Assembly: GCA_037893245.1 (NCBI GenBank) | Contig: JBAIAA010000694.1 | Location: 248,001-312,000 of the forward strand | Reading direction: 5' to 3' | DNA length: 64,000 nt | Source: Crossaster papposus | Lineage: Eukaryota > Echinodermata > Asteroidea > Velatida > Solasteridae | In this document: piece after piece, positions 1 through 64,000 of the stretch | How the letters are laid out: every line of letters starts with the position of its first letter | Position numbering within the stretch: position 1 is the first letter of the stretch | Notes under the pieces: model-generated | Databases searched by the model: none | What the model was told of the DNA's origin: nothing | Seen by the model: the letters and a program-made list of their open reading frames with translations, nothing else | Translations under genes and position numbers: made by a program

Positions 1-190
1 CCGGGGAAAATAATGGTATTTTGATGTAGAAATAACTGTACTGGCACACACAAAAATTTGGTCCAATTCTTGGTCCCATTAGCAAATTACACATGTACCA
101 AAAGGTCCACATTTTTCGGGGTATATAATGGTATTTTGATGTAGAAATAACGGTACTGGCACATGACAAGTTTTGGTTCCATTTTTGGTC
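1..190. repeat. Two tandem copies of a ~116-bp repeat at the window edge
   Basis: The phrase 'atggtattttgatgtagaa' occurs at 13 and again at 128, each time followed by a related stretch containing 'ggtactggcac' and 'ttggtccca'. The array may continue to the left of the window. I see no coding potential. It lies in or before an intron of the headpiece gene. Confidence 0.6.
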
Positions 191-1269
191 CCATCAGTAC
201 AAATTCGCACCCCCCACCAAAAAATCCTGCGTACGGGCCTGAGGCTGTACAGTTGTAGTTGGTCAGTCAGCTAATAGTCGCAAGTTTATATAATATACTC
301 AACATTATCTTATTATTTGTATAGTTGTTATTTAAGTGTTCAAGAGAATTACCCGTAACAGAGCAACAGTTTATTTGTTTTTTTGTGAATCTATGATTAT
401 TTTCAAGATGGCAACCGTCATAAATGCTCTTCTGATAAAATCTTCAACAAAACCAAATGTTATGTTGAGAATTACAATCTTGAAATTTACTGCCCATAGC
501 TTCGCTTTGGCACTAAAAGTATGACATCAGCATGAATATTAAGTATGCGTGTGTTTAGCTTTATCCGAGTCAACAAAGGTTAGCCCCGGGTCATTCATTT
601 TACTCTGATGTTTACTGGGAGCTCACCCAGGTCAGCCACCACAGACCCTTCTCCTCAGCAGAGTCACTGGTGGAACAAATCACACACATGCGTTGTTAAT
701 TTCAAGTAACATACAAATGGCGACTGTGCTGCGAATAACTTCAAGTACATGTAGGATCAAAAATCAGCATTTTATTACAAATCTAACTGAGCTCATTGCA
801 ATAGTCTTGTGTTTGCAATTGACAGAAAAGTGGTAAATTTGAAGGGTCAATTTTAAAGGGGCATTTTAATTGCTACAGCTATATGTCTATAAACGTCACG
901 TGAGGATAATGATGGCCCGCATTTGAGTGTTTGTTGAGCACGACTAACCCGACTATCTTTACCCCAGGCAATCCAGGTGAGCTACTTGAACTCACCCTAA
1001 GAAAGGCGTATTGATTTTGGATCCCAAAGGTCAAGGTCATTATGGTTAAAACAATATAATTATGGTTGAAACAATTACAATAACAATATTTGACCTAGGT
1101 ACTCTCTTGAAATTTGGTATTCAAAGTGTGGTGCCATTGGCGAGGCATTTGTGTTAACATGTCTTTCATGTTTTATTTTACCTTACACTACAGAAAATCT
1201 TGTTTTAGCAAAAAGAATTAAATCAACTTGATAATTACATAAAATGTGGGTTTTTCCTTGTTCTAACAG

Positions 1270-1335
1270 GAATTGCCTAACCTGGACGACATGAAGGCAC
1301 AGGCTAAGAAGGAAAACGAGAAGATCGCTATCGCG
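1270..1335 (+). CDS. Internal coding exon, phase 0/0, probably of the villin-headpiece gene
   Basis: A 66-nt exon lies between a strong acceptor (pyrimidine-rich 'ttccttgttctaacag', AG at 1268-1269) and a consensus donor (GCG|GTAAGA at 1336). It reads as 22 open codons beginning ELPNLDD and ending EKIAIA. This is a charged Lys/Glu-rich helix-like segment with no domain I can name. Its GC content and codon use stand out from the AT-rich surroundings. It starts and ends in phase 0, like the exons at 14696 and 17502, so joining them keeps one frame. I infer it is a linker or coiled segment upstream of the headpiece. Membership in the same gene is inferred only from strand and phase. Confidence 0.55.
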
Positions 1336-2176
1336 GTAAGATATTGGAAAAGAATTATCGCAACCACTGGCCCAATTGATGGGCTCTCGTCAGGTAGTCA
1401 TCCATTAGTTGAACAGCACCCTCATTGGTCGGGCACACCCATTCATTTATACTTGATTGCCCTATTTACAAGGCTGTCGTTTATGGCTATTTTTGAAGGT
1501 CCTATTTGATACATTTTGTCCAATCAGCTACCAAGGGGTAAGCAAATGTTTTGGCACAAAGATTGTGCATGGATGGCACATGATCATTGTGGAAACCTAA
1601 CCACATTGCTTTGTATTTTCTTCACTGTATGTGGGGCATTCTGATAAAATTAGAAGGAACTGGACACCGGCCTTTTGCACCGTAATGGGTTTTGGTTTTT
1701 ATTTCAATTTCAGTTTTTATTGTTGATACATATATGTGTACTACACATATTTTAAAGAAATTTTATAAAACTTGTTCTCTAAAACAAAATGACTACAAAA
1801 TATAAGTATAAAGGCGTTTTTCTCAGTATTTTTTGATAAGCAATATTGTGATATTTCAACAGCTATAACTCGTCAGTGGAATGTCCAATTAAAGTACATC
1901 AAAGCGTATTCCAAGTTATTCTTTCCTAATACCTGCAAACCCTCATCTCAATGTCTCTCCAGTTCCCCCTTTTTTTGCAAGAACGCCTCACATAGACTAC
2001 CAGTAGCCATTACCAACGCTCATTTGGGCAGTTGAGTATAAGCCAACATCCCAAGGACATTGTAGTTTGAGGAAAGTTCAACCATGATCACGAAAATTGT
2101 ATTACAAAATAGTGATTTCCGAGAGATTTATCATGTCAGCGTGATACCATGCTTGCATGTCACCATCTAGAATGAA

Positions 2177-2315
2177 ATAGACCTTACTCAGGGTACGCAA
2201 TCTCTGAAATCAAAGCGAGCAAATGTGACAAACAAACACGGCGGCCTAAATAGTTTGTTCGGTGAACAAATGGCTCTCACAAAGTTACAGCAGATTAACT
2301 TTCTTTAATATTTGA
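2177..2315 (+). repeat. Left arm of a ~2-kb inverted repeat
   Basis: This stretch, starting 'atagaccttactcagggtac' and including 'aaatgtgacaaacaaacac', is the approximate reverse complement of 4104-4236. The arms are diverged but collinear over ~135 bp. Together they bracket 1.8 kb that includes the MITE at 2825-3446. This could be a decayed non-autonomous DNA transposon or two dispersed repeats in opposite orientation. I could not define ends or a target duplication. Confidence 0.55.
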
Positions 2316-2824
2316 AGGATGGCTTAAATTTCTTCGAAACATTTGTATTTCAGTGTTGTAGACATCGAGACTGGTCTCGAGACCAGTTTAAACGTGTTCT
2401 TGGTCTCGAACGCGCTGGTTTGGTTTTGGACCACTATTCTTGGTCTTGGTCTCGCACCTGCTGTTCTCAGATTTTTGGAACAAGACCAGTCTGAGACCAA
2501 TCTGAGACCAATTTAAAAATGCACTTTGCACCATCTCGTAATCTTGCAGTTGCCAGTGGTTACTGTCTGTAAAAAGACGCATAATTAATGCAAGATTGGT
2601 TGGCAGGGCACCTGGTGCTCTGTCGTAACATATAACGTGTTCCGGAAGATGGGTGTACCTTTAGTATGCACTTTAGTATGCAAACTTGACTGGCAAGGCA
2701 TCATTCTAGGATAGTGTAAATTGTCATGTGGAAAGATAAGCGTGCGTGTGGCCTGATTGCAAGAAACTTTGCCGCTTTTTCTAGGTCGTACAGCTGAATC
2801 ACCTTTGTCAATTGGGCAATCATA

Positions 2825-3446
2825 TGTGACCTGTCACCACAAAATGAGAGTAAATTCGGAAATATTGAAAATTGAGATATTGGTATTTTCAAATTCTTGA
2901 GAAATTGAGCTTTCCATTGTTACGTATCACTATGGGGTTTTGCGATAAATACTTTTCACAGCGCTCTAGAATGTCATGGGTTTCACAAAACGTGTTTGTG
3001 AGAAAATTTATTTTAAACTCTTAAACAAAACACGCAAAAGATTACACAAGACAAGTAAGATTTGATTGAGCATAGCAACAACTATGTTCTAATCATTTTT
3101 TCTTCTTGAAATTGTCCACACATACAAACTATTGTATCAACAACAAAATATCAAAATGTCAAAAACGTGGGATACTTACGAGGACCTGATTTGCATATTT
3201 AAATACCGTGTTAATTAGACCACTAATGGACTTCAATCCAAACACTAACTACGCAAAATCGCGTAATTTAGGAGGTTTTCGATCATCTTATCTCACCCCA
3301 AATTTGGGAATATGTAGGAAGGACTTTGGCTTTTCAAATTACTCAAAATCTTAAAATTGACCACCCCTTCATATTTTGACTTTGGATGGCCATATCTCCA
3401 AGTTGCATTGTGCGACTTTACTCTCATTTTGTGGTGACAGGTCACA
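2825..3446. mobile_element. MITE with perfect 30-bp TIRs and TA target duplication
   Basis: The first 30 bases (2825-2854, beginning TGTGACCTGTCACCACAAAA) are exactly the reverse complement of the last 30 (3417-3446). TA dinucleotides flank both ends (2823-2824 and 3447-3448). The element is 622 bp with no ORF, so it is a non-autonomous DNA transposon. A TA duplication fits Tc1/mariner-type or other TA-targeting transposases. A diverged relative lies at about 20735-21131. Perfect TIRs suggest fairly recent mobilisation. Confidence 0.88.
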
Positions 3447-4103
3447 TAGTACTAGGCTGATTACCCGTTTAGCGGTTTGTAGGACGCATAGAGTTGAAAG
3501 ATACAGTGATTCGTTACAGTGAAAAGTTTCCCCCTATTATTGCGAGTCTGTTGATGACCGTCAATCGTCACTTGCGTACAAATTGTACATATGTGTACAC
3601 TACGAACAGTGCCCATTTAAAATGTGCCGGATTACGCATAAATATTGCATTATAAGGCTGTGAATTGTCACTAAAACAGGACCTGCCATTTCCGAGAAAT
3701 AAAAGGGAAATTTGCAGCCCAATGCGGCAGCATAAAAAAAAAAAAATTATTTTGTTACAAGTCAAGGTGCAATGTACATGTACCAAGAGAAAGTGTTCAC
3801 GGTCTTTGCCGCATCACTCAAAATTTCCCAATTATTTTTTGGAAATGGCAGGTTCTGTCCTAATGGCAGGTTCTGTTCAATCTGTAATGTACTTCCTACC
3901 AAACGAGGTAATTTCAGCTGAAAAAAATGATACGGATAAAAAAGTGAAAATAGAAATGTCGCGTAATGTAAACGACGTTTATGCACTCGGTAACTACTTC
4001 ACTAAAACTTCATTTCGGCCACTGGTTTCAGGCTTTATTTTGTACGATCCTTCTTCGAAATGCAATGAGCTAGACATGACCGCTGGCGCTGTAGAATATG
4101 GAT

Positions 4104-4236
4104 TTTTAGAAGATCTTCTGTTAATCTGCTGTATAACTTTGTGAGAGTCACTCGTTCGCCGCACAAACCATTTAGACTACCATGTTTGTTTGTCACATTT
4201 GCCTTGATTTGGAAGATGGCGTACCCTGAAGGTCTA
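4104..4236 (-). repeat. Right arm of the ~2-kb inverted repeat
   Basis: This is the reverse-complement partner of 2177-2315, sharing 'tttgtttgtcacattt' and 'gtaccctgaaggtctat' in inverted form. An overlapping open frame through it is a repeat artefact, not a gene. A 'caag|gtaaga' donor-like sequence at 4254 belongs to the repeat. Confidence 0.55.
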
Positions 4237-5603
4237 TCACAATGTAGATTCAAGGTAAGACTTAATTTGACACCACTGTATGTACATGTATGTTCACTGT
4301 ATTGTGTTCACTGTATTGTGTTCACTGTATTGTATGTATGTTCACATATTCGCGTGTTTGTATCAATGTGGAGACATGGCTTTGTTCTCGTATACAAAAT
4401 GGTTAGAAAGTCAAGCAAGTTTTTCAAAATGCTCCCATTTTTACCACAATTATTTTCCTGGGTTGAAATTTCGACCCAATATACCCTATATTATACCCTA
4501 ACCCGAACCCTAACCCACATTCTAAACCTAGTTTTGGTGTAATTTAAGTACAATCGAAAAATCTAATTCGTGAAATTCCTAATGGAGACCTATTCATCTA
4601 TAGAAATTACCCTTTGGAGACCTTTTCACTCCCATTGTCCGCATTGTGTTCAAGTGTCCAGAGGGTACCGTATTTTGCACCACTGTATTGTACACGCATA
4701 TTGTACATGTATGTTCATACACATACACACATGGCATGCCATTGATTGTGGGGTACCTCTATTTTTCTACCTTACTTTCCTTCTTTTGTTTTTCCTTTGT
4801 CTCCTTAGAAATCTTAAAATACATAGCGTTACCAGTGTGGGGTACTTCTATTTCTAAAGACGGGACTGTGGGGTACCATTGTGTCATTGTTACCCCTTTG
4901 GTCCCAGTACCCTGTTAGTGCCAATCTGTAAACGCACTGTATTGTATGTTCACTGTATTGTACATGTAGCTTTCGTCACATCTTTGCAATCTTTGCACTG
5001 CTTTTCCATCTACTGGCTTTTGTGAACGGATTTGTCGCTGCGTCTGTGTTGCTATAAATGCTTCATTAACATTTGGCAAATTTTCCACTTTGTTATTATA
5101 TTATTTGTACATTATTGCTTTCATAATAATGTACATATAGTAATCTTAACGTAATTGTGATTATAGGAAACCTCCAATTGGTCCCAAACTTGCTTAATTT
5201 GATCTTCAAAAAATTGTTTTTTACCTCAAAACACATTTCTCCCAATATTACAGATTCACATCATGCCTAATCTGAAAGTAGACGTATTAAGCTTTTAGAT
5301 GATGTATGGTGTATGGTGGTTCATTTATATCGACTCAAATTGGGGTTCTGCCGCTCGCCTAAAAAGTGTATTCATTTATTAGTGGATAATCTTAAAAAGT
5401 CTTCGTCACTCATCTTACCAGTAAAGCATACTACTATTATTGCATGTTTTCCCTGACCGACCGGTTTTACCTCTAAGAGTTTACATAATAGTGCCTTCGT
5501 GTGTCCTACCCATAGTGCCTAGCAGGTTGGCAACCTCCTGCAGTCGGGCTCGTGGAAGACCGCTTTTGCGGGGTCCTGGGCTCTAGTTACATCGGGCTGG
5601 TGG

Positions 5604-6590
5604 GTGTTCGTTTCAATCAAGTGCAGTTACGCCCTCGAGTTCTCGAGCTCTCCTCCATTCGACATGCTCGTTCAGCGAACGCCACTACTGTCTGACCCAA
5701 TGAAATGCTTGTCCCTCGAAAAAAGGGCAGTACGCATACTTCCCTTAGGGGAGACGCGGTCGGGGTTTATGTCAACCTTATTCTTGATGGCCAAGAAGGA
5801 GACCGGCGTATGGCTTCAGCCTAGACCTGAAGGGCGATTACAAATTCATGGTGCTCCCATTTGGCCTCTCCACCCCATCCCGGGTCTTTACCCGGATAGT
5901 GAAGGTGATTGTGGCCACACTGCGGCGACTGGGAGTGACCATATTCTTTTATTTTGACGACTGGATTGTCATGGGTCAATCTCGGGAGGCTAGGACTGTG
6001 GCCTTTGACCTTACATGACGCCTCACGTCGGACCTCAGATTTAACATCAACACAGAGAAGTCCTGAAGGGACTGGCTCATCCTACAGAGGAACGCATGTT
6101 GAACCTTCAACAGTGCGTGGCCCTGTTTCTTCCAGCAACGGCGGCCCCTGCACAGTTGTAGAGTTCTGCAGGTTAAGGAACCACCCCATCCAACTGCACC
6201 TACTCTACTACTGGCCCAGTCGTCATCACATAAATCATCTGGTGCAAACCATGCCCTAGCTGATACCGTGGTGGCTCGACATTGCCAACCCAAACTGAGG
6301 CCATGCCTTTTGCGGACCAAGCCATCATTGACTGTCATGCCAGACGCGTCACTTTCTGGCTGGGGGCTGGGGAGCTTGGGAAGGGTGTGGGGGGGGGGGG
6401 GGGGGGTGGCGACAGGGGGCGACCCTCCACCCAGGGCAACTGGCAGGTTAAGTCACATTAAAGTACTTGAGATGTTGGCAGTCTCCAACACACTTTTTTC
6501 CGTATCAGTGATGGGTCAATTTTTCCTGTAGTGGCTTACATAAATCACCAGGGGGGCACACAGCTTTCCCAGCTGTGCGCACTCACATGG
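5604..6590 (+). pseudogene. DIRS-like retrotransposon fragment: RT and RNase H, degraded
   Basis: Translations in shifting frames show a DIRS-type reverse transcriptase. There is an N-terminal YALEFSS motif, then GFMSTLFLMAKKE, then DYKFMVLPFGLSTPSRVFTR, then FYFDDWIVMG with the two catalytic Asp residues (~5950-5975), then FNINTEKS. Further on, LTVMPDASLSGWG (~6330-6370), HIKVLEMLAVSN and VVAYINHQGGTQ (~6535-6560) match the RNase H-like part. In DIRS elements this polyprotein converts RNA to DNA before insertion by a tyrosine recombinase. Several frame changes, in-frame stops (for example after VAFDLT) and a G homopolymer at 6389-6406 show it is dead. The methylase and recombinase parts are not seen here. 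Confidence 0.72.
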
Positions 6591-6645
6591 AAGTCTCAAA
6601 TGCAAACTATCCCCCACAGTTTAATGTGCTTGAATCTCCTGTATC

Positions 6646-6664
6646 CCCCCCCCCCCCCCCCCCC
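6646..6664. repeat. Poly-C tract
   Basis: A run of about 18 C just downstream of the DIRS fragment. Similar long G or C runs lie at 6389-6406, 12586-12610 and 16047-16063 and in most units of the array after 37 kb. Such tracts seem common in this genome. Confidence 0.8.
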
Positions 6665-6884
6665 GAACACGGTAGACATATGAAGCAATATATGAGACAG
6701 AAAGAAGACCCCCTCTCTCTTCTCCCCTTTGTGGTGGTCATTGTGCTTGTACAATGTTGTGGTCTCTTTCGAGGTTTTTAGGGAGGGGATGCGTTAGGTA
6801 ACAATAGTCTTGGTATGGGGACTAAGGGGGGAGTCGCTCTGTCCCATATGTTGCGTGGTATAGCGGTAGACTGGTCTACGCAGT

Positions 6885-7135
6885 TGGGTGGGCTTGAATC
6901 ACTCGTGTCTTTCCAGCACGGTGGCGAACAACACAAGGTGCCAAGACAAGCTTTTATACAGGCTGCCGAGCCGGACAGCTTTGGTTTAGCCCACTGTTTG
7001 CCGGGTATGACATGAGCAAAGCAGAGCAGGCCAACCCCCAAAAAAATCTGACCGGCTGGCTCCATTATGTATCGCCTCAAGAGACTGCTCTTGGCATCAG
7101 ATGTTCTCCATTGCTCGGGGTCACAGGGCCCAGGT
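6885..7135 (+). repeat. First copy of a diverged ~240-bp direct repeat
   Basis: 'gtgggcttgaatcactcgtg' and following motifs (cagcacggtgg, gcagagcaggcc, tccattgctcgg) recur in the same order at 7557-7790. Spacing is about 665 bp. No ORF is convincing. It may be a non-coding part of the neighbouring DIRS-like element, whose ends contain split repeats, but this is unproven. Confidence 0.5.
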
Positions 7136-7181
7136 AAATGGGAGGCCTTGACAGTAGCTTTTAGCTATTATCGGACAAAAT

Positions 7182-7254
7182 GCTGGAATAGCTCAGTTGG
7201 GAGAACTTCAGATTGAAGATCTATATGTCCCTGGTTCAAACCACAGTTTGGGCA
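7182..7254 (+). tRNA. tRNA-Phe-like sequence, probably a SINE head or tRNA pseudogene
   Basis: This 73-nt segment follows the tRNA-Phe layout: A-box TAGCTCAGTTGGGAGA, anticodon loop TTGAAGA (anticodon GAA) and B-box GGTTCAAACC. The acceptor arm has mismatches (GCTGGAA against TTTGGGC) and the T-stem is imperfect (CCTGG against CACAG), so a functional tRNA is unlikely. AT-poor sequence with no nearby T-run continues downstream, as in tRNA-derived SINEs. Confidence 0.55.
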
Positions 7255-7556
7255 ATTCACCTTTGGGCAATACAGACTAATTTGTTCTCCAACAATCTCC
7301 CACTCGGCACCCACAACCACAGCGCAACTGTGGGTGCTAGAAATTCAATTGGGCGAGTAGGAGCTTCCAGATCATATCTTTCTCTGGCCAATAAGTAAAA
7401 CAAAAGGGGTGCTTAGGCAAGGTTGCTGAACAGTGATTTAAATTTTGTGCCAGAGCCAGACTTGGTAGGGTTGACGTTGCTCAGACACAAGCTCCACTAC
7501 ACCCTCTGTCCCATCCCACAACACAAGGCAGTCTCAAGGGACTAGCTTCAGGTGTG

Positions 7557-7790
7557 TAGTGGGCTTGAATCACCCGGGTCCCCCAGCACAGTGGTGAACA
7601 CGGACTACTGGACCTGATACCATTCGCCACACTTTATAGAGCTTGACGTGCTGTTGGCTGGGTGTGACATAAGCGATGAAGAGCAGGTTGCCCGGAGGAA
7701 CCTCGGACAGACTGGCTTTATAGTATATCGCTCAGAGGGACTAGTCTTGACACCAGATTTTATCCATTGCTCAAAAGTCCCGGCGCCCCA
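7557..7790 (+). repeat. Second copy of the diverged ~240-bp direct repeat
   Basis: Partner of 6885-7135. It begins 'gtgggcttgaatcacccggg' and ends near 'tccattgctcaaaagtcc'. The copies differ by many substitutions and small indels, so the duplication is old. Confidence 0.5.
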
Positions 7791-8275
7791 GGTGTCATCA
7801 GAATTTTCATTGGATATACCCCGGGACCACTCTTTGGGATAGAATAATAATAAGAATAAGGCTGGTCAACGACCACTCCGTTCTTCTTACTCTATCAGCC
7901 AGACGGGCACTGTTGGTGGCTCATTTGTAGTGGCTCATCTGTAGTGGCCAGCCACGCCCTGCGCCACTCAGTCATTGGTCCCGGTTGCCTGGCTTGTTCG
8001 TACAAGGTCACGAAGGCATCACGTGACCTCTGATTGGAGATTATTGGGAGCAGAACACACAGTACATTTCCACTTTATTTCAAATTTAATTCAACTTTAA
8101 TTCAACTTTAACATGCCATCCAAGACAGGGAGAGGCAGGGGCAAAGAGGCTAGCTGGTAAATACAGAACAGAGGATTTAGAGGTCCAAGAAGACGGCACT
8201 GAGTGTCTAACCAGAGAGAGAAAAAGGAGGAATTCCAAGAAAGATGTCAGTCCTTGTCCAAGTAAAACTCGGAAC

Positions 8276-8808
8276 TTAATTGTGTGCCAGAATACCAAAG
8301 GCATTCTCCACTACACGCTTGGCGCTGGAGAGTCTGTAATTAAATATTTTCTCATGGTACACCAGGTTTCTGATGGAAAACGGGTTCATCAGGTGCTTGT
8401 TGGTCCCAAAAGCATTGTCCCCTACTAAATGTAGTATGGGACAGGAACGTCATCACCAGGTAGAGACTTCTCTTCAGGGAGATTGAATATGTTGTTCGGC
8501 CTCTCCAGGCCTTCCTTTAGTTCTGACCCATTGTAGATACTGGCATCGTTGCTGGAACCATCAGATCCGACATCAATCCAGAGAAGCTTGTAGTCTGCGT
8601 CGACCAGGGCCATGAGAACAATGGAGAAGAAGCCCCTGTAGTTTGTGTACACAGACTCAGTATTCCAAGAACAGGTCACCGCCACATGCTTGCCATCCAG
8701 AACATTACAGCAGTGTGGAGATTGCCAACTCTGCTCAGCAATGGCGGTCCACTCTTCGGTTGTAGTAGTACACTGGATCACCTCAAATTCGGCGGTCTTC
8801 GCCGACAC
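8276..8808 (-). pseudogene. PIF/Harbinger transposase fragment (DDE nuclease), frameshifted
   Basis: The main frame (8425-8808) reads NVLDGKHVAV, then NYRGFFSIVLMALVDADYK, LLWIDVGSDGSSNDASIYN and LPGDDVPVPYY. This is the DDE_Tnp_4 pattern of HARBI1-type transposases, with the first catalytic Asp in DGKH and the second in VDADY. The frame stops after PYYI. A different frame then continues VGDNAFGTNKHLMNPFS and ends RVVENAFGIL (8285-8420), which carries the third acidic residue (Glu). One indel near 8425 therefore breaks the gene. The N-terminal part and the companion Myb-like ORF are not recognisable. Family assignment is strong; the copy is non-functional. Element termini were not found. Confidence 0.8.
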
Positions 8809-9016
8809 CGTGGTCCCATCTCGATATCATCGTACTATATACGATGGCTACATGACGGCATTGCGAGGGCTTCACGTAGTCGTGTTGCCTTCCTAAGACA
8901 ATCGGGCAGCTTCTTGTTTCATTCGTATTGTATTCGTGAGGCGAAAAATGCCCGATGGCACCGATGATCACACAAAGTAAAGACGAAGATGACACAATTT
9001 GACAAGATGCCCTCAG

Positions 9017-9299
9017 ATTCCCTTATGAAGGGAAAAATGAGCACACGAATTCAACACAAAAAAATGAACCTTCGCAAGATCTTTCGGCAATTTTTGGGCA
9101 TGCCAAAGATTTTGCCACTGCGCTCACGAAGTTGCTGCCGGAGCTTGAGAAACTCTACCGGCGGTCATACGATGGCTTAAGATGTCCTCTTGAATGGCCC
9201 GATGTTTTTACGATCAAAGCTGAATTTGAACATTTCTTTTATCGTATGGCCATCTGGTGTCAATTTCGGGACAGTGTGATGCCTGCATTAATAAATCAG
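9017..9299 (+). CDS. Weak candidate exon of unknown function
   Basis: The frame is open from an in-frame TGA at about 8999 to a good donor (ATCAG|GTAAGG at 9300). A possible acceptor is 'gccctcag' ending at 9016. The translation contains FGHAKDFATALTKLLPELEKLYRRSYDG and then EWPDVFTIKAEFEHFFYRMAIWCQ, which looks like real amphipathic protein rather than random sequence. There is no Met before the middle, so it would be internal or need a frameshift to reach the overlapping ATG frame at 8989. I do not recognise a family. It could be a host exon or the second ORF of a transposon. Confidence 0.3.
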
Positions 9300-10763
9300 G
9301 TAAGGAGCCCAAAATTACATGCGATTGTTATGCTAAGCTAACAACATCCAAGTACCAATTACAAACAATATACATCACATGGAGTTGTGGCTGGTAAGCT
9401 GGTTTTACTAAGCAAGAGTGTTTTGTGCTCAAGCAATTATTATGCTTTAGCAGCTCTATTAAATTGGCCCCTGGAGTTTAAATACATCGACTGTGTATTT
9501 ATGAATTAATTGAAATGCCTGGGAGGGTTTGTTTCTCCTAAAGGGTTGAGCGGATTTTGAGTTGTGACCATGTCAGATCCCTCCAACCCCGATTATGTTC
9601 AGGAGAAATGACTAAAGAGTGGTGTTTAAATTCGAAAGCATGCATGTGCGTGATTTATGAATGCGCATGTTGCGTGCTACCACGTGGTGTTGTACTGCTG
9701 ACGTGACTTGGTTTTCCTGGCTTGGCACCCGCCGGTACCTTGAAGCGAGAAGGTGATACTGTAACAAAAGTTCAAGTAACCACTGCCCACTAAATTATTC
9801 AAATATGCACGATTCACTAGCTGGAAACCAAACATGCTATAAAAATTAGCCTGAATCACTGCATGCAGTGGGATGAAAACACTACATTGGCTATAAATTA
9901 ATTATTCATACTTCGTCCACATGGTGGTCAGTAGGGTGATTTTAGTAAATGGGTTTCTGAAGGTTATACCATTGAGAAGTTCGGGGTGGTCAATATGGAC
10001 CACATACAACATTTCACGGCACAATTTTAAACAATTAAATAACTGAGGCTCATTTGTATAACTTTACAGAAAAATAATCTAAATTATCGTCAACCAGCGT
10101 CAGACTGTCTTTTATTTGCGACTTGATGGAATATTAATGCATATAAAATGCACATCATTACTTTATCCCACACATTTTGAATAAATTTTGCTAACCCCCG
10201 AACATGTTCCAAAATAAATTAGGGCGGACGAACTTTCTCGGTGTCGGTGTTTTCTTCCATGGAGCTTATTCATACTGCAACTTGGTCGGACTATACTACT
10301 ACTAAGGACAATTACGATGGATTTACGATATGATAATGATCTTTATTAATTTTCAATTCTACCATGGAGGAATCAAAACACATTCTAAATTGGAACTTGA
10401 GCGATAAAGATAACCAAATTGCTGCAGAAGTCGATGGGAAATTAACATTGTGCTTTGAATGAAAACACATGGTGATAAACATGCATGTTATTGTAATTTT
10501 ACTTCTTGCGAAAATTGTGACAACTACTCGCGAGTACTTGAGTAATTTCTTCGCGAGTACTCGAGTTGGAAAAATCACCTAACACTATCCGTGGTCCTGT
10601 GCAGCTTGACCCTCCGAGCGTGCCAGACGGCTTTACCTTGCTGGAGTCAATTGCCTGAGTAACGTATTGGATGCACTGTAACCCCCTAATAACAGGGCGT
10701 CCACAAGAGATACCCTCCCTCTGACAGGTAAGAATTTTTTAGCGGAAAATTTAAGGATTGCAT

Positions 10764-11006
10764 TTAACCAGTTCGCGCCGGATGACGTAATATAAACGCA
10801 AATATTTCCCCAGATTCAAAACGGATGACGCATAAACACGCCAAGTTCAAGTTCGGAAATGTATGTCAGTAGCGAGCAAGGCTGGAAATGCGTGGGTGTG
10901 CTTCCCGGCACTATCAGCCTGAACACGCTTCGGATTGAGTTTCGTTAAAAATAATCCCGCTCGTGGGCTCGGCGATGTTAAAATAATCCCGGCGCGAACT
11001 GGTTAA
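10764..11006. mobile_element. piggyBac-type MITE with TTAA target duplications
   Basis: TTAA at 10764-10767 and 11003-11006 flanks a 235-bp element. Its ends are perfect 14-bp inverted repeats: CCAGTTCGCGCCGG at 10768-10781 and its reverse complement at 10989-11002. There is no ORF. TTAA duplication is the hallmark of piggyBac transposases, so this is a non-autonomous copy mobilised in trans. It is GC-richer than the surrounding intron. Confidence 0.85.
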
Positions 11007-11149
11007 GCCAAGACAACGCGGTTTAAGGCTAATGGTAAGATTAATATCAAGAAGCCGCTAACCCCACATCCAAGTCGGCGCAGATTAAGAACAAACCATT
11101 ATTTTTTATTTATATTATTTGGGCGTGTCACTTGCTGGCCACCTGCAAA

Positions 11150-11700
11150 AAAATGGCGGGTAGGTGGGGCTCTGAGCACCGCTCCGGTCACAGAAACATA
11201 CTCAAGATGTTGGCAGTTTCCAATGCAGTGCATTGTTTTTGAGTATCAGTGATAGGCTGGACAGTCCTGGTTTGTTGTGACAATGCCACGGTAGTGGCTC
11301 ACATCAAACACAAGGGGGGCTCGCGGTCTGCCCTTTAGTGTAGTAGAGTGCATGCTGTGCCCTCCGGTTACTCTGTCTGCTGATCGACCAACCACATGTC
11401 AATCCGTTTGCTTCATGGGTCAGTCGCCAATACAGTCCGCTAGGTGATAGGGCCCCGCACGGCAGACAGATGCACTGGCGATTTGGTGGGATGGGCTACT
11501 TGCCTATGCCTTACCCTGTTCTCCCTTAAACTTTTAGTACTTACCAAACTGGAGCTAGAGGACTGCAAGGTCCTCCCTTTGGTTCATAGGACTAACCAGA
11601 CTTTTGGTTCATTGGCAAGTGGTTCTTCTGCCAAGAGCAAAAATTATTTTGCCGCCTACATGTAGCTCGGGTTTTCTTTACCCACTGCAGCTCCGCAGGA
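11150..11700 (+). pseudogene. Second DIRS-like fragment (RNase H and downstream linker)
   Basis: Frames here read LEMLAVSNAV, then DNATVVAHIKHKGGSRSAL (11280-11330), then LVGWATCLCLTLF and KLLVLTKLELEDCKVLPLV (11480-11590). This matches the RNase H end and the linker before the recombinase in DIRS-like elements. It overlaps in content with the RNase H of the fragment at 5604-6590, so it is a separate copy. Stops and frame changes show it is inactive. Confidence 0.6.
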
Positions 11701-12585
11701 ACCTACATGTACATGTAATCTCACGTGTGGGGTGCTATCACACAATCACACCGCACAGCAGCCTTTTCCTAATGAGCTGCGGCTATTGCAGCCTGGAGTC
11801 AAAGAGCATCTACCATCAAGATTTACAATAGTAGATTACAACATTTTTACAAATGGTGTAGAAGCCAATCTCTGCATCCCCCAATACTTTTGTAGGGGTG
11901 GTTGCAGACTTCCTGGTTGTACTTGTCTGAGAATAACCTTGCTACGACCACGATTAGAAATATTGTTCGGCCATAGCGGCTGTCCATGAAAGCTTCCTGA
12001 TGGAACTTTTGTGTCGGAGAATCAGGCTCTCAGCCAGCTAGTTGGAAAGATGTTAGTTTCATGTCCTTCTTTAATTTAGTACCGCTCCATTTACTGTGCA
12101 CATAAATGCAGAGTCGGGACTGGGGCTTTGTTTGTTATAACCAGAAATTGTCTTAACAATGTTGTTATCAACGAGAGTTGACTGTGTATGTACGGTCAGG
12201 CATCTTTATAATAATGGAAACATAAAGCTTTTTGTTGTCCTTTATGTTTCTTTTACCCGTCGTGATCTCATGTACCAGCGGGCTGTAATCCAATCACTGA
12301 TCTCTACTGTAGAGATTCCCGTGATGGGGTCCGTCCGCTACTCATTTAATATGTTAAGCCTACTGCACACTTAACAATGTTAACGCGCAGACCTTCTGGG
12401 CACCCTTGCCCATCCACATGTGGAGCAACATGGCTCATCCGAGATAACATCTACGTCTCGTACCCCTTTAATTTTAGAATAGCATCTCGCATAACCCACC
12501 GCCTGATGCCCGGTGCGAGTCTATACATACACGTATGTAATCAGTATGCTCTACAGGTAAGATGAGTGACGTAGACTCCCACTTC

Positions 12586-12610
12586 CCCCCCCCCCCCCCC
12601 CCCCCCCCCC
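12586..12610. repeat. Poly-C tract
   Basis: About 25 consecutive C within intron-like sequence. A 'ctacag|gtaagatg' donor-like site lies just upstream (12556-12563), but no matching acceptor with an open frame is evident, so I do not call an exon there. Confidence 0.8.
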
Positions 12611-13783
12611 TCCCTTTCTAAAAGTGTTCTCTTAGGATAAACCGCTCACAGCAGATAAATGCACACAAGGCTATGGGGATGTGGTAAAAGAATCTGCATT
12701 CTGTGCCTTTTTTTTAGTGCAGTCAAAAAGACACTAAAAAAGGTTTGTTCAAACAGAAGTTTAGACACACAAGACACTTTAAAACACTTCACTGTCTAAA
12801 TGTTTTGTTGAATTTGTTTACTTCAGAACACGTCGATCTCTGTAAATTTGCTTGTACCTGTTATGCTTTTGCACGTATAAGATGAAATGTTTATTTCAAA
12901 TAAAAGTCGTCAAAACTTAATGGTTTGGACCATGCAGTGACAAATACGATCACACGGTCAAACAAAACCAAATTTGCCTCATTTTAGATCAAGATTTAGG
13001 CACAATCTGTGGTTTTAAGGATGTGTGTGTGTATGGAAATTTTTAGAAGGTTCTATTTCCCTTTTTTTTTAAAGAAATCTCATAGCTTTAAAAAAAAATT
13101 CCCGCAACCTACTTTCCTAACTTCTGTTTTGCATTGTGTTTGCTTGTTCTTTTAATCATCTTTTATTCTGATTTTATTCTGGTTTTGTTCTGCATCTGTT
13201 TGTTGGTGTTTGTTAACTCTAACCGTGCAGTCGGCTCCCGTCATGGTCAGAATAGATAAGGTAGGTTTAGAGTAACGCATAATGAATACAAGGATTAGTT
13301 TTGGATCCGAAGTCAAACATTCTGTTAATTTTTTTTTTATTTTGAGAATGATGGCTGGAGTGCAAGTGCCATTCCAGTTGCGTCTTCTCGTTGTGATCGC
13401 TGGATTTGTCAATAGTCCTAGGGCCAATTTAATGGAGCTGCTATTAAAGCACAAACATTTGCTTAGAATGAAAAATCTTTCTTGGCAAGCACAGGATTGC
13501 ATGACCGGCTCAAAATAAAGTGTGGCCAGGGATCACGCTTGATTTTACGATACAACCTTGGAATTTTTGTTTTTTTCAGTGACAGTTCATTGATCTTATC
13601 CTTTCAGTTAAAGCCATTGACAGTTAGAAAATATTGCAAAACACTCCAGCAGCCCATAGTGATTGCCGGCACTGCACACAGTAGCAGTTGGCAGTTTGGA
13701 ATATCAGAACATTCGGTCAAGCGCACTTTTGAGTGTTAAATTATCAAGTACTAAATTATTGGAAAATTGACAGCCCTACCAGA

Positions 13784-14338
13784 GACTGACTGACTGACTG
13801 ACTGACCGACCGACTATTAACTGACCGACCGACTATTAACTGACCGACCGACTATTAACTGACCGACCGACTATTAACTGACCGACCGACTATTAACTGA
13901 CCGACCGACTATTAACTGACCGACCGACTATTAACTGACCGACCGACTATTAACTGACCGACCGACTATTAACTGACCGACCGACTATTAACTGACCGAC
14001 CGACTATTAACTGACCGACCGACTATTAACTGACCGACCGACTATTAACTGACCGACCGACTATTAACTGACCGACCGACTATTAACTGACCGACCGACT
14101 ATTAACTGACCGACCGACTATTAACTGACCGACCGACTATTAACTGACCGACCGACTATTAACTGACCGACCGACTATTAACTGACCGACCGACTATTAA
14201 CTGACCGACTTACTATTAACTGACCGACTTACTATTAACTGACCGACCGACTATTAACTGACCGACCGACTATTAACTGACCGACCGACTATTAACTGAC
14301 CGACCGACTATTAACTGACCGACCGACTATTAACTGAC
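13784..14338. repeat. 19-bp minisatellite, about 28 copies
   Basis: The unit CTGACCGACCGACTATTAA is repeated almost perfectly. It grows out of a (GACT)n run at the left, which suggests origin by slippage. Two adjacent units carry GACTTACT instead of GACCGACT (about 14207-14232). The array ends 360 bp upstream of the headpiece exon at 14696 and is presumably intronic. Confidence 0.95.
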
Positions 14339-14695
14339 TTATAACTCTGATTATCCTAAACTCTAAACTCCCAGAAAAGCCTTTGATCAACTTTATACTA
14401 AATAATCCAACTCTCACTAAATTCTCTCTGCAATAATTGAGGGATAAACTATCATGTGTGTGGAGACTTTCATAACTATTACCCCCAATCAACCTGCTAG
14501 CTAGTGATTCACAAAATCTGCAATTTTACTTAACAAAGTAGGCATAAAAACCATGAATTTCCTTTATCTCGATGCGACATTCAAGCAGTTCAGTTGTTGT
14601 CACATTTCATTAAAAATTTGTAATTGTCAGTAAATTCTAGTTTGGGTTGACATTTAAATGTTTGTCAACCCCTTCCCCCGATCCAAACTAATTAG

Positions 14696-14803
14696 AGTCC
14701 TAAGAAGGAGGATGGTGAGGACTTTAACTCCCTTCCTAAGTACTCACTTGAGAAACTACAAGCTAAAGAACTTCCTGATGATGTGGACTCCGGCAAGAAA
14801 GAG
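14696..14803 (+). CDS. Villin-headpiece gene, exon with first half of the headpiece
   Basis: A 108-nt exon (36 codons, phase 0/0) lies between acceptor 'caaactaattag' and donor GAG|GTAAGA (14804). It begins SPKKEDGEDF and ends YSLEKLQAKELPDDVDSGKKE. The tail matches the N-terminal subdomain of villin headpieces, in which a Tyr-x-x-x-x-Leu segment is followed by a Leu-Pro-x-x-Val-Asp-x-x-(Arg/Lys)-Lys-Glu segment. It joins in frame to the exon at 17502, which completes the domain. Headpieces bind F-actin, and proteins carrying them (villin, advillin, dematin, abLIM, supervillin) bundle or anchor actin. The Leu-Pro-x-x-Val-Asp wording favours a villin/advillin relative, but the rest of the protein lies outside the window. 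Confidence 0.78.
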
Positions 14804-14931
14804 GTAAGACAGAAAAATAACAAAAACAAAAAAATTACACCAGGGAACCTTACATGGGTGAAAGAGTGATTACAACAAATGTAGGGAATATTGAAGCGGA
14901 TCTTCTTGGTAAAACTTCTTTTTGTCAACAG

Positions 14932-14976
14932 TTGGACTTGTATGGAGATTTGCATAGCCTCATTTGTGGTCTGCAG
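14932..14976 (+). CDS. Possible 45-nt cassette exon inside the headpiece
   Basis: The acceptor is strong ('cttctttttgtcaacag', AG at 14930-14931) and the donor is CTGCAG|GTAATT. Between them lie 15 open codons reading LDLYGDLHSLICGLQ. Length is a multiple of three and both phases are 0, so inclusion would not shift the frame. It would insert 15 residues between KKE and YYLS, a junction that is contiguous in known headpieces, so the constitutive transcript should skip it. It may be an alternative micro-exon or a chance match. Confidence 0.3.
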
Positions 14977-14984
14977 GTAATTCT

Positions 14985-15200
14985 GTATGTTGTGGGTTCA
15001 GCCTGGGGTTATTGTGCTTATGCTCTTTAGGCAAGGCACTTTGTCACTCCTTGCTTCTCCCCACTTTATTGGGTACCTGTGTTGGCAGAGATTTGTGGTT
15101 GATTTAGCCGATAAGGCCAAAATAGCAGCATGAGCTGTATACTCCTGCGGGAGCCGAGATAGTATTTGGAATATTTCATTGGCCCAATGAGTCGGGTAAA
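14985..15200 (+). repeat. Probable SINE-like dispersed repeat
   Basis: The segment has a B-box-like 'gtgggttcagcctgggg', then 'ggcaaggcactttgtcact', 'tgcttctccccac' and 'gggtacctgtg'. I recall this order from tRNA-derived SINEs in marine deuterostomes. That is recollection, not a search. No ORF. Confidence 0.35.
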
Positions 15201-15363
15201 TAATATTTTATGCACTAATATGGTGAGAATGTGTTCTCCGTGTAAAATTGAAGGAAAGTTCGTTATCTAATTTGCTTATCTAAAGTTATCTAAAGTTCGT
15301 TATCTAATTTCGGACTTGTGCACCTTGAACACAGGCATTGACAAATTGGAAAACCGCCAACAC

Positions 15364-15445
15364 AGGGTTAGATAACTCAGTTGGTAAAGCACCGTAATTT
15401 AAGGAAATGCAGAGGTCGCAGGTTCTAGTTCCGCTCCAGTAAATG
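15364..15445 (+). repeat. tRNA-derived SINE head
   Basis: A-box-like 'gataactcagttggtaaag' and B-box-like 'ggttctagttcc' are spaced as in a tRNA. They are followed by 'gctccagtaaatgtctttgt'. A related tail, 'gctccagtcaatttctttgt', follows a decayed tRNA-like head at 21125-21210, so these are two copies of one SINE family. Confidence 0.5.
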
Positions 15446-15837
15446 TCTTTGTAAAAATGTGTAGGTAATGTTATAATGTGTTTCGTTTTCTTTTATTCTT
15501 TTGGGGCGACTTGCAACCTTCAGAAAAAGGGCTGCAAACCATGTTCGATTTTTGGTTGATGTCTTGTGAAAAAGTGAACACCTTTTATAGTGCCAGTTTC
15601 TGAGAATTCAATTTTTTGTTTCTCGTTAAAACTTCACAAAGCACACATTTTAAAATTGATATCTCTCTGGAGACATGACATTTCTTTTTCCTTGGGAAAC
15701 TTATATTTTTGACTTATTTTGACAAATTTTCCCGAAAGGTATATGGGAATATATATATATATATGTGAATAAGATAAATACTGCTGCAAACTGCTTACTG
15801 GCTGGAATGACCTAAAATATACAAATTAAATAAGTTA

Positions 15838-16258
15838 AGAGGGCCTAATATTTTTATCTCCTTCAGAGACTAAATGGCTATGTACAAGAAACAAACATAT
15901 ATAGGGCAACATACAGCATGATGCACATCATGAAAGCTGAAAAACACAAAAACAGAAGGGGTAAACCGGTAAAGCCACAAGGAAGGGGTCCAGGGTGGAG
16001 AATAAAGGGAAGAACTAACAAAGAAGTATGAATAGGAGTAATGTGGAGGGGGGGGGGGGGGGTTGAGGAAAACCAGAGGAGTGAGAACAAACAAAAACTA
16101 AATTCTGGCAAGGAATGAATCTGAAACAGATGACAAATGAAAAAAAAAATTAAGTTAATCATTTCCTAGTTGGATGTTGCCCTATATATGTTTGTTTCTT
16201 GTACACAGCCATTTAGTCTCTGAAGAAGATCTTGTTACTTCGAAATATTAGGCCCTCT
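15838..16258. mobile_element. 421-bp MITE with long TIRs and TA duplication
   Basis: The left end (AGAGGGCCTAATATTTTTAT...) is inverted at the right end (...AATATTAGGCCCTCT). Matching extends over ~75 bp, including 'ctaaatggctatgtacaag' and its complement. TA flanks both sides (15836-15837, 16259-16260). Inside are a poly-G tract and no real ORF. It is a non-autonomous DNA transposon in the last intron of the headpiece gene. Confidence 0.8.
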
Positions 16259-16269
16259 TATATATATAT

Positions 16270-16738
16270 ATGTGGTTGGACCGTATTAAACGTACACTTA
16301 AAACTGGCTCATGGGCTGGACATTGGTAATTGCTTGCATTATCATGAATGGGTGGATTCGGGGGGTTGTATTTTATAGTAAATATCGTTTAACTGACCTG
16401 TCCGAAGTTTTACAATAATGGATGCCGAGAAAAGCATGAAAAACAGCGTTTGTTTTCACCTGGCGTTGAGCAGTAATTCTTATGTTATTTTTGTTTTTTT
16501 CTGCGATCACCGCGATTTTTTTTTATAAAATTATATTTTTCGGAATAATTACTGGATATCTAGCGCAATCATTTTGCCTGATGCCTGAAATCATTATTTA
16601 CTTTCAAATAAGTAAGATATTTTTTATTAATTCGGTAGTAAATATTTTCGATATCTGCAAATGGTGTATTCTACCTTTAATGCATCCAGTTCCATGAGCC
16701 GGTTTTAAACATACTTTAAAAACCAGCCAACCACATTT
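16270..16738. mobile_element. Probable second MITE with imperfect TIRs
   Basis: 'atgtggttgg...tattaaacgtacacttaaaactggctcatgg' at 16270-16316 is matched in inverted form by 'catgagccggttttaaacatactttaaaaaccagccaaccacat' at 16695-16738. The arms are about 45 bp with several mismatches. The target duplication is unclear (TA on the left, TT on the right). It abuts the MITE ending at 16258. Confidence 0.6.
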
Positions 16739-17501
16739 GTATTCCATTATGGATGTATTAATATTACATGTTAAATGTTACGTGTCGAAATCATCTTCAA
16801 ACACATTATAGAAAACAGTGATTCGTGGTATTCTAAGTTATGATTGATATTTTTATAAAATAGGAACCTTTGTCTCAGACTTAAAAAGTACATACAAAAA
16901 AATATTTCAGCTCTCAAAACTATTTTGGGTGGGACAACAAATATATTTAACAACATGCTATCACTGTTACACTGCCTTGTTGTTGCTTTTCATGTACATT
17001 GGGGTTGTGATGCTTGTAGTTGTAAAGATTTCATAAATTCCCCACTTTTCAGCCATGTTCATTTTTGCGTGGAATTGCCCTGTTTTTCTCTGTATTTCAT
17101 GTCTAGTTACAGAGATATTGGAGGAAATTAATTTTACTCTAATGTCGGCGGCTGATTTGCATATTTAAGAGTAGGGTTACCACTGAGTATTACAAAAAGG
17201 TATTTATCCCATTCTCTGACCCTCAAAACATAGGTGTAGACACTTCATTTGCCATGTTTACCTGCCTGGTTACAAAAAAAAAATCGGAGATTGGCAAAAT
17301 GGTGGCTATTTTGATAATGCAAATTATACAGACAAAAACTCAAATTTTGCTTGGAAACCAAGTTTATCGGATCCATCATACCTGAATTATGCTGAAAAGT
17401 CTGGTTCCCAACTTTTACCCAAAAATGCTCCTAGCATTCACATTTTTTAGAAATCCCACTAGACTATTATGATTTTGTCTGTTTGTCTTGTTGTTTTTCA
17501 G

Positions 17502-17615
17502 TATTACTTATCTACTGCCGATTTTGAAAAAGTCTTCAAGATGAAATTTGAGGCTTACATCAAGTTACCTGCATGGAAAAAAACAAGCTTGCGGAAGGCA
17601 AACCAGCTTTTTTAG
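17502..17615 (+). CDS. Villin-headpiece gene, terminal exon (C-terminal headpiece subdomain)
   Basis: After a strong acceptor (gtttgtcttgttgtttttcag) the exon reads 37 codons then TAG. It begins YYLSTADFEKVFKM, passes KLPAWKK and ends in the sequence NQLF. This fits the villin headpiece C-terminal subdomain: a Tyr-Leu-Ser start, the hydrophobic core Phe residues (DF, VF), the LP-x-WK motif that forms the F-actin-binding surface, basic Lys/Arg residues near the end, and Leu-Phe as the very last residues. It joins exon 14696-14803 in phase 0 to give KKE-YYLS with no gap. Family assignment is firm; which headpiece protein it is remains open. Confidence 0.85.
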   Translation, partial: YYLSTADFEKVFKMKFEAYIKLPAWKKTSLRKANQLF

Positions 17616-17811
17616 AAATGCTTATATATTTTGGGAAGACTGCCAAGGAAAAGGTTATATTGTATTAAAGATTTCCCAAAACCTTTTTTTTCTGGCGCTG
17701 TAACATGTAAGATCACCAAATGTTTAGAAAAAAACAAAACGCATTTTATTTCTTGGAGTAAAGACTGCTCAAATTAGATAATTTATACAATCTATTGCAT
17801 ATTGATTTTGT

Positions 17812-17817
17812 AATAAA
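17812..17817 (+). terminator. Candidate polyadenylation signal of the headpiece gene
   Basis: AATAAA lies 197 nt after the stop codon, and a second AATAAA is at 17855-17860. Both sit in AT-rich sequence, where such hexamers occur by chance. Position fits a short 3' UTR. Confidence 0.4.
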
Positions 17818-17860
17818 AAAATGGTTGAAGCAGTTTGGTTTTTTGTTTAGTATTAATAAA

Positions 17861-20700
17861 AAATAGTCCTATTATAGATATGCGGCTGCAGAATGTTTAG
17901 TTTCTTTTAGGTACTGAATGTTGTCATTTTCTAAAATCTAAAATGATTCTTGATTTTCCTGAGATAGGACTCGCAATTTTAAAAGATGGAAAAGCAAAAG
18001 GAGTTTGTTTCTTTATCATTTTTTGAGTAGTGCATGGTAATAATTATAGTAATTATAAGTGCATGACAACTATATTTCAGTTCAAAATATGATGTAGTTA
18101 CAGGAAAGTTAGAATAGTTTGTTTTGGTTTAGAACCAATTGGTAATTTAAACTTTTGAGAAAGGAGACTAAACTTTTTTGCTAAACTTTTTGCGAAGTTT
18201 TTTGCCTAACCACAACCTTAAGCTTTTTATCTTTAGTCCAATGCCTGCCGCGCCTACTCGGGAGTCAAACTTCGGAAGTCGAGCCAACAGACCAGACTCT
18301 ATGACTGCCTGGAATTGTTGTGATGGGGCTGATTTCCTGTTTATTTTATAAATTGTATCACAAGGGCTTTAAGTTCAGCAGTCTTATGCAAAGGCCAGGG
18401 TTATCTTGTAGGTTGAGTGGGCAGATTAGGGGAAAATTTGTATAAAAATTGTTCCTGCTAAATTCTGTTTGGCCGTGTTATCGTATTTGTCATTACTTGT
18501 TAAAGTTTCAGGTTAATTGTTTGATAAAAAATGTATAACTTTTACATGTATACATGCTTTCATGATTTTCAAGAAATTTGGATGCAGTCACCCTTGGGTG
18601 GAAAGACATAATTCTTCATTGGATGACTGAGGTCAAAGGTCATTAGAGGTTATTGTTTGCATGTATGTTATCATTTTACATGAGATTTATAGGTTTGCAT
18701 GGTGAAAAGGCAATAAGATAAGTTGTTTGCGGTAGCACTATGTCGTATCTCTTTATGAGTTGTGTGGTTCTGAAAAGAACAGGAGGGAACTTGACGTTTC
18801 GGACAGTATTCTCTGTCGCGTTAATTTCACGTTAAGTTTTTGAACAAAAATTATATAAATTCTACATGCTTTCATGAATGTTTATGAAAGGGTCACTTGT
18901 TAAAAAATATGTGCCTTTGTAAAGGGTAATGTGATGAAAAAGTGGAGAAACTGTTTGATTTTACCCACTGTCTTTTACAATGTTAAAGCCCTAGCGTCTT
19001 TCTTACCGATCTATTCTTGATGAGTCATATTCTGCCTGTTGGTCTGTCTATCTGACTGTTTGTCAGTAGTGGGACATTTTATCCTTTTCTCCACTCTCTG
19101 TCCTGCCATATAACCCTGATATTCTGTCGCTGTTCTTTTAATTTTTTGTATGCCCCCTTTTTTTACTTTTAACCTCGAAATTTCAGACCTAGATCGAAAA
19201 CAAATATCAAACTGTACAGCTGCAACTTTATCTCCCGATAGCTTTGATGATTTAACCTGTTCTAAAGTACCTTCACATTAGTGGGCTTGTTGTGTAATTA
19301 GAACACAGGTTTATAGGAGGGCCTTCAGATTCTCCAACGCTCATAAAATGTGCCGAAAAAGTAAAAAGTAAAACAAATTCAAGAAGTGATTTGAACGTGA
19401 ACATTTGGCTCTTCCAAAAAAATCAATTCCTTTTCCGAAAAAAATATTTGAACTGATAGTCCCCTGAAAGGTGCATTTCCACATTTTGACTAAATGAGTC
19501 TGGTAAAAAAAAAGCAGACTAAATTTATTCCCATACTGGGTTTTTGTTTATGCAAACTTTTGCAAATACATGTAATGTGGACTATATCGTGTGTATTTAG
19601 TACGGGGTGCCTTTTCTATCAGAATAAAGTAATCGTGTAAGATTTTATCAGTGCATTTGTAAAAGAGTACAGACAAAATGAATTTATGTTCCAATTTAGT
19701 CTAGAATCTATTTTTGTTTATCAAATATTGTTTGATAAATGACAAAAGGTAAAAAAAAATGCCGATTTATTAGCTAAATACAAAAACCTAGAAGTAGAAT
19801 TGATAATATAAATATAGTGCATACAGAAGAACTATTTTTAGCATTTAATGGTCATGGCTTGATATCATAGATTTTGCAGAAATTGAATTATATACAGAAA
19901 AGTGCTAATTATAATTGAATAAAAGACAATTATATAAGCTGAATAAGCAGTGCTTTATTTACATAGAAATGCTAGCATATTTTATGCTTGGAAATCATTG
20001 TTATAGTAAAATTTTGATTTTCTTTTTCAAACAAATTTTAAAAACCATGTACTGTATACGCATAAATTTGAGATTTTGTGTTGCATCGGCAGGCCTTTAC
20101 ACATCGTTAAAAAGTGTTTATCATTGCACCAAATGCGCACTCCAGTTCAGTTGTGCGTACTTGGACCCCCACAAATTAAGAGCGGGAGGCTCTTAATTAA
20201 AAATTTGAATAGAATTAATTAATTACTTGTGCGATGTCTCATTCGAAAACGAATACAATGCTAGAACATTATAAATTCAATTCGAAAATCACTTTGAATT
20301 TCACTTTTAATACAATTATTAAACAAATCTAAAAGACAACAATTTCATTTTGTTTTATTTTGTATTCTTTGCCATAGTAACCATTTTGTTTTATTGAGGT
20401 GTGGATTAGTTTTGTTTGTATATTTTGAGTTGTTTTCTTTCTTTTTATTATTTTTTTAGTTGTAGTTGTACTAAATACCAGTCAATGTCCTCTCGATTTA
20501 ACAAACAACAATTTGATCATGCTAGGTCAGTTTTCATGACAATGGGTTAAAATGTTCACTATGGGACATTATAATTTGTAATATAAAAAGCTGTATCCTC
20601 TATGAGTGATGAGCATTTTGCAGGTTTGCAGCATTGTGACTTTGGGCGTGATCTCTGGGTACATGTCATGATATGCGGGTATAATAACACCCCCAGAACA
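17861..20700. other. AT-rich intergenic DNA without recognisable genes
   Basis: Only short frames with no family resemblance are present. There is a low-complexity AT background and no splice-bounded open segment I can support. If the headpiece mRNA uses a distal poly-A site, part of this is 3' UTR (for example AATAAA near 19623). Confidence 0.5.
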
Positions 20701-20734
20701 AAGATATTGACAAAATGGGAGAAGGGTGATCACC

Positions 20735-21131
20735 TGCTCTCACGAAATCGGAGTAAAATTGACATTTTGATATTTTGAGATACTGGTATTTCCAGATTAT
20801 TTGAATTCTTAGCTTTAAAATGATTTATCATTTATTGGGTAAGGTATTTAAAACATATGTAATATTAAGCAAAACCATTACACACGTCAAATTAAGAATA
20901 GTTGATAATTAATTTCGCTACATTTTACTTCTGGAGTACGCCCAGTAAAATCAAATTTAGATTTCTTTTGCTAATCTTTTTCAAAAAAAATACATGGTAG
21001 TTCGAAAGAAAACATATGTGGGAATTGTATCATGCCAAAACCCCCAAAACGATTCCCCACTGTCAAATCGGCTATTTTCAATCATAACTCAATCATAATC
21101 ATAACGCCGTTTTTCTGGGTGCAGGTCACAT
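20735..21131. mobile_element. Diverged relative of the TA-flanked MITE
   Basis: 'gagtaaaattgacattttga', 'gagatactggtattt' and the end 'gcaggtcacata' match the order of segments in the MITE at 2825-3446. The left TIR is decayed. A SINE-like tRNA remnant follows directly (21125-21210). Confidence 0.5.
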
Positions 21132-21711
21132 AATGACCAACAGCAGAGCGCCAAAACGGCAATCCAAAGGTCGTAAGATCAATCCCTGCTCCAGTCAATT
21201 TCTTTGTTCAACTTGTAAATTCATTTTTAAAAGACGGAAATAAATTTTGTTGGAATTTAAAAATGAGTAATGAATTATTATCTATTTTTGATAAGTTCTT
21301 TAGATTTTTTTGCAAAATACCGCGCTGGGACAATGGGGTGACGTCACAGGTGGAGGTTAACTGGTGAATATTTTACAATTCAAGGAAATGGTGTCCAGCG
21401 GTATGCATTGTTTAATATGGAGGTTGGATTAGTCTGAACATTCTTCTTTTGAGAAAAGTTTGTCAAACCATGCTTAACTGTACTTCACCACCTTGTTGAA
21501 CATCGTCAACTCTTGATATAAGGAATTCTTCCTGTAACAACAGGCATATACATGTATAGGGAAAATTATGCTATAGTGCTGTGCATGCATTTGGTTGAGT
21601 AGAAACGTATTTTAATACTAGTATGTGCCTTGAGACAAATAGTTTCAAATATAAACGATAATAAATGAGCACAAGTGTTCAGATTTGTTGCATCCTTTTT
21701 TTTTTGTCCCG

Positions 21712-21772
21712 TTGGTCCCGGTTTAGAGTCCCCGCATTAGAGTCCACGGTTTAGAGTCCCCGCTTTAGAGAA
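21712..21772. repeat. Short tandem motif 'ttagagtccccgc'
   Basis: Four imperfect copies of a ~17-bp unit (tttagagtccccgc and variants). No coding context. Confidence 0.6.
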
Positions 21773-22139
21773 TGAAAGATTTAGATTCATATTTTGTTTA
21801 TCTTTTATTGTAATAATTCGTAATTTGTAACTCAAATATTTTAAATTATAAGCATGTTCGAAAAGGCAAATTTTCTATTTTCTATGGACAATAAAAATTT
21901 GAATAATGAATGAATGATCGTCAAGTCGAATCCTTCCATTCTAAGACTTGATGAAGGGTTGTCAAATCGCATCCTTGCAATCAGGCACCGAACGGGGGTT
22001 GTCATTTTGCAAGCACTCGTTGTAAGACAAACTTCCTCCTCCCTCTATAAGACGCACTTAAGCCGTGTTCTAGACAGGGCCCAGACCAGGGAAAACTAAG
22101 GGTTTTTCCTGTCAAGGTTTTCTCAACGGTTTCATCATC

Positions 22140-22740
22140 CTGAACCTCAACCATTTGATATTAGCTTGGGGGCCACCCTGATTTTTGCCCCTAATTCAAA
22201 ATGGCCGCTAAAAATTACATAAACTACATAATACTGCTATTTACGTTTCATATCAACGGTATTTTTAGTGATTCTGTCATCTTGAATGTACCACCATTGA
22301 ATTTAGCTCCAGAGCCACCCAGAATTTGGCCTCAAATCCAAGATGGTCGCCAAAATTGAAAATGGCTGCCAAAATTACATAAAATATACTGCTAGTTACG
22401 TTTAATATCAACGTTGTTTTTTTGTGATTCTGCTCATCTTGAATGTACACCCATTAAATTTAGCTCCAGAGCCACCCAGAATTTGGCCTCAAATCCAAGA
22501 TGGCCGCCAAAATCTAAAATGGCTGCCAAAATTACTCTAATCGGGTTTATACTGCTTCTTGTTTTTTTCTGTCAGAGTTTTTTCAGTGATTTCGTCATTC
22601 TAAGCCCAAGGCCTTTAAGATTAGTCTGGGGAATACCCAGGATTTATCGTCTAATCCAAGATGGCTGCCAAAATGGCTGACAAAATGGCTGCCAAAATGG
22701 CTGCTAAAATGGCCACCAAAAGCATCATACTTAAATTTAA
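22140..22740. repeat. ~150-bp tandem repeat, about four diverged copies
   Basis: The phrase 'atccaagatgg(t/c)(c/t)gcc' recurs at about 22194 (variant), 22337, 22492 and 22651. Each copy also has 'gctccagagccaccc' and 'tttacg/tatcaacg' blocks. The last copy decays into 'atggctgccaaa' triplet-like iterations. The 88-codon frame through it is a repeat artefact. Confidence 0.75.
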
Positions 22741-22746
22741 AGTACA

Positions 22747-22782
22747 CTAGCGGGATGCCACGCTTCGCGCGGCACCCGCTAG
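22747..22782. other. GC-rich hairpin
   Basis: 'ctagcgggatgcc' (22747-22759) pairs with 'ggcacccgctag' (22771-22782), giving 12 pairs with one bulged base and an 11-nt loop 'acgcttcgcgc'. It sits exactly at the end of the ~150-bp tandem repeat. Function unknown; it may be a tiny palindromic insertion. Confidence 0.6.
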
Positions 22783-23189
22783 CTGGGTGGAATCGTAACT
22801 TATAGATACACCTTGTTGACGTCCTAAAAACATAATGGATTGTATGACAAACAAACCGAGATCATTTAGTGGGCACGAAATGAAATAATCAAATGATTTT
22901 GTCACGGTGATTTGTATTCGTCATATGTCCCTTTAGGGGGTCCGTAGGATACCACTGGCTCTGAATAAAAATAATCTGCGTAATGCAGTCACGTTTCTAA
23001 ATTGAATATTCATATCCACGATCGCCATACAATTTTGCGACATTTTTGCACGATCAAAGTTACAATTGAGGCAATAGCGATTGTTTTTAGAGAGATAATG
23101 TTGTAATATTTAAGTATTGACAATGTGCAAGAGAGAAATTTGTCCAAAAGGCAACACGAAAGAAATTAATCATTGTTTTTACGTTCCCA

Positions 23190-23420
23190 AACTGTGACTG
23201 AAAGTGGTCGGCGCGCACGGAATTCGAAGCCGAAAACGAAGCTGGCGCTCAAACTCCGCAATAACCAAGGTATGCGCCGCCCAATCACGAACAACAAACT
23301 CGGCAACAACTCGGCCACCGCGCGCGCGAGCAAGGCGGATACAATCACTGATCTCTACAAACTGGATAGGTCGAGCGGCTCTGCATGTGAAGCCATTGGC
23401 GGCCATATTGGGATATTAAA
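23190..23420. other. CpG-rich island-like segment
   Basis: CpG density is far higher than in flanking AT-rich DNA (cggcgcgcacgg, ccgcgcgcgcgag). Overlapping frames are open on both strands only because stops are rare in this composition. It could be a promoter or part of a dispersed repeat. 'caatcactgatctctac' also occurs at 12291. Confidence 0.3.
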
Positions 23421-24189
23421 AACAGGCGTACACATGTTTGTATAGCGCACGACCGAGAAACCTCATTTAATATCACAGGAAACGAAGTTAACGTCGCAAA
23501 AACGATCCAGTTTGATTAGTAGTGGGGCAGCTTAACCAACCTATTGTGCATTTTGTGATAAAAGCACCAAAATTGGCACAGGTGTAGATGGAAAGATAGT
23601 AAGCAGATATAGATATTGAGCCATCCCAAATTTGGTCTTGGACGGCCATTTTCCAAGATGGCCGCCAATCGCGTTATGTGAAATTGATTTGAGCATAGAA
23701 TTACACACAGTTGATCAATATTGATGTTCATGGTGTCTATTTATATAGATTTGGAGGTGCCAAAGCCAATTTTTATGGTTACAATATCCTCCGAGGTCAA
23801 GATTTTGAATTGCTTCAAGGTGGCGCTCAAAATCTGCCTAAAATTGTGGTCAGAAAGTCATTTCTGTGAGCAGTCGCCTTCACACCCAGCTTTACCTTAC
23901 ATACGCACTGTGGACATTCCTTTGTATTCGTGTAGTTAACAAACTTTGACTAAATACTCATTTTTCTCGCTTCCCCAAAACAAATGTACCCTCAAATTAG
24001 GATTATGGGCCTCTCAGCTGTCCCTTCTATCTTTTCTATATATAACCCTAACCCGTTTTTCCTCTAGCGCTCTTTTTCGGAAACTGAAAAACGGATTGTG
24101 GACGTGTGCAAGTCCACACACCGTAACCTCTTCCCGCATCGTGTGGACCTATATTGTTCGGAGGTCCACAGTGCGTATGCAAGACTAAC

Positions 24190-27100
24190 TCACCCACACA
24201 GAGCTGTGCATTCCAGTCCAGCCTTTTTGCATTTGCAACGCCCCACACAAGCCTTTTTGCACTTGCAGGACACTAGTTCATAGCAGGTGTAGAGTTGTCC
24301 AGTGTGGTTCATACAACCCATCATCATTCTTTGCCCATCCCCAGCTGGTGGGTGAAGGCAGTTCTGGTGCTGGAAGCAGTACTTGGCCCCACACATGGCC
24401 TCCCTGGTAGGCTGCCCTCTTGATGTGTTGCTCCAGTGCTGCCTTGGTTGGCGGGATCAGCTGCACATTGTGCTTCTTTGCAAATAGTTTCTTTCTCGCC
24501 TTGTTGATGTCCTTGCACTTGCTTGTTCTGTCATACAGTAGGATGACAAACCGCTCAATGGTTTGCATTACTTCTGTTGGTATGTCATTTGGTGCAGAGG
24601 ACAGTTTCAGCAGAGCTTCTGTTAGTTCTGGCATCACAGTCCAGATTGCCCATGCAGTCTTCTTACCTCGCCCTGCAAAACTGGACACAGTGTCACACCC
24701 AGTCAGAGCATGGAACATTGGCAGTGCTCGTGCCTTCTCCGGTTCCAGGCCAGCTGCTAGCTCATGGGCTGCCAGGTAACGGAAACCCTTGGCAGTTCCG
24801 AATGCTAGCCACAGTTCATCTTCTGGTTGCAGCCGCTGCGCTACTGATACAGCCAATACCACAACATCAGTGTCAACAGTTCGGATCATGATCGTGTGGT
24901 GGCCATGCTGGGATGCATGGTATGCATGCAGCAACATGCGACTGTCTGCATCTTCATGGCTGCATGGGGTGAGGGATGTAGTATCCTGCAGTGGTGGCTT
25001 GCTTTGGACTGCCTCTCCATCAGTGATCACAAGCTGTTTGTCTTCCTGTTCAAACCACTGGAGAAGAGCTTCAGATAGAAATGAGAACAGCTGTGTCTTG
25101 TTGCTGTCCACCACGAGGAAGTTCTGCTAGTTTCCTGGTATTGCTACCCCAGCCATCACACGCCTGCGCACTCCCTGTCCACGCTTTGCTCTTGCAGTGC
25201 CTTTCAGTGAATCAGCAAAATAGCTGTCCCACACAAGATCCAGTCGTTTTGCAGTTTGAAGCTTTGTGGAAATGTATGGGATGAATATATCTTCAGCATA
25301 CTTGCCAAAGTTCTTTGCTGTAGCTGGCTTCAGCATCTGTACGATGACTGCTCCATCAATAACTACATTGGTAGTGGTTGGAGCCTGTAACTTGGCATCA
25401 GACAGGTCTTCCAAGCATGTGAGAAGGTCACTTTTTGTGACTAAGCGGAGGCTTCCTCCATCAGAGAGTGCTTGAGGGCATGCCTGATTCTCATGACGAA
25501 AGAACTCCTCAAGGTTTCCTTCCCTCGTCTGGCAACCAATGTAAAGCCTTGAAAAGAGCTCCACGTTATTCTTGAAAGAGGACAGCTGCTGCTTTCCTTT
25601 ACTCACACTTCTAGTGGTGGAAGTACTGAACACCTTCAGTTTGTTTCGATGAATAGCATCATCAATGGGCTTCGTTCTTTCCAGCAGGCATTTTTTGGTG
25701 AAAGCCTGAAACTGCTCTTGGCCGATCCTCTTGACATTCCGGACAGTCTCAACTGCAGCAGGGCCCGCAATTTCCTTTGTGTCGAGGACAACCAGATCCA
25801 TGCTCTCTTCTTCAAATGGGTTGCCAAGGTCTTCTATCACACTGACAAGGGAGCGAACATCTTTAGCAAATGAGATTTGCACGCTTGGTGTCTGGTCATG
25901 ATGACGTGTGTTTGTTTGCCTGCCAAAATGCTGGTGGCATTCTTGGAACTCTTCTATGGCCCTGGCAACTTCTGGTCCAGCAACCATCCAACGCAGCAGA
26001 GCATTGGGGTTGTCAGTGAGGCCAACTGCTCCGCCGTCTCCTTTGATGCAGGCATTGTTCTGTTCATGGGCCTGGTCAATCGGGATTGAAGAGAACACCT
26101 TCTTTGTTTTCTGTACAGTGAAACTGCCAGCCCTGAATTCCCGGGCTACGTCTAGGTGCTTTGTTGGGAGTTCAGCCATGTCTTTCAGATGGACAGGGAT
26201 CCACCTGGCATAGTTAGTGTGGTCTAGTGCATGGAACCAAGAGGCCAGTTCTGTCAGGGCATCAAGGTACATTGTCAGTGATGCCTGCCGCAGAGAACGC
26301 ACATACACCAGTACCAACATCTCAAGTTATAGCACTGTTGCCCAGTATTGAAACTGTGGGATGTCTTCTTTCTGGTGGCACCAGTCATCAAACTCTGGGA
26401 GATCTTCTGCATGCTCGGCTTTGCTCAGACAGTTGCGGTCATAGGCACGGTGTTGCATGATATACAGTGCTGCTGCGGTGATTTGGTGAGCTCTCCTTGT
26501 GCGGGCAACATGAGCTGCTCGTAGGAAGGAGTCAGCCGTCCCTGACGTCGCTATCTCAGCCTGCACCAAGGCTTGCACCCAGCCGCTCCCTTGCAGCCAG
26601 TCCCCCAGAGTCTTCAGTGCTGCCATCTCAATATGTAGCCCACTAAACATCACCACCATCTTGTCTTCACCATAGCTCTCCGGCCACTTCCACTGAATTT
26701 GCTTGGCCAAGGCAAACAGTGGTTGATCACAGGTAATCACTGGTGTCTGCCCTGGATTCAGGTGCTGGACAGCATTCCTTATGACATCCATTGAGTGTCG
26801 GATCATAGCCACTGTATGGGCACTGTCTAGGAAAAGTGAAAGCAGAGCAGTGGGGCAGATGACTCGAGTTAGTGGATGCTGCCGGTTGGCATGAAATGCT
26901 GCCCAAGAAGTGTTATCTTCTGTCTCAGTCTTGTCCTCCAGGGCCCACTTTGTGTGATGTAGCCACTGATATTCCTCCTCGGTGTGCTGTCTGAAGTTGT
27001 CTCTGGTCAACGACGCAACTCTAGCAGCTGGGAGAGGCAGCTTTTTGATGCTGCCAGTGACAGGGGGCACGTCAGTGTAGTAGTGTGGCAAGTGAGCAAT

Positions 27101-28483
27101 AGTGCTGGATCTTGCATCACCAGATTCTGAACCAATGACAATGCTTCGGTCCACTCCTTCATCAGGGTAGGAGGGATGCTGAAGGAGGGAGATAGCAGTG
27201 CCATGGAAGGACTCCTTTGCTGTTGTTGCACTGGGGTTGTGGTCTATGTTATCCACAGCAGCGGTTGTGAATACTTTGCCACGCATCTTGGGAGGACAAA
27301 CCACTTGCTCTCTGTGAAACTGTTGACAGACACTGTTTCCCATCTGAGCTGAGAGCTGAAGAACGCGGTCATAGGAGATACTCATGCCCAGGTGCGACAA
27401 CCTTTCTACCAATTCCCTCTTGCGCGTGTGAGCATGAAGCATCATCCCCACATACATGGGAACTGGTGTCTCCTGTGCAGTGCTGTGCCTGACAGTTTTG
27501 TGTGGTGTAGTATCATGAGACCTCTTGTGTTTGATGCTGTTGAACTTCAGCATTTGGGCAATGGTAAGTGCTGCAGGGGATGTGTCTGCTATCTGGTCCT
27601 TGATGCTGGGACCCTCTAGGACCATCCTCACCAAAACAAGCAGCAGTGATGGCACAAATTCCTCTTGGCATCCTTCGGGGAATCCATTGAAGGGCTTGGC
27701 CTCTCCAAACATGTTGCGACGCAAAATTTGTGCAGCACGTGCAAGATGGACGGCATCAGTGTAACTGTCCAGCTCACAGGCTTTGGTAAGAGCAGCACCG
27801 ACATCTTCTTCAAATGCCATCAGGATGTCTCTCCCTTTGCTGTGTGCCCGCATGTCAGGAAACTGGGCCAGGAGTCTCTGCTTCAATCGTGTGGAGTGGA
27901 CCCTTGTGTCGAGTTTGACCCCTAGCTGTTCCATTCCAGACTGGTAGAACTGGACAAGATCAGCCAACTTAAACACTGGTGCCATCTCTTCATCTTGCCT
28001 TGTCTCGTCAATGTACAGGACCAGCTCGGCAAAGACGATTCCAGAAACTTCTCGCTCCTTCTCTGTGTTACTCTGTCCTTCAGACTGGGCCTTTCTGGCA
28101 CGGTTGTACAGCCCCACCAAGCACTTCGTATGATATTTGGCTTCCACAGCCACCATGTCCCCAGCACTGAGTCGGCCCAGCAGTTCTGTGTCTTCAAGAA
28201 GAATGGCACAGGACCGAACCCGTTTGTCCAGTTGAAAAGTTGCTGCATCGTGAAGCCCCTCGGTTCCAGCAGGTTGATCACAGAAGAAACAAGCTTCCTG
28301 GACCTGTGTCTCTGTACTTGATGACCTGGTCCGTTTGTATACGGCTGGTATGTCATGGCTCTCATCTTCTGTCTTGAGTGCTCTCTTTTCTGCTCTTTGT
28401 ATTTTTTTTATGCTTAGCGGTATAGTCTTCGTACTGAAGACAACCTTTGCACGGTTGAGAGTGGCTCCACTGATGCGTGACAA
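24190..28483 (-). pseudogene. Academ-like transposase pseudogene: zinc finger, XPG/FEN1-like nuclease, Cys8 tail
   Basis: A single 4.3-kb intronless reading frame runs from Met at 28483. It has an in-frame TAA at 26327-26329 and an in-frame TAG just before 25114. One frameshift near 24290 precedes the tail (24190-24300). The N-terminus has a zinc-finger-like CFFC (residues 65-68) with HTKC (118-121). The end of the second segment has VVIDGAVIV and, ~45 residues on, LVWDSYFADSLKGTARAKRG. The third has HEDADSR, TVDTDVVVLAV and ALTGCDTVSSFAGRGKKTAW. This order of acidic motifs matches XPG/FEN1 nucleases (IDG, FDG, EAEA, DxD, GCD plus Gly-rich HhH). The tail has eight Cys in CYELVSCKCKKAC...CTALC. 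XPG nuclease plus Cys8 finger is what I recall for Academ DNA transposons. TIRs were not found, so a degraded host gene cannot be excluded. Confidence 0.68.
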
Positions 28484-29508
28484 TGGAATGTGAGAGTGTC
28501 ACAATGGTCTATGCAAAAGGCTGGCCTATTTGTTTAACAATTAGGGCCAGGAATGCAGGTTTAAATATCGTGTCCAAATGAAGTTATGTTATTCAGGCTA
28601 CTTAATGTTTACATACGTTTTAAAATGAATTTAAAAAAAAAAAATATGAAGACATTGATCACCAGTAGAGGTATATCTCTTATCGCATTTAAAAATTCAC
28701 TTTTGTATTGAATTCATATAATGCATTTTTACGTAGAATTCGCCGTGCGTTTAAATCAGGTGTATAGTATATTGCAGTATATGCTGGTGTAGGGGCAGCC
28801 CTATTAGTGAGGTGGATTAAGGAAAAAATCGTTACACGGTGGACAAAAGCACAATTTTTTCACCAAAGTATCAGTTTGCCCCATAGATTTAAAAAAAGTC
28901 ATGCTCCAAAAAATCTGAGAATTGTTAACCTTGAATTACGTCATTATGACGTCATAACCTCTTGTTATGTAATAAAGCAAACGCAAATGCCATGGTGGGA
29001 TTTCTACATGCCAAAATTATGTTTCTGAGGTCAAGGAATTCAATGAGGGTGGTATTAGTTTGTAAAAAAATAATATCCTTTATGGTGACTACATGTATAT
29101 TGATGTAAATATGACGTCATCATCGTCAATACTACACAAATAACACAACATTTGAAAAAAACATATTTTATTGCCGTTTTTTCACCAAAATGCAATTTTT
29201 TTGTGTTCAAAATGGTAACAGTATAATTACCGTGGCACCGATCTACAAGATACCATGATGTCATTATGATATAATAAACAATAACTATCAACCAAAACAA
29301 TAACACATTAACACAATGAAACACAATGATTCTGACCGAATATAGGTTAGGACAGGATATTTATTATATTGAATAGCGCATATAACAATTGGTTTGTGTA
29401 GACGAGGGATTATAGTGTGTTACCATTTATTTAACTGCATCTTACAGTTACAGTTATTAGGTTTTTTGTACAGTTTATTACTATTAACCACCTACTTAAA
29501 GGGGCAGG

Positions 29509-29704
29509 ATCGTCGCTCAAAAAATTGGCGTTCAACAAAGCCAGCTACAACGTCAGACAAGCTAAACGAATCCTTAATAAATACACTGGTCTACTGGGCC
29601 CCAACTACGGCGTTAACATCTCTATCACCAACAACCCTAAGCTAAAACAGTTGTTTTGTACCAGCCGCACATTACACAGGAAGATTGCTAACTTCAAAGT
29701 ATAA
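29509..29704 (+). CDS. Unassigned ORF-like segment, possible terminal exon
   Basis: In one frame this reads SLKKLAFNKASYNVRQAKRI, then LNKYTGLLGPNYGVNISITN, then LKQLFCTSRTLHRKIANFKV and TAA. A possible acceptor 'cttaaaggggcag' precedes it. It looks protein-like (basic, balanced composition), but I recognise no family and see no start codon with context. It lies inside the TIR element, so it may be a remnant of its coding sequence. Confidence 0.3.
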
Positions 29705-29744
29705 TATTAATATAAAAACAAAAATATAATAAAACAAAACAAAT

Positions 29745-30123
29745 CCTCCGACTATCACAAGTTTGTGACGCGTAATTCCTTCTCAAAAATATTCCCCGAG
29801 AGCCACTGGTATTGGACGCGTAATTTCTTCTTAATAATATCATCCAAAAGCCACTGGTTGGTAGATACGTAATTCCTTCTTAAAAATACCCTCAGACAGC
29901 CACAGGTTTGTGGACGCGTAATTCCTTCTTAGAAATATCCTCCAAGAACCACAGGTTGGTGAACGCGTGGTTCCCTCTTTAAAATATCCTCAGACAGCCA
30001 CAGGTTTGTGGACGCGTAATTCCTTCTTAGAAATATTATCCAAGAGCCACAGGTTTGTGGACGCGTAATTCCCTTCTAAAAATATATTCAAAGAGCCACT
30101 GGTTAGTGGACGCGTAATTCCTT
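29745..30123. repeat. 49-bp minisatellite, about 7.5 copies
   Basis: The anchor 'cgtaattcc' or its variants recurs at 29771, 29819, 29869, 29917, 29966, 30015, 30064 and 30113 (period 48-50). The unit carries 'gagccac(t/a)ggtttgtggacg'. A single diverged copy lies at 31065-31110 beyond the LRR exon, which suggests the repeat once spanned more of the element. Confidence 0.85.
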
Positions 30124-30624
30124 CAGACATCTAAGAAACCAACAAAGAACTTCCAGTAGTTAGAACTGAACACGAAGGTAGGAAACAGCTCAACCATGGT
30201 TAGGAGGTGGAAGGTTAGGCTAGGTTAGTTGTGGCACTAGGTAAATGCTGGCCCATGCAACACTGTCAAGATATGAACCGCAAACCGATTGTGTAGAGGC
30301 ACGCAAGCACTGATGCTTCCTCGGCCAATGAAAACAAAACATGACGGGATTCGAAACATGGAGAAAAAAGAGGAGGTGAAAAAAACAAATGTTCACTTTG
30401 TAAAGTGATAATAATCCACCATTTTATTGTCTCAGTATTATACCAAATTAACTTGATGAATCGTTATCTGTGTCATATTCATCGCAATTAATGTACTTCT
30501 TTTGTTCGTGCGTATAACATAGCCTAGAGGCCTAGTTTTGAATTTCTGTGATAAGACTGCATAATTATTAGAAATCAAGAGTAAATCATTTGAAAATAAT
30601 TGCTTGACGATCTGCTTGACACAC

Positions 30625-31032
30625 TCAGCATTGAATCCCTAAAAAAATCACTTTATTTGGCAAACGAGCCCTAAGACTCTCCACTCCACGGGCACTAAAT
30701 TCATTGCCATAAAGAATAAGCCTCCCAGCACCATCTAAAGTGAAGTAGCGCATCAAGTCAGGGATGTCATCATCATTCAGTCCACATGTATTTAACTGCA
30801 ACGACAACCGAGGTGGAGCAAAGAGAGGCGCAACATCGGCAAAGTGGCCATGAAGGTTGGTATCGGACAAAGTTATGCTTTTCAAGTTACAACCCGTCAG
30901 TGCATTCCCTAGTCCCATGATGTCTTCAAACTTAAGTTTATGCAGGCAGACGTCTTTAATTTGCTTGCATACATGAGGCAGGGACAAGGAGCGTAACACA
31001 CGCTCATCTTCGAGGTCAGACATCTCATTAAT
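30625..31032 (-). CDS. Leucine-rich-repeat terminal exon, NLR-like
   Basis: From an acceptor-like CACTGCAG (minus strand, exon starting at 31032) the frame is open to a stop at 30625. It contains LRR units of the ribonuclease-inhibitor type: LKSITLSDTNLHG, LSLQLNTCGLNDDDIPDLMRYF and LILYGNEFSARGVESLRARL. The pattern LxLxxCxLxxxxIPxLxxxF followed by LxLxGNxFSxxGVxxL is typical of the C-terminal LRRs of NLR (NACHT) receptors, which are greatly expanded in several marine deuterostomes. No NACHT domain is in the window. It could be the last exon of a host gene whose upstream part is beyond or lost, or a gene fragment captured by the TIR element. An inverted poly-A signal (tttatt on plus) is near 30423. 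Confidence 0.55.
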   Translation of the reverse strand: MNEMSDLEDERVLRSLSLPHVCKQIKDVCLHKLKFEDIMGLGNALTGCNLKSITLSDTNLHGHFADVAPLFAPPRLSLQLNTCGLNDDDIPDLMRYFTLDGAGRLILYGNEFSARGVESLRARLPNKVIFLGIQC

Positions 31033-32132
31033 CTGCAGTGTAAGATATAATTGATCACGAGTCTGTAGACGCGTGTTTCCTTATCATTTCGCCGACAGCC
31101 ATTGCTGTACGGGCATGTATGCCTATATTAAAAAGATCACTTTTTACTCAATTAAATAACAACTTTCAACTATATAACGGGCAGCTCTTCACTATGTGAG
31201 ACGTGATGTTTAAGCTCTACCCATTTTAAGTTAAGTTTTTAAGTTACGCATACATATCGGTTAATGTTTTCATAATTTTCCGATAATTTACCACACGCCC
31301 TTATACATAAAATAAAATACAATTCTTTAGTATTAAGTCTAAATTACACGATAAGTTTCTTATACAATTCATTATTAAAGATTGATTTATGTCAATTAAA
31401 ATACACATTGGTTATACACTATACTGTATAATTTTAATTTCTTTATTTTTGAAACTCATCTTTTGAGTTTTTAATGTAAAAAGTGTATTATTACAGGCTC
31501 GAGAAATATCTGAACCATATCTGCTAACTTCCAAATTGAACACAATTGTTTATATCCTTAAACTATTTAATTCATATTTTCTAATTTATTAATTTATTAA
31601 ATATAATATTTTTAAAGAAAATGCGAATTAATACCGTAGTTCTTTCTAGAGAAACATAATTCCTTTACCTAATTGATTTAAAATATAGTTGTATCGAAAT
31701 GTAATAAATTATAACCATAGAACTGTCCGTACTTCGCGTGCATTTTGAGTTCTTACTGTTTCCTCTATGTGTGATCTCTGTGTCTTTTAACTACCTATCC
31801 CCTCGTGCCGGGTTTGACATTACTGGATCTTTTATAACCGGTCGTCAAGTCCACCAACAGGCACATTCCCGAACGGTTTTTAAATCCCACTTTCTTCCAC
31901 GGCGACTGTCTGAACGTCTGGCGTATCATGAGGTACGTTAGGGACTGTAGTTGGACTTTAGGTTCACTATACAACAACACAACCATGAGCTGAAATTGAA
32001 ACATGTTAAAATATTTAAATACAAACCACTGATTTTCCCACGGTGATGATGAGGTATTTTATACCATCATATGCTAATATAGACAAATTTAATACAAAAA
32101 TGATGAAACTGTTTGTTTCAGCGCAACACAAA

Positions 32133-32402
32133 CGTTGCCATGCGATTCCTTGGCCTTTGATACATATAATTCGCTACTAAAATCACTTGCCTCGGCATTA
32201 TATAACTAAAAACATGCCGTTTTAAGGAAATGGCGGCCATTTTGAATATATTACGTCATAATTAGGTCAAGGTCATTGCAATTTTTTTGGAGCATGGGAT
32301 TTTATTAATCTACATACCCATAGGAGTCTTTAAAAAAAAAATTGGTGCTTTTGTCCACCGTGTCACGATCTTCGTGTTTTTTGTCCTTAATCCACCTCAC
32401 TA
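32133..32402. repeat. Right-end copy 1 of the TIR element
   Basis: This 270-bp segment (from 'cgttgccatgcgattcc' to 'taatccacctcacta') is repeated almost identically at 33354-33622. It includes the right TIR and 'atggcggccattttgaatat'. Confidence 0.85.
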
Positions 32403-32773
32403 AAATAATAGGAACACAAACAGAACCAACTGCACCTTCCATGGTCATCAAACCTGAGCAAATCATAGATCTTCTACTAGAAACCATATGAAGAAGAAAG
32501 AAGACAAAACTGCAGCAGTTAAGTCACTTGTTGAACAAATACTATCGACTACCTAGACTAGTGAAACTTCCTCACCTAAAGAAACTAACCAACAAAGACA
32601 AACCAGAGTTCCATCACAATCACCTGATGCCACAAAAATGCGAAACCGATCACAAAAACAATCTCAAAGAAGAAGCAGGAACCAACTGACAAATCCCAAA
32701 TGGGACCACCAGCAAGTACATCCACTCGAAGCTCAAGTCAAAATCACAAAGGCAGGAACGGTAAGACCTCAAC

Positions 32774-33353
32774 ATGAATCTTCTCATCATGGTTTTAATA
32801 CTTCAATGGAATGCACAATCACTTATTGCACATGGTGATGAATTTAAGAATGCTATAAATGACCTCACTGATAAACCAGACATTATATGCATTCAAGAAA
32901 ATGGCTCAAAACAAATCGTAATTTTAATTTACCCGGGTACAATATATACAGAAACGACAGAAATAATGACTCTAAGAAACAAGGTGGTGGTACTGCCATC
33001 TTGACTAAAAAAGTTCTTGCTGTTAATTATATTTGTAACCATCAAGACTCTATCGAATTTCAAATTATGGAAATTTATGACAAAAATAATAAAAAATGGT
33101 ACATTACTAATGTTTACAATCTTTGTTTAAATCTCGAAGATTGTCATATTAATGAGATTGTGGAAAAAATGAACAAAGGTTTTATTATATGTGGCGACTT
33201 CAATAGCCACAACCCCCTCTGGGGAAGCATTAACATAGACAAAAATGGCAACACTGTTGAAAACATTTTGATTAACCATAATCTAGTTTGTATTAATAAT
33301 GGTGATGGCACTAGAATAAATCCTATCAATGGCAATGTGTCTTGTATTGACAT
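32774..33353 (+). pseudogene. Non-LTR retrotransposon (LINE) endonuclease fragment
   Basis: The translation follows the apurinic-endonuclease order of Jockey/CR1-like LINE ORF2: WNAQSL, DIICIQE, then after a frameshift near 32903 NFNLPGYNIYRNDR, GGGTAIL, GFIICGDFNSHNPLWGS and SCIDI. Conserved Asn, Glu and Asp of the active site are visible (WNAQ, QE, GDFN). Upstream 32410-32770 is Lys/Gln/Ser-rich and may be the ORF1 tail. The sequence ends abruptly at 33353, just before the final Ser-Asp-His part of the domain, where a duplicate of the TIR-element right end begins. RT is absent. Confidence 0.75.
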
Positions 33354-33622
33354 CGTTGCCATGCGATTCCTTGGCCTTTGATACATATAATTCGCTACAA
33401 AAATCACTTGCCTCGGCATTATATAACTAAAAACATGCCGTTTTAAGGAAATGGCGGCCATTTTGAATATATTACGTCATAATTAGGTCAAGGTCATTGC
33501 AATTTGTTTGGAGCATGGGATTTTATTAATCTACATACCCATAGGAGTCTTAAAAAAAAAAATGGTGCTTTTGTCCACCGTGTCACAATCTTCGTGTTTT
33601 TTGTCCTTAATCCACCTCACTA
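33354..33622. repeat. Right-end copy 2 of the TIR element
   Basis: Direct duplicate of 32133-32402, offset 1221 bp, with a few substitutions and one indel in a poly-A run. It truncates the LINE fragment at its left edge and ends with the TIR plus TA at 33621-33622. Confidence 0.85.
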
Positions 33623-34155
33623 GTAAGACTAATTGCCACAGCTATTGCCACAAATGCCTATATTAAAGCCAGTTGGGCACGTTTCAATTTGACACAATTT
33701 TCATACAGTTTCCAGGGTGCCATGCTCTTTTTGATGTCATTTCGGCTATCTGATACCGATGTTATGTATATAGGCCCCCAACACGGAAACGCCTATAGTG
33801 TGCCTTTTGAAACTCTGAATCACACCAGATTTGTTGGTTTGCTTATATAATTCCAACGTACTATACTGAAACGCAAAGGAAAATTACCACCTTTTAAACC
33901 TTTAAATAGCAATAATAACACTGTCTGTAGTAATGTGTGAACTTATTTGTGGACAATTAGTGTCCTCACTGTCAGACCAAATGGTGTCTGAAGGTCACTT
34001 GAACCTTAAATGGTCACTTCATGGCACAGCTGTTGAACAGCTGTTTTGACTGTCAGTGATTAGTCAAGGGGGTATGGGATGATTGTAATGAGCTGAACGT
34101 TATGTCTTGATGTTGGCTTTAAAAAGGCCAGTGCAAAATAGGCATTTCAAGCAAC

Positions 34156-34800
34156 ATGCCACGATTGTCGGGGGATCAACCGCAGCGTGCCCTGGGCATG
34201 CTGCAAGGCGGACTGAGCTACTGTGAGATGGCATGTCGTCTTGGCTGTTCACACCAGACAATATCTGCCCTGGTGGACAGAGAAACAGACCTCAATCAGG
34301 GAAGCCAAGAGTCACCACTGCAAGGCAGGACAGGCAGACGGTCCTAAGTCACCTGCGAGATCGATTCCGTCTAGCATCCCCGGCCGCACTGCAGCAGAAC
34401 TCCGGGGCGTGCAAACCCACGAATCTCCAACGAAGACGACTGCATGACTATCGTCTGATTGCCAGAAGACCATACAGAGGTGCTGTGTTGACGGCTGTTC
34501 ATCGCCGCAACCGACAGAGATGGTACCAGCAGCATCAGCGGTGGACCTTGGTGCACTAGAACTAGGTCGCTTTCAGCGATGAGTCAAGGTTCTGTGTGGA
34601 TCATCCTAATGGGCGTGATGAGCGTGTCTGGAAAAGAACTGGCGAGCGATATGCCGATTGTTGCTTGCGTCAAACCAACAGGTTCGGTGGACCAAGTGTG
34701 ATGGTGTGGGCCGCCATATCAGGCCGATACAGGACGCCACTGATGGTTGTGGATGGGAATCTTAACGCCCAGCAGTATGTTATGGAATTCCATATGTGCC
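34156..34800 (+). pseudogene. Tc1-like transposase, truncated and inactivated
   Basis: The start reads MPRLSGDQPQRALGML and an HTH-like CEMACRLGCSHQTISALV typical of the paired DNA-binding domain. After a frameshift near 34340 a second frame gives HRRNRQRWYQQHQRW, VAFSDESRFCVDHPNGRDER and GGPSVMVWAAISG, then NLNAQQYV. FSDESRF carries the first catalytic Asp of the DDE/DDD domain. Two in-frame stops lie just before VAFSDE (34557-34568). The frame is cut at about 34800 by the 14-bp array, so the second and third catalytic residues are missing. The 3' half was not found beyond the insertion. Confidence 0.82.
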
Positions 34801-34808
34801 ACTCTAAA

Positions 34809-36303
34809 CGTCGTGCGTCGCCCTTCTTGCGTCGCCCTTCTTTCGTCGCCCGTCGTGCGTCGCCCTTCTTGCGTCGCCCTTCTTGCGTCGCCCTTCTTGC
34901 GTCGCCCTCCCCGCGTCGCCCTTCTTTCGTCGCCCGTCGTGCGTCGCCCGTCGTGCGTCGCCCGTCGCCCGTCGCGCGTCGCCCGTCGCGCGTCGCCCGT
35001 CGCGCGTCGCCCGTCGCGCGTCGCCCGTCGCGCGTCGCCCGTCGCGCGTCGCCCGTCGCGCGTCGCCCGTCGCGCGTCGCCCGTCGTGCGTCGCCCGTCG
35101 TGCGTCGCCCGTCGTGCGTCGCCCGTCGTGCGTCGCCCGTCGTGCGTCGCCCGTCGTGCGTCGCCCGTCGTGCGTCGCCCGTCGTGCGTCGCCCGTCGTG
35201 CGTCGCCCGTCGTGCGTCGCCCGTCGTGCGTCGCCCGTCGCCTTAATTGTGTTTGGCCTTTGACCTTGACGCATGCGCATATGTTTGTCATATCCCACTT
35301 AAGTTTATGCCTTTGTTATTTGTTACCAGGTTTGGGTATATTAAAACAAAAAAACTAAATTGTAAAAGTTTATTTTGGTGATTCTACTTACTTTACTTCC
35401 ATAACATTTTCTAAAGCAAATGACTGAATAATTATGAGAACATAGTAACGATCGAAATGACACAAAAGTACACCCTTAAGTTGCGCGCATTTACCTTGTC
35501 TCCGGATATCATCAGGTAGTCTTAGTTGCCAAAACCTCAGTATTGATAAGCTTCAAATTCACCAAGTTGCATACTGGCACAGTTACCATATTAAAACCTT
35601 ATGGAAAATCATATGAACAATCATGATAACATTGTAATATTTAGCCCAGCGAACAACACGTGAAAATGAGGTGTCCGTAAATTAGGCTAAAAAGTGGTCA
35701 AAGTTCAAGGAAATCACTACAATTGTGTGTAAGAAAACATGTTGACGTCGACATAATTATAAGCAATAATACTTTTATTTGGGGGATTTCCTTGAACTTG
35801 TTTAAGTCTCCCACGTTAGGCAACCCTTCACCGACATTTCAGCACAATTTACAGACGTCTAATATTTGCCTCTTTTTGTTTGATGGGCTAAATATCTCAA
35901 TCTTAAAATATTGAAACCTTTCCACAGTTGTTTAATAAACTCACACGCACCACACGTTGACAGGCATAAACTTAAGTAGGATATGACAAACATATGCGCA
36001 TGCGTCAAGGTCAAAGGCCAAACACAATTAAGGCGACGGGCGACGAAAAAAGGGCGACGAAAAAAGGGCGACGAAAGAAGGGCGACGAAAGAAGGGCGAC
36101 GAAAGAAGGGCGACGAAAGAAGGACGACGCAAGAAGGGCGACGAAAGAAGGGCGACGAAAGAAGGGCGACGCAAGAAGGGCGACGCACGACGGGCGACGA
36201 AAGAAGGGCGACGAAAGAAGGGCGACGCAAGAAGGGCGACGCACGACGGGCGACGAAAGAAGGGCGACGAAAGAAGGGCGACGAAAGAAGGGCGACGAAA
36301 GAA
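34809..36303. mobile_element. Foldback-like element with 14-bp tandem arrays as arms
   Basis: The left arm (34809-35240) is ~31 copies of a 14-bp unit (GCGTCGCCCGTCGT and variants with CTTCTT). The right arm (36032-36303) is ~19 copies of the complementary unit (GGGCGACGAAAGAA). Immediately inside each array is a ~70-bp unique sequence, inverted at the other side: 35241-35311 begins 'ccttaattgtgtttggcc', and 35962-36031 is its near-perfect complement. The core (35312-35961) is AT-rich and non-coding. Long inverted repeats made of tandem short units are the defining feature of foldback elements. It interrupts the Tc1 pseudogene. All open frames in the arms are artefacts of a repeat lacking stops. 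Confidence 0.7.
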
Positions 36304-36454
36304 AAGGCCGAATCCACTCTACATTTCGTATCTGTCTTATCTGTCGTATCTGAGGCCTGTTGTCTAATTTTCCTCAAATCGGCAAGTATCGGCAAAAAAT
36401 AGCCAGGTTGTAAATATATAAAACAAAATTCAAGTTTCAAGTCAACCGCCGACC

Positions 36455-36840
36455 TCGCTGCAGCAGCAGTCCAATGGGTGCACAGTTTGGCAGGCCTGCC
36501 TTCACCGACAGATAGCAGCATGGTTAAGATGGCTCTTCAAGGATTAAAAAAGGCTGAACTCTTCACCGACCATCCGAAAATATCAAATTACACCGGACAT
36601 TCTGACTAAGCTGCACATCAGCCACGGACACTCTTCCGCAACACTGGCAGATCTGCGCATCCTGTTTGTTTGTTCCATTTCATACGCCGGATTCCTACGC
36701 TTTGACGACATAAAAAACATAAAAACAGAAAGGATTGTACAATTACCTCAGACCGGCTAACCATACACCTTCACAAATCTAATCGGACCAATTTCGAAAA
36801 GGGGCAGAAGTAGTTATCGCCAGAAATTGTGGTCTTAATC
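36455..36840 (+). pseudogene. Tyrosine recombinase fragment (DIRS/Crypton type), degraded
   Basis: Shifted frames show QWVHSLAGLPSPT, then LTKLHISHGHSSATLADLRI, LFVCSISYAGFLRFDDIKNI and LTIHLHKSNRTNFEKGQK. The AGFLRFDD(I) motif with the preceding hydrophobic helix contains the first catalytic Arg of eukaryotic tyrosine recombinases such as those of DIRS and Crypton elements. The His-x-x-Arg and Tyr parts are missing and there are stops, so it is a dead fragment. It lies between the foldback-like element and the start of the long tandem array. Confidence 0.55.
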
Positions 36841-36878
36841 GTGGAGTAATCGTGATGATCCTCTTAGATCTTTAACAG

Positions 36879-39449
36879 AGACAACCAAAACATTTTTTTT
36901 ATTTTTGTATTAGTTATTTAAACATTAAAACAGACTGAAGCTCAGCCTACGGTCGGTGTTAATATTTTAATTATACCATCACAATTGGGGCAAGTTTATT
37001 GGGCAGTAATATTGGCCTAATATGTCGATGTGCATTAACCACAGGACGCGCCGCTTGCCAAAGTGGTGACCAAAGACACTATCGGACAATAGATAGTGCT
37101 CGTCATTATGGACACAGAGCCTTGTGGGTGCAATTTTTTTTAAATTATTTTTCAAGAACAATCATTACAATTCCGCCAATGTTAATGGAAATACAAGGCT
37201 AACCCCTTTTCCCCCTTACAATTGTTCGTTTTTCAAAAAAAAAAAAAAAAAAGGCAAATAATTGTTGGCCAATGTTGATAGGAATGCAAGATTAACCCCT
37301 GGCCACTTTCAATTTCTCCTAAAACCAAAGTCAATTTATGGCGAATTGGAATTGAAATATAAGACTAACCCCGTACAATGTTTTAATGTGTTTCCAAGAA
37401 CAATTAAATTTCCGCCAATTTTAATTAAAATGCAAGGATAACCCCTTTCCCCCCTTACAGTTTTTCGTTAAAAAAAACCCCCCAATTATCAATTAATTTT
37501 GGTCCTATTTTGATAAGAATACAAGGACAACTCCTGTCAACTTTAAATTTCCCCTGAAAGTTAATTTCTGGTGAATTGAAATTTAAATATAAGACTAACC
37601 CAATACAATGTTTTTATTTCTCCAAAAAGTCATTTTTGTGGCCAATTTTGAAACAGAATGAAAGGTTATACCCTTGCAGGATTTGTATTTTCCCAAAAAG
37701 TCAGTTTTGGGGATAATTTTAATTTAAACGCGAGCCTAACCTCTCACAATTATTTTATTCTAGGCCAATTTTAGACTGAAAAAAACAAACCGAGGCTAAC
37801 TCCTCACAACTGGTCAATTTTCGCAAACAATTATTTGTTGGGGGAAAATTGCATATAAAACGCGAGGCTAACTCCTTACAATTATTTATTTTCAAGTAAA
37901 TAACACATGCATTGCCACCCTACTCCTGAGCACCACGAGGCAAGGCTGTCTGTCTGATTTCCCGTTGTTTCCTATGTGCGCGTATGTTGTGCAGTGCACC
38001 CCCCTACGGGCGCACTAGCCTCATTCAAGACCTATTAAAACAAGTGTAAAAACCCAGTCTCGAAATGTTATACTTCCCCCGCCTGCACGCAGGCATTTTA
38101 CAAGGGGCACCCCTCCACGTTCTCGAGCAATTAGGACCCATTTTTCAACTGTAATTTTATCAAGTCTTCCCTCAGATTGAAGTCCCAAAACCAGAGGGAT
38201 TGATCCTGGGCTATTATTTAGACAATCCCAGCATTGTTTTTTTACCAAACGGATTTCCTTTTTAAATAGAATTGTGGGGGCACATTTCATGCTGATGAGC
38301 TACCGTAGAAATTCTCACTTCAATTCGGGCAGCGCACCCACTGACCTCTACACCTGGACGGATCATTGTCCATATTCTGCTGTGCTAACACTTGAAGTCG
38401 GCGCGAACTGGAAGTGCAACATGGCGGACCCGAGACGTCACTGCTGTGAGCCAATGAAATGTCCAGGTGTAGAGGTCAGTGGATTTACTCTGTACATTTT
38501 GTATTTATAAACATTACGTAATACGTATCATACCAACACCTGGACATTTCATTGGCTCACAGAGTGACGTCGTGGGTCCGCCATGTTGCACTTCTCCGCA
38601 TGCCGACTTCAAAATGAAACAATGATGATCTGTCCATGTATAGAGGTTAGTGAGTGCACCCCTATGAGCCCGCGTTTTGCCGGTGACCGCCATTTGTGTG
38701 GCGCGCCCTCTATCGACATGCAATAAGTCGGGTTTTCGGACAATAAATGCGTGGGCTCATAAACCCTGAAAATACAGTTTCCACTTGTTCCTTTGAGCAT
38801 ATGTAAACAGAGCTATTACTCCGGCTTTCCAACCCATTAAGGCACATCGATTTGAATCAATTTTAACCGTCTCGTGGTAGAATGACCGAGTGTTTAAAAA
38901 CCTCGACTGCGGTATCCATGATCCGGGTTCGAGTCCCGGTCCGGCCCGAGGCCTTTCGTTTTTTCCAGTTCCAACGCACGCTGTTTCGCAATCTTTTCCT
39001 TAACATAATTAATTTATCGTCCTCAATCACCAACCGAGTTTAGCTGACCGGCTTAATTCGTCAGGTTGGGACTGTCCGCGGAGGTTCAGGGTCGTGCCTG
39101 CGTATAGGTACGGAGTATCGTTTGCCCGCTAGGCGGCAAGGCCTAGGGTGCCTCCCTTACATGGTGCGAGGCCGTCGGGTCAAATGAACATGGGCAGGAA
39201 AGGAAGTGTGGTGGTCCATGATCCTATTGCCCCGAAGAGTCCTATATGGTAGCCGGTAATAGGCTCATTGAGTTGAGTCGTAAGTCCGTGCACCTGAATG
39301 CTTTGTCACATACACCACATAACTTGTTGTTTTAGTTCTTATCCCCTCACCGCCAAATGCAACCGTACGTTCTATCAATTTTTTTTCTCGATTCCTCATA
39401 TAGATACCCTTTCAGAAAACAATTAATAATCGTAATAAATAAATTAATA
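36879..39449. repeat. Array unit 1 (long, divergent, 2.57 kb)
   Basis: First unit of the tandem array. It contains the ~75-bp monomers (37180-37890), the poly-C position (only 6 C near 38000) and a tRNA-like sequence at 38876-38946. It is longer than later units for two reasons: a 314-bp MITE (38339-38652), and a ~360-bp segment (39087-39449) with GC-rich 'cgctaggcggcaaggcctag'-type sequence that later units lack. Its monomers and tRNA-like copy differ most from the rest, as expected at an array edge. A degenerate (C)GATGA...GAAA resemblance near 38290 is discussed under rejected items. Confidence 0.85.
38339..38652. mobile_element. hAT-like MITE inserted in array unit 1
   Basis: The 314-bp insert is nearly a full palindrome. 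Its left end CACTGACCTCTACACCTGGA is inverted with mismatches at the right end (...GGTTAGTG). Inner parts also pair (aacatggcggaccc with gggtccgccatgtt). It is flanked by an 8-bp target duplication, agcgcacc (38331-38338) and agtgcacc (38653-38660), with one mismatch. Later units have the uninterrupted sequence at this point. An 8-bp duplication fits hAT-type insertion. Confidence 0.8.
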
Positions 39450-41190
39450 GAAACAACCAAAACATTTTTTATTATATTTTTTTAATTAGTTATTTAAACA
39501 TTTAAACAGACTGAAGCTCAGCCTACGGTCGGCGTTAATATTTTAATTATACCATCACAGTTGGGGCAAGTTTATTGGGCAGTAACATTGGCCTAATATG
39601 TTGATGTGCATTAACCCAGGTTCCCCCTTACAATTGTTCGTTTTTCTCAAAAAAAAATAAAATAAATAATTGTTGGCCAATGTTGATAGGAATGCAAGAT
39701 TAACCCCTGGCCACTTTCAATTTCTCCTAAAACCAAATTCAATTTATGGCGAATTGGAATTGAAATATAAGACTAACCCCGTACAATGTTTTAATTTGTT
39801 TCCAAGAACAATTAAATTTCCGCTAATTTTAATCAAAATGCAAGGATAACCCCTTTCCCCCCTTACACTTTTTCGTTAAAAAAAACCCCCCAATTATCAA
39901 TTAATTTTGGTCCTATTTTGATAAGAATACAAGGTTAACCCCTGTCAACTTTCAATTTCTCCTGAAAGTTAATTTCTGGCGAATTAAAATTTAAATATAA
40001 GACTAACCCAATACAATGTTTTTATTTCTCCAAAAAGTCATTTTTGTGGCCAATTTTGAAACAGAATGAAAGGTTATACCCTTGCAGGTTTTGTATTTTC
40101 CAAAAAAGTCAGTTTTGGGGATAATTTTAATTTAAACGCGAGGCTAACCTCTCACAATTATTTTATTCTAGGCCAATTTTAGACGGAAAAAAACAAACCG
40201 AGGCTAACTCTTCACAAGTGGTCAATTTTCGCAAACAATTATTTGTTGGGGAAAAATTTCATATAAAACGCGAGGCTAACTCCTTACAATTATTTATTTT
40301 CAAGTAAATAACACATGCATTGCCACCCTACTCCTGAGCACCACGAGGCAAGGCTGTCTGTCTGATTTCCCGTTGTTTCCTATGTGCGCGTATGTTGTGC
40401 AGTGCACCCCCCCTACGGGCGCACTAGCCTTATTCAAGCCCTATTGAAACAAGTGTAAAAACCCAGTCTCGAAATGTTATACTTCCCCAGCCTGCACGCA
40501 GGCATTTTACAAGGGGCATCCCTCCACGTTCTCGGGCAATTAGGACCCATTTTTCAACCGTAATTTTATCAAGTCTTCCCTCAGATTGAAGTCCCAAAAC
40601 CAGAGGGGTTGATCCTGGGCTATTATTTATACAATCCCAGCATTGTTTTTTTACCAAACGGATTACTTTTTCAAATAGAATTGTGGGGGGCACATTTCAT
40701 GCTAATGAGCTAGCGTAGAAATTCTCACTTCAATTCGGGCAGTGCACCCCCCTATGAGCCCGAGTTTCGCCGGTGACCGCCATTTGTGTGGCGCGCCCTC
40801 TATTGACATGCAATAAGTCGGGTTTTCGGACAATAAATGCGTGGGCTCATAAACCCTGAAAATACAGTTTCCACTTGTTTCTTTGAGCATATGTAAACAG
40901 AGCTATTACTCCGGCTTCCCAACCCATTAAGGCACATCGATTTGAATCAATTTTATCTATCTCGTGGTAGAATGACCGAGTGTTTAAGAACCTCGACTGC
41001 GGTATCCATGGTCCGGGTTCGAGTCCCGGTCCGGCCCGAGGCCTTTCGTTTTTTCCAGTTCCAACGCACGCTGTTTCGCAATCTTTTCCTTAACATAATT
41101 AATTTATCGTCCTCACTCACCAACCGAGTTTAGCTGACCGCCTTAATTCGTCAGGTTGGGACTGTCCGCGGAGGTTCAGGATCGTGCCTG
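39450..41190. repeat. Array unit 2
   Basis: Begins with the same 'gaaacaaccaaaacattt' stretch as unit 1, then monomers, a C7 tract near 40407 and a tRNA-like sequence at 40966-41036. It keeps the ~170-bp block (39450-39618) that starts unit 1 and is missing from units 3-9. It is therefore intermediate between the long and the short unit types. Confidence 0.85.
40966..41036 (+). tRNA. tRNA-Ser-like Pol III sequence, one per array unit
   Basis: The segment has an A-box-like TGACCGAGTGTTTAAG, a perfect B-box GGTTCGAGTCC inside a T-arm CCGGG/CCCGG, and a partial acceptor pairing (GGTAGAA with TCCGGCC, five of seven). The order GACCGAG...ACTGC...TCCATG best resembles a tRNA-Ser. However, the long variable arm is absent, and the D- and anticodon stems do not pair well, so a charged tRNA is unlikely. 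A T6 run 15 nt downstream (cctttcgtttttt) is a good Pol III terminator. Copies: 38876, 42606, 44280, 57682, 59371, 61072 and 62756 (each ~71 nt). They are near identical apart from unit 1. Confidence 0.45.
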
Positions 41191-42830
41191 CAATTTGTTT
41201 TAATTTTTTTTTAAGAACAATAATCACAATTCCGCCAATTTTAATGGAAATACAAGGCTAACCACTGTTCCCCCTTACAATTGTTCGTTTTTCTAAAAAG
41301 AAAAAAGAAAAAAAAAAAGGCAAATAATTGTTGGCCAATGTTGATAGGAATGCAAGAATAACCCCTGGCCACTTTTAATTTCTCATAAAACCAAAGTCAA
41401 TTTATGGCGAATTGGAATTGAAATATAAGACTAACCCCGTACAATGTTTTAATTTGTTTCCAAGAACAATTCAATTTCCGCCAATTTTAATAGAAATGCA
41501 AGGATAACCCCTTTTCCCCCTTACAGTTGTTCGTTTAAAAAAAACCAGCAATTATCAATTAATTTTGGTCCTATTTTGATAAGAATACAAGGTTAACCCC
41601 TGGCAACTTTCAATTTCTCCTGAAAGTTAATTTCTGGCGAATTGAAATTTAAATATAAGACTAGCCCCAAACAATGTTTTTATTTCTCCAAAATGTCATT
41701 TTTGTGGCCAATTTTGAAACAGAATGAAAGGTTATACCCTTGCAGGTTTTGTATTTTCCCAAAAAGTCAGTTTTGGGGATAATTTTAATTTAAACGCGAG
41801 GCTAACCTCTCACAATTATTTTATTCTAGGCCAATTTTAGACGGAAAAAACCAAACCGAGGCTAACTCCTCACAACTGGTCAATTTTCGCAAACAATTAT
41901 TTGTTGGGGGAAAATTTCATTTAAATCTCGAGGCTAACTCCTTACAATTATTTATTTGCAAGTAAATAACACATGCATTGCCACCCTACTCCTGGGCACC
42001 ACGAGGCAAGGCTGTCTGTCTGATTTTCAGTTGTTTCCTATGTGCGCGTATGTTGTGCAGTGCACCCCCTCATTCAAGCCCTATTGAAACAAGTGTAAAA
42101 ACCCAGTCTCGAAATGTTATACTTCCCCAGCCTGCACGCAGGCATTTTACAAGGGGCATCCCTCCACGTTCTCGGGCAATTAGGACCCATTTTTCAACCG
42201 TAATTTTATCAAGTCTTCCCTCAGATTGAAGTCCCAAAACCAGAGGGGTTGATCCTGGGCTATTATTTATACAATCCCAGCATTGTTTTTTTACCAAATG
42301 GATTTCTTTTTCAAATAGAATTGTGGGGGGCACATTTCATGCTAATGAGCTAGCGTAGAAATTCTCACTTCAATTCGGGCAGTGCACCCCCCTATGAGCC
42401 CGCGTTTCGCCGGTGACCGCCATTTGTGTGGCGCGCCCTCTATTGACATGCAATAAGTCGGGTTTTCGGACAATAAATGCGTGGGCTCATAAACCCTGAA
42501 AATACAGTTTCCACTTGTTTCTTTGAGCATATGTAAACAGAGCTATTACTCCGGCCTCCCAACCCATTAAGGCACATCGATTTGAATCAATTTTATCTAT
42601 CTCGTGGTAGAATGACCGAGTGTTTAAGAACCTCGACTGCGGTATCCATGGTCCGGGTTCGAGTCCCGGTCCGGCCCGAGGCCTTTCGTTTTTTCCAGTT
42701 CCAACGCACGCTGTTTCGCAATCTTTTCCTTAACATAATTAATTTATCGTCCTCACTCACCAACCGAGTTTAGCTGACCGGCTTAATTCGTCAGGTTGGG
42801 ACTGTCCGCGGAGGTTCAGGATCGTGCGTG
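41191..42830. repeat. Array unit 3 (1640 bp)
   Basis: Standard short unit. Ten diverged ~75-bp monomers, each with a '(a)ggctaaccc'-like core, fall at about 41260, 41350, 41430, 41503, 41590, 41663, 41730, 41803, 41864 and 41935. The remaining ~850 bp is unique. Here the C tract is only 5 long, and the following 'tacgggcgcactagc' is deleted (42066). tRNA-like copy at 42606-42676. Confidence 0.92.
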
Positions 42831-44504
42831 CAATTTGTTTTAATTTTTTTTTTAAGAACAATAATCACAATTCCGCCAATTTTAATGGAAATACAGGGCT
42901 AACCCCTGTTCCCCCTTACAATTGTTCGTTTTTCTAAAAAAAAAAAAAAAAAAAAAAAGGCAAATAATTGTTGGCCAATGTTGATAGGAATGCAAGAATA
43001 ACCCCTGGCCACTTTTAATTTCTCCTAAAACCAAAGTCAATTTATGGCGAATTGGAATTGAAATATAAGACTAACCCCGTACAATGTTTTAATTTGTTTC
43101 CAAGAACAATTCAATTTCCGCCAATTTTAATAGAAATGCAAGGATAACCCCTTTTCCCCCTTACAGTTGTTCGTTTAAAAGAAACCAGCAATTATCAATT
43201 AATTTTGGTCCTATTTTGATAAGAATACAAGGTTAACCCCTGGCAACTTTCAATTTCTCCTGAAAGTTAATTTCTGGCGAATTGAAATTTAAATATAAGA
43301 CTAGCCCCAAACAATGTTTTTATTTCTCCAAAATGTCATTTTTGTGGCCAATTTTGAAACAGAATGAAAGGTTATACCCTTGCAGGTTTTGTATTTTCCC
43401 AAAAAGTCAGTTTTGGGGATAATTTTAATTTAAACGCGAGGCTAACCTCTCACAATTATTTTATTCTAGGCTAATTTTAGACGGAAAAAAACAAACCGAG
43501 GCTAACTCCTCACAACTGGTCAATTTTCGCAAACAATTATTTGTTGGGGGAAAATTTCATTTAAATCTCGAGGCTAACTCCTTACAATTATTTATTTGCA
43601 AGTAAATAACACATGCATTGCCACCCTACTCCTGGGCACCACGAGGCAAGGCTGTCTGTCTGATTTTCCGTTGTTTCCTATGTGCGCGTATGTTGTGCAG
43701 TGCACCCCCCCCCCCCCCCCCCCCACCTACGGGCGCACTAGCCTCATTCAAGCCCTATTGAAACAAGTGTAAAAACCCAGTCTCGAAATGTTATACTTCC
43801 CCAGCCTGCACGCAGGCATTTTACAAGGGGCATCCCTCCACGTTCTCGGGCAATTAGGACCCATTTTTCAACCGTAATTTTATCAAGTCTTCCCTCAGAT
43901 TGAAGTCCCAAAACCAGAGGGGTTGATCCTGGGCTATTATTTATACAATCCCAGCATTGTTTTTTTACCAAACGGATTTCTTTTTCAAATAGAATTGTGG
44001 GGGGCACATTTCATGCTAATGAGCTAGCGTAGAAATTCTCACTTCAATTCGGGCAGTGCACCCCCCTATGAGCCCGCGTTTCGCCGGTGACCGCCATTTG
44101 TGTGGCGCGCCCTCTATTGACATGCAATAAGTCGGGTTTTCGGACAATAAATGCGTGGGCTCATAAACCCTGAAAATACAGTTTCCACTTGTTTCTTTGA
44201 GCATATGTAAACAGAGCTATTACTCCGGCTTCCCAACCCATTAAGGCACATCGATTTGAATCAATTTTATCTATCTCGTGGTAGAATGACCGAGTGTTTA
44301 AGAACCTCGACTGCGGTATCCATGGTCCGGGTTCGAGTCCCGGTCCGGCCCGAGGCCTTTCGTTTTTTCCAGTTCCAACGCACGCTGTTTCGCAATCTTT
44401 TCCTTAACATAATTAATTTATCGTCCTCACTCACCAACCGAGTTTAGCTGACCGGCTTAATTCGTCAGGTTGGGACTGTCCGCGGAGGTTCAGGATCGTG
44501 CCTG
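42831..44504. repeat. Array unit 4 (1674 bp)
   Basis: Standard unit with an A22-type tract (42937-42958), a C tract of about 20 (43705-43724) and a tRNA-like copy at 44280-44350. Nearly identical to unit 3 outside homopolymers. Confidence 0.92.
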
Positions 44505-45644
44505 CAATTTGTTTTAATTTTTTTTTTAAGAACAATAATCACAATTCCGCCAATTTTAATGGAAATAGAAGGCTAAACCCTGTTCCCCCTTACAATTGTT
44601 CGTTTTTCTAAAAAAAAAAAAAAGGCAAATAATTGTTGGCCAATGTTGATAGGAATGCAAGAATAACCCCTGGCCACTTTTAATTTCTCCTAAAACCAAA
44701 GTCAATTTATGGCGAATTGGAATTGAAATATAAGACTAACCCCGTACAATGTTTTAATTTGTTTCCAAGAACAATTAAATTTCCGCCAATTTTAATAGAA
44801 ATGCAAGGATAACCCCTTTTCCCCCTTACAGTTGTTCGTTTAAAAAAAACCAGCAATTATCAATTAATTTTGGTCCTATTTTGATAAGAATACAAGGTTA
44901 ACCCCTGGCAACTTTCAATTTCTCCTGAAAGTTAATTTCTGGCGAATTGAAATTTAAATATAAGACTAGCCCCAAACAATGTTTTTATTTCTCCAAAATG
45001 TCATTTTTGTGGCCAATTTTGAAACAGAATGAAAGGTTATACCCTTGCAGGTTTTGTATTTTCCCAAAAGTCAGTTTTGGGGATAATTTTAATTTAAACG
45101 CGAGGCTAACCTCTCACAATTATTTTATTCTAGGCTAATTTTAGACGGAAAAAAACAAACCGAGGCTAACTCCTCACAACTGGTCAATTTTCGCAAACAA
45201 TTATTTGTTGGGGGAAAATTTCATTTAAATCTCGAGGCTAACTCCTTACAATTATTTATTTGCAAGTAAATAACACATGCATTGCCACCCTACTCCTGGG
45301 CACCACGAGGCAAGGCTGTCTGTCTGATTTTCCGTTGTTTCCTATGTGCGCGTATGTTGTGCAGTGCACCACCCCCCCCCCCCCCCCCCCCCCCCCCCCC
45401 ACCTACGGGCGCACTAGCCTCATTCAAGCCCTATTGAAACAAGTGTAAAAACCCAGTCTCGAAATGTTATACTTCCCCAGCCTGCACGCAGGCATTTTAC
45501 AAGGGGCATCCCTCCACGTTCTCGGGCAATTAGGACCCATTTTTCAACCGTACTTTTATCAAGTCTTCCCTCAGATTGAAGTCCCAAAACCAGAGGGGTT
45601 GATCCTGGGCTATTATTTATACAATCCCAGTATTGTTTTTTTAC
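44505..45644. repeat. Array unit 5, left part, interrupted by the gypsy element
   Basis: Runs as a standard unit with a ~29-C tract (45372-45400), up to 'cagtattgtttttttac'. There the retrotransposon begins. The rest of the unit resumes at 57418. Forty-seven bases present in other units at this point are missing. Confidence 0.92.
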
Positions 45645-46390
45645 TGTCACAGGTATTTCGATACGTTTTATATATCGTTGAAAATACCCGCCGCGGTTCG
45701 TGTTAATTTAAATAACAGACTCTGCTCGAAAGGGAATCCACACGGAGAGCTAGGTTTTCGTTGATCCTCCTCCAATAGGTAATTACAGTGATTTATTCAA
45801 ACAAAGATGGCAGTATATAGGATTTAAACCAATGACTAAACAACAGGTTAAATTCCTATAATGACACAGATATCAATGGTATAACAATATGACAGGGGTT
45901 CAGTAGGATGACACAGAGAAAATTGGTAAGCTTGGCAATACAAGAGAATATAGGGCCTACACAATCTGGGGAAATGTGGTCAATAACATAACATAACAGA
46001 GTTCTCAAACTAATAAAATTAACATAGCTGCCTAATGGGGTTCATCTCGCGGAAACGGTGTGGCTTGACTTGACTTGGCCTAAACTTAGCTTGACTTGAA
46101 CTTGACGTGATCTTGGCTTGGCGTGAACTTGGCGTGATCTTGGCTTGGCTTGAACTTGGCGTGGTCCGACTCGACTTGGCTCAATCCCACGCGAATGGGA
46201 TCCGGTGGTCCATGTCGTCAGACAATCCAGTCCAGGGACTTGGTGTGATCCGACTCGGCTTAACTTTCCACGCGGATGGGCTCCGGTGGTCCTTGTAGTC
46301 TCAGACAATCCAGTCCAGTAAGGAAGAAGGGAAGTGCGGAGAGACGAACCGGGTCGGCTCCCCAAAGCGATAAACCTATTGAACGGTACT

Positions 46391-46516
46391 CTGTACCACA
46401 GATATACCAAGCCAGTGATGAGAAGGAGGAAATATGTTTCACTATAACTTAAAACGGTGAAGTGCAGACAGCACTTGAGAAACACGTCCTTCTCATCAGG
46501 TCTCCAGATCGCTTCT
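46391..46516 (-). repeat. 126-bp exon-like direct repeat, downstream copy (type A)
   Basis: Identical to 47904-48029 except one base. In element orientation it begins AGAAGCG, preceded by a possible acceptor (ttaAG), and ends TGTGGTACAG. It then continues into AGTACCG with no donor. Confidence 0.75.
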
Positions 46517-47903
46517 TAACTTATGGAGGATCAGCAATTGTATATAATACACAGAATAATTAAAATCCTAACAAGATAACAAAAATAAACAACTAACTAG
46601 ATATAAGACATAACGGTATTTAAGCTTCTAGACTGTGATCAAACAACAAAAAAGCTAATTGATATGTTCACCCAGAACATCTAAATTAAGAGATTACAAA
46701 TTGAATAGTATCACTGGATTTTCAACCAGAAAATATCTAGAAAACAGTTCGCGCAAGTTAAAACAACTCAAGGTCGGTTTGGGGTGGAATACACCAGGAC
46801 ACTCGCTCCCGTGCCCATGGCAACGACACGTGGTCAGAAACCATATGTATGTGGCCAGACATAATTGAACTAATATGTACAAAAGTTGTATGTGCCCATA
46901 CGCGATAGTATATAAATGATAACAACGAAGAAGGGAATTATTATGAGCACTAATACATCGGTGAGAAAATGTACGCAACAACGCTCGGCCGTAAATGTCT
47001 AACGGACTAAAATCTATTTATCTATTCGGACTAAAATTGTAAACTTAGAACGAGGAAAATCCATGTTTAGGAATAGGCACGTTTCAACTGAGATTATTGG
47101 GAAGTTACAAAACGCAACAGATATAGCGAGGTTAAAATTGTGGGCAAATCGTTTAACGAGAATCCTATTCTCGTGACAAAAGATAGTTCACAGCAGGAAC
47201 ATAAAAATACAAGCGAGTGATAGTGACTGACCATACTCAAGGTCACCTCGGGATATCCCTTACTCTAAAGTAAACCAAGGGCACTCACTCCCGTGCCTAT
47301 GGCAACGACACGTGGCCAGAGACCACATGGTGTGTGCAGCAAGAATGAACTAACTTAATAATGATGATAAAATGTACAAAAGACTTTGTCAGGAATGTCT
47401 CACAGAAATGATACTTCTGGATCCATAACCCGAGACGGTCTATAAGTTGTGGCTAAATTCAGAACAAGAACAATTATTCTCAGCATTATGCGCGATCAAA
47501 CTGCGATCGTCGAACAAGTCATTTATAAAGATGCAATCGATACAGTAAAGTTAAAACAATATAAGCAACCATTCAGCAAAGATTCCATAGTCAGGAAAAT
47601 AGCCGAATTAGTAATAGCACCAAACATCTACTGAATGATAACATCAAGAATGTGATGAGCAATATCACAACAAAGAAACTTCACCGAGATATAAGAATCG
47701 GTAATGTCATGAATATACAGTATACAAGATTAGAGCGAATGTCGATTCAGACAATCAAAGTGACCACTGTCTCAAGTCACGCTGGACTTGTAAGAAACTA
47801 TATCGTGGTTGTTCAAAACTAAATGGTGTGAGTATAAACAAAAATACAAAGGTCGATCAAGCAGTAACTTGTATAGCAAAACAATAGAAGATGCAAATCT
47901 TAC

Positions 47904-48029
47904 CTGTACCACAGATATACCAAGCCAGTGATGAGAAGGAGGAAATATGTTTCACTATAACTTAAAACGGTGAAGTGCAGACAGCACTTGAGAAACACGT
48001 CCTTCTCATCAGGTTTCCAGATCGCTTCT
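47904..48029 (-). repeat. 126-bp exon-like direct repeat, upstream copy (type A)
   Basis: In element orientation it is preceded by an acceptor-like ctcctcAG and followed exactly at its end by GTAAGATT, a consensus splice donor (ACAG|GTAAG). Confidence 0.75.
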
Positions 48030-48380
48030 GAGGAGGCCAGGGCGCTCTGGGGATATATCTATCCGAGCATGTGTTCGCCAAGATTTTGGTGTACCGAGCT
48101 CATTGGCTAGTTTCCTTAAAACTAGGCAGATGCTTCGATATTTCAATTAAGAAGGGCCAATCAGGAAAAGCCACCTTCTTAGTTTCGGGTACTAAAGTAC
48201 CAAGGATGTGGTCAGAGAATTTACGACCAAATTTACTTATCTTGACCATGTCCGGGGGAAAAACAGGTGCCAGGCCGGAGAGGAATGTGGAACGACCATC
48301 TCAAACCGTGGGAACAACTTTAAGCCCTTGAGTCGGTCACAGGCCTTTATCTTAAAGGGGCAATCCAACAGGGTCCGACA

Positions 48381-48397
48381 TACTCCCCCTCTAAAAC
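48381..48397 (-). promoter_or_regulatory. Polypurine tract for plus-strand priming
   Basis: On the minus strand the sequence GTTTTAGAGGGGGAGTA lies immediately before the LTR start TGTCGG. A purine run abutting the 3' LTR is the usual priming site for second-strand synthesis in LTR retrotransposons. Confidence 0.7.
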
Positions 48398-48436
48398 CGT
48401 GGCGTCCACGACATGGTAACACAAAGATGGACAATT

Positions 48437-51265
48437 TTACCGTCGACACATGACATTGACAAGGTTATTGGTGACCTCTAATGCCTGCTGTTGCGTCATA
48501 AGGTGTTGCTCGAGGAGCTTGGCCTCTAGCCCTTCAAATCCATAGTATTTTGGGGGCCTTCTGTTCCGCACAGGTCGAGAGACAACGTTTGGCTCATCTG
48601 TGTCGGGGCCAGTCGATGTCTTACAAGTGGGCTTCGTAGCAGGGGGGTCCGACTCTTCTGAATCTTCTCCATCATGAAGTTGATCACCCGAGGCGGATGG
48701 GTCGGGGGAAGAACTGCTTTCAGTGGAAGGAGGATCCAACTCTGCGTCCTCATCAGGAGTTTGCTCATCTGAGTTGGATGAGTTAGACGGAGAATTGGCA
48801 TCAGTGCTGCTGGCGGACGGCATGGGTTCATCTAAGCGGGAATGGTGCGAGCCCTGGGTGGAGTCACTCTCAGCAGAGATAGGGGCGTGAGATGGGAGGT
48901 CGTCGGCGGGAGGTGTCGACTCTGATGAGATTACTTCAGGATGGAAGATCTGGGCATTCGGGTTGAGATTGATCGATCGTCTAGGGGTCGGTATTGGACG
49001 AAGTGCATAGAAGTTTTCATCCGATCGGTCAGAGTCTAGTGCGTCATCCATGTCGTCAGCGTGTTCAAGTAATTGTCGTCTAATGGGACGCTTACGGCGA
49101 GGCTTAGGTTTAGGTCGCTCGGTTTTATGAGGCACATCGTCATCGGAGGGGAAGAACCCACAGGGGAGAAGCATATTTCGGTGAAGCGTTTTATCTGGGC
49201 CCTCGCCATCAATTGGGCTCACGACGTACACTGGCATGTCGGGGCTTATCCTCCGATGCACTCTGTACACGGTTTTTCTCCAACGGTCGGCAAGCTTGTG
49301 CGGCCCTTTTAGGCCGACATTTCTGATGAGCACCCTGTCACCTTCCTCCAGTGCATTTTCCCGTACCTTCTTGTCGTATCGGGACTTATTTTTCTGTGCA
49401 GTTTTCTCCATCATAGCCGATGCGAGCTCATGGGCTCGTCTCAATCGCTCTTGCAGGTCGGTTGCATACTGGTCACGATTCTTGACACCAGACTGCGAGG
49501 GTAACCCAAACAGGACGTCGATCGGCAGGCGGGCCTCACGGCCAAACATTAGGAAGTAGGGAGACATCCCAGTGGATGTATGTTTTGTACAGTTGTACGC
49601 ATGAACAAGAGGACCAACGTGTATCTTACACTTCTTCTTCTGATCTTCATCAAGAGTGCCGAGCATATTTAGGAGTGTCTGGTTGAATCTCTCACATTGG
49701 CCATTTCCTTGGGGATGGTACGGGGTAGTACGGCTTTTCCTTACGCCAGCTATTTCACACAATTCCTTTATGAGTTGAGCTTCAAAATCTCTACCTTGAT
49801 CAGAATGTAGCCGTTCAGGGAAACCATAATGAATGAAGTAAGATTCCCATAGCACCCTGGCAACAGTACGAGACTTTTGATCTTTGGTTGGGAAAGCTTG
49901 GGCGTACCGTGTATAGTGGTCGGTGATGACTAGGATATTTGTCGTGTTACTATCATCAGGCTCCAAACAAAGGAAGTCGATACATACTAACTCCATTGGC
50001 GTCGTGGTTCTTATGGGGACTAAGGGCGCGGACTTCTGGGGTCGTCGCTTGCGTCTCACACATCTTTGACACGTCTGACACTTCTTTTCTACATCTATCG
50101 CCATCTTAGGCCAATAGAAACGGGAGCGAATTAGGTCTAATGTTCTATCATACCCAAGGTGGCCGACATCATCGTGCAATCCTTGTAGGGCTTGGTTGCG
50201 ATGACTCTTAGGGAGAACTAGTTGCAGGGTGTCGCGCTTATCATTTGTGATGGTCTTCCGATGGAGAATATCATCTTCAAGGGACAGTTTATCCCACTGA
50301 CGAAGGAGTATTTGGGCCTCTTCCGACAGTGCTGACCGCTGCTCAGTAGTGGGGCGTTGTCCTTTCTTTACATATGGGATTATTTCACCAATGGTACCAT
50401 CTTCTAGTTGGAGTTGACGCCAGTCATTGGCCTCCGTGGTCGGTAGGGCTGTCTGGCCGGTCAATTGGTTTAACTCGCAGGGCACGATATACTCTGGGTT
50501 GGTGATACTCTCTACTAGGGCATGGCCGTCATCATTATCTTGGGGGGTTTGGACACCACGTTGTACATTATGTCGTTGACAAACAGCCTGAAAAACTTCC
50601 TTCGAACACACGGCATTCTGACCACTTTCACCAAGTCGTTCACGGAGTCGACGTAGCTTTTCGTCGTTTGACAGTGACTCGTCATCTGCCTGTGGTGTTG
50701 GCTGAGGTCTTCTGGACAGACCATCGGCATCGGCATTACTTTTTCCTGGGCGGTACTTAATAACGAAATTGTAGTTCGCCAATGCAGCCAACCAGCGGTG
50801 TCCAGTGGCATCCAGTTTTGCCGTAGTCAACACGTACGTCAGTGGGTTATTATCTGTTAGGACAGTGAACTCTGCTCCGTATAAGTAGTCGTGGAATTTA
50901 TCTGAAACGGCCCACTTCAAAGACAGGAATTCCCACTTGTAGGCGGGGTAGTTTAGCTCGGACTTTGAAAGACCGCGGCTAGCGTACGCAATGACACGCG
51001 GTCGGCCATCGTCATCTTCTTGGTAGAGTGCTGCGCCAAGCCCAATCCCACTTGCATCGGTGTGAATGGTGAATGGCTGGCCGTAATCTACAAATCCAAG
51101 TACGGGAGCAGAAGTTAGCTTTTGTTTGATGGTCTCAAACGAAGTCTGGCACGCTGAACTCCAGAGGTGACCAAAAGGCTCGGTTGGGCTGCGAAGTTTT
51201 GGTTGAGGTTTCTTCTTCTGGTTCTTGCCAAACCGCCGTTTCGTTAAATCGCAACCAGCAGTCAA
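48437..51265 (-). CDS. Gypsy pol, 3' part: RNase H and integrase
   Basis: The frame is open for 942 residues. RNase H motifs are HTDASGIGLGA (Asp70), KWEFLSLKWAV (Glu112) and LTDNNPLTY (Asp138), followed by a typical NYNFVIKYRPGKSNADADGLSRR end. Integrase has an HHCC zinc finger (His364, His369, Cys396, Cys399) and a DD(35)E core (Asp430 in CIDF, Asp489 in HSDQG, Glu525 in GQCERFN). A GPY/F-like segment follows (VGLKGPHKLADRW, ~650). A 250-residue acidic Ser/Pro/Asp-rich tail ends RPVRNRRPPKYYG...CRR. All catalytic residues are intact. The Met is not a true start; this is the continuation of the upstream pol frame after a one-base frameshift near 51333. Confidence 0.92.
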   Translation of the reverse strand: MTAGCDLTKRRFGKNQKKKPQPKLRSPTEPFGHLWSSACQTSFETIKQKLTSAPVLGFVDYGQPFTIHTDASGIGLGAALYQEDDDGRPRVIAYASRGLSKSELNYPAYKWEFLSLKWAVSDKFHDYLYGAEFTVLTDNNPLTYVLTTAKLDATGHRWLAALANYNFVIKYRPGKSNADADGLSRRPQPTPQADDESLSNDEKLRRLRERLGESGQNAVCSKEVFQAVCQRHNVQRGVQTPQDNDDGHALVESITNPEYIVPCELNQLTGQTALPTTEANDWRQLQLEDGTIGEIIPYVKKGQRPTTEQRSALSEEAQILLRQWDKLSLEDDILHRKTITNDKRDTLQLVLPKSHRNQALQGLHDDVGHLGYDRTLDLIRSRFYWPKMAIDVEKKCQTCQRCVRRKRRPQKSAPLVPIRTTTPMELVCIDFLCLEPDDSNTTNILVITDHYTRYAQAFPTKDQKSRTVARVLWESYFIHYGFPERLHSDQGRDFEAQLIKELCEIAGVRKSRTTPYHPQGNGQCERFNQTLLNMLGTLDEDQKKKCKIHVGPLVHAYNCTKHTSTGMSPYFLMFGREARLPIDVLFGLPSQSGVKNRDQYATDLQERLRRAHELASAMMEKTAQKNKSRYDKKVRENALEEGDRVLIRNVGLKGPHKLADRWRKTVYRVHRRISPDMPVYVVSPIDGEGPDKTLHRNMLLPCGFFPSDDDVPHKTERPKPKPRRKRPIRRQLLEHADDMDDALDSDRSDENFYALRPIPTPRRSINLNPNAQIFHPEVISSESTPPADDLPSHAPISAESDSTQGSHHSRLDEPMPSASSTDANSPSNSSNSDEQTPDEDAELDPPSTESSSSPDPSASGDQLHDGEDSEESDPPATKPTCKTSTGPDTDEPNVVSRPVRNRRPPKYYGFEGLEAKLLEQHLMTQQQALEVTNNLVNVMCRR

Positions 51266-51282
51266 CTCGTTGAGGGGTTTTG

Positions 51283-53226
51283 CTATTGAAGAATAACCTT
51301 CGACAAAACGACGATAGTAGCCGGTAAACCCAAGAATGACTTCAATTCTCTGGCTGTGTTAGGAACGGGCCACGACTCCACTGCGTCAATCTTGCTGGGG
51401 TCGGTACTCACACCTTCAGCCGAAATGACATGACCAAGGCACTTCACAGATGACTGAAAAAACTTGCACTTAGTAGGACTAAGTTTGAGCCCAAATTGAC
51501 GAAGACGGTCGAGAACTTGAACCAGCTTAGCCTCGTGCTCTACGGCGGTCCTTGCAAACACAATAATGTCGTCCAGGTAAACAAAAACACCGTTATGATG
51601 AAGATCACCCAAACATCTCTCCATGAGTCGTTGGAAAGTTGCAGGGGCGTTTGTTATTCCCTGGGGCATACGATTAAACTCATAGAATCCCAGAGGGCAC
51701 CAGAAAGCGGTTTTGTGTTTGTCGTCCTCTGCCATCTCTATCTGATAGTACCCCGACTTTAGATCTAAACAGGAGAACCACTTTGCGCCATTCATTGCAT
51801 GCAAAGTATCTTCAATTTTCGGTATGGAGTATTGGTCTCGTATGGTGCGGCCATTCAGTTTCCGATATTCAATACAGAGCCGAATGTCCCCATTCTTTTT
51901 CCGGACTAACACGATTGGCGATGCGAATTGGCTTGAGGACTCGCGGATGATCTCTTTCTCCTGCAGTTCCCTGATGTGTTTACGGGCATCAGCATAATCT
52001 GCAGGGGGGATACGGCGACAACCCTCACGATATGGCGTTTCGTCAGACAGGTTGATGGTGTGTTTAACGGCAGCTGTGCACCCAATGTCTAGGTCATGTT
52101 TGGAGAATACATCAGAACGGTTACGGAACAACTCGGTAACGCGCCTTATATCGTCTGCGGGAAGGGGAGAACCTTCAAAGTCAAACTTGACGTCTTCATC
52201 ACTGGAGGGAGACGGAGACATATATGGTTCGTGTGCACCAAACGGCAGCTCTTCTACAATACTAAACGCTGAGGCGAGGCGGCATCGGGCGGGGACCACT
52301 ACACTCTGGCAGGACTTATTGGTAAGGATGACTCTTGTCTTTGCCATTCTGTGGGCGGGTAACTCAACCATGCAGGTTTTAAGTTCAACGCCATCTGGGA
52401 GCTGGGATGTGTTTTCCTTCTCGACTAGAACATCAAGTCTGGACCGAGAACGATTGTTAATTCGCGTTGTTATTTCAACCTGTTCACCTGGCTTAAGTGC
52501 TGTGGGTTTTAGAGTTTTAACTGGCCCAAGTCTTCCGACAGATGTCAAACGGGGGGAAAGCTGGTAGACTTGTGCCCACGCACTATCAACTGGAAGGTTT
52601 CGGAGGAAATTCTTGCCACCTTTCTGCTGACAAACCCGCATCATTTCTCGCACTACGCTAGTGTTAGTACCGACAAGCAGGGGTACATCGTCGGCCCCTT
52701 GACGATTCGGACATACAAGGGCGAGGGTCGTGACTTCTCTCTGCATCCCAGCGGAACTAGCTGGAAACTTTAGGTTTAGCTCGATATACCCCTTATATGG
52801 GACAGGCTGACCAGCGGCGCCTATCACCGCGAGGTGTGATAGGGGTTGTAGCTGGCGATGTGGAAGATGGCGGGCGTGGTACGTAGCGGTTATGCACGTG
52901 ACTTGCGAACCGGTGTCAAGGAGGCATTTGGCTGGCTGTCCATCGATGAATACATGGGTAACGGCCTGACCACCAACAACACCTGGAGGGACATCTGAAG
53001 GAGAATCTCCCTGACACCGCATCGACGCAGTCGGATGACGCACTGGACCCTTAGATGAGTTCGGGACGGCTGTTCGGGCACCTACAGCTGTCCGCTGCCG
53101 TTTCCCGAAATCTGGTCGCCCTTGGCTTTGGGTAAACGAGACATCATTTTTTCTTGCACAAGGGCAGGGTTCTTGAGCCTGGTGCAGGAGTCCATGCGGT
53201 GGCCGTCCTCGCCGCAGTTGTAGCAA
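51283..53226 (-). CDS. Gypsy pol, 5' part: protease and reverse transcriptase
   Basis: The 647-residue frame has an aspartic protease motif LLDTGSQVTCI (Asp104) in a retropepsin-like context. The RT has FASPIVLVRKKNG, FSCLDLKSGYYQ (Asp488), FNRMPQGITNAPATFQ and VYLDDIIVF (Asp552-Asp553), then KCLGHVIS. The frame derails at KSFLGL. The minus-strand sequence shows one missing base relative to the frame that continues into RNase H, so Pol is truncated after the RT thumb. It overlaps the end of gag by 145 nt in the -1 frame, so expression would need -1 frameshifting. A run of six A (minus strand, 53147-53152) lies in the overlap, but no perfect slippery heptamer was recognised. Confidence 0.92.
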   Translation of the reverse strand: MLQLRRGRPPHGLLHQAQEPCPCARKNDVSFTQSQGRPDFGKRQRTAVGARTAVPNSSKGPVRHPTASMRCQGDSPSDVPPGVVGGQAVTHVFIDGQPAKCLLDTGSQVTCITATYHARHLPHRQLQPLSHLAVIGAAGQPVPYKGYIELNLKFPASSAGMQREVTTLALVCPNRQGADDVPLLVGTNTSVVREMMRVCQQKGGKNFLRNLPVDSAWAQVYQLSPRLTSVGRLGPVKTLKPTALKPGEQVEITTRINNRSRSRLDVLVEKENTSQLPDGVELKTCMVELPAHRMAKTRVILTNKSCQSVVVPARCRLASAFSIVEELPFGAHEPYMSPSPSSDEDVKFDFEGSPLPADDIRRVTELFRNRSDVFSKHDLDIGCTAAVKHTINLSDETPYREGCRRIPPADYADARKHIRELQEKEIIRESSSQFASPIVLVRKKNGDIRLCIEYRKLNGRTIRDQYSIPKIEDTLHAMNGAKWFSCLDLKSGYYQIEMAEDDKHKTAFWCPLGFYEFNRMPQGITNAPATFQRLMERCLGDLHHNGVFVYLDDIIVFARTAVEHEAKLVQVLDRLRQFGLKLSPTKCKFFQSSVKCLGHVISAEGVSTDPSKIDAVESWPVPNTARELKSFLGLPATIVVLSKVILQ

Positions 53227-54230
53227 AAAATAGACCTAAAGCTCCGACCAGGGGATGTGGTTGAAGGAGATGGTCTACGGGGAGTGCTGGGTTGATTGAA
53301 GAACCCGTCAAGTCGGCGGTGCAGGCGGTCGACGGCTTGCCGCAGCTCGGCTACCTCTCCGCCGTCACTTGGTGTTGGGCTGGGGGCCGCCTTTATAGTC
53401 TGGTTTTCCGCCGACGCAGTTTGGGCCATGGTAGCTACCCTCTTTGCTGACTTGGGTTCACCCTTTCTTCGATCAGACTTCTCTTCTAACAAGGCCTCTG
53501 CTGCCCGCACTTCCCGAAGTAGAAATAACATGTCAGGGGGATTTTCCTTCTTGGCCCTGAGTTGCAGCATGTTTAGAAGGGGGTCGTTGTACAGGCAGCC
53601 TCTTTGAAACTGACTACACAGGGTCTTGTCAGAGTCGTCGGGGTCGATACCGTCCATCTCAACAACTTGAGTCAGGAGTGTGTGGAGTCGAAGAAGATAA
53701 TCCGAAGCCTTCTCTTCCACCTTCTGATATGTACACCTGAAGTTGGTCAGGAGCTCATCGCCATCTGCAGTGGGCCCATATGCGCGAGACAGACAAGTCA
53801 GATATTCGTGTGCCGCACTCCCATCTGCTACGGCCCAAACGACGTTTAGAGCGGGTGGGACTAGGGATTCCGTTATTCGGCTCTTCTTCTCGCTGTCCGG
53901 AATGCTGTCATCCTTCACGAGCTGGCGAGCCAAACGTCGCCAATTTTCGAAGTCTAACTCACCAGATGGAACTGGAGACTTTCCCGAAAACAGTCTCAAA
54001 CGGCGATATGATCTACTGGAAACCTTGTCAATGACATGCACAACACTCGGCTTGTTGCCATCACTTTCCTCAACATTATCATCTATCTTTGGTTCTTCTA
54101 GGCCTAACCCAAGGGACTTGAGGTCGTCCATGGTCTTCCCGTGACCGGACAGAAACTCTTCAAGAGCTTCGGAAAACGCCGCGGCCATCGTGATTTTGTT
54201 GATACAGGTGTTATATTTACAACAATGCAC
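53082..54230 (-). CDS. Gypsy gag with PNMA-like capsid and CCHC zinc knuckle
   Basis: 382 residues if read from 54230. The second Met (residue 15, at 54188, MAAAFSEALEEF) is a likelier start. The capsid region (~residues 76-245) begins RLRLFSGKSPVPSGELDFEN, continues SEKKSRITESLVPPALNVV and has FRCTYQKVEEKASDYLLRLH. The order FSG-x-x-P-x-P-x-GE-x-x-F-x-x-W, then E-K-x-R-x-x-ESL-x-x-PAL, then TYQK-x-x-EK-x-S-x-Y-x-x-RL is characteristic of PNMA-family Gag-like proteins. One CCHC knuckle follows (Cys336, Cys339, His344, Cys349) for RNA binding. No stops or frameshifts. Gag forms the particle that packages element RNA. Confidence 0.9.
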   Translation of the reverse strand: MHCCKYNTCINKITMAAAFSEALEEFLSGHGKTMDDLKSLGLGLEEPKIDDNVEESDGNKPSVVHVIDKVSSRSYRRLRLFSGKSPVPSGELDFENWRRLARQLVKDDSIPDSEKKSRITESLVPPALNVVWAVADGSAAHEYLTCLSRAYGPTADGDELLTNFRCTYQKVEEKASDYLLRLHTLLTQVVEMDGIDPDDSDKTLCSQFQRGCLYNDPLLNMLQLRAKKENPPDMLFLLREVRAAEALLEEKSDRRKGEPKSAKRVATMAQTASAENQTIKAAPSPTPSDGGEVAELRQAVDRLHRRLDGFFNQPSTPRRPSPSTTSPGRSFRSIFCYNCGEDGHRMDSCTRLKNPALVQEKMMSRLPKAKGDQISGNGSGQL

Positions 54231-54594
54231 AACTTATAAGTATAACAATTAGGGCAAAGAAATAGTAATGGAAAGTGAGAAATGCAGCAAGTGAGGATAA
54301 AATATACAAAATACAAGTTCAACCCGCAAATTACGATCAATAATCCGCAATATGAAAAGGGGAGGAAAAATTGTCAACATATACAAATCAACAATGAATA
54401 TGAACCAACAATATTAGAAGATAAAAACCAACTCAAAAAATTAGCTTTTGTATAAGATTAGTGATGTTTCCCTCCAAAGAAAAAACGATCCACAAGAAAA
54501 AGCAAACTGTTTTTTGTTTGTTTGTGTGTAAACAACAACCAGGAAGGTGAAAGTGTGGAAGGGAAACAAATTTTAAAATTGAGCAAATCCGGGT

Positions 54595-54604
54595 GGTGCC
54601 TCCA
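54595..54604 (-). promoter_or_regulatory. Primer-binding site, tRNA-Thr-like
   Basis: In element orientation the LTR ends TGACA, then AAA, then TGGAGGCACC. TGG is the complement of a tRNA 3' CCA, and TGGAGGCACC fits the 3' end of some animal tRNA-Thr (…GGTGCCTCCA). The three-base spacer is normal. The tRNA identity is from memory and tentative. Confidence 0.6.
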
Positions 54605-55378
54605 TTTTGTCACAGGCTGTCTCAAGCTTAGTCTGAGGACCTATGTCGGTTCGTTTAAAAAGTCTGGATATTGCTCATAAGAAAAATCACACAGATAGCA
54701 AAGTTTAAGTTGGTTATTTCCCCTTGGAAAACTATTATATTATTATTGGATCAATCATATCATATATCGTCACGGTCAACAGTGGTTGGTCAGAAAAGAA
54801 TAAAATATAAGATATCACAATCATCAAAATATACGTGTGACGTTCAGTGGTGTAACGGTTAGAGGTAACAATACAATCAAAACAAGGTAGGACCAATCAG
54901 CAAAACAACTACAACAAAAGTTGTAATTTGGGCAAGAAAAAATATAAAAGAAAGGTGAAAGGCGAGTACCAAAATCTCAGAGCATTGGACTCCACGAAAC
55001 AAATCCTCAAGTGTCCAAGGTCAACAAACCTTAAATTTTGTGTAAGCCAAAAGTATGAATAGATACAAACAAACGCAATGAGGTTAAACCACTGAAGCAT
55101 CAACACGCATAATAGCAATACAATAAAAGGTAGGACAACAGTAAATTATTATACAATGGTAATATGAAATCTTAGCTGGGTTTCAGCGCGTCGGGGCTTG
55201 TCTTGGATGGCAGATGCAACGGGTCGTACTCGGATGGGGTCCGCGTAGTGTAACGTCGGTCCTGACAAGTCCAGCGAGCGGTGATCCAGACGGGAAAAGG
55301 GGGGTTGTGAGAAGCGAAGGGCCGAGCGAAGAATCGAACCGGGTCGACTCTCCAAAGCGTGACCTGGGGACTCGTGTT

Positions 55379-55562
55379 CTGTATCAACAGAGCACGTGGC
55401 AAATGATGCGAAAATGTCGTTAGGAACGTAACTTTTGACTAAACTAGTAAAAGTTGACTTAGGGAAGTCCGCACTCGTTCCTACGCATAACTATATCATG
55501 AAACTGGAAAGTGAGAGCACTTTAGTTCAGGTCCACTCGCATCAAAGGTCTTTTTCGCTTCT
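55379..55562 (-). repeat. 184-bp exon-like direct repeat, downstream copy (type B)
   Basis: Matches 56782-56965 with two mismatches. In element orientation it starts AGAAGCG after a possible acceptor (aaccttAG) and ends GTTGATACAG, continuing without a donor. Confidence 0.75.
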
Positions 55563-56781
55563 AAGGTTAGATCCAACTTTGTATTAAATTTAATAACTAA
55601 CAACAAACTTTAAAACTAGGACTACCAACAATAAAGCAAATCAAAATAGTCCAACAACTAAGAAACCTGAAAAGGTTGGGGTGTTCACCCAGAACATTAT
55701 TCTTCGACAAAAGGAAGTCGTAATAAACAAACAAAATATGAGCAAGGAAATAAATAGTCCGTGCATGTTGGTACATGAAGGTCGGTCATCTGGGGGCAAA
55801 GGGCAGGGGTGTTTACATGCTCAACAGCAATTACGGTCGTAAATGCGCTAACTTAATTGAATGGAATGTGTAAAAAACCTGACCAGCGGTAATATCTCTA
55901 ACTAGCAACACATAATGCGAAGGGACTCGAAAGACAATAAGTCCTACTACAATTAAATGGATTATTTGCACACATGTATTTTGTACAGTGTATGAACACG
56001 GCAAAACAAAAATATAACGCAACTAAATTATAAGAGAGCCTATCGCAACTTAAATTGACTGCTCCTGATTTCGTCTAAATTCATTCAACGATATAGTCAA
56101 AAACAATGTGCGTGTGGGCAGTGGCCTTACACAAGGTCACTTAGGGACAGGATTACATCGGACACTCAATCCCGTGCCCATGGTAACAAACTATAGTAAC
56201 ACATGGTTAAGACCAGACCAGAATCAAGTGGGATACAATGATCCAGCAATTAGGGATAGGACTGCATAAAAATACTTTATCAAGGGTTTGCCTAAAATCA
56301 TGAATGCTCCAACATAGGATAACAGGGAAATATGATAAGTGAATATAAGATCGGTAACTCTGCTAAATTAGGGAGTCGTCAGATAAGTTATATACAACTG
56401 GGTAACCGAGGCGGTTATTCGGACATTGGGGGTATACGGTGCTGGTAATGTAAAAGTTAGTCCGGCAGCGCAGCGGACATACAAAACTCACTTAATTCCG
56501 ATCACTTCAATGGTAACAACAAAACACCAATATCATATAAACGGCAACGCCAACATTGGATAAGGAAATAAAAGGGATCATAGAGCAACAACTATTTACA
56601 TTATCATACAATAAAGATACAGCATAAATCAACATTTGGCAGTAAGATTATCGATGGCTGCAACTCATACTGGATCTAAGGTTGTCAAAATTATCAGTCG
56701 GTAGGGCAATGTCTTAGGCCATCATCATCAATAATACATACAAGTTGAATGGTACAGAAATAAGAAAAAACATCGGCTTAC

Positions 56782-56965
56782 CTGTATCAACAGAGCACGT
56801 GGCAAATGATGCGAAAATGTCGTTAGGAACGTAACTTTTGACTAAACTAGTAAAAGTTGACTTAGGGAAGTCCGCACTCGTTCCTACGCATAACTATATT
56901 ATGAAACTGGAAAGTGAGAGCACTTTAGTTCAGGTGCACTCGCATCAAAGGTCTTTTTCGCTTCT
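56782..56965 (-). repeat. 184-bp exon-like direct repeat, upstream copy (type B)
   Basis: In element orientation it is preceded by acceptor-like attcgtcAG and followed at its exact end by GTAAGCCG, a splice-donor consensus, just as in the type A terminal region despite unrelated repeat sequence. Confidence 0.75.
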
Positions 56966-57417
56966 GACGAATTGAGGTGGGACAGGGGATAAAAACCCCA
57001 CTGTGCACGCGCTCGGACAAGTTTGGTGGGACTTTCTAATTGGCCTAAACTAGGCAATAAGGTCATTTTCACGGGAAGACCAATCCGAAGAGGAGTCTAA
57101 CATTAATGGGGACGTGGACAGCTAGGGATTGACCAATGTGGTGCCATCCGTGTGCCACGTCGAACAGCGTGATCGGGTTTTCCATACTTGAGACAAAGAA
57201 AAACTGCAAATCTTGCAATTATGGGCAGATGCCACAACAGTGTGACCAAGGTCTCCCAGACTCGAAACAAAGAAAACTGCAAGTCTTGCATTTTGTGGCT
57301 GATGCAACATGCATTTGTCCTTGTGGGTACAAATAAAACTTTAGCCGTACCGTGAACAATTAGAGATATCTGGTCGGAACAAATTTAAAATGGTTACAAA
57401 TGTAACAGGGTCCGACA

Positions 57418-57906
57418 CTAATGAGCTAGCGTAGAAATTCTCACTTCAATTCGGGCAGTGCACCCCCCTATGAGCCCGCGTTTCGCCGGTGACCGCCATT
57501 TGTCTGGCGCGCCCTCTATTGACATGCAATAAGTCGGTTTTTCGGACAATAAATGCGTGGGCTCATAAACCCTGAAAATACAGTTTCCACTTGTTTCTTT
57601 GAGCATATGTAAACAGAGCTATTACTCCGGCTTCCCAACCCATTAAGGCACATCGATTTGAATCAATTTTATCTATCTCGTGGTAGAATGACCGAGTGTT
57701 TAAGAACCTCGACTGCGGTATCCATGGTCCGGGTTCGAGTCCCGGTCCGGCCCGAGGCCTTTCGTTTTTTCCAGTTCCAACGCACGCTGTTTCGCAATCT
57801 TTTCCTTAACATAATTAATTTATCGTCCTCACTCACCAACCGAGTTTAGCTGACCGGCTTAATTCGTCAGGTTTGGACTGTCCGCGGAGGTTCAGGATCG
57901 AGCCTG
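57418..57906. repeat. Array unit 5, right part
   Basis: Resumes at 'ctaatgagctagcg' directly after the retrotransposon and carries the tRNA-like copy at 57682-57752. 'gtctggcgcg' replaces the usual 'gtgtggcgcg' near 57503. Confidence 0.92.
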
Positions 57907-59595
57907 CAATTTTTTTTTTTTTTTTTTTAAAGAACAATAATCACAATTCCGCCAATTTTAATGGAAATACAAGGCTAACCCCTGTTCCCCCTTACAATTG
58001 TTCGTTTTTCTAAAAAAAAAAAAAAAAAAGGCAAATAATTGTTGGCCAATGTTGATAGGAATGCAAGAATAACCCCTGGCCACTTTTAATTTCTCCTAAA
58101 ACCAAAATCAATTTATGACGAATTGGAATTGAAATATAAGACTAACCCCGTACAATGTTTTAATTTGTTTCCAAGAACTAATTAAATTTCCGCCAATTTT
58201 AATAGAAATGCAAGGATAACCCCTTTCCCCCCTTACAGTTGTTCGTTCAAAAAAAACCAGCAATTATCAATTAATTTTGGTCCTATTTTGATAAGAATAC
58301 AAGGTTAACCCCTGGCAACTTTCAATTTCTCCTGAAAGTTAATTTCTGGCGAATTGAAATTTAAATATAAGACTAACCCCATACAATGTTTTTATTTCTC
58401 CAAAATGTCATTTTTGTGGCCAATTTTGAAACAGAATGAAAGGTTATACCCTTGCAGGTTTTGTATTTTCCCAAAAAGTCAGTTTTGGGGATAATTTTAA
58501 TTTAAACGCGAGGCTAACCTCTCACAATTATTTTATTCTAGGCCAATTTTAGACGGACAAAAACAAACCGAGGCTAACTCCTCACAACTGGTCAATTTTC
58601 GCAAACAATTATTTGTTGGGGAAATTTTTTATTTAAATCTCGAGGCTAACTCCTTACAATTATTTATTTGCAAGTAAATAACACATGCATTGCCACCCTA
58701 CTCCTGGGCACCACGAGGCAAGGCTGTCTGTCTGCTTTTCCGTTGTTTCCTATGTGCGCGTATGTTGTGCAGTGCACCCCCCCCCCCCACCCCCCCCCCC
58801 CCCCCCCCCCCCACCCCCCTACGGGCGCACTAGCCTCATTCAAGCCCTATTGAAACAAGTGTAAAAACCCAGTCTCGAAATGTTATACTTCCCCAGCCTG
58901 CACGCAGGCATTTTACAAGGGGCATCCCTCCACGTTCTCGGGCAATTAGGACCCATTTTTCAACCGTAATTTTATCAAGTCTTCCCTCAGATTGAAGTCC
59001 CAAAACCAGAGGGGTTGATCCTGGGCTATTATTTATACAATCCCAGCATTGTTTTTTTACCAAACGGATTTCTTTTTCAAATAGAATTGTGGGGGCACAT
59101 TTCATGCTCATGAGCTAGCGTAGAAATTCTCACTTCAATTCGGGCAGTGCACCCCCCTATGAGCCCGCGTTTCGCCGGTGACCGCCATTTGTGTGGCGCG
59201 CCCTCTATTGACATGCAATAAGTCGGTTTTTCGGACAATAAATGCGTGGGCTCATAAACCCTGAAAATACAGTTTCCACTTGTTTCTTTGAGCATATGTA
59301 AACAGAGCTATTACTCCGGCTTCCCAACCCATTAAGGCACATCGATTTGAATCAATTTTATCTATCTCGTGGTAGAATGACCGAGTGTTTAAGAACCTCG
59401 ACTGCGGTATCCATGGTCCGGGTTCGAGTCCCGGTCCGGCCCGAGGCCTTTCGTTTTTTCCAGTTCCAACGCACGCTGTTTCGCAATCTTTTCCTTAACA
59501 TAATTAATTTATCGTCCTCACTCACCAACCGAGTTTAGCTGACCGGCTTAATTCGTCAGGTTGGGACTGTCCGCGGAGGTTCAGGATCGAGCCTG
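57907..59595. repeat. Array unit 6 (1689 bp)
   Basis: Standard unit of the right-hand subtype: a long T tract at its start (57909-57928), 'gacgaattgg' and 'gaactaattaaa' variants, and a C tract broken by A (58778-58818). tRNA-like copy at 59371-59441. Confidence 0.92.
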
Positions 59596-61296
59596 CAATT
59601 TTTTTTTTTTTTTTTTTAAAGAACAATAATCACAATTCCGCCAATTTTAATGGAAATACAAGGCTAACCCCTGTTCCCCCTTACAATTGTTCGTTTTTCT
59701 AAAAAAAAAAAAAAAAAAAAAAAAAGGCAAATAATTGTTGGCCAATGTTGATAGGAATGCAAGAATAACCCCTGGCCACTTTTAATTTCTCCTAAAACCA
59801 AAGTCAATTTATGACGAATTGGAATTGAAATATAAGACTAACCCCGTACAATGTTTTAATTTGTTTCCAAGAACTAATTAAATTTCCGCCAATTTTAATA
59901 GAAATGCAAGGATAACCCCTTTCCCCCCTTACAGTTGTTCGTTTAAAAAAAACCAGCAATTATCAATTAATTTTGGTCCTATTTTGATAAGAATACAAGG
60001 TTAACCCCTGGCAACTTTCAATTTCTCCTGAAAGTTAATTTCTGGCGAATTGAAATTTAAATATAAGACTAACCCCATACAATGTTTTTATTTCTCCAAA
60101 ATGTCATTTTTGTGGCCAATTTTGAAACAGAATGAAAGGTTATACCCTTGCAGGTTTTGTATTTTCCCAAAAAGTCAGTTTTGGGGATAATTTTAATTTA
60201 AACGCGAGGCTAACCTCTCACAATTATTTTATTCTAGGCCAATTTTAGACGGACAAAAACAAACCGAGGCTAACTCCTCACAACTGGTCAATTTTCGCAA
60301 ACAATTATTTGTTGGGGAAATTTTTTATTTAAATCTCGAGGCTAACTCCTTACAATTATTTATTTGCAAGTAAATAACACATGCATTGCCACCCTACTCC
60401 TGGGCACCACGAGGCAAGGCTGTCTGTCTGATTTTCCGTTGTTTCCTATGTGCGCGTATGTTGTGCAGTGCACCCCCCCCCCCCCCCCCCCACCCCCCCC
60501 CCCCCCCCCCCCCACCCCCCTACGGGCGCACTAGCCTCATTCAAGCCCTATTGAAACAAGTGTAAAAACCCAGTCTCGAAATGTTATACTTCCCCAGCCT
60601 GCACGCAGGCATTTTACAAGGGGCATCCCTCCACGTTCTCGGGCAATTAGGACCCATTTTTCAACCGTAATTTTATCAAGTCTTCCCTCAGATTGAAGTC
60701 CCAAAACCAGAGGGGTTGATCCTGGGCTATTATTTATACAATCCCAGCATTGTTTTTTTACCAAACGGATTTCTTTTTCAAATAGAATTGTGGGGGCACA
60801 TTTCATGCTCATGAGCTAGCGTAGAAATTCTCACTTCAATTCGGGCAGTGCACCCCCCTATGAGCCCGCGTTTCGCCGGTGACCGCCATTTGTGTGGCGC
60901 GCCCTCTATTGACATGCAATAAGTCGGTTTTTCGGACAATAAATGCGTGGGCTCATAAACCCTGAAAATACAGTTTCCACTTGTTTCTTTGAGCATATGT
61001 AAACAGAGCTATTACTCCGGCTTCCCAACCCATTAAGGCACATCGATTTGAATCAATTTTATCTATCTCGTGGTAGAATGACCGAGTGTTTAAGAACCTC
61101 GACTGCGGTATCCATGGTCCGGGTTCGAGTCCCGGTCCGGCCCGAGGCCTTTCGTTTTTTCCAGTTCCAACGCACGCTGTTTCGCAATCTTTTCCTTAAC
61201 ATAATTAATTTATCGTCCTCACTCACCAACCGAGTTTAGCTGACCGGCTTAATTCGTCAGGTTGGGACTGTCCGCGGAGGTTCAGGATCGAGCCTG
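59596..61296. repeat. Array unit 7 (1701 bp)
   Basis: Same subtype as unit 6, with an A25 tract (59701-59725) and a ~45-bp C tract with two A interruptions (60472-60520). tRNA-like copy at 61072-61142. Confidence 0.92.
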
Positions 61297-62980
61297 CAAC
61301 TTTTTTTTTTTTTTTTTTAAAGAACAATAATCACAATTCCGCCAATTTTAATGGAAATACAAGGCTAACCCCTGTTCCCCCTTACAATTGTTCGTTTTTC
61401 TAAAAAAAAAAAAAAAAAAAAAAAAAAGGCAAATAATTGTTGGCCAATGTTGATAGGAATGCAAGAATAACCCCTGGCCACTTTTAATTTCTCCTAAAAC
61501 CAAAGTCAATTTATGACGAATTGGAATTGAAATATAAGACTAACCCCGTACAATGTTTTAATTTGTTTCCAAGAACTAATTAAATTTCCGCCAATTTTAA
61601 TAGAAATGCAAGGATAACCCCTTTCCCCCCTTACAGTTGTTCGTTTAAAAAAAACCAGCAATTATCAATTAATTTTGGTCCTATTTTGATAAGAATACAA
61701 GGTTAACCCCTGGCAACTTTCAATTTCTCCTGAAAGTTAATTTCTGGCGAATTGAAATTTAAATATAAGACTAACCCCATACAATGTTTTTATTTCTCCA
61801 AAATGTCATTTTTGTGGCCAATTTTGAAACAGAATGAAAGGTTATACCCTTGCAGGTTTTGTATTTTCCCAAAAAGTCAGTTTTGGGGATAATTTTAATT
61901 TAAACGCGAGGCTAACCTCTCACAATTATTTTATTCTAGGCCAATTTTAGACGGACAAAAACAAACCGAGGCTAACTCCTCACAACTGGTCAATTTTCGC
62001 AAACAATTATTTGTTGGGGAAATTTTTTATTTAAATCTCGAGGCTAACTCCTTACAATTATTTATTTGCAAGTAAATAACACATGCATTGCCACCCTACT
62101 CCTGGGCACCACGAGGCAAGGCTGTCTGTCTGATTTTCCGTTGTTTCCTATGTGCGCGTATGTTGTGCAGTGCACCCCCCCCCCACCCCCCCCCCCCACC
62201 CCCCTACGGGCGCACTAGCCTCATTCAAGCCCTATTGAAACAAGTGTAAAAACCCAGTCTCGAAATGTTATACTTCCCCAGCCTGCACGCAGGCATTTTA
62301 CAAGGGGCATCCCTCCACGTTCTCGGGCAATTAGGACCCATTTTTCAACCGTAATTTTATCAAGTCTTCCCTCAGATTGAAGTCCCAAAACCAGAGGGGT
62401 TGATCCTGGGCTATTATTTATACAATCCCAGCATTGTTTTTTTACCAAACGGATTTCTTTTTCAAATAGAATTGTGGGGGCACATTTCATGCTCATGAGC
62501 TAGCGTAGAAATTCTCACTTCAATTCGGGCAGTGCACCCCCCTATGAGCCCGCGTTTCGCCGGTGACCGCCATTTGTGTGGCGCGCCCTCTATTGACATG
62601 CAATAAGTCGGTTTTTCGGACAATAAATGCGTGGGCTCATAAACCCTGAAAATACAGTTTCCACTTGTTTCTTTGAGCATATGTAAACAGAGCTATTACT
62701 CCGGCTTCCCAACCCATTAAGGCACATCGATTTGAATCAATTTTATCTATCTCGTGGTAGAATGACCGAGTGTTTAAGAACCTCGACTGCGGTATCCATG
62801 GTCCGGGTTCGAGTCCCGGTCCGGCCCGAGGCCTTTCGTTTTTTCCAGTTCCAACGCACGCTGTTTCGCAATCTTTTCCTTAACATAATTAATTTATCGT
62901 CCTCACTCACCAACCGAGTTTAGCTGACCGGCTTAATTCGTCAGGTTGGGACTGTCCGCGGAGGTTCAGGATCGAGCCTG
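61297..62980. repeat. Array unit 8 (1684 bp)
   Basis: Same subtype, with the shortest interrupted C tract of this group (62175-62203). tRNA-like copy at 62756-62826. Confidence 0.92.
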
Positions 62981-64000
62981 CAATTTTTTTTTTTTTTTTT
63001 TTAAAGAACAATAATCACAATTCCGCCAATTTTAATGGAAATACAAGGCTAACCCCTGTTCCCCCTTACAATTGTTCGTTTTTCTAAAAAAAAAAAAAAA
63101 AAAAAAAAAAAGGCAAATAATTGTTGGCCAATGTTGATAGGAATGCAAGAATAACCCCTGGCCACTTTTAATTTCTCCTAAAACCAAAGTCAATTTATGA
63201 CGAATTGGAATTGAAATATAAGACTAACCCCGTACAATGTTTTAATTTGTTTCCAAGAACTAATTAAATTTCCGCCAATTTTAATAGAAATGCAAGGATA
63301 ACCCCTTTCCCCCCTTACAGTTGTTCGTTTAAAAAAAACCAGCAATTATCAATTAATTTTGGTCCTATTTTGATAAGAATACAAGGTTAACCCCTGGCAA
63401 CTTTCAATTTCTCCTGAAAGTTAATTTCTGGCGAATTGAAATTTAAATATAAGACTAACCCCATACAATGTTTTTATTTCTCCAAAATGTCATTTTTGTG
63501 GCCAATTTTGAAACAGAATGAAAGGTTATACCCTTGCAGGTTTTGTATTTTCCCAAAAAGTCAGTTTTGGGGATAATTTTAATTTAAACGCGAGGCTAAC
63601 CTCTCACAATTATTTTATTCTAGGCCAATTTTAGACGGACAAAAACAAACCGAGGCTAACTCCTCACAACTGGTCAATTTTCGCAAACAATTATTTGTTG
63701 GGGAAATTTTTTATTTAAATCTCGAGGCTAACTCCTTACAATTATTTATTTGCAAGTAAATAACACATGCATTGCCACCCTACTCCTGGGCACCACGAGG
63801 CAAGGCTGTCTGTCTGATTTTCCGTTGTTTCCTATGTGCGCGTATGTTGTGCAGTGCACCCCCCCCCCCCCCCCCCACCCCCCCCCCCCCCCCCCCCCCC
63901 CCCACCCCCCTACGGGCGCACTAGCCTCATTCAAGCCCTATTGAAACAAGTGTAAAAACCCAGTCTCGAAATGTTATACTTCCCCAGCCTGCACGCAGGC
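62981..64000. repeat. Array unit 9, cut by the window end
   Basis: Monomers and the interrupted C tract (63860-63909) are present; the tRNA-like part lies beyond the window. The array therefore continues to the right. Confidence 0.92.

Follow-up and report, generated by a model that had tools for sequence, protein, structure and literature searches.

A PNMA-type Gag capsid and a predicted -1 gag-pol frameshift site in a mosaic Ty3/gypsy copy of the echinoderm Crossaster papposus

PNMA proteins derive from Gag, an origin explored chiefly in the elements of vertebrates. The closest described systems are the vertebrate PNMA-type metaviruses, whose Gag has an RBD-CA-NC architecture: the accessible part of PMC11011659, which samples vertebrate genomes and vertebrate Repbase elements, reports an RBD search giving 12 Repbase consensus elements (reptiles, fish, amphibians) and 217 RBD-like ORFs in seven genomes, and treats Gypsy-30_Ami as the closest stand-in for the PNMA ancestor. 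Among the PNMA genes themselves, Ma3 (PNMA3) is described as undergoing about 20% -1 frameshifting at a classical heptamer followed by an H-type pseudoknot (PMC5009743, accessible part).

We analysed a 64,000-nt stretch of Crossaster papposus DNA (the window), in which an original prediction had placed a PNMA-type Gag within a largely intact Ty3/gypsy element of an invertebrate. Our main reading, to which we give a probability of about 0.85, is that the window holds one copy of an echinoderm Ty3/gypsy element with a PNMA-type Gag capsid and a -1 slip between gag and pol, later modified by recombination between two families (A and B) and carrying a broken pol. The mitochondrial code identifies the host as an echinoderm, in keeping with the predicted invertebrate origin, and it is probably a sea star, the gene order having been read by eye.

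A PNMA-type Gag in a Ty3/gypsy element

The element and its surroundings comprise the following features:

54608-57417, minus strand: 5' LTR of family A, 2,810 nt, TGTCGG...GTGACA, 5' end at 57417, about 98% identical to the LTRs of siblings L015-L020
54589-54604, minus strand: primer-binding site TGGAGGCACCACCCGG, 3 nt inside of the LTR, complementary to the tRNA-Thr 3' end plus CCA
53082-54230, minus strand: gag ORF, 382 codons from a GTG at 54230
53082-54188, minus strand: gag from the likelier start, an ATG at 54188; 368 aa with a short N-terminus, PNMA capsid and CCHC knuckle
53517-53990, minus strand: PNMA capsid domain (PF14893), Pfam E 4.8e-27, residues 81-238 of the 382-aa ORF
53181-53225, minus strand: CCHC zinc knuckle (nucleocapsid; zf-CCHC), Pfam E 2.4e-4, residues 336-350
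53100-53106, minus strand: slippery heptamer G_GGA_AAC in the gag frame, pol continuing in -1
53047-53093, minus strand: predicted H-type pseudoknot, 6 nt after the heptamer
51283-53226, minus strand: pol, first open frame, with aspartic protease (LLDTGS) and reverse transcriptase (YLDD), from Pfam and motifs
48437-51265, minus strand: pol, second open frame (in another frame), with RNase H, integrase and an acidic/proline-rich tail, from Pfam and motifs
about 48700-49000, minus strand: passage of similarity from family A to family B, from the identity of 150-nt pieces
45645-48380, minus strand: 3' LTR of family B, 2,736 nt, TGTCGG...GTGACA, preceded by a purine-rich tract
37129-45644, no strand: satellite array with a unit of about 1.69 kb, on the 3' side of the element
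57418-64000, no strand: the same array on the 5' side, extending beyond the window

The uninterrupted Gag ORF that had been predicted is indeed present, with a PNMA-type capsid and a single CCHC knuckle. The PF14893 profile is aligned end to end (profile positions 1-161) with a score of 94.8 bits, compared to a gathering cut-off of 25, and comparison with PDB sequences retrieves human PNMA2 (6e-19), mouse PNMA2 (8e-17) and MOAP1 (2.3e-5). As judged from sequence, the match to PNMA is not due to chance. Capsid folds being broadly similar across Ty3/gypsy Gags, the likeness could merely reflect generic Gag similarity, but this is very improbable: the whole PNMA profile is matched, and Pfam searches at E up to 10 reported PNMA as the sole Gag-capsid family in the window ORF (HMMER filters discard most weak matches), so that no better match to an unrelated Gag family appeared. 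Moreover, the stretches that score best with the A3 profile fall in the capsid for the PNMA2 and MOAP1 chains, but at the zinc-knuckle end for the Ty3, copia and HIV chains.

Protease, reverse transcriptase, RNase H and integrase were found in full order in the same element as Gag, as had also been proposed. The first pol frame contains RVT_1 (3.3e-38) and a sub-threshold RVP protease (E 0.0066) that carries the LLDTGS motif; the second contains RNase H (1.8e-32), the integrase zinc-binding domain (1.5e-19) and rve (9.2e-13), the integrase showing an HHCC zinc domain, an rve core and an HRNMLLP C-terminal motif. A chromodomain at the integrase C-terminus is defining for chromoviruses and the sushi-ichi lineage; by contrast, none was found in the window pol (Pfam, E up to 1). 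PR-RT-RNaseH-IN behind gag, TG..CA LTR ends, a tRNA primer site and a purine tract are present, as in Ty3/gypsy elements (Metaviridae) in general, from which the window family differs by its long LTRs (about 2.7-2.8 kb); the short target duplication typical of the group is seen around related copies, not around the window copy. The genome contains 28 instances of the tRNA end complementary to the primer-binding site, accompanied by the T-arm pattern; in the three loci extracted, this end belongs to a tRNA-Thr(UGU). Neither the window nor four pieces of the large repeat unit gave an Rfam match to a known RNA.

The genome contains at least 150 PNMA-capsid places over the cut-off (the 150 scored, out of 907 first-look candidates). 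Pol is a single open frame of 1,596 codons in four of the six family-A siblings, and the LTR stretches compared (851-1793 nt) are 100% identical in five of the six. A 4-bp target-site duplication was recognized by eye in 5 of the 6 family-A and family-B copies for which the sequence on either side was read, a count that excludes C279 (3' end not included) as well as C536 and C87 (3' ends not found). The 1.69-kb satellite was considered as a usual target, but none of the 17 flanks examined around nine other copies contains it, C1208 showing no more than short matches of low complexity. The window family is thus a multicopy family with LTRs and pol, unlike a single domesticated host gene devoid of mobility parts; compared to mammalian PNMA genes, with which it shares capsid homology, it is mobile and lacks an RRM-like N-terminus. 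None of 30 pattern matches in IMG/VR was confirmed as a relative.

The gag-pol junction

An in-frame G_GGA_AAC (frame 0) is found in 22 of 26 distinct Gags, and pol was seen to follow in -1 in 19 of them. The first set examined comprised 19 of 21 Gags (L015-L034 plus the window; L026 and L027, whose Gag frame ends before the knuckle, were omitted), and the second comprised L026, L027 and L001-L008, among which L001, L004 and L005 coincide with L021-L023. The four exceptions are two Gags cut short directly after the knuckle (L002 and L003, both on C79, with no heptamer nearby) and two whose frame is broken before the heptamer site (L026 and L027, where the heptamer is present only outside the broken Gag frame). 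Note that these Gags are not independent events, because they represent only about seven families.

A pseudoknot is predicted 5-6 nt 3' of the heptamer in all seven families tested, with stem sequences that differ. In the wider scan, the score was reached by 3/60 shuffles for the window, 3/60 for L032, 4/60 for L030 and 0/60 for the other seven sequences. In a narrowed scan, whose range was reduced after the result of the wider scan was known, it was reached by 8/2000 shuffles and at 1/692 other sites for the window, and by 27/2000 shuffles for L030. The energies were computed with approximate stacking values, loop terms being omitted. At the sequence level, the features of a -1 frameshift site (in-frame X_XXY_YYZ, short spacer, predicted pseudoknot) are present in the window family. 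Pol could instead be made by another route, i.e. re-initiation or a spliced RNA, the heptamer being incidental; we consider this most unlikely, given that the identical heptamer is in frame in 7/7 families tested, that the gag-pol overlap of L034, only 10 codons long, still holds it, and that the pseudoknot lies at a near-fixed distance from it.

The heptamer is identical to that of PEG10 and sushi-ichi (G GGA AAC), the PEG10 pseudoknot lying 5 nt downstream (PMC2800197, PMC4598141, accessible parts), whereas PEG10 belongs to another domesticated group and another capsid clade (PMC11011659, accessible part). The likeness to Ma3 concerns the heptamer class and the pseudoknot type (PMC5009743, as above). 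The -1 gag-pol site with a predicted pseudoknot is new here for these elements.

Two families within the window copy

The claim that the element is largely intact did not hold up: pol lies in two frames, switching between reverse transcriptase and RNase H, the two LTRs belong to different families and no target-site duplication surrounds the copy, whose junctions lie in satellite DNA. The 5' LTR is that of gag's own family A, while the 3' end and the 3' LTR match sister family B (L032) and not A; the two LTRs have only their ends and a few short stretches in common. Because its pol frame is broken, the window copy is very probably not autonomous.

An ordinary insertion, largely intact and bordered by LTRs of one kind, would agree with the open Gag and the presence of every pol domain, but the siblings are flanked by A LTR sequence on both sides, and about 47 nt of the satellite unit (counted by eye) are missing between the two element junctions; together with the split pol and the absent duplication, these observations leave it hardly any likelihood. 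A better candidate, but still an unlikely one, is that A and B RNAs were packaged together, that reverse transcription switched between these templates and that the product integrated in one piece. L016 (family A) and L032 (family B) are about 76-80% identical where alignable through the earlier part of pol, and 94-97% identical in most pieces of its last kilobase (85% in one), the higher identity at the end of pol being a sign of older exchange between the A and B lineages. However, this route would normally be expected to yield like U3 and U5 in both LTRs, whereas those of the window copy differ, and integration would leave the 4-bp duplication that is absent here. The mosaic could also be, in part, an assembly join inside satellite DNA.

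Recombination after insertion is part of the main reading. By analogy with established retroelement biology, the genomic RNA would be translated mostly into Gag, while a -1 slip on G_GGA_AAC by ribosomes paused at the pseudoknot would give Gag-Pol in a minority. Gag would assemble into capsids and pack RNA via its CCHC knuckle, tRNA-Thr would prime reverse transcription, and integrase would insert the DNA, making the 4-bp duplication. The window copy would later have been altered by recombination with a family-B element in the same satellite array, an event that would have replaced its 3' end and 3' LTR.

The N-terminal domain of sister families and kinship with PNMA

The window element resembles the vertebrate PNMA-type metaviruses in being a full LTR retrotransposon with a PNMA-type capsid and a nucleocapsid, but differs from them by its echinoderm host and its short N-terminus without RBD (PMC11011659, accessible part; Gypsy-30_Ami is compared by its description only). 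Indeed, PNMA_N (PF20846) has no match in the window Gag, where too few residues precede the capsid. By contrast, five sister families (L021/L028, L029, L030, L033 and L052) have an extra N-terminal domain ahead of the PNMA capsid, which resembles the PNMA RNA-binding-like domain and the RBD of the vertebrate elements; the evidence is suggestive. In three of them, PNMA_N ranks first of 24,736 families, below the cut-off (E 0.0092, 0.022 and 0.17), with alignments colinear over most of the profile. The alignment of the domain leaves out L055 (internal stop) and L054 and L056 (broken or partial).

It is unlikely, though less so than the alternatives considered above, that this domain is unrelated to the RRM-like domain of PNMA. 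Several results point that way: PNMA_N has no match in L033 and L021; the N-terminal profiles alone retrieved no PNMA chain and nothing significant among PDB sequences; hhalign of the N-terminal profile with PNMA2 gave a probability of 1.5% (P 0.035); and a PF20846 search of the whole genome yielded no candidate, although a miss by this method does not show absence. Foldseek's top match is not an RRM, and none of the matches listed has E < 0.001. On the other hand, besides the PNMA_N ranking and the same placement ahead of a PNMA capsid, the full profile gives a single unbroken alignment with human PNMA2 that starts at residue 7, with a score reached in 3/1000 shuffles of the PNMA2 N-terminus, and 20 of the 50 PDB matches listed by Foldseek have titles naming them as RRM or RNA-binding-motif proteins (best probability 0.97). 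Two other candidates were set aside: 'Extracellular Adherence Protein', the best PDB match of the N-terminal profiles (E 0.052 and 1.1, not significant), and uncharacterised Hyperionvirus proteins, the best matches in BFVD (E 0.0038, none < 0.001).

Given these related families with a PNMA_N-like N-terminus, the genome probably holds both long (RBD-CA-NC) and short (CA-NC) Gag architectures. In the unrooted capsid tree, built from 13 of 21 Gags (L017-L020, L023 and L025-L027 were not used), a long branch leads to PNMA2 from between the group of the window Gag and the group with the RBD-like domain. The proposal that the window element represents the lineage from which PNMA genes come thus stands only in part: a PNMA capsid does occur in a full element, but the RRM-like N-terminus is lacking and PNMA2 has this intermediate, long-branched position, so that descent of PNMA genes from the window family is weakly indicated. 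The sister families with the RBD-like domain would be more suitable models for the PNMA ancestor.

Many genes of invertebrates are named 'paraneoplastic antigen Ma1 homolog' by gene predictors, so such elements are probably not new to databases. We found no report of PNMA-type elements in echinoderms in the accessible literature (subscription journals and Repbase being outside its scope), nor any article there linking PF14893 to 'retrotransposon'.

The results suggest an early origin, within the lineage, of the frameshift cassette that PNMA3/5 retain. Tentatively, and at somewhat less than even odds, RBD-CA-NC metaviruses with G_GGA_AAC and a pseudoknot may date back at least to the separation of echinoderms and vertebrates, or may have crossed between the two groups, the window family having lost the RBD-like domain while being still, or very recently, active. 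If so, mammalian PNMA genes would have inherited their frameshift signals, as working parts, from the RBD-CA-NC metavirus lineage. The occurrence in one echinoderm of young multicopy PNMA-type elements with and without the N-terminal domain would provide a natural comparison of the role of this domain.

The Gag, its element and the window copy

The gag ORF (53082-54230, minus strand) comprises 382 codons, the ATG at 54188, which yields a Gag of 368 aa, being the likelier real start. As had been predicted, it encodes a PNMA-type capsid: the Pfam PNMA profile (PF14893) matched the capsid stretch over its entire length (E 4.8e-27) and was the sole Gag-capsid family reported for this protein at E up to 10. 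The ORF is uninterrupted and carries the expected CCHC knuckle at its C-terminus (Pfam zf-CCHC, E 2.4e-4). The best solved chains were human PNMA2 (6e-19), mouse PNMA2 (8e-17) and MOAP1 (2.3e-5). With a profile built from seven Gags of this genome, PNMA2 was recovered at 2.4e-45, and the best stretches of the Ty3, copia and HIV chains fell at the zinc-knuckle end of the profile.

Downstream of gag we found the full set of pol domains described earlier, i.e. protease (called from its LLDTGS motif, the profile match being sub-threshold), RT, RNase H and integrase. From 5' to 3' the element consists of the 5' LTR, primer-binding site, gag, pol, a purine-rich tract and the 3' LTR, with the following boundaries:

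57417 to 54608, minus strand: 5' LTR, 2,810 nt
54604-54589, minus strand: primer-binding site, complementary to a tRNA end present 28 times in the genome
48380 to 45645, minus strand: 3' LTR, 2,736 nt

Genome-wide counts refer to the 1.02-Gb assembly of 1,841 contigs. The matching stretch is the 3' end of a tRNA-Thr(UGU) in the three loci examined, and every one of the 28 matches to the primer-site pattern is on the + strand of its contig. The loci L058-L060 (contig C7) are dense tRNA-Thr tandem arrays with about one gene per 165 bp on one strand, AGU and UGU anticodons being intermixed; by pattern, one UGU tRNA-Thr per locus fits the primer-binding site.

The host is indeed an invertebrate. 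On the 16.3-kb mitochondrial contig, cox1 is open under several codes, and its conserved places carry the expected residues with the echinoderm code (AAA = Asn, AGA = Ser; by eye). A cox2 frame lies a short way behind cox1, and frames that by eye look like ND2 and ND1 are on the strand opposite to cox1, which is the sea-star mitochondrial arrangement. An echinoderm host is thus well supported, and a sea star probable.

Six sibling copies of the window's family (family A, L015-L020) are ~98% identical to the window copy across most of its length. A single open pol frame of 1,596 codons is present in four of them, the other two having a deletion and a frame break, respectively, and the stretches available from both LTRs are 100% identical in 5/6 (851 to 1,793 nt compared). 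Of the six copies of A and of its sister family B (376-aa Gag) for which sequence on both sides was read, five are bordered by a 4-bp duplication (by eye), and the sixth, on contig C153, adjoins another element. The identical sibling LTRs, open pol frames and 4-bp duplications indicate recent activity of the family.

The window copy itself did not live up to the description "largely intact": near 51.3 kb, past RT and ahead of RNase H, pol shifts frame, and the copy is a mosaic. Compared in 150-nt pieces, its 5' portion is nearest to family A (L016-L020), the region from ~49.5 to 48.9 kb is about as close to A as to B, and from ~48.7 kb on it is nearer to B, the 3' LTR being B throughout. Both ends lie in one 1.69-kb satellite but at differing positions within its unit; ~47 nt of satellite are absent between the junctions, and neither shows a target-site duplication. 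The simplest account is ectopic recombination of an A with a B element inside one satellite array, though the mosaic may in part be an assembly join. In a direct comparison, L016 (A) and L032 (B) are ~76-80% alike over the alignable parts of earlier pol and mostly 94-97% alike, with one piece at 85%, in the last kilobase of pol; this high likeness suggests an older A/B exchange, and hence a natural crossing-over site.

The predicted gag-pol frameshift signal

The pol frame is -1 relative to gag, and an in-frame G_GGA_AAC lies 8 to 19 codons ahead of the gag stop in all 19 Gags first tested (about seven families), whose last 60 codons contain two further in-frame heptamers, both in L029. In a second set, it was also found in L006-L008; it was not found in the truncated copies L002 and L003 (contig C79), and in L026 and L027, whose frame is broken before the knuckle, it is present only outside that frame, which brings the in-frame total to 22/26 distinct places. 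The C79 Gag pair ends just past the knuckle and is followed in L002, on the opposite strand, by an open frame resembling a LINE-type reverse transcriptase (by eye).

A strong H-type pseudoknot is predicted 5-6 nt 3' of the heptamer in each family, with differing stem sequences, using a simple energy model with approximate values. Over 2,000 dinucleotide shuffles per element, with a search range narrowed after the outcome of a wider scan, its score was reached 8 times for the window, 5 for L032, 27 for L030, once each for L021, L024 and L033, and never for L029 and L034. Among 692 other sites per element, one reached the score in the window, three in L032 and none in L029, L030, L021, L034 and L033. 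The wider scan had given 3/60 shuffles for the window, 3/60 for L032, 4/60 for L030 and 0/60 for the other seven sequences.

In its G_GGA_AAC and predicted pseudoknot the window element resembles PEG10, which has the identical heptamer, a 5-nt spacer and a pseudoknot (PMC2800197 and PMC4598141). Ma3/PNMA3 pairs a classical heptamer with an H-type pseudoknot and frameshifts at ~20% efficiency (PMC5009743).

Other repeats and loci

Mostly broken PNMA Gags of 363 or 368 aa occur in several copies per contig on C156, C186, C233, C390, C812, C905, C1188 and others (e.g. L025, L057), on the same strand within each contig listed and ~110-270 kb apart. A flank piece recurs with them, and so does a marker ~72 kb from the L057 Gag, whose positions on C156 (190, 450, 720 and 983 kb) keep step with those of the Gags; it is present at 99-100% identity in at least 40 places (the best 40 of 542 candidates), and on C812 one marker is on the opposite strand. 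The recurring Gag and marker look like a giant tandemly amplified unit, inside which L062 (C156:500000-508000, minus strand) has ORFs of 374 and 279 aa. Two further loci appear to be tandem arrays: eight B-like Gag copies (L031) in 8.7-9.0-kb steps at C657:490009-553169, and three copies spaced exactly 14,303 bp at C352:1954882-1983967. The window also contains:

24278-28483, minus strand: three long ORFs lying next to one another (718, 397 and 278 aa), for which Pfam gave nothing at E 0.01; they may be a single broken gene or a mobile element
34719-36521: 14-bp minisatellites (34809-35240 and 36038-36303), open in several frames, encoding arginine-rich repeats
13801-14338: tandem repeat of a 19-bp unit in 28 copies (99% matches)

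The N-terminal domain and the relation to PNMA genes

A putative RNA-binding domain ahead of the capsid is described for PNMA proteins and for reptile, amphibian and fish metaviruses (PMC11011659). The window Gag, family B and L034 have a short N-terminus only; the Gags of L021/L028, L029, L030, L033 and L052 open with 'WCKK[DE]D...' plus ~100 residues. Single-protein searches with two of these five long-Gag families, at E up to 10, gave 124 and 133 genome places, weak or fragmentary ones included.

This long-Gag domain is likely to be homologous to PNMA_N (PF20846), as judged from profiles and a structural model. PNMA_N was the top Pfam match for three long-Gag families (E 0.0092, 0.022 and 0.17, all below the curated cut-off), with no match for L033 and L021, and PF20846 found nothing over the whole genome. 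The full-Gag profile covers PNMA2 from residue 7 in one stretch, the N-terminus adding ~9 bits, a gain equalled by 3/1,000 shuffles; the score of the N-terminal profile on the PNMA2 N-terminus was beaten or equalled by only 14/3,000. Used alone against PDB chains, the N-terminal profile did not find PNMA, and hhalign gave it a probability of 1.5%. The AlphaFold model has a mixed helix-strand fold (mean pLDDT 73.6), for which Foldseek against the PDB returned RRM or RNA-binding-motif titles in 20 of the best 50 rows (best probability 0.97), with a DUF54 protein in the top row and no E below 0.001 among the matches listed.

Three groups emerge from an unrooted tree of capsids that covers 13 Gags of this genome, including the window's, and two PNMA2 rows: A, B and L034, with the window's Gag among them; PNMA2, set on a long branch; and the families bearing the N-terminal domain. 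The tree comes with the tool's warning that long branches meet. The PNMA-profile scores of the domain-bearing families (~101-130 bits, L021 being the highest) and of the short-Gag classes (~95-105) overlap, the comparison being between open-frame classes of our own assignment. Within this genome, the domain-bearing set would be the better stand-in for the PNMA-gene ancestor, and the window's family a short-Gag cousin. The original prediction that the window element represents the lineage from which PNMA genes come is only weakly supported: a PNMA-type capsid does sit in an element with pol, but the window's family lacks the N-terminal domain of PNMA proteins.

Gypsy elements with PNMA-type capsids are known already, and those regarded as closest to mammalian PNMA genes come from vertebrates. 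In the literature searched, we did not find an echinoderm that combines many PNMA-type families (including young ones), a uniform frameshift signal of the PEG10/Ma3 type and the long and short Gag architectures side by side. The PNMA-type elements of this echinoderm are of some evolutionary interest.
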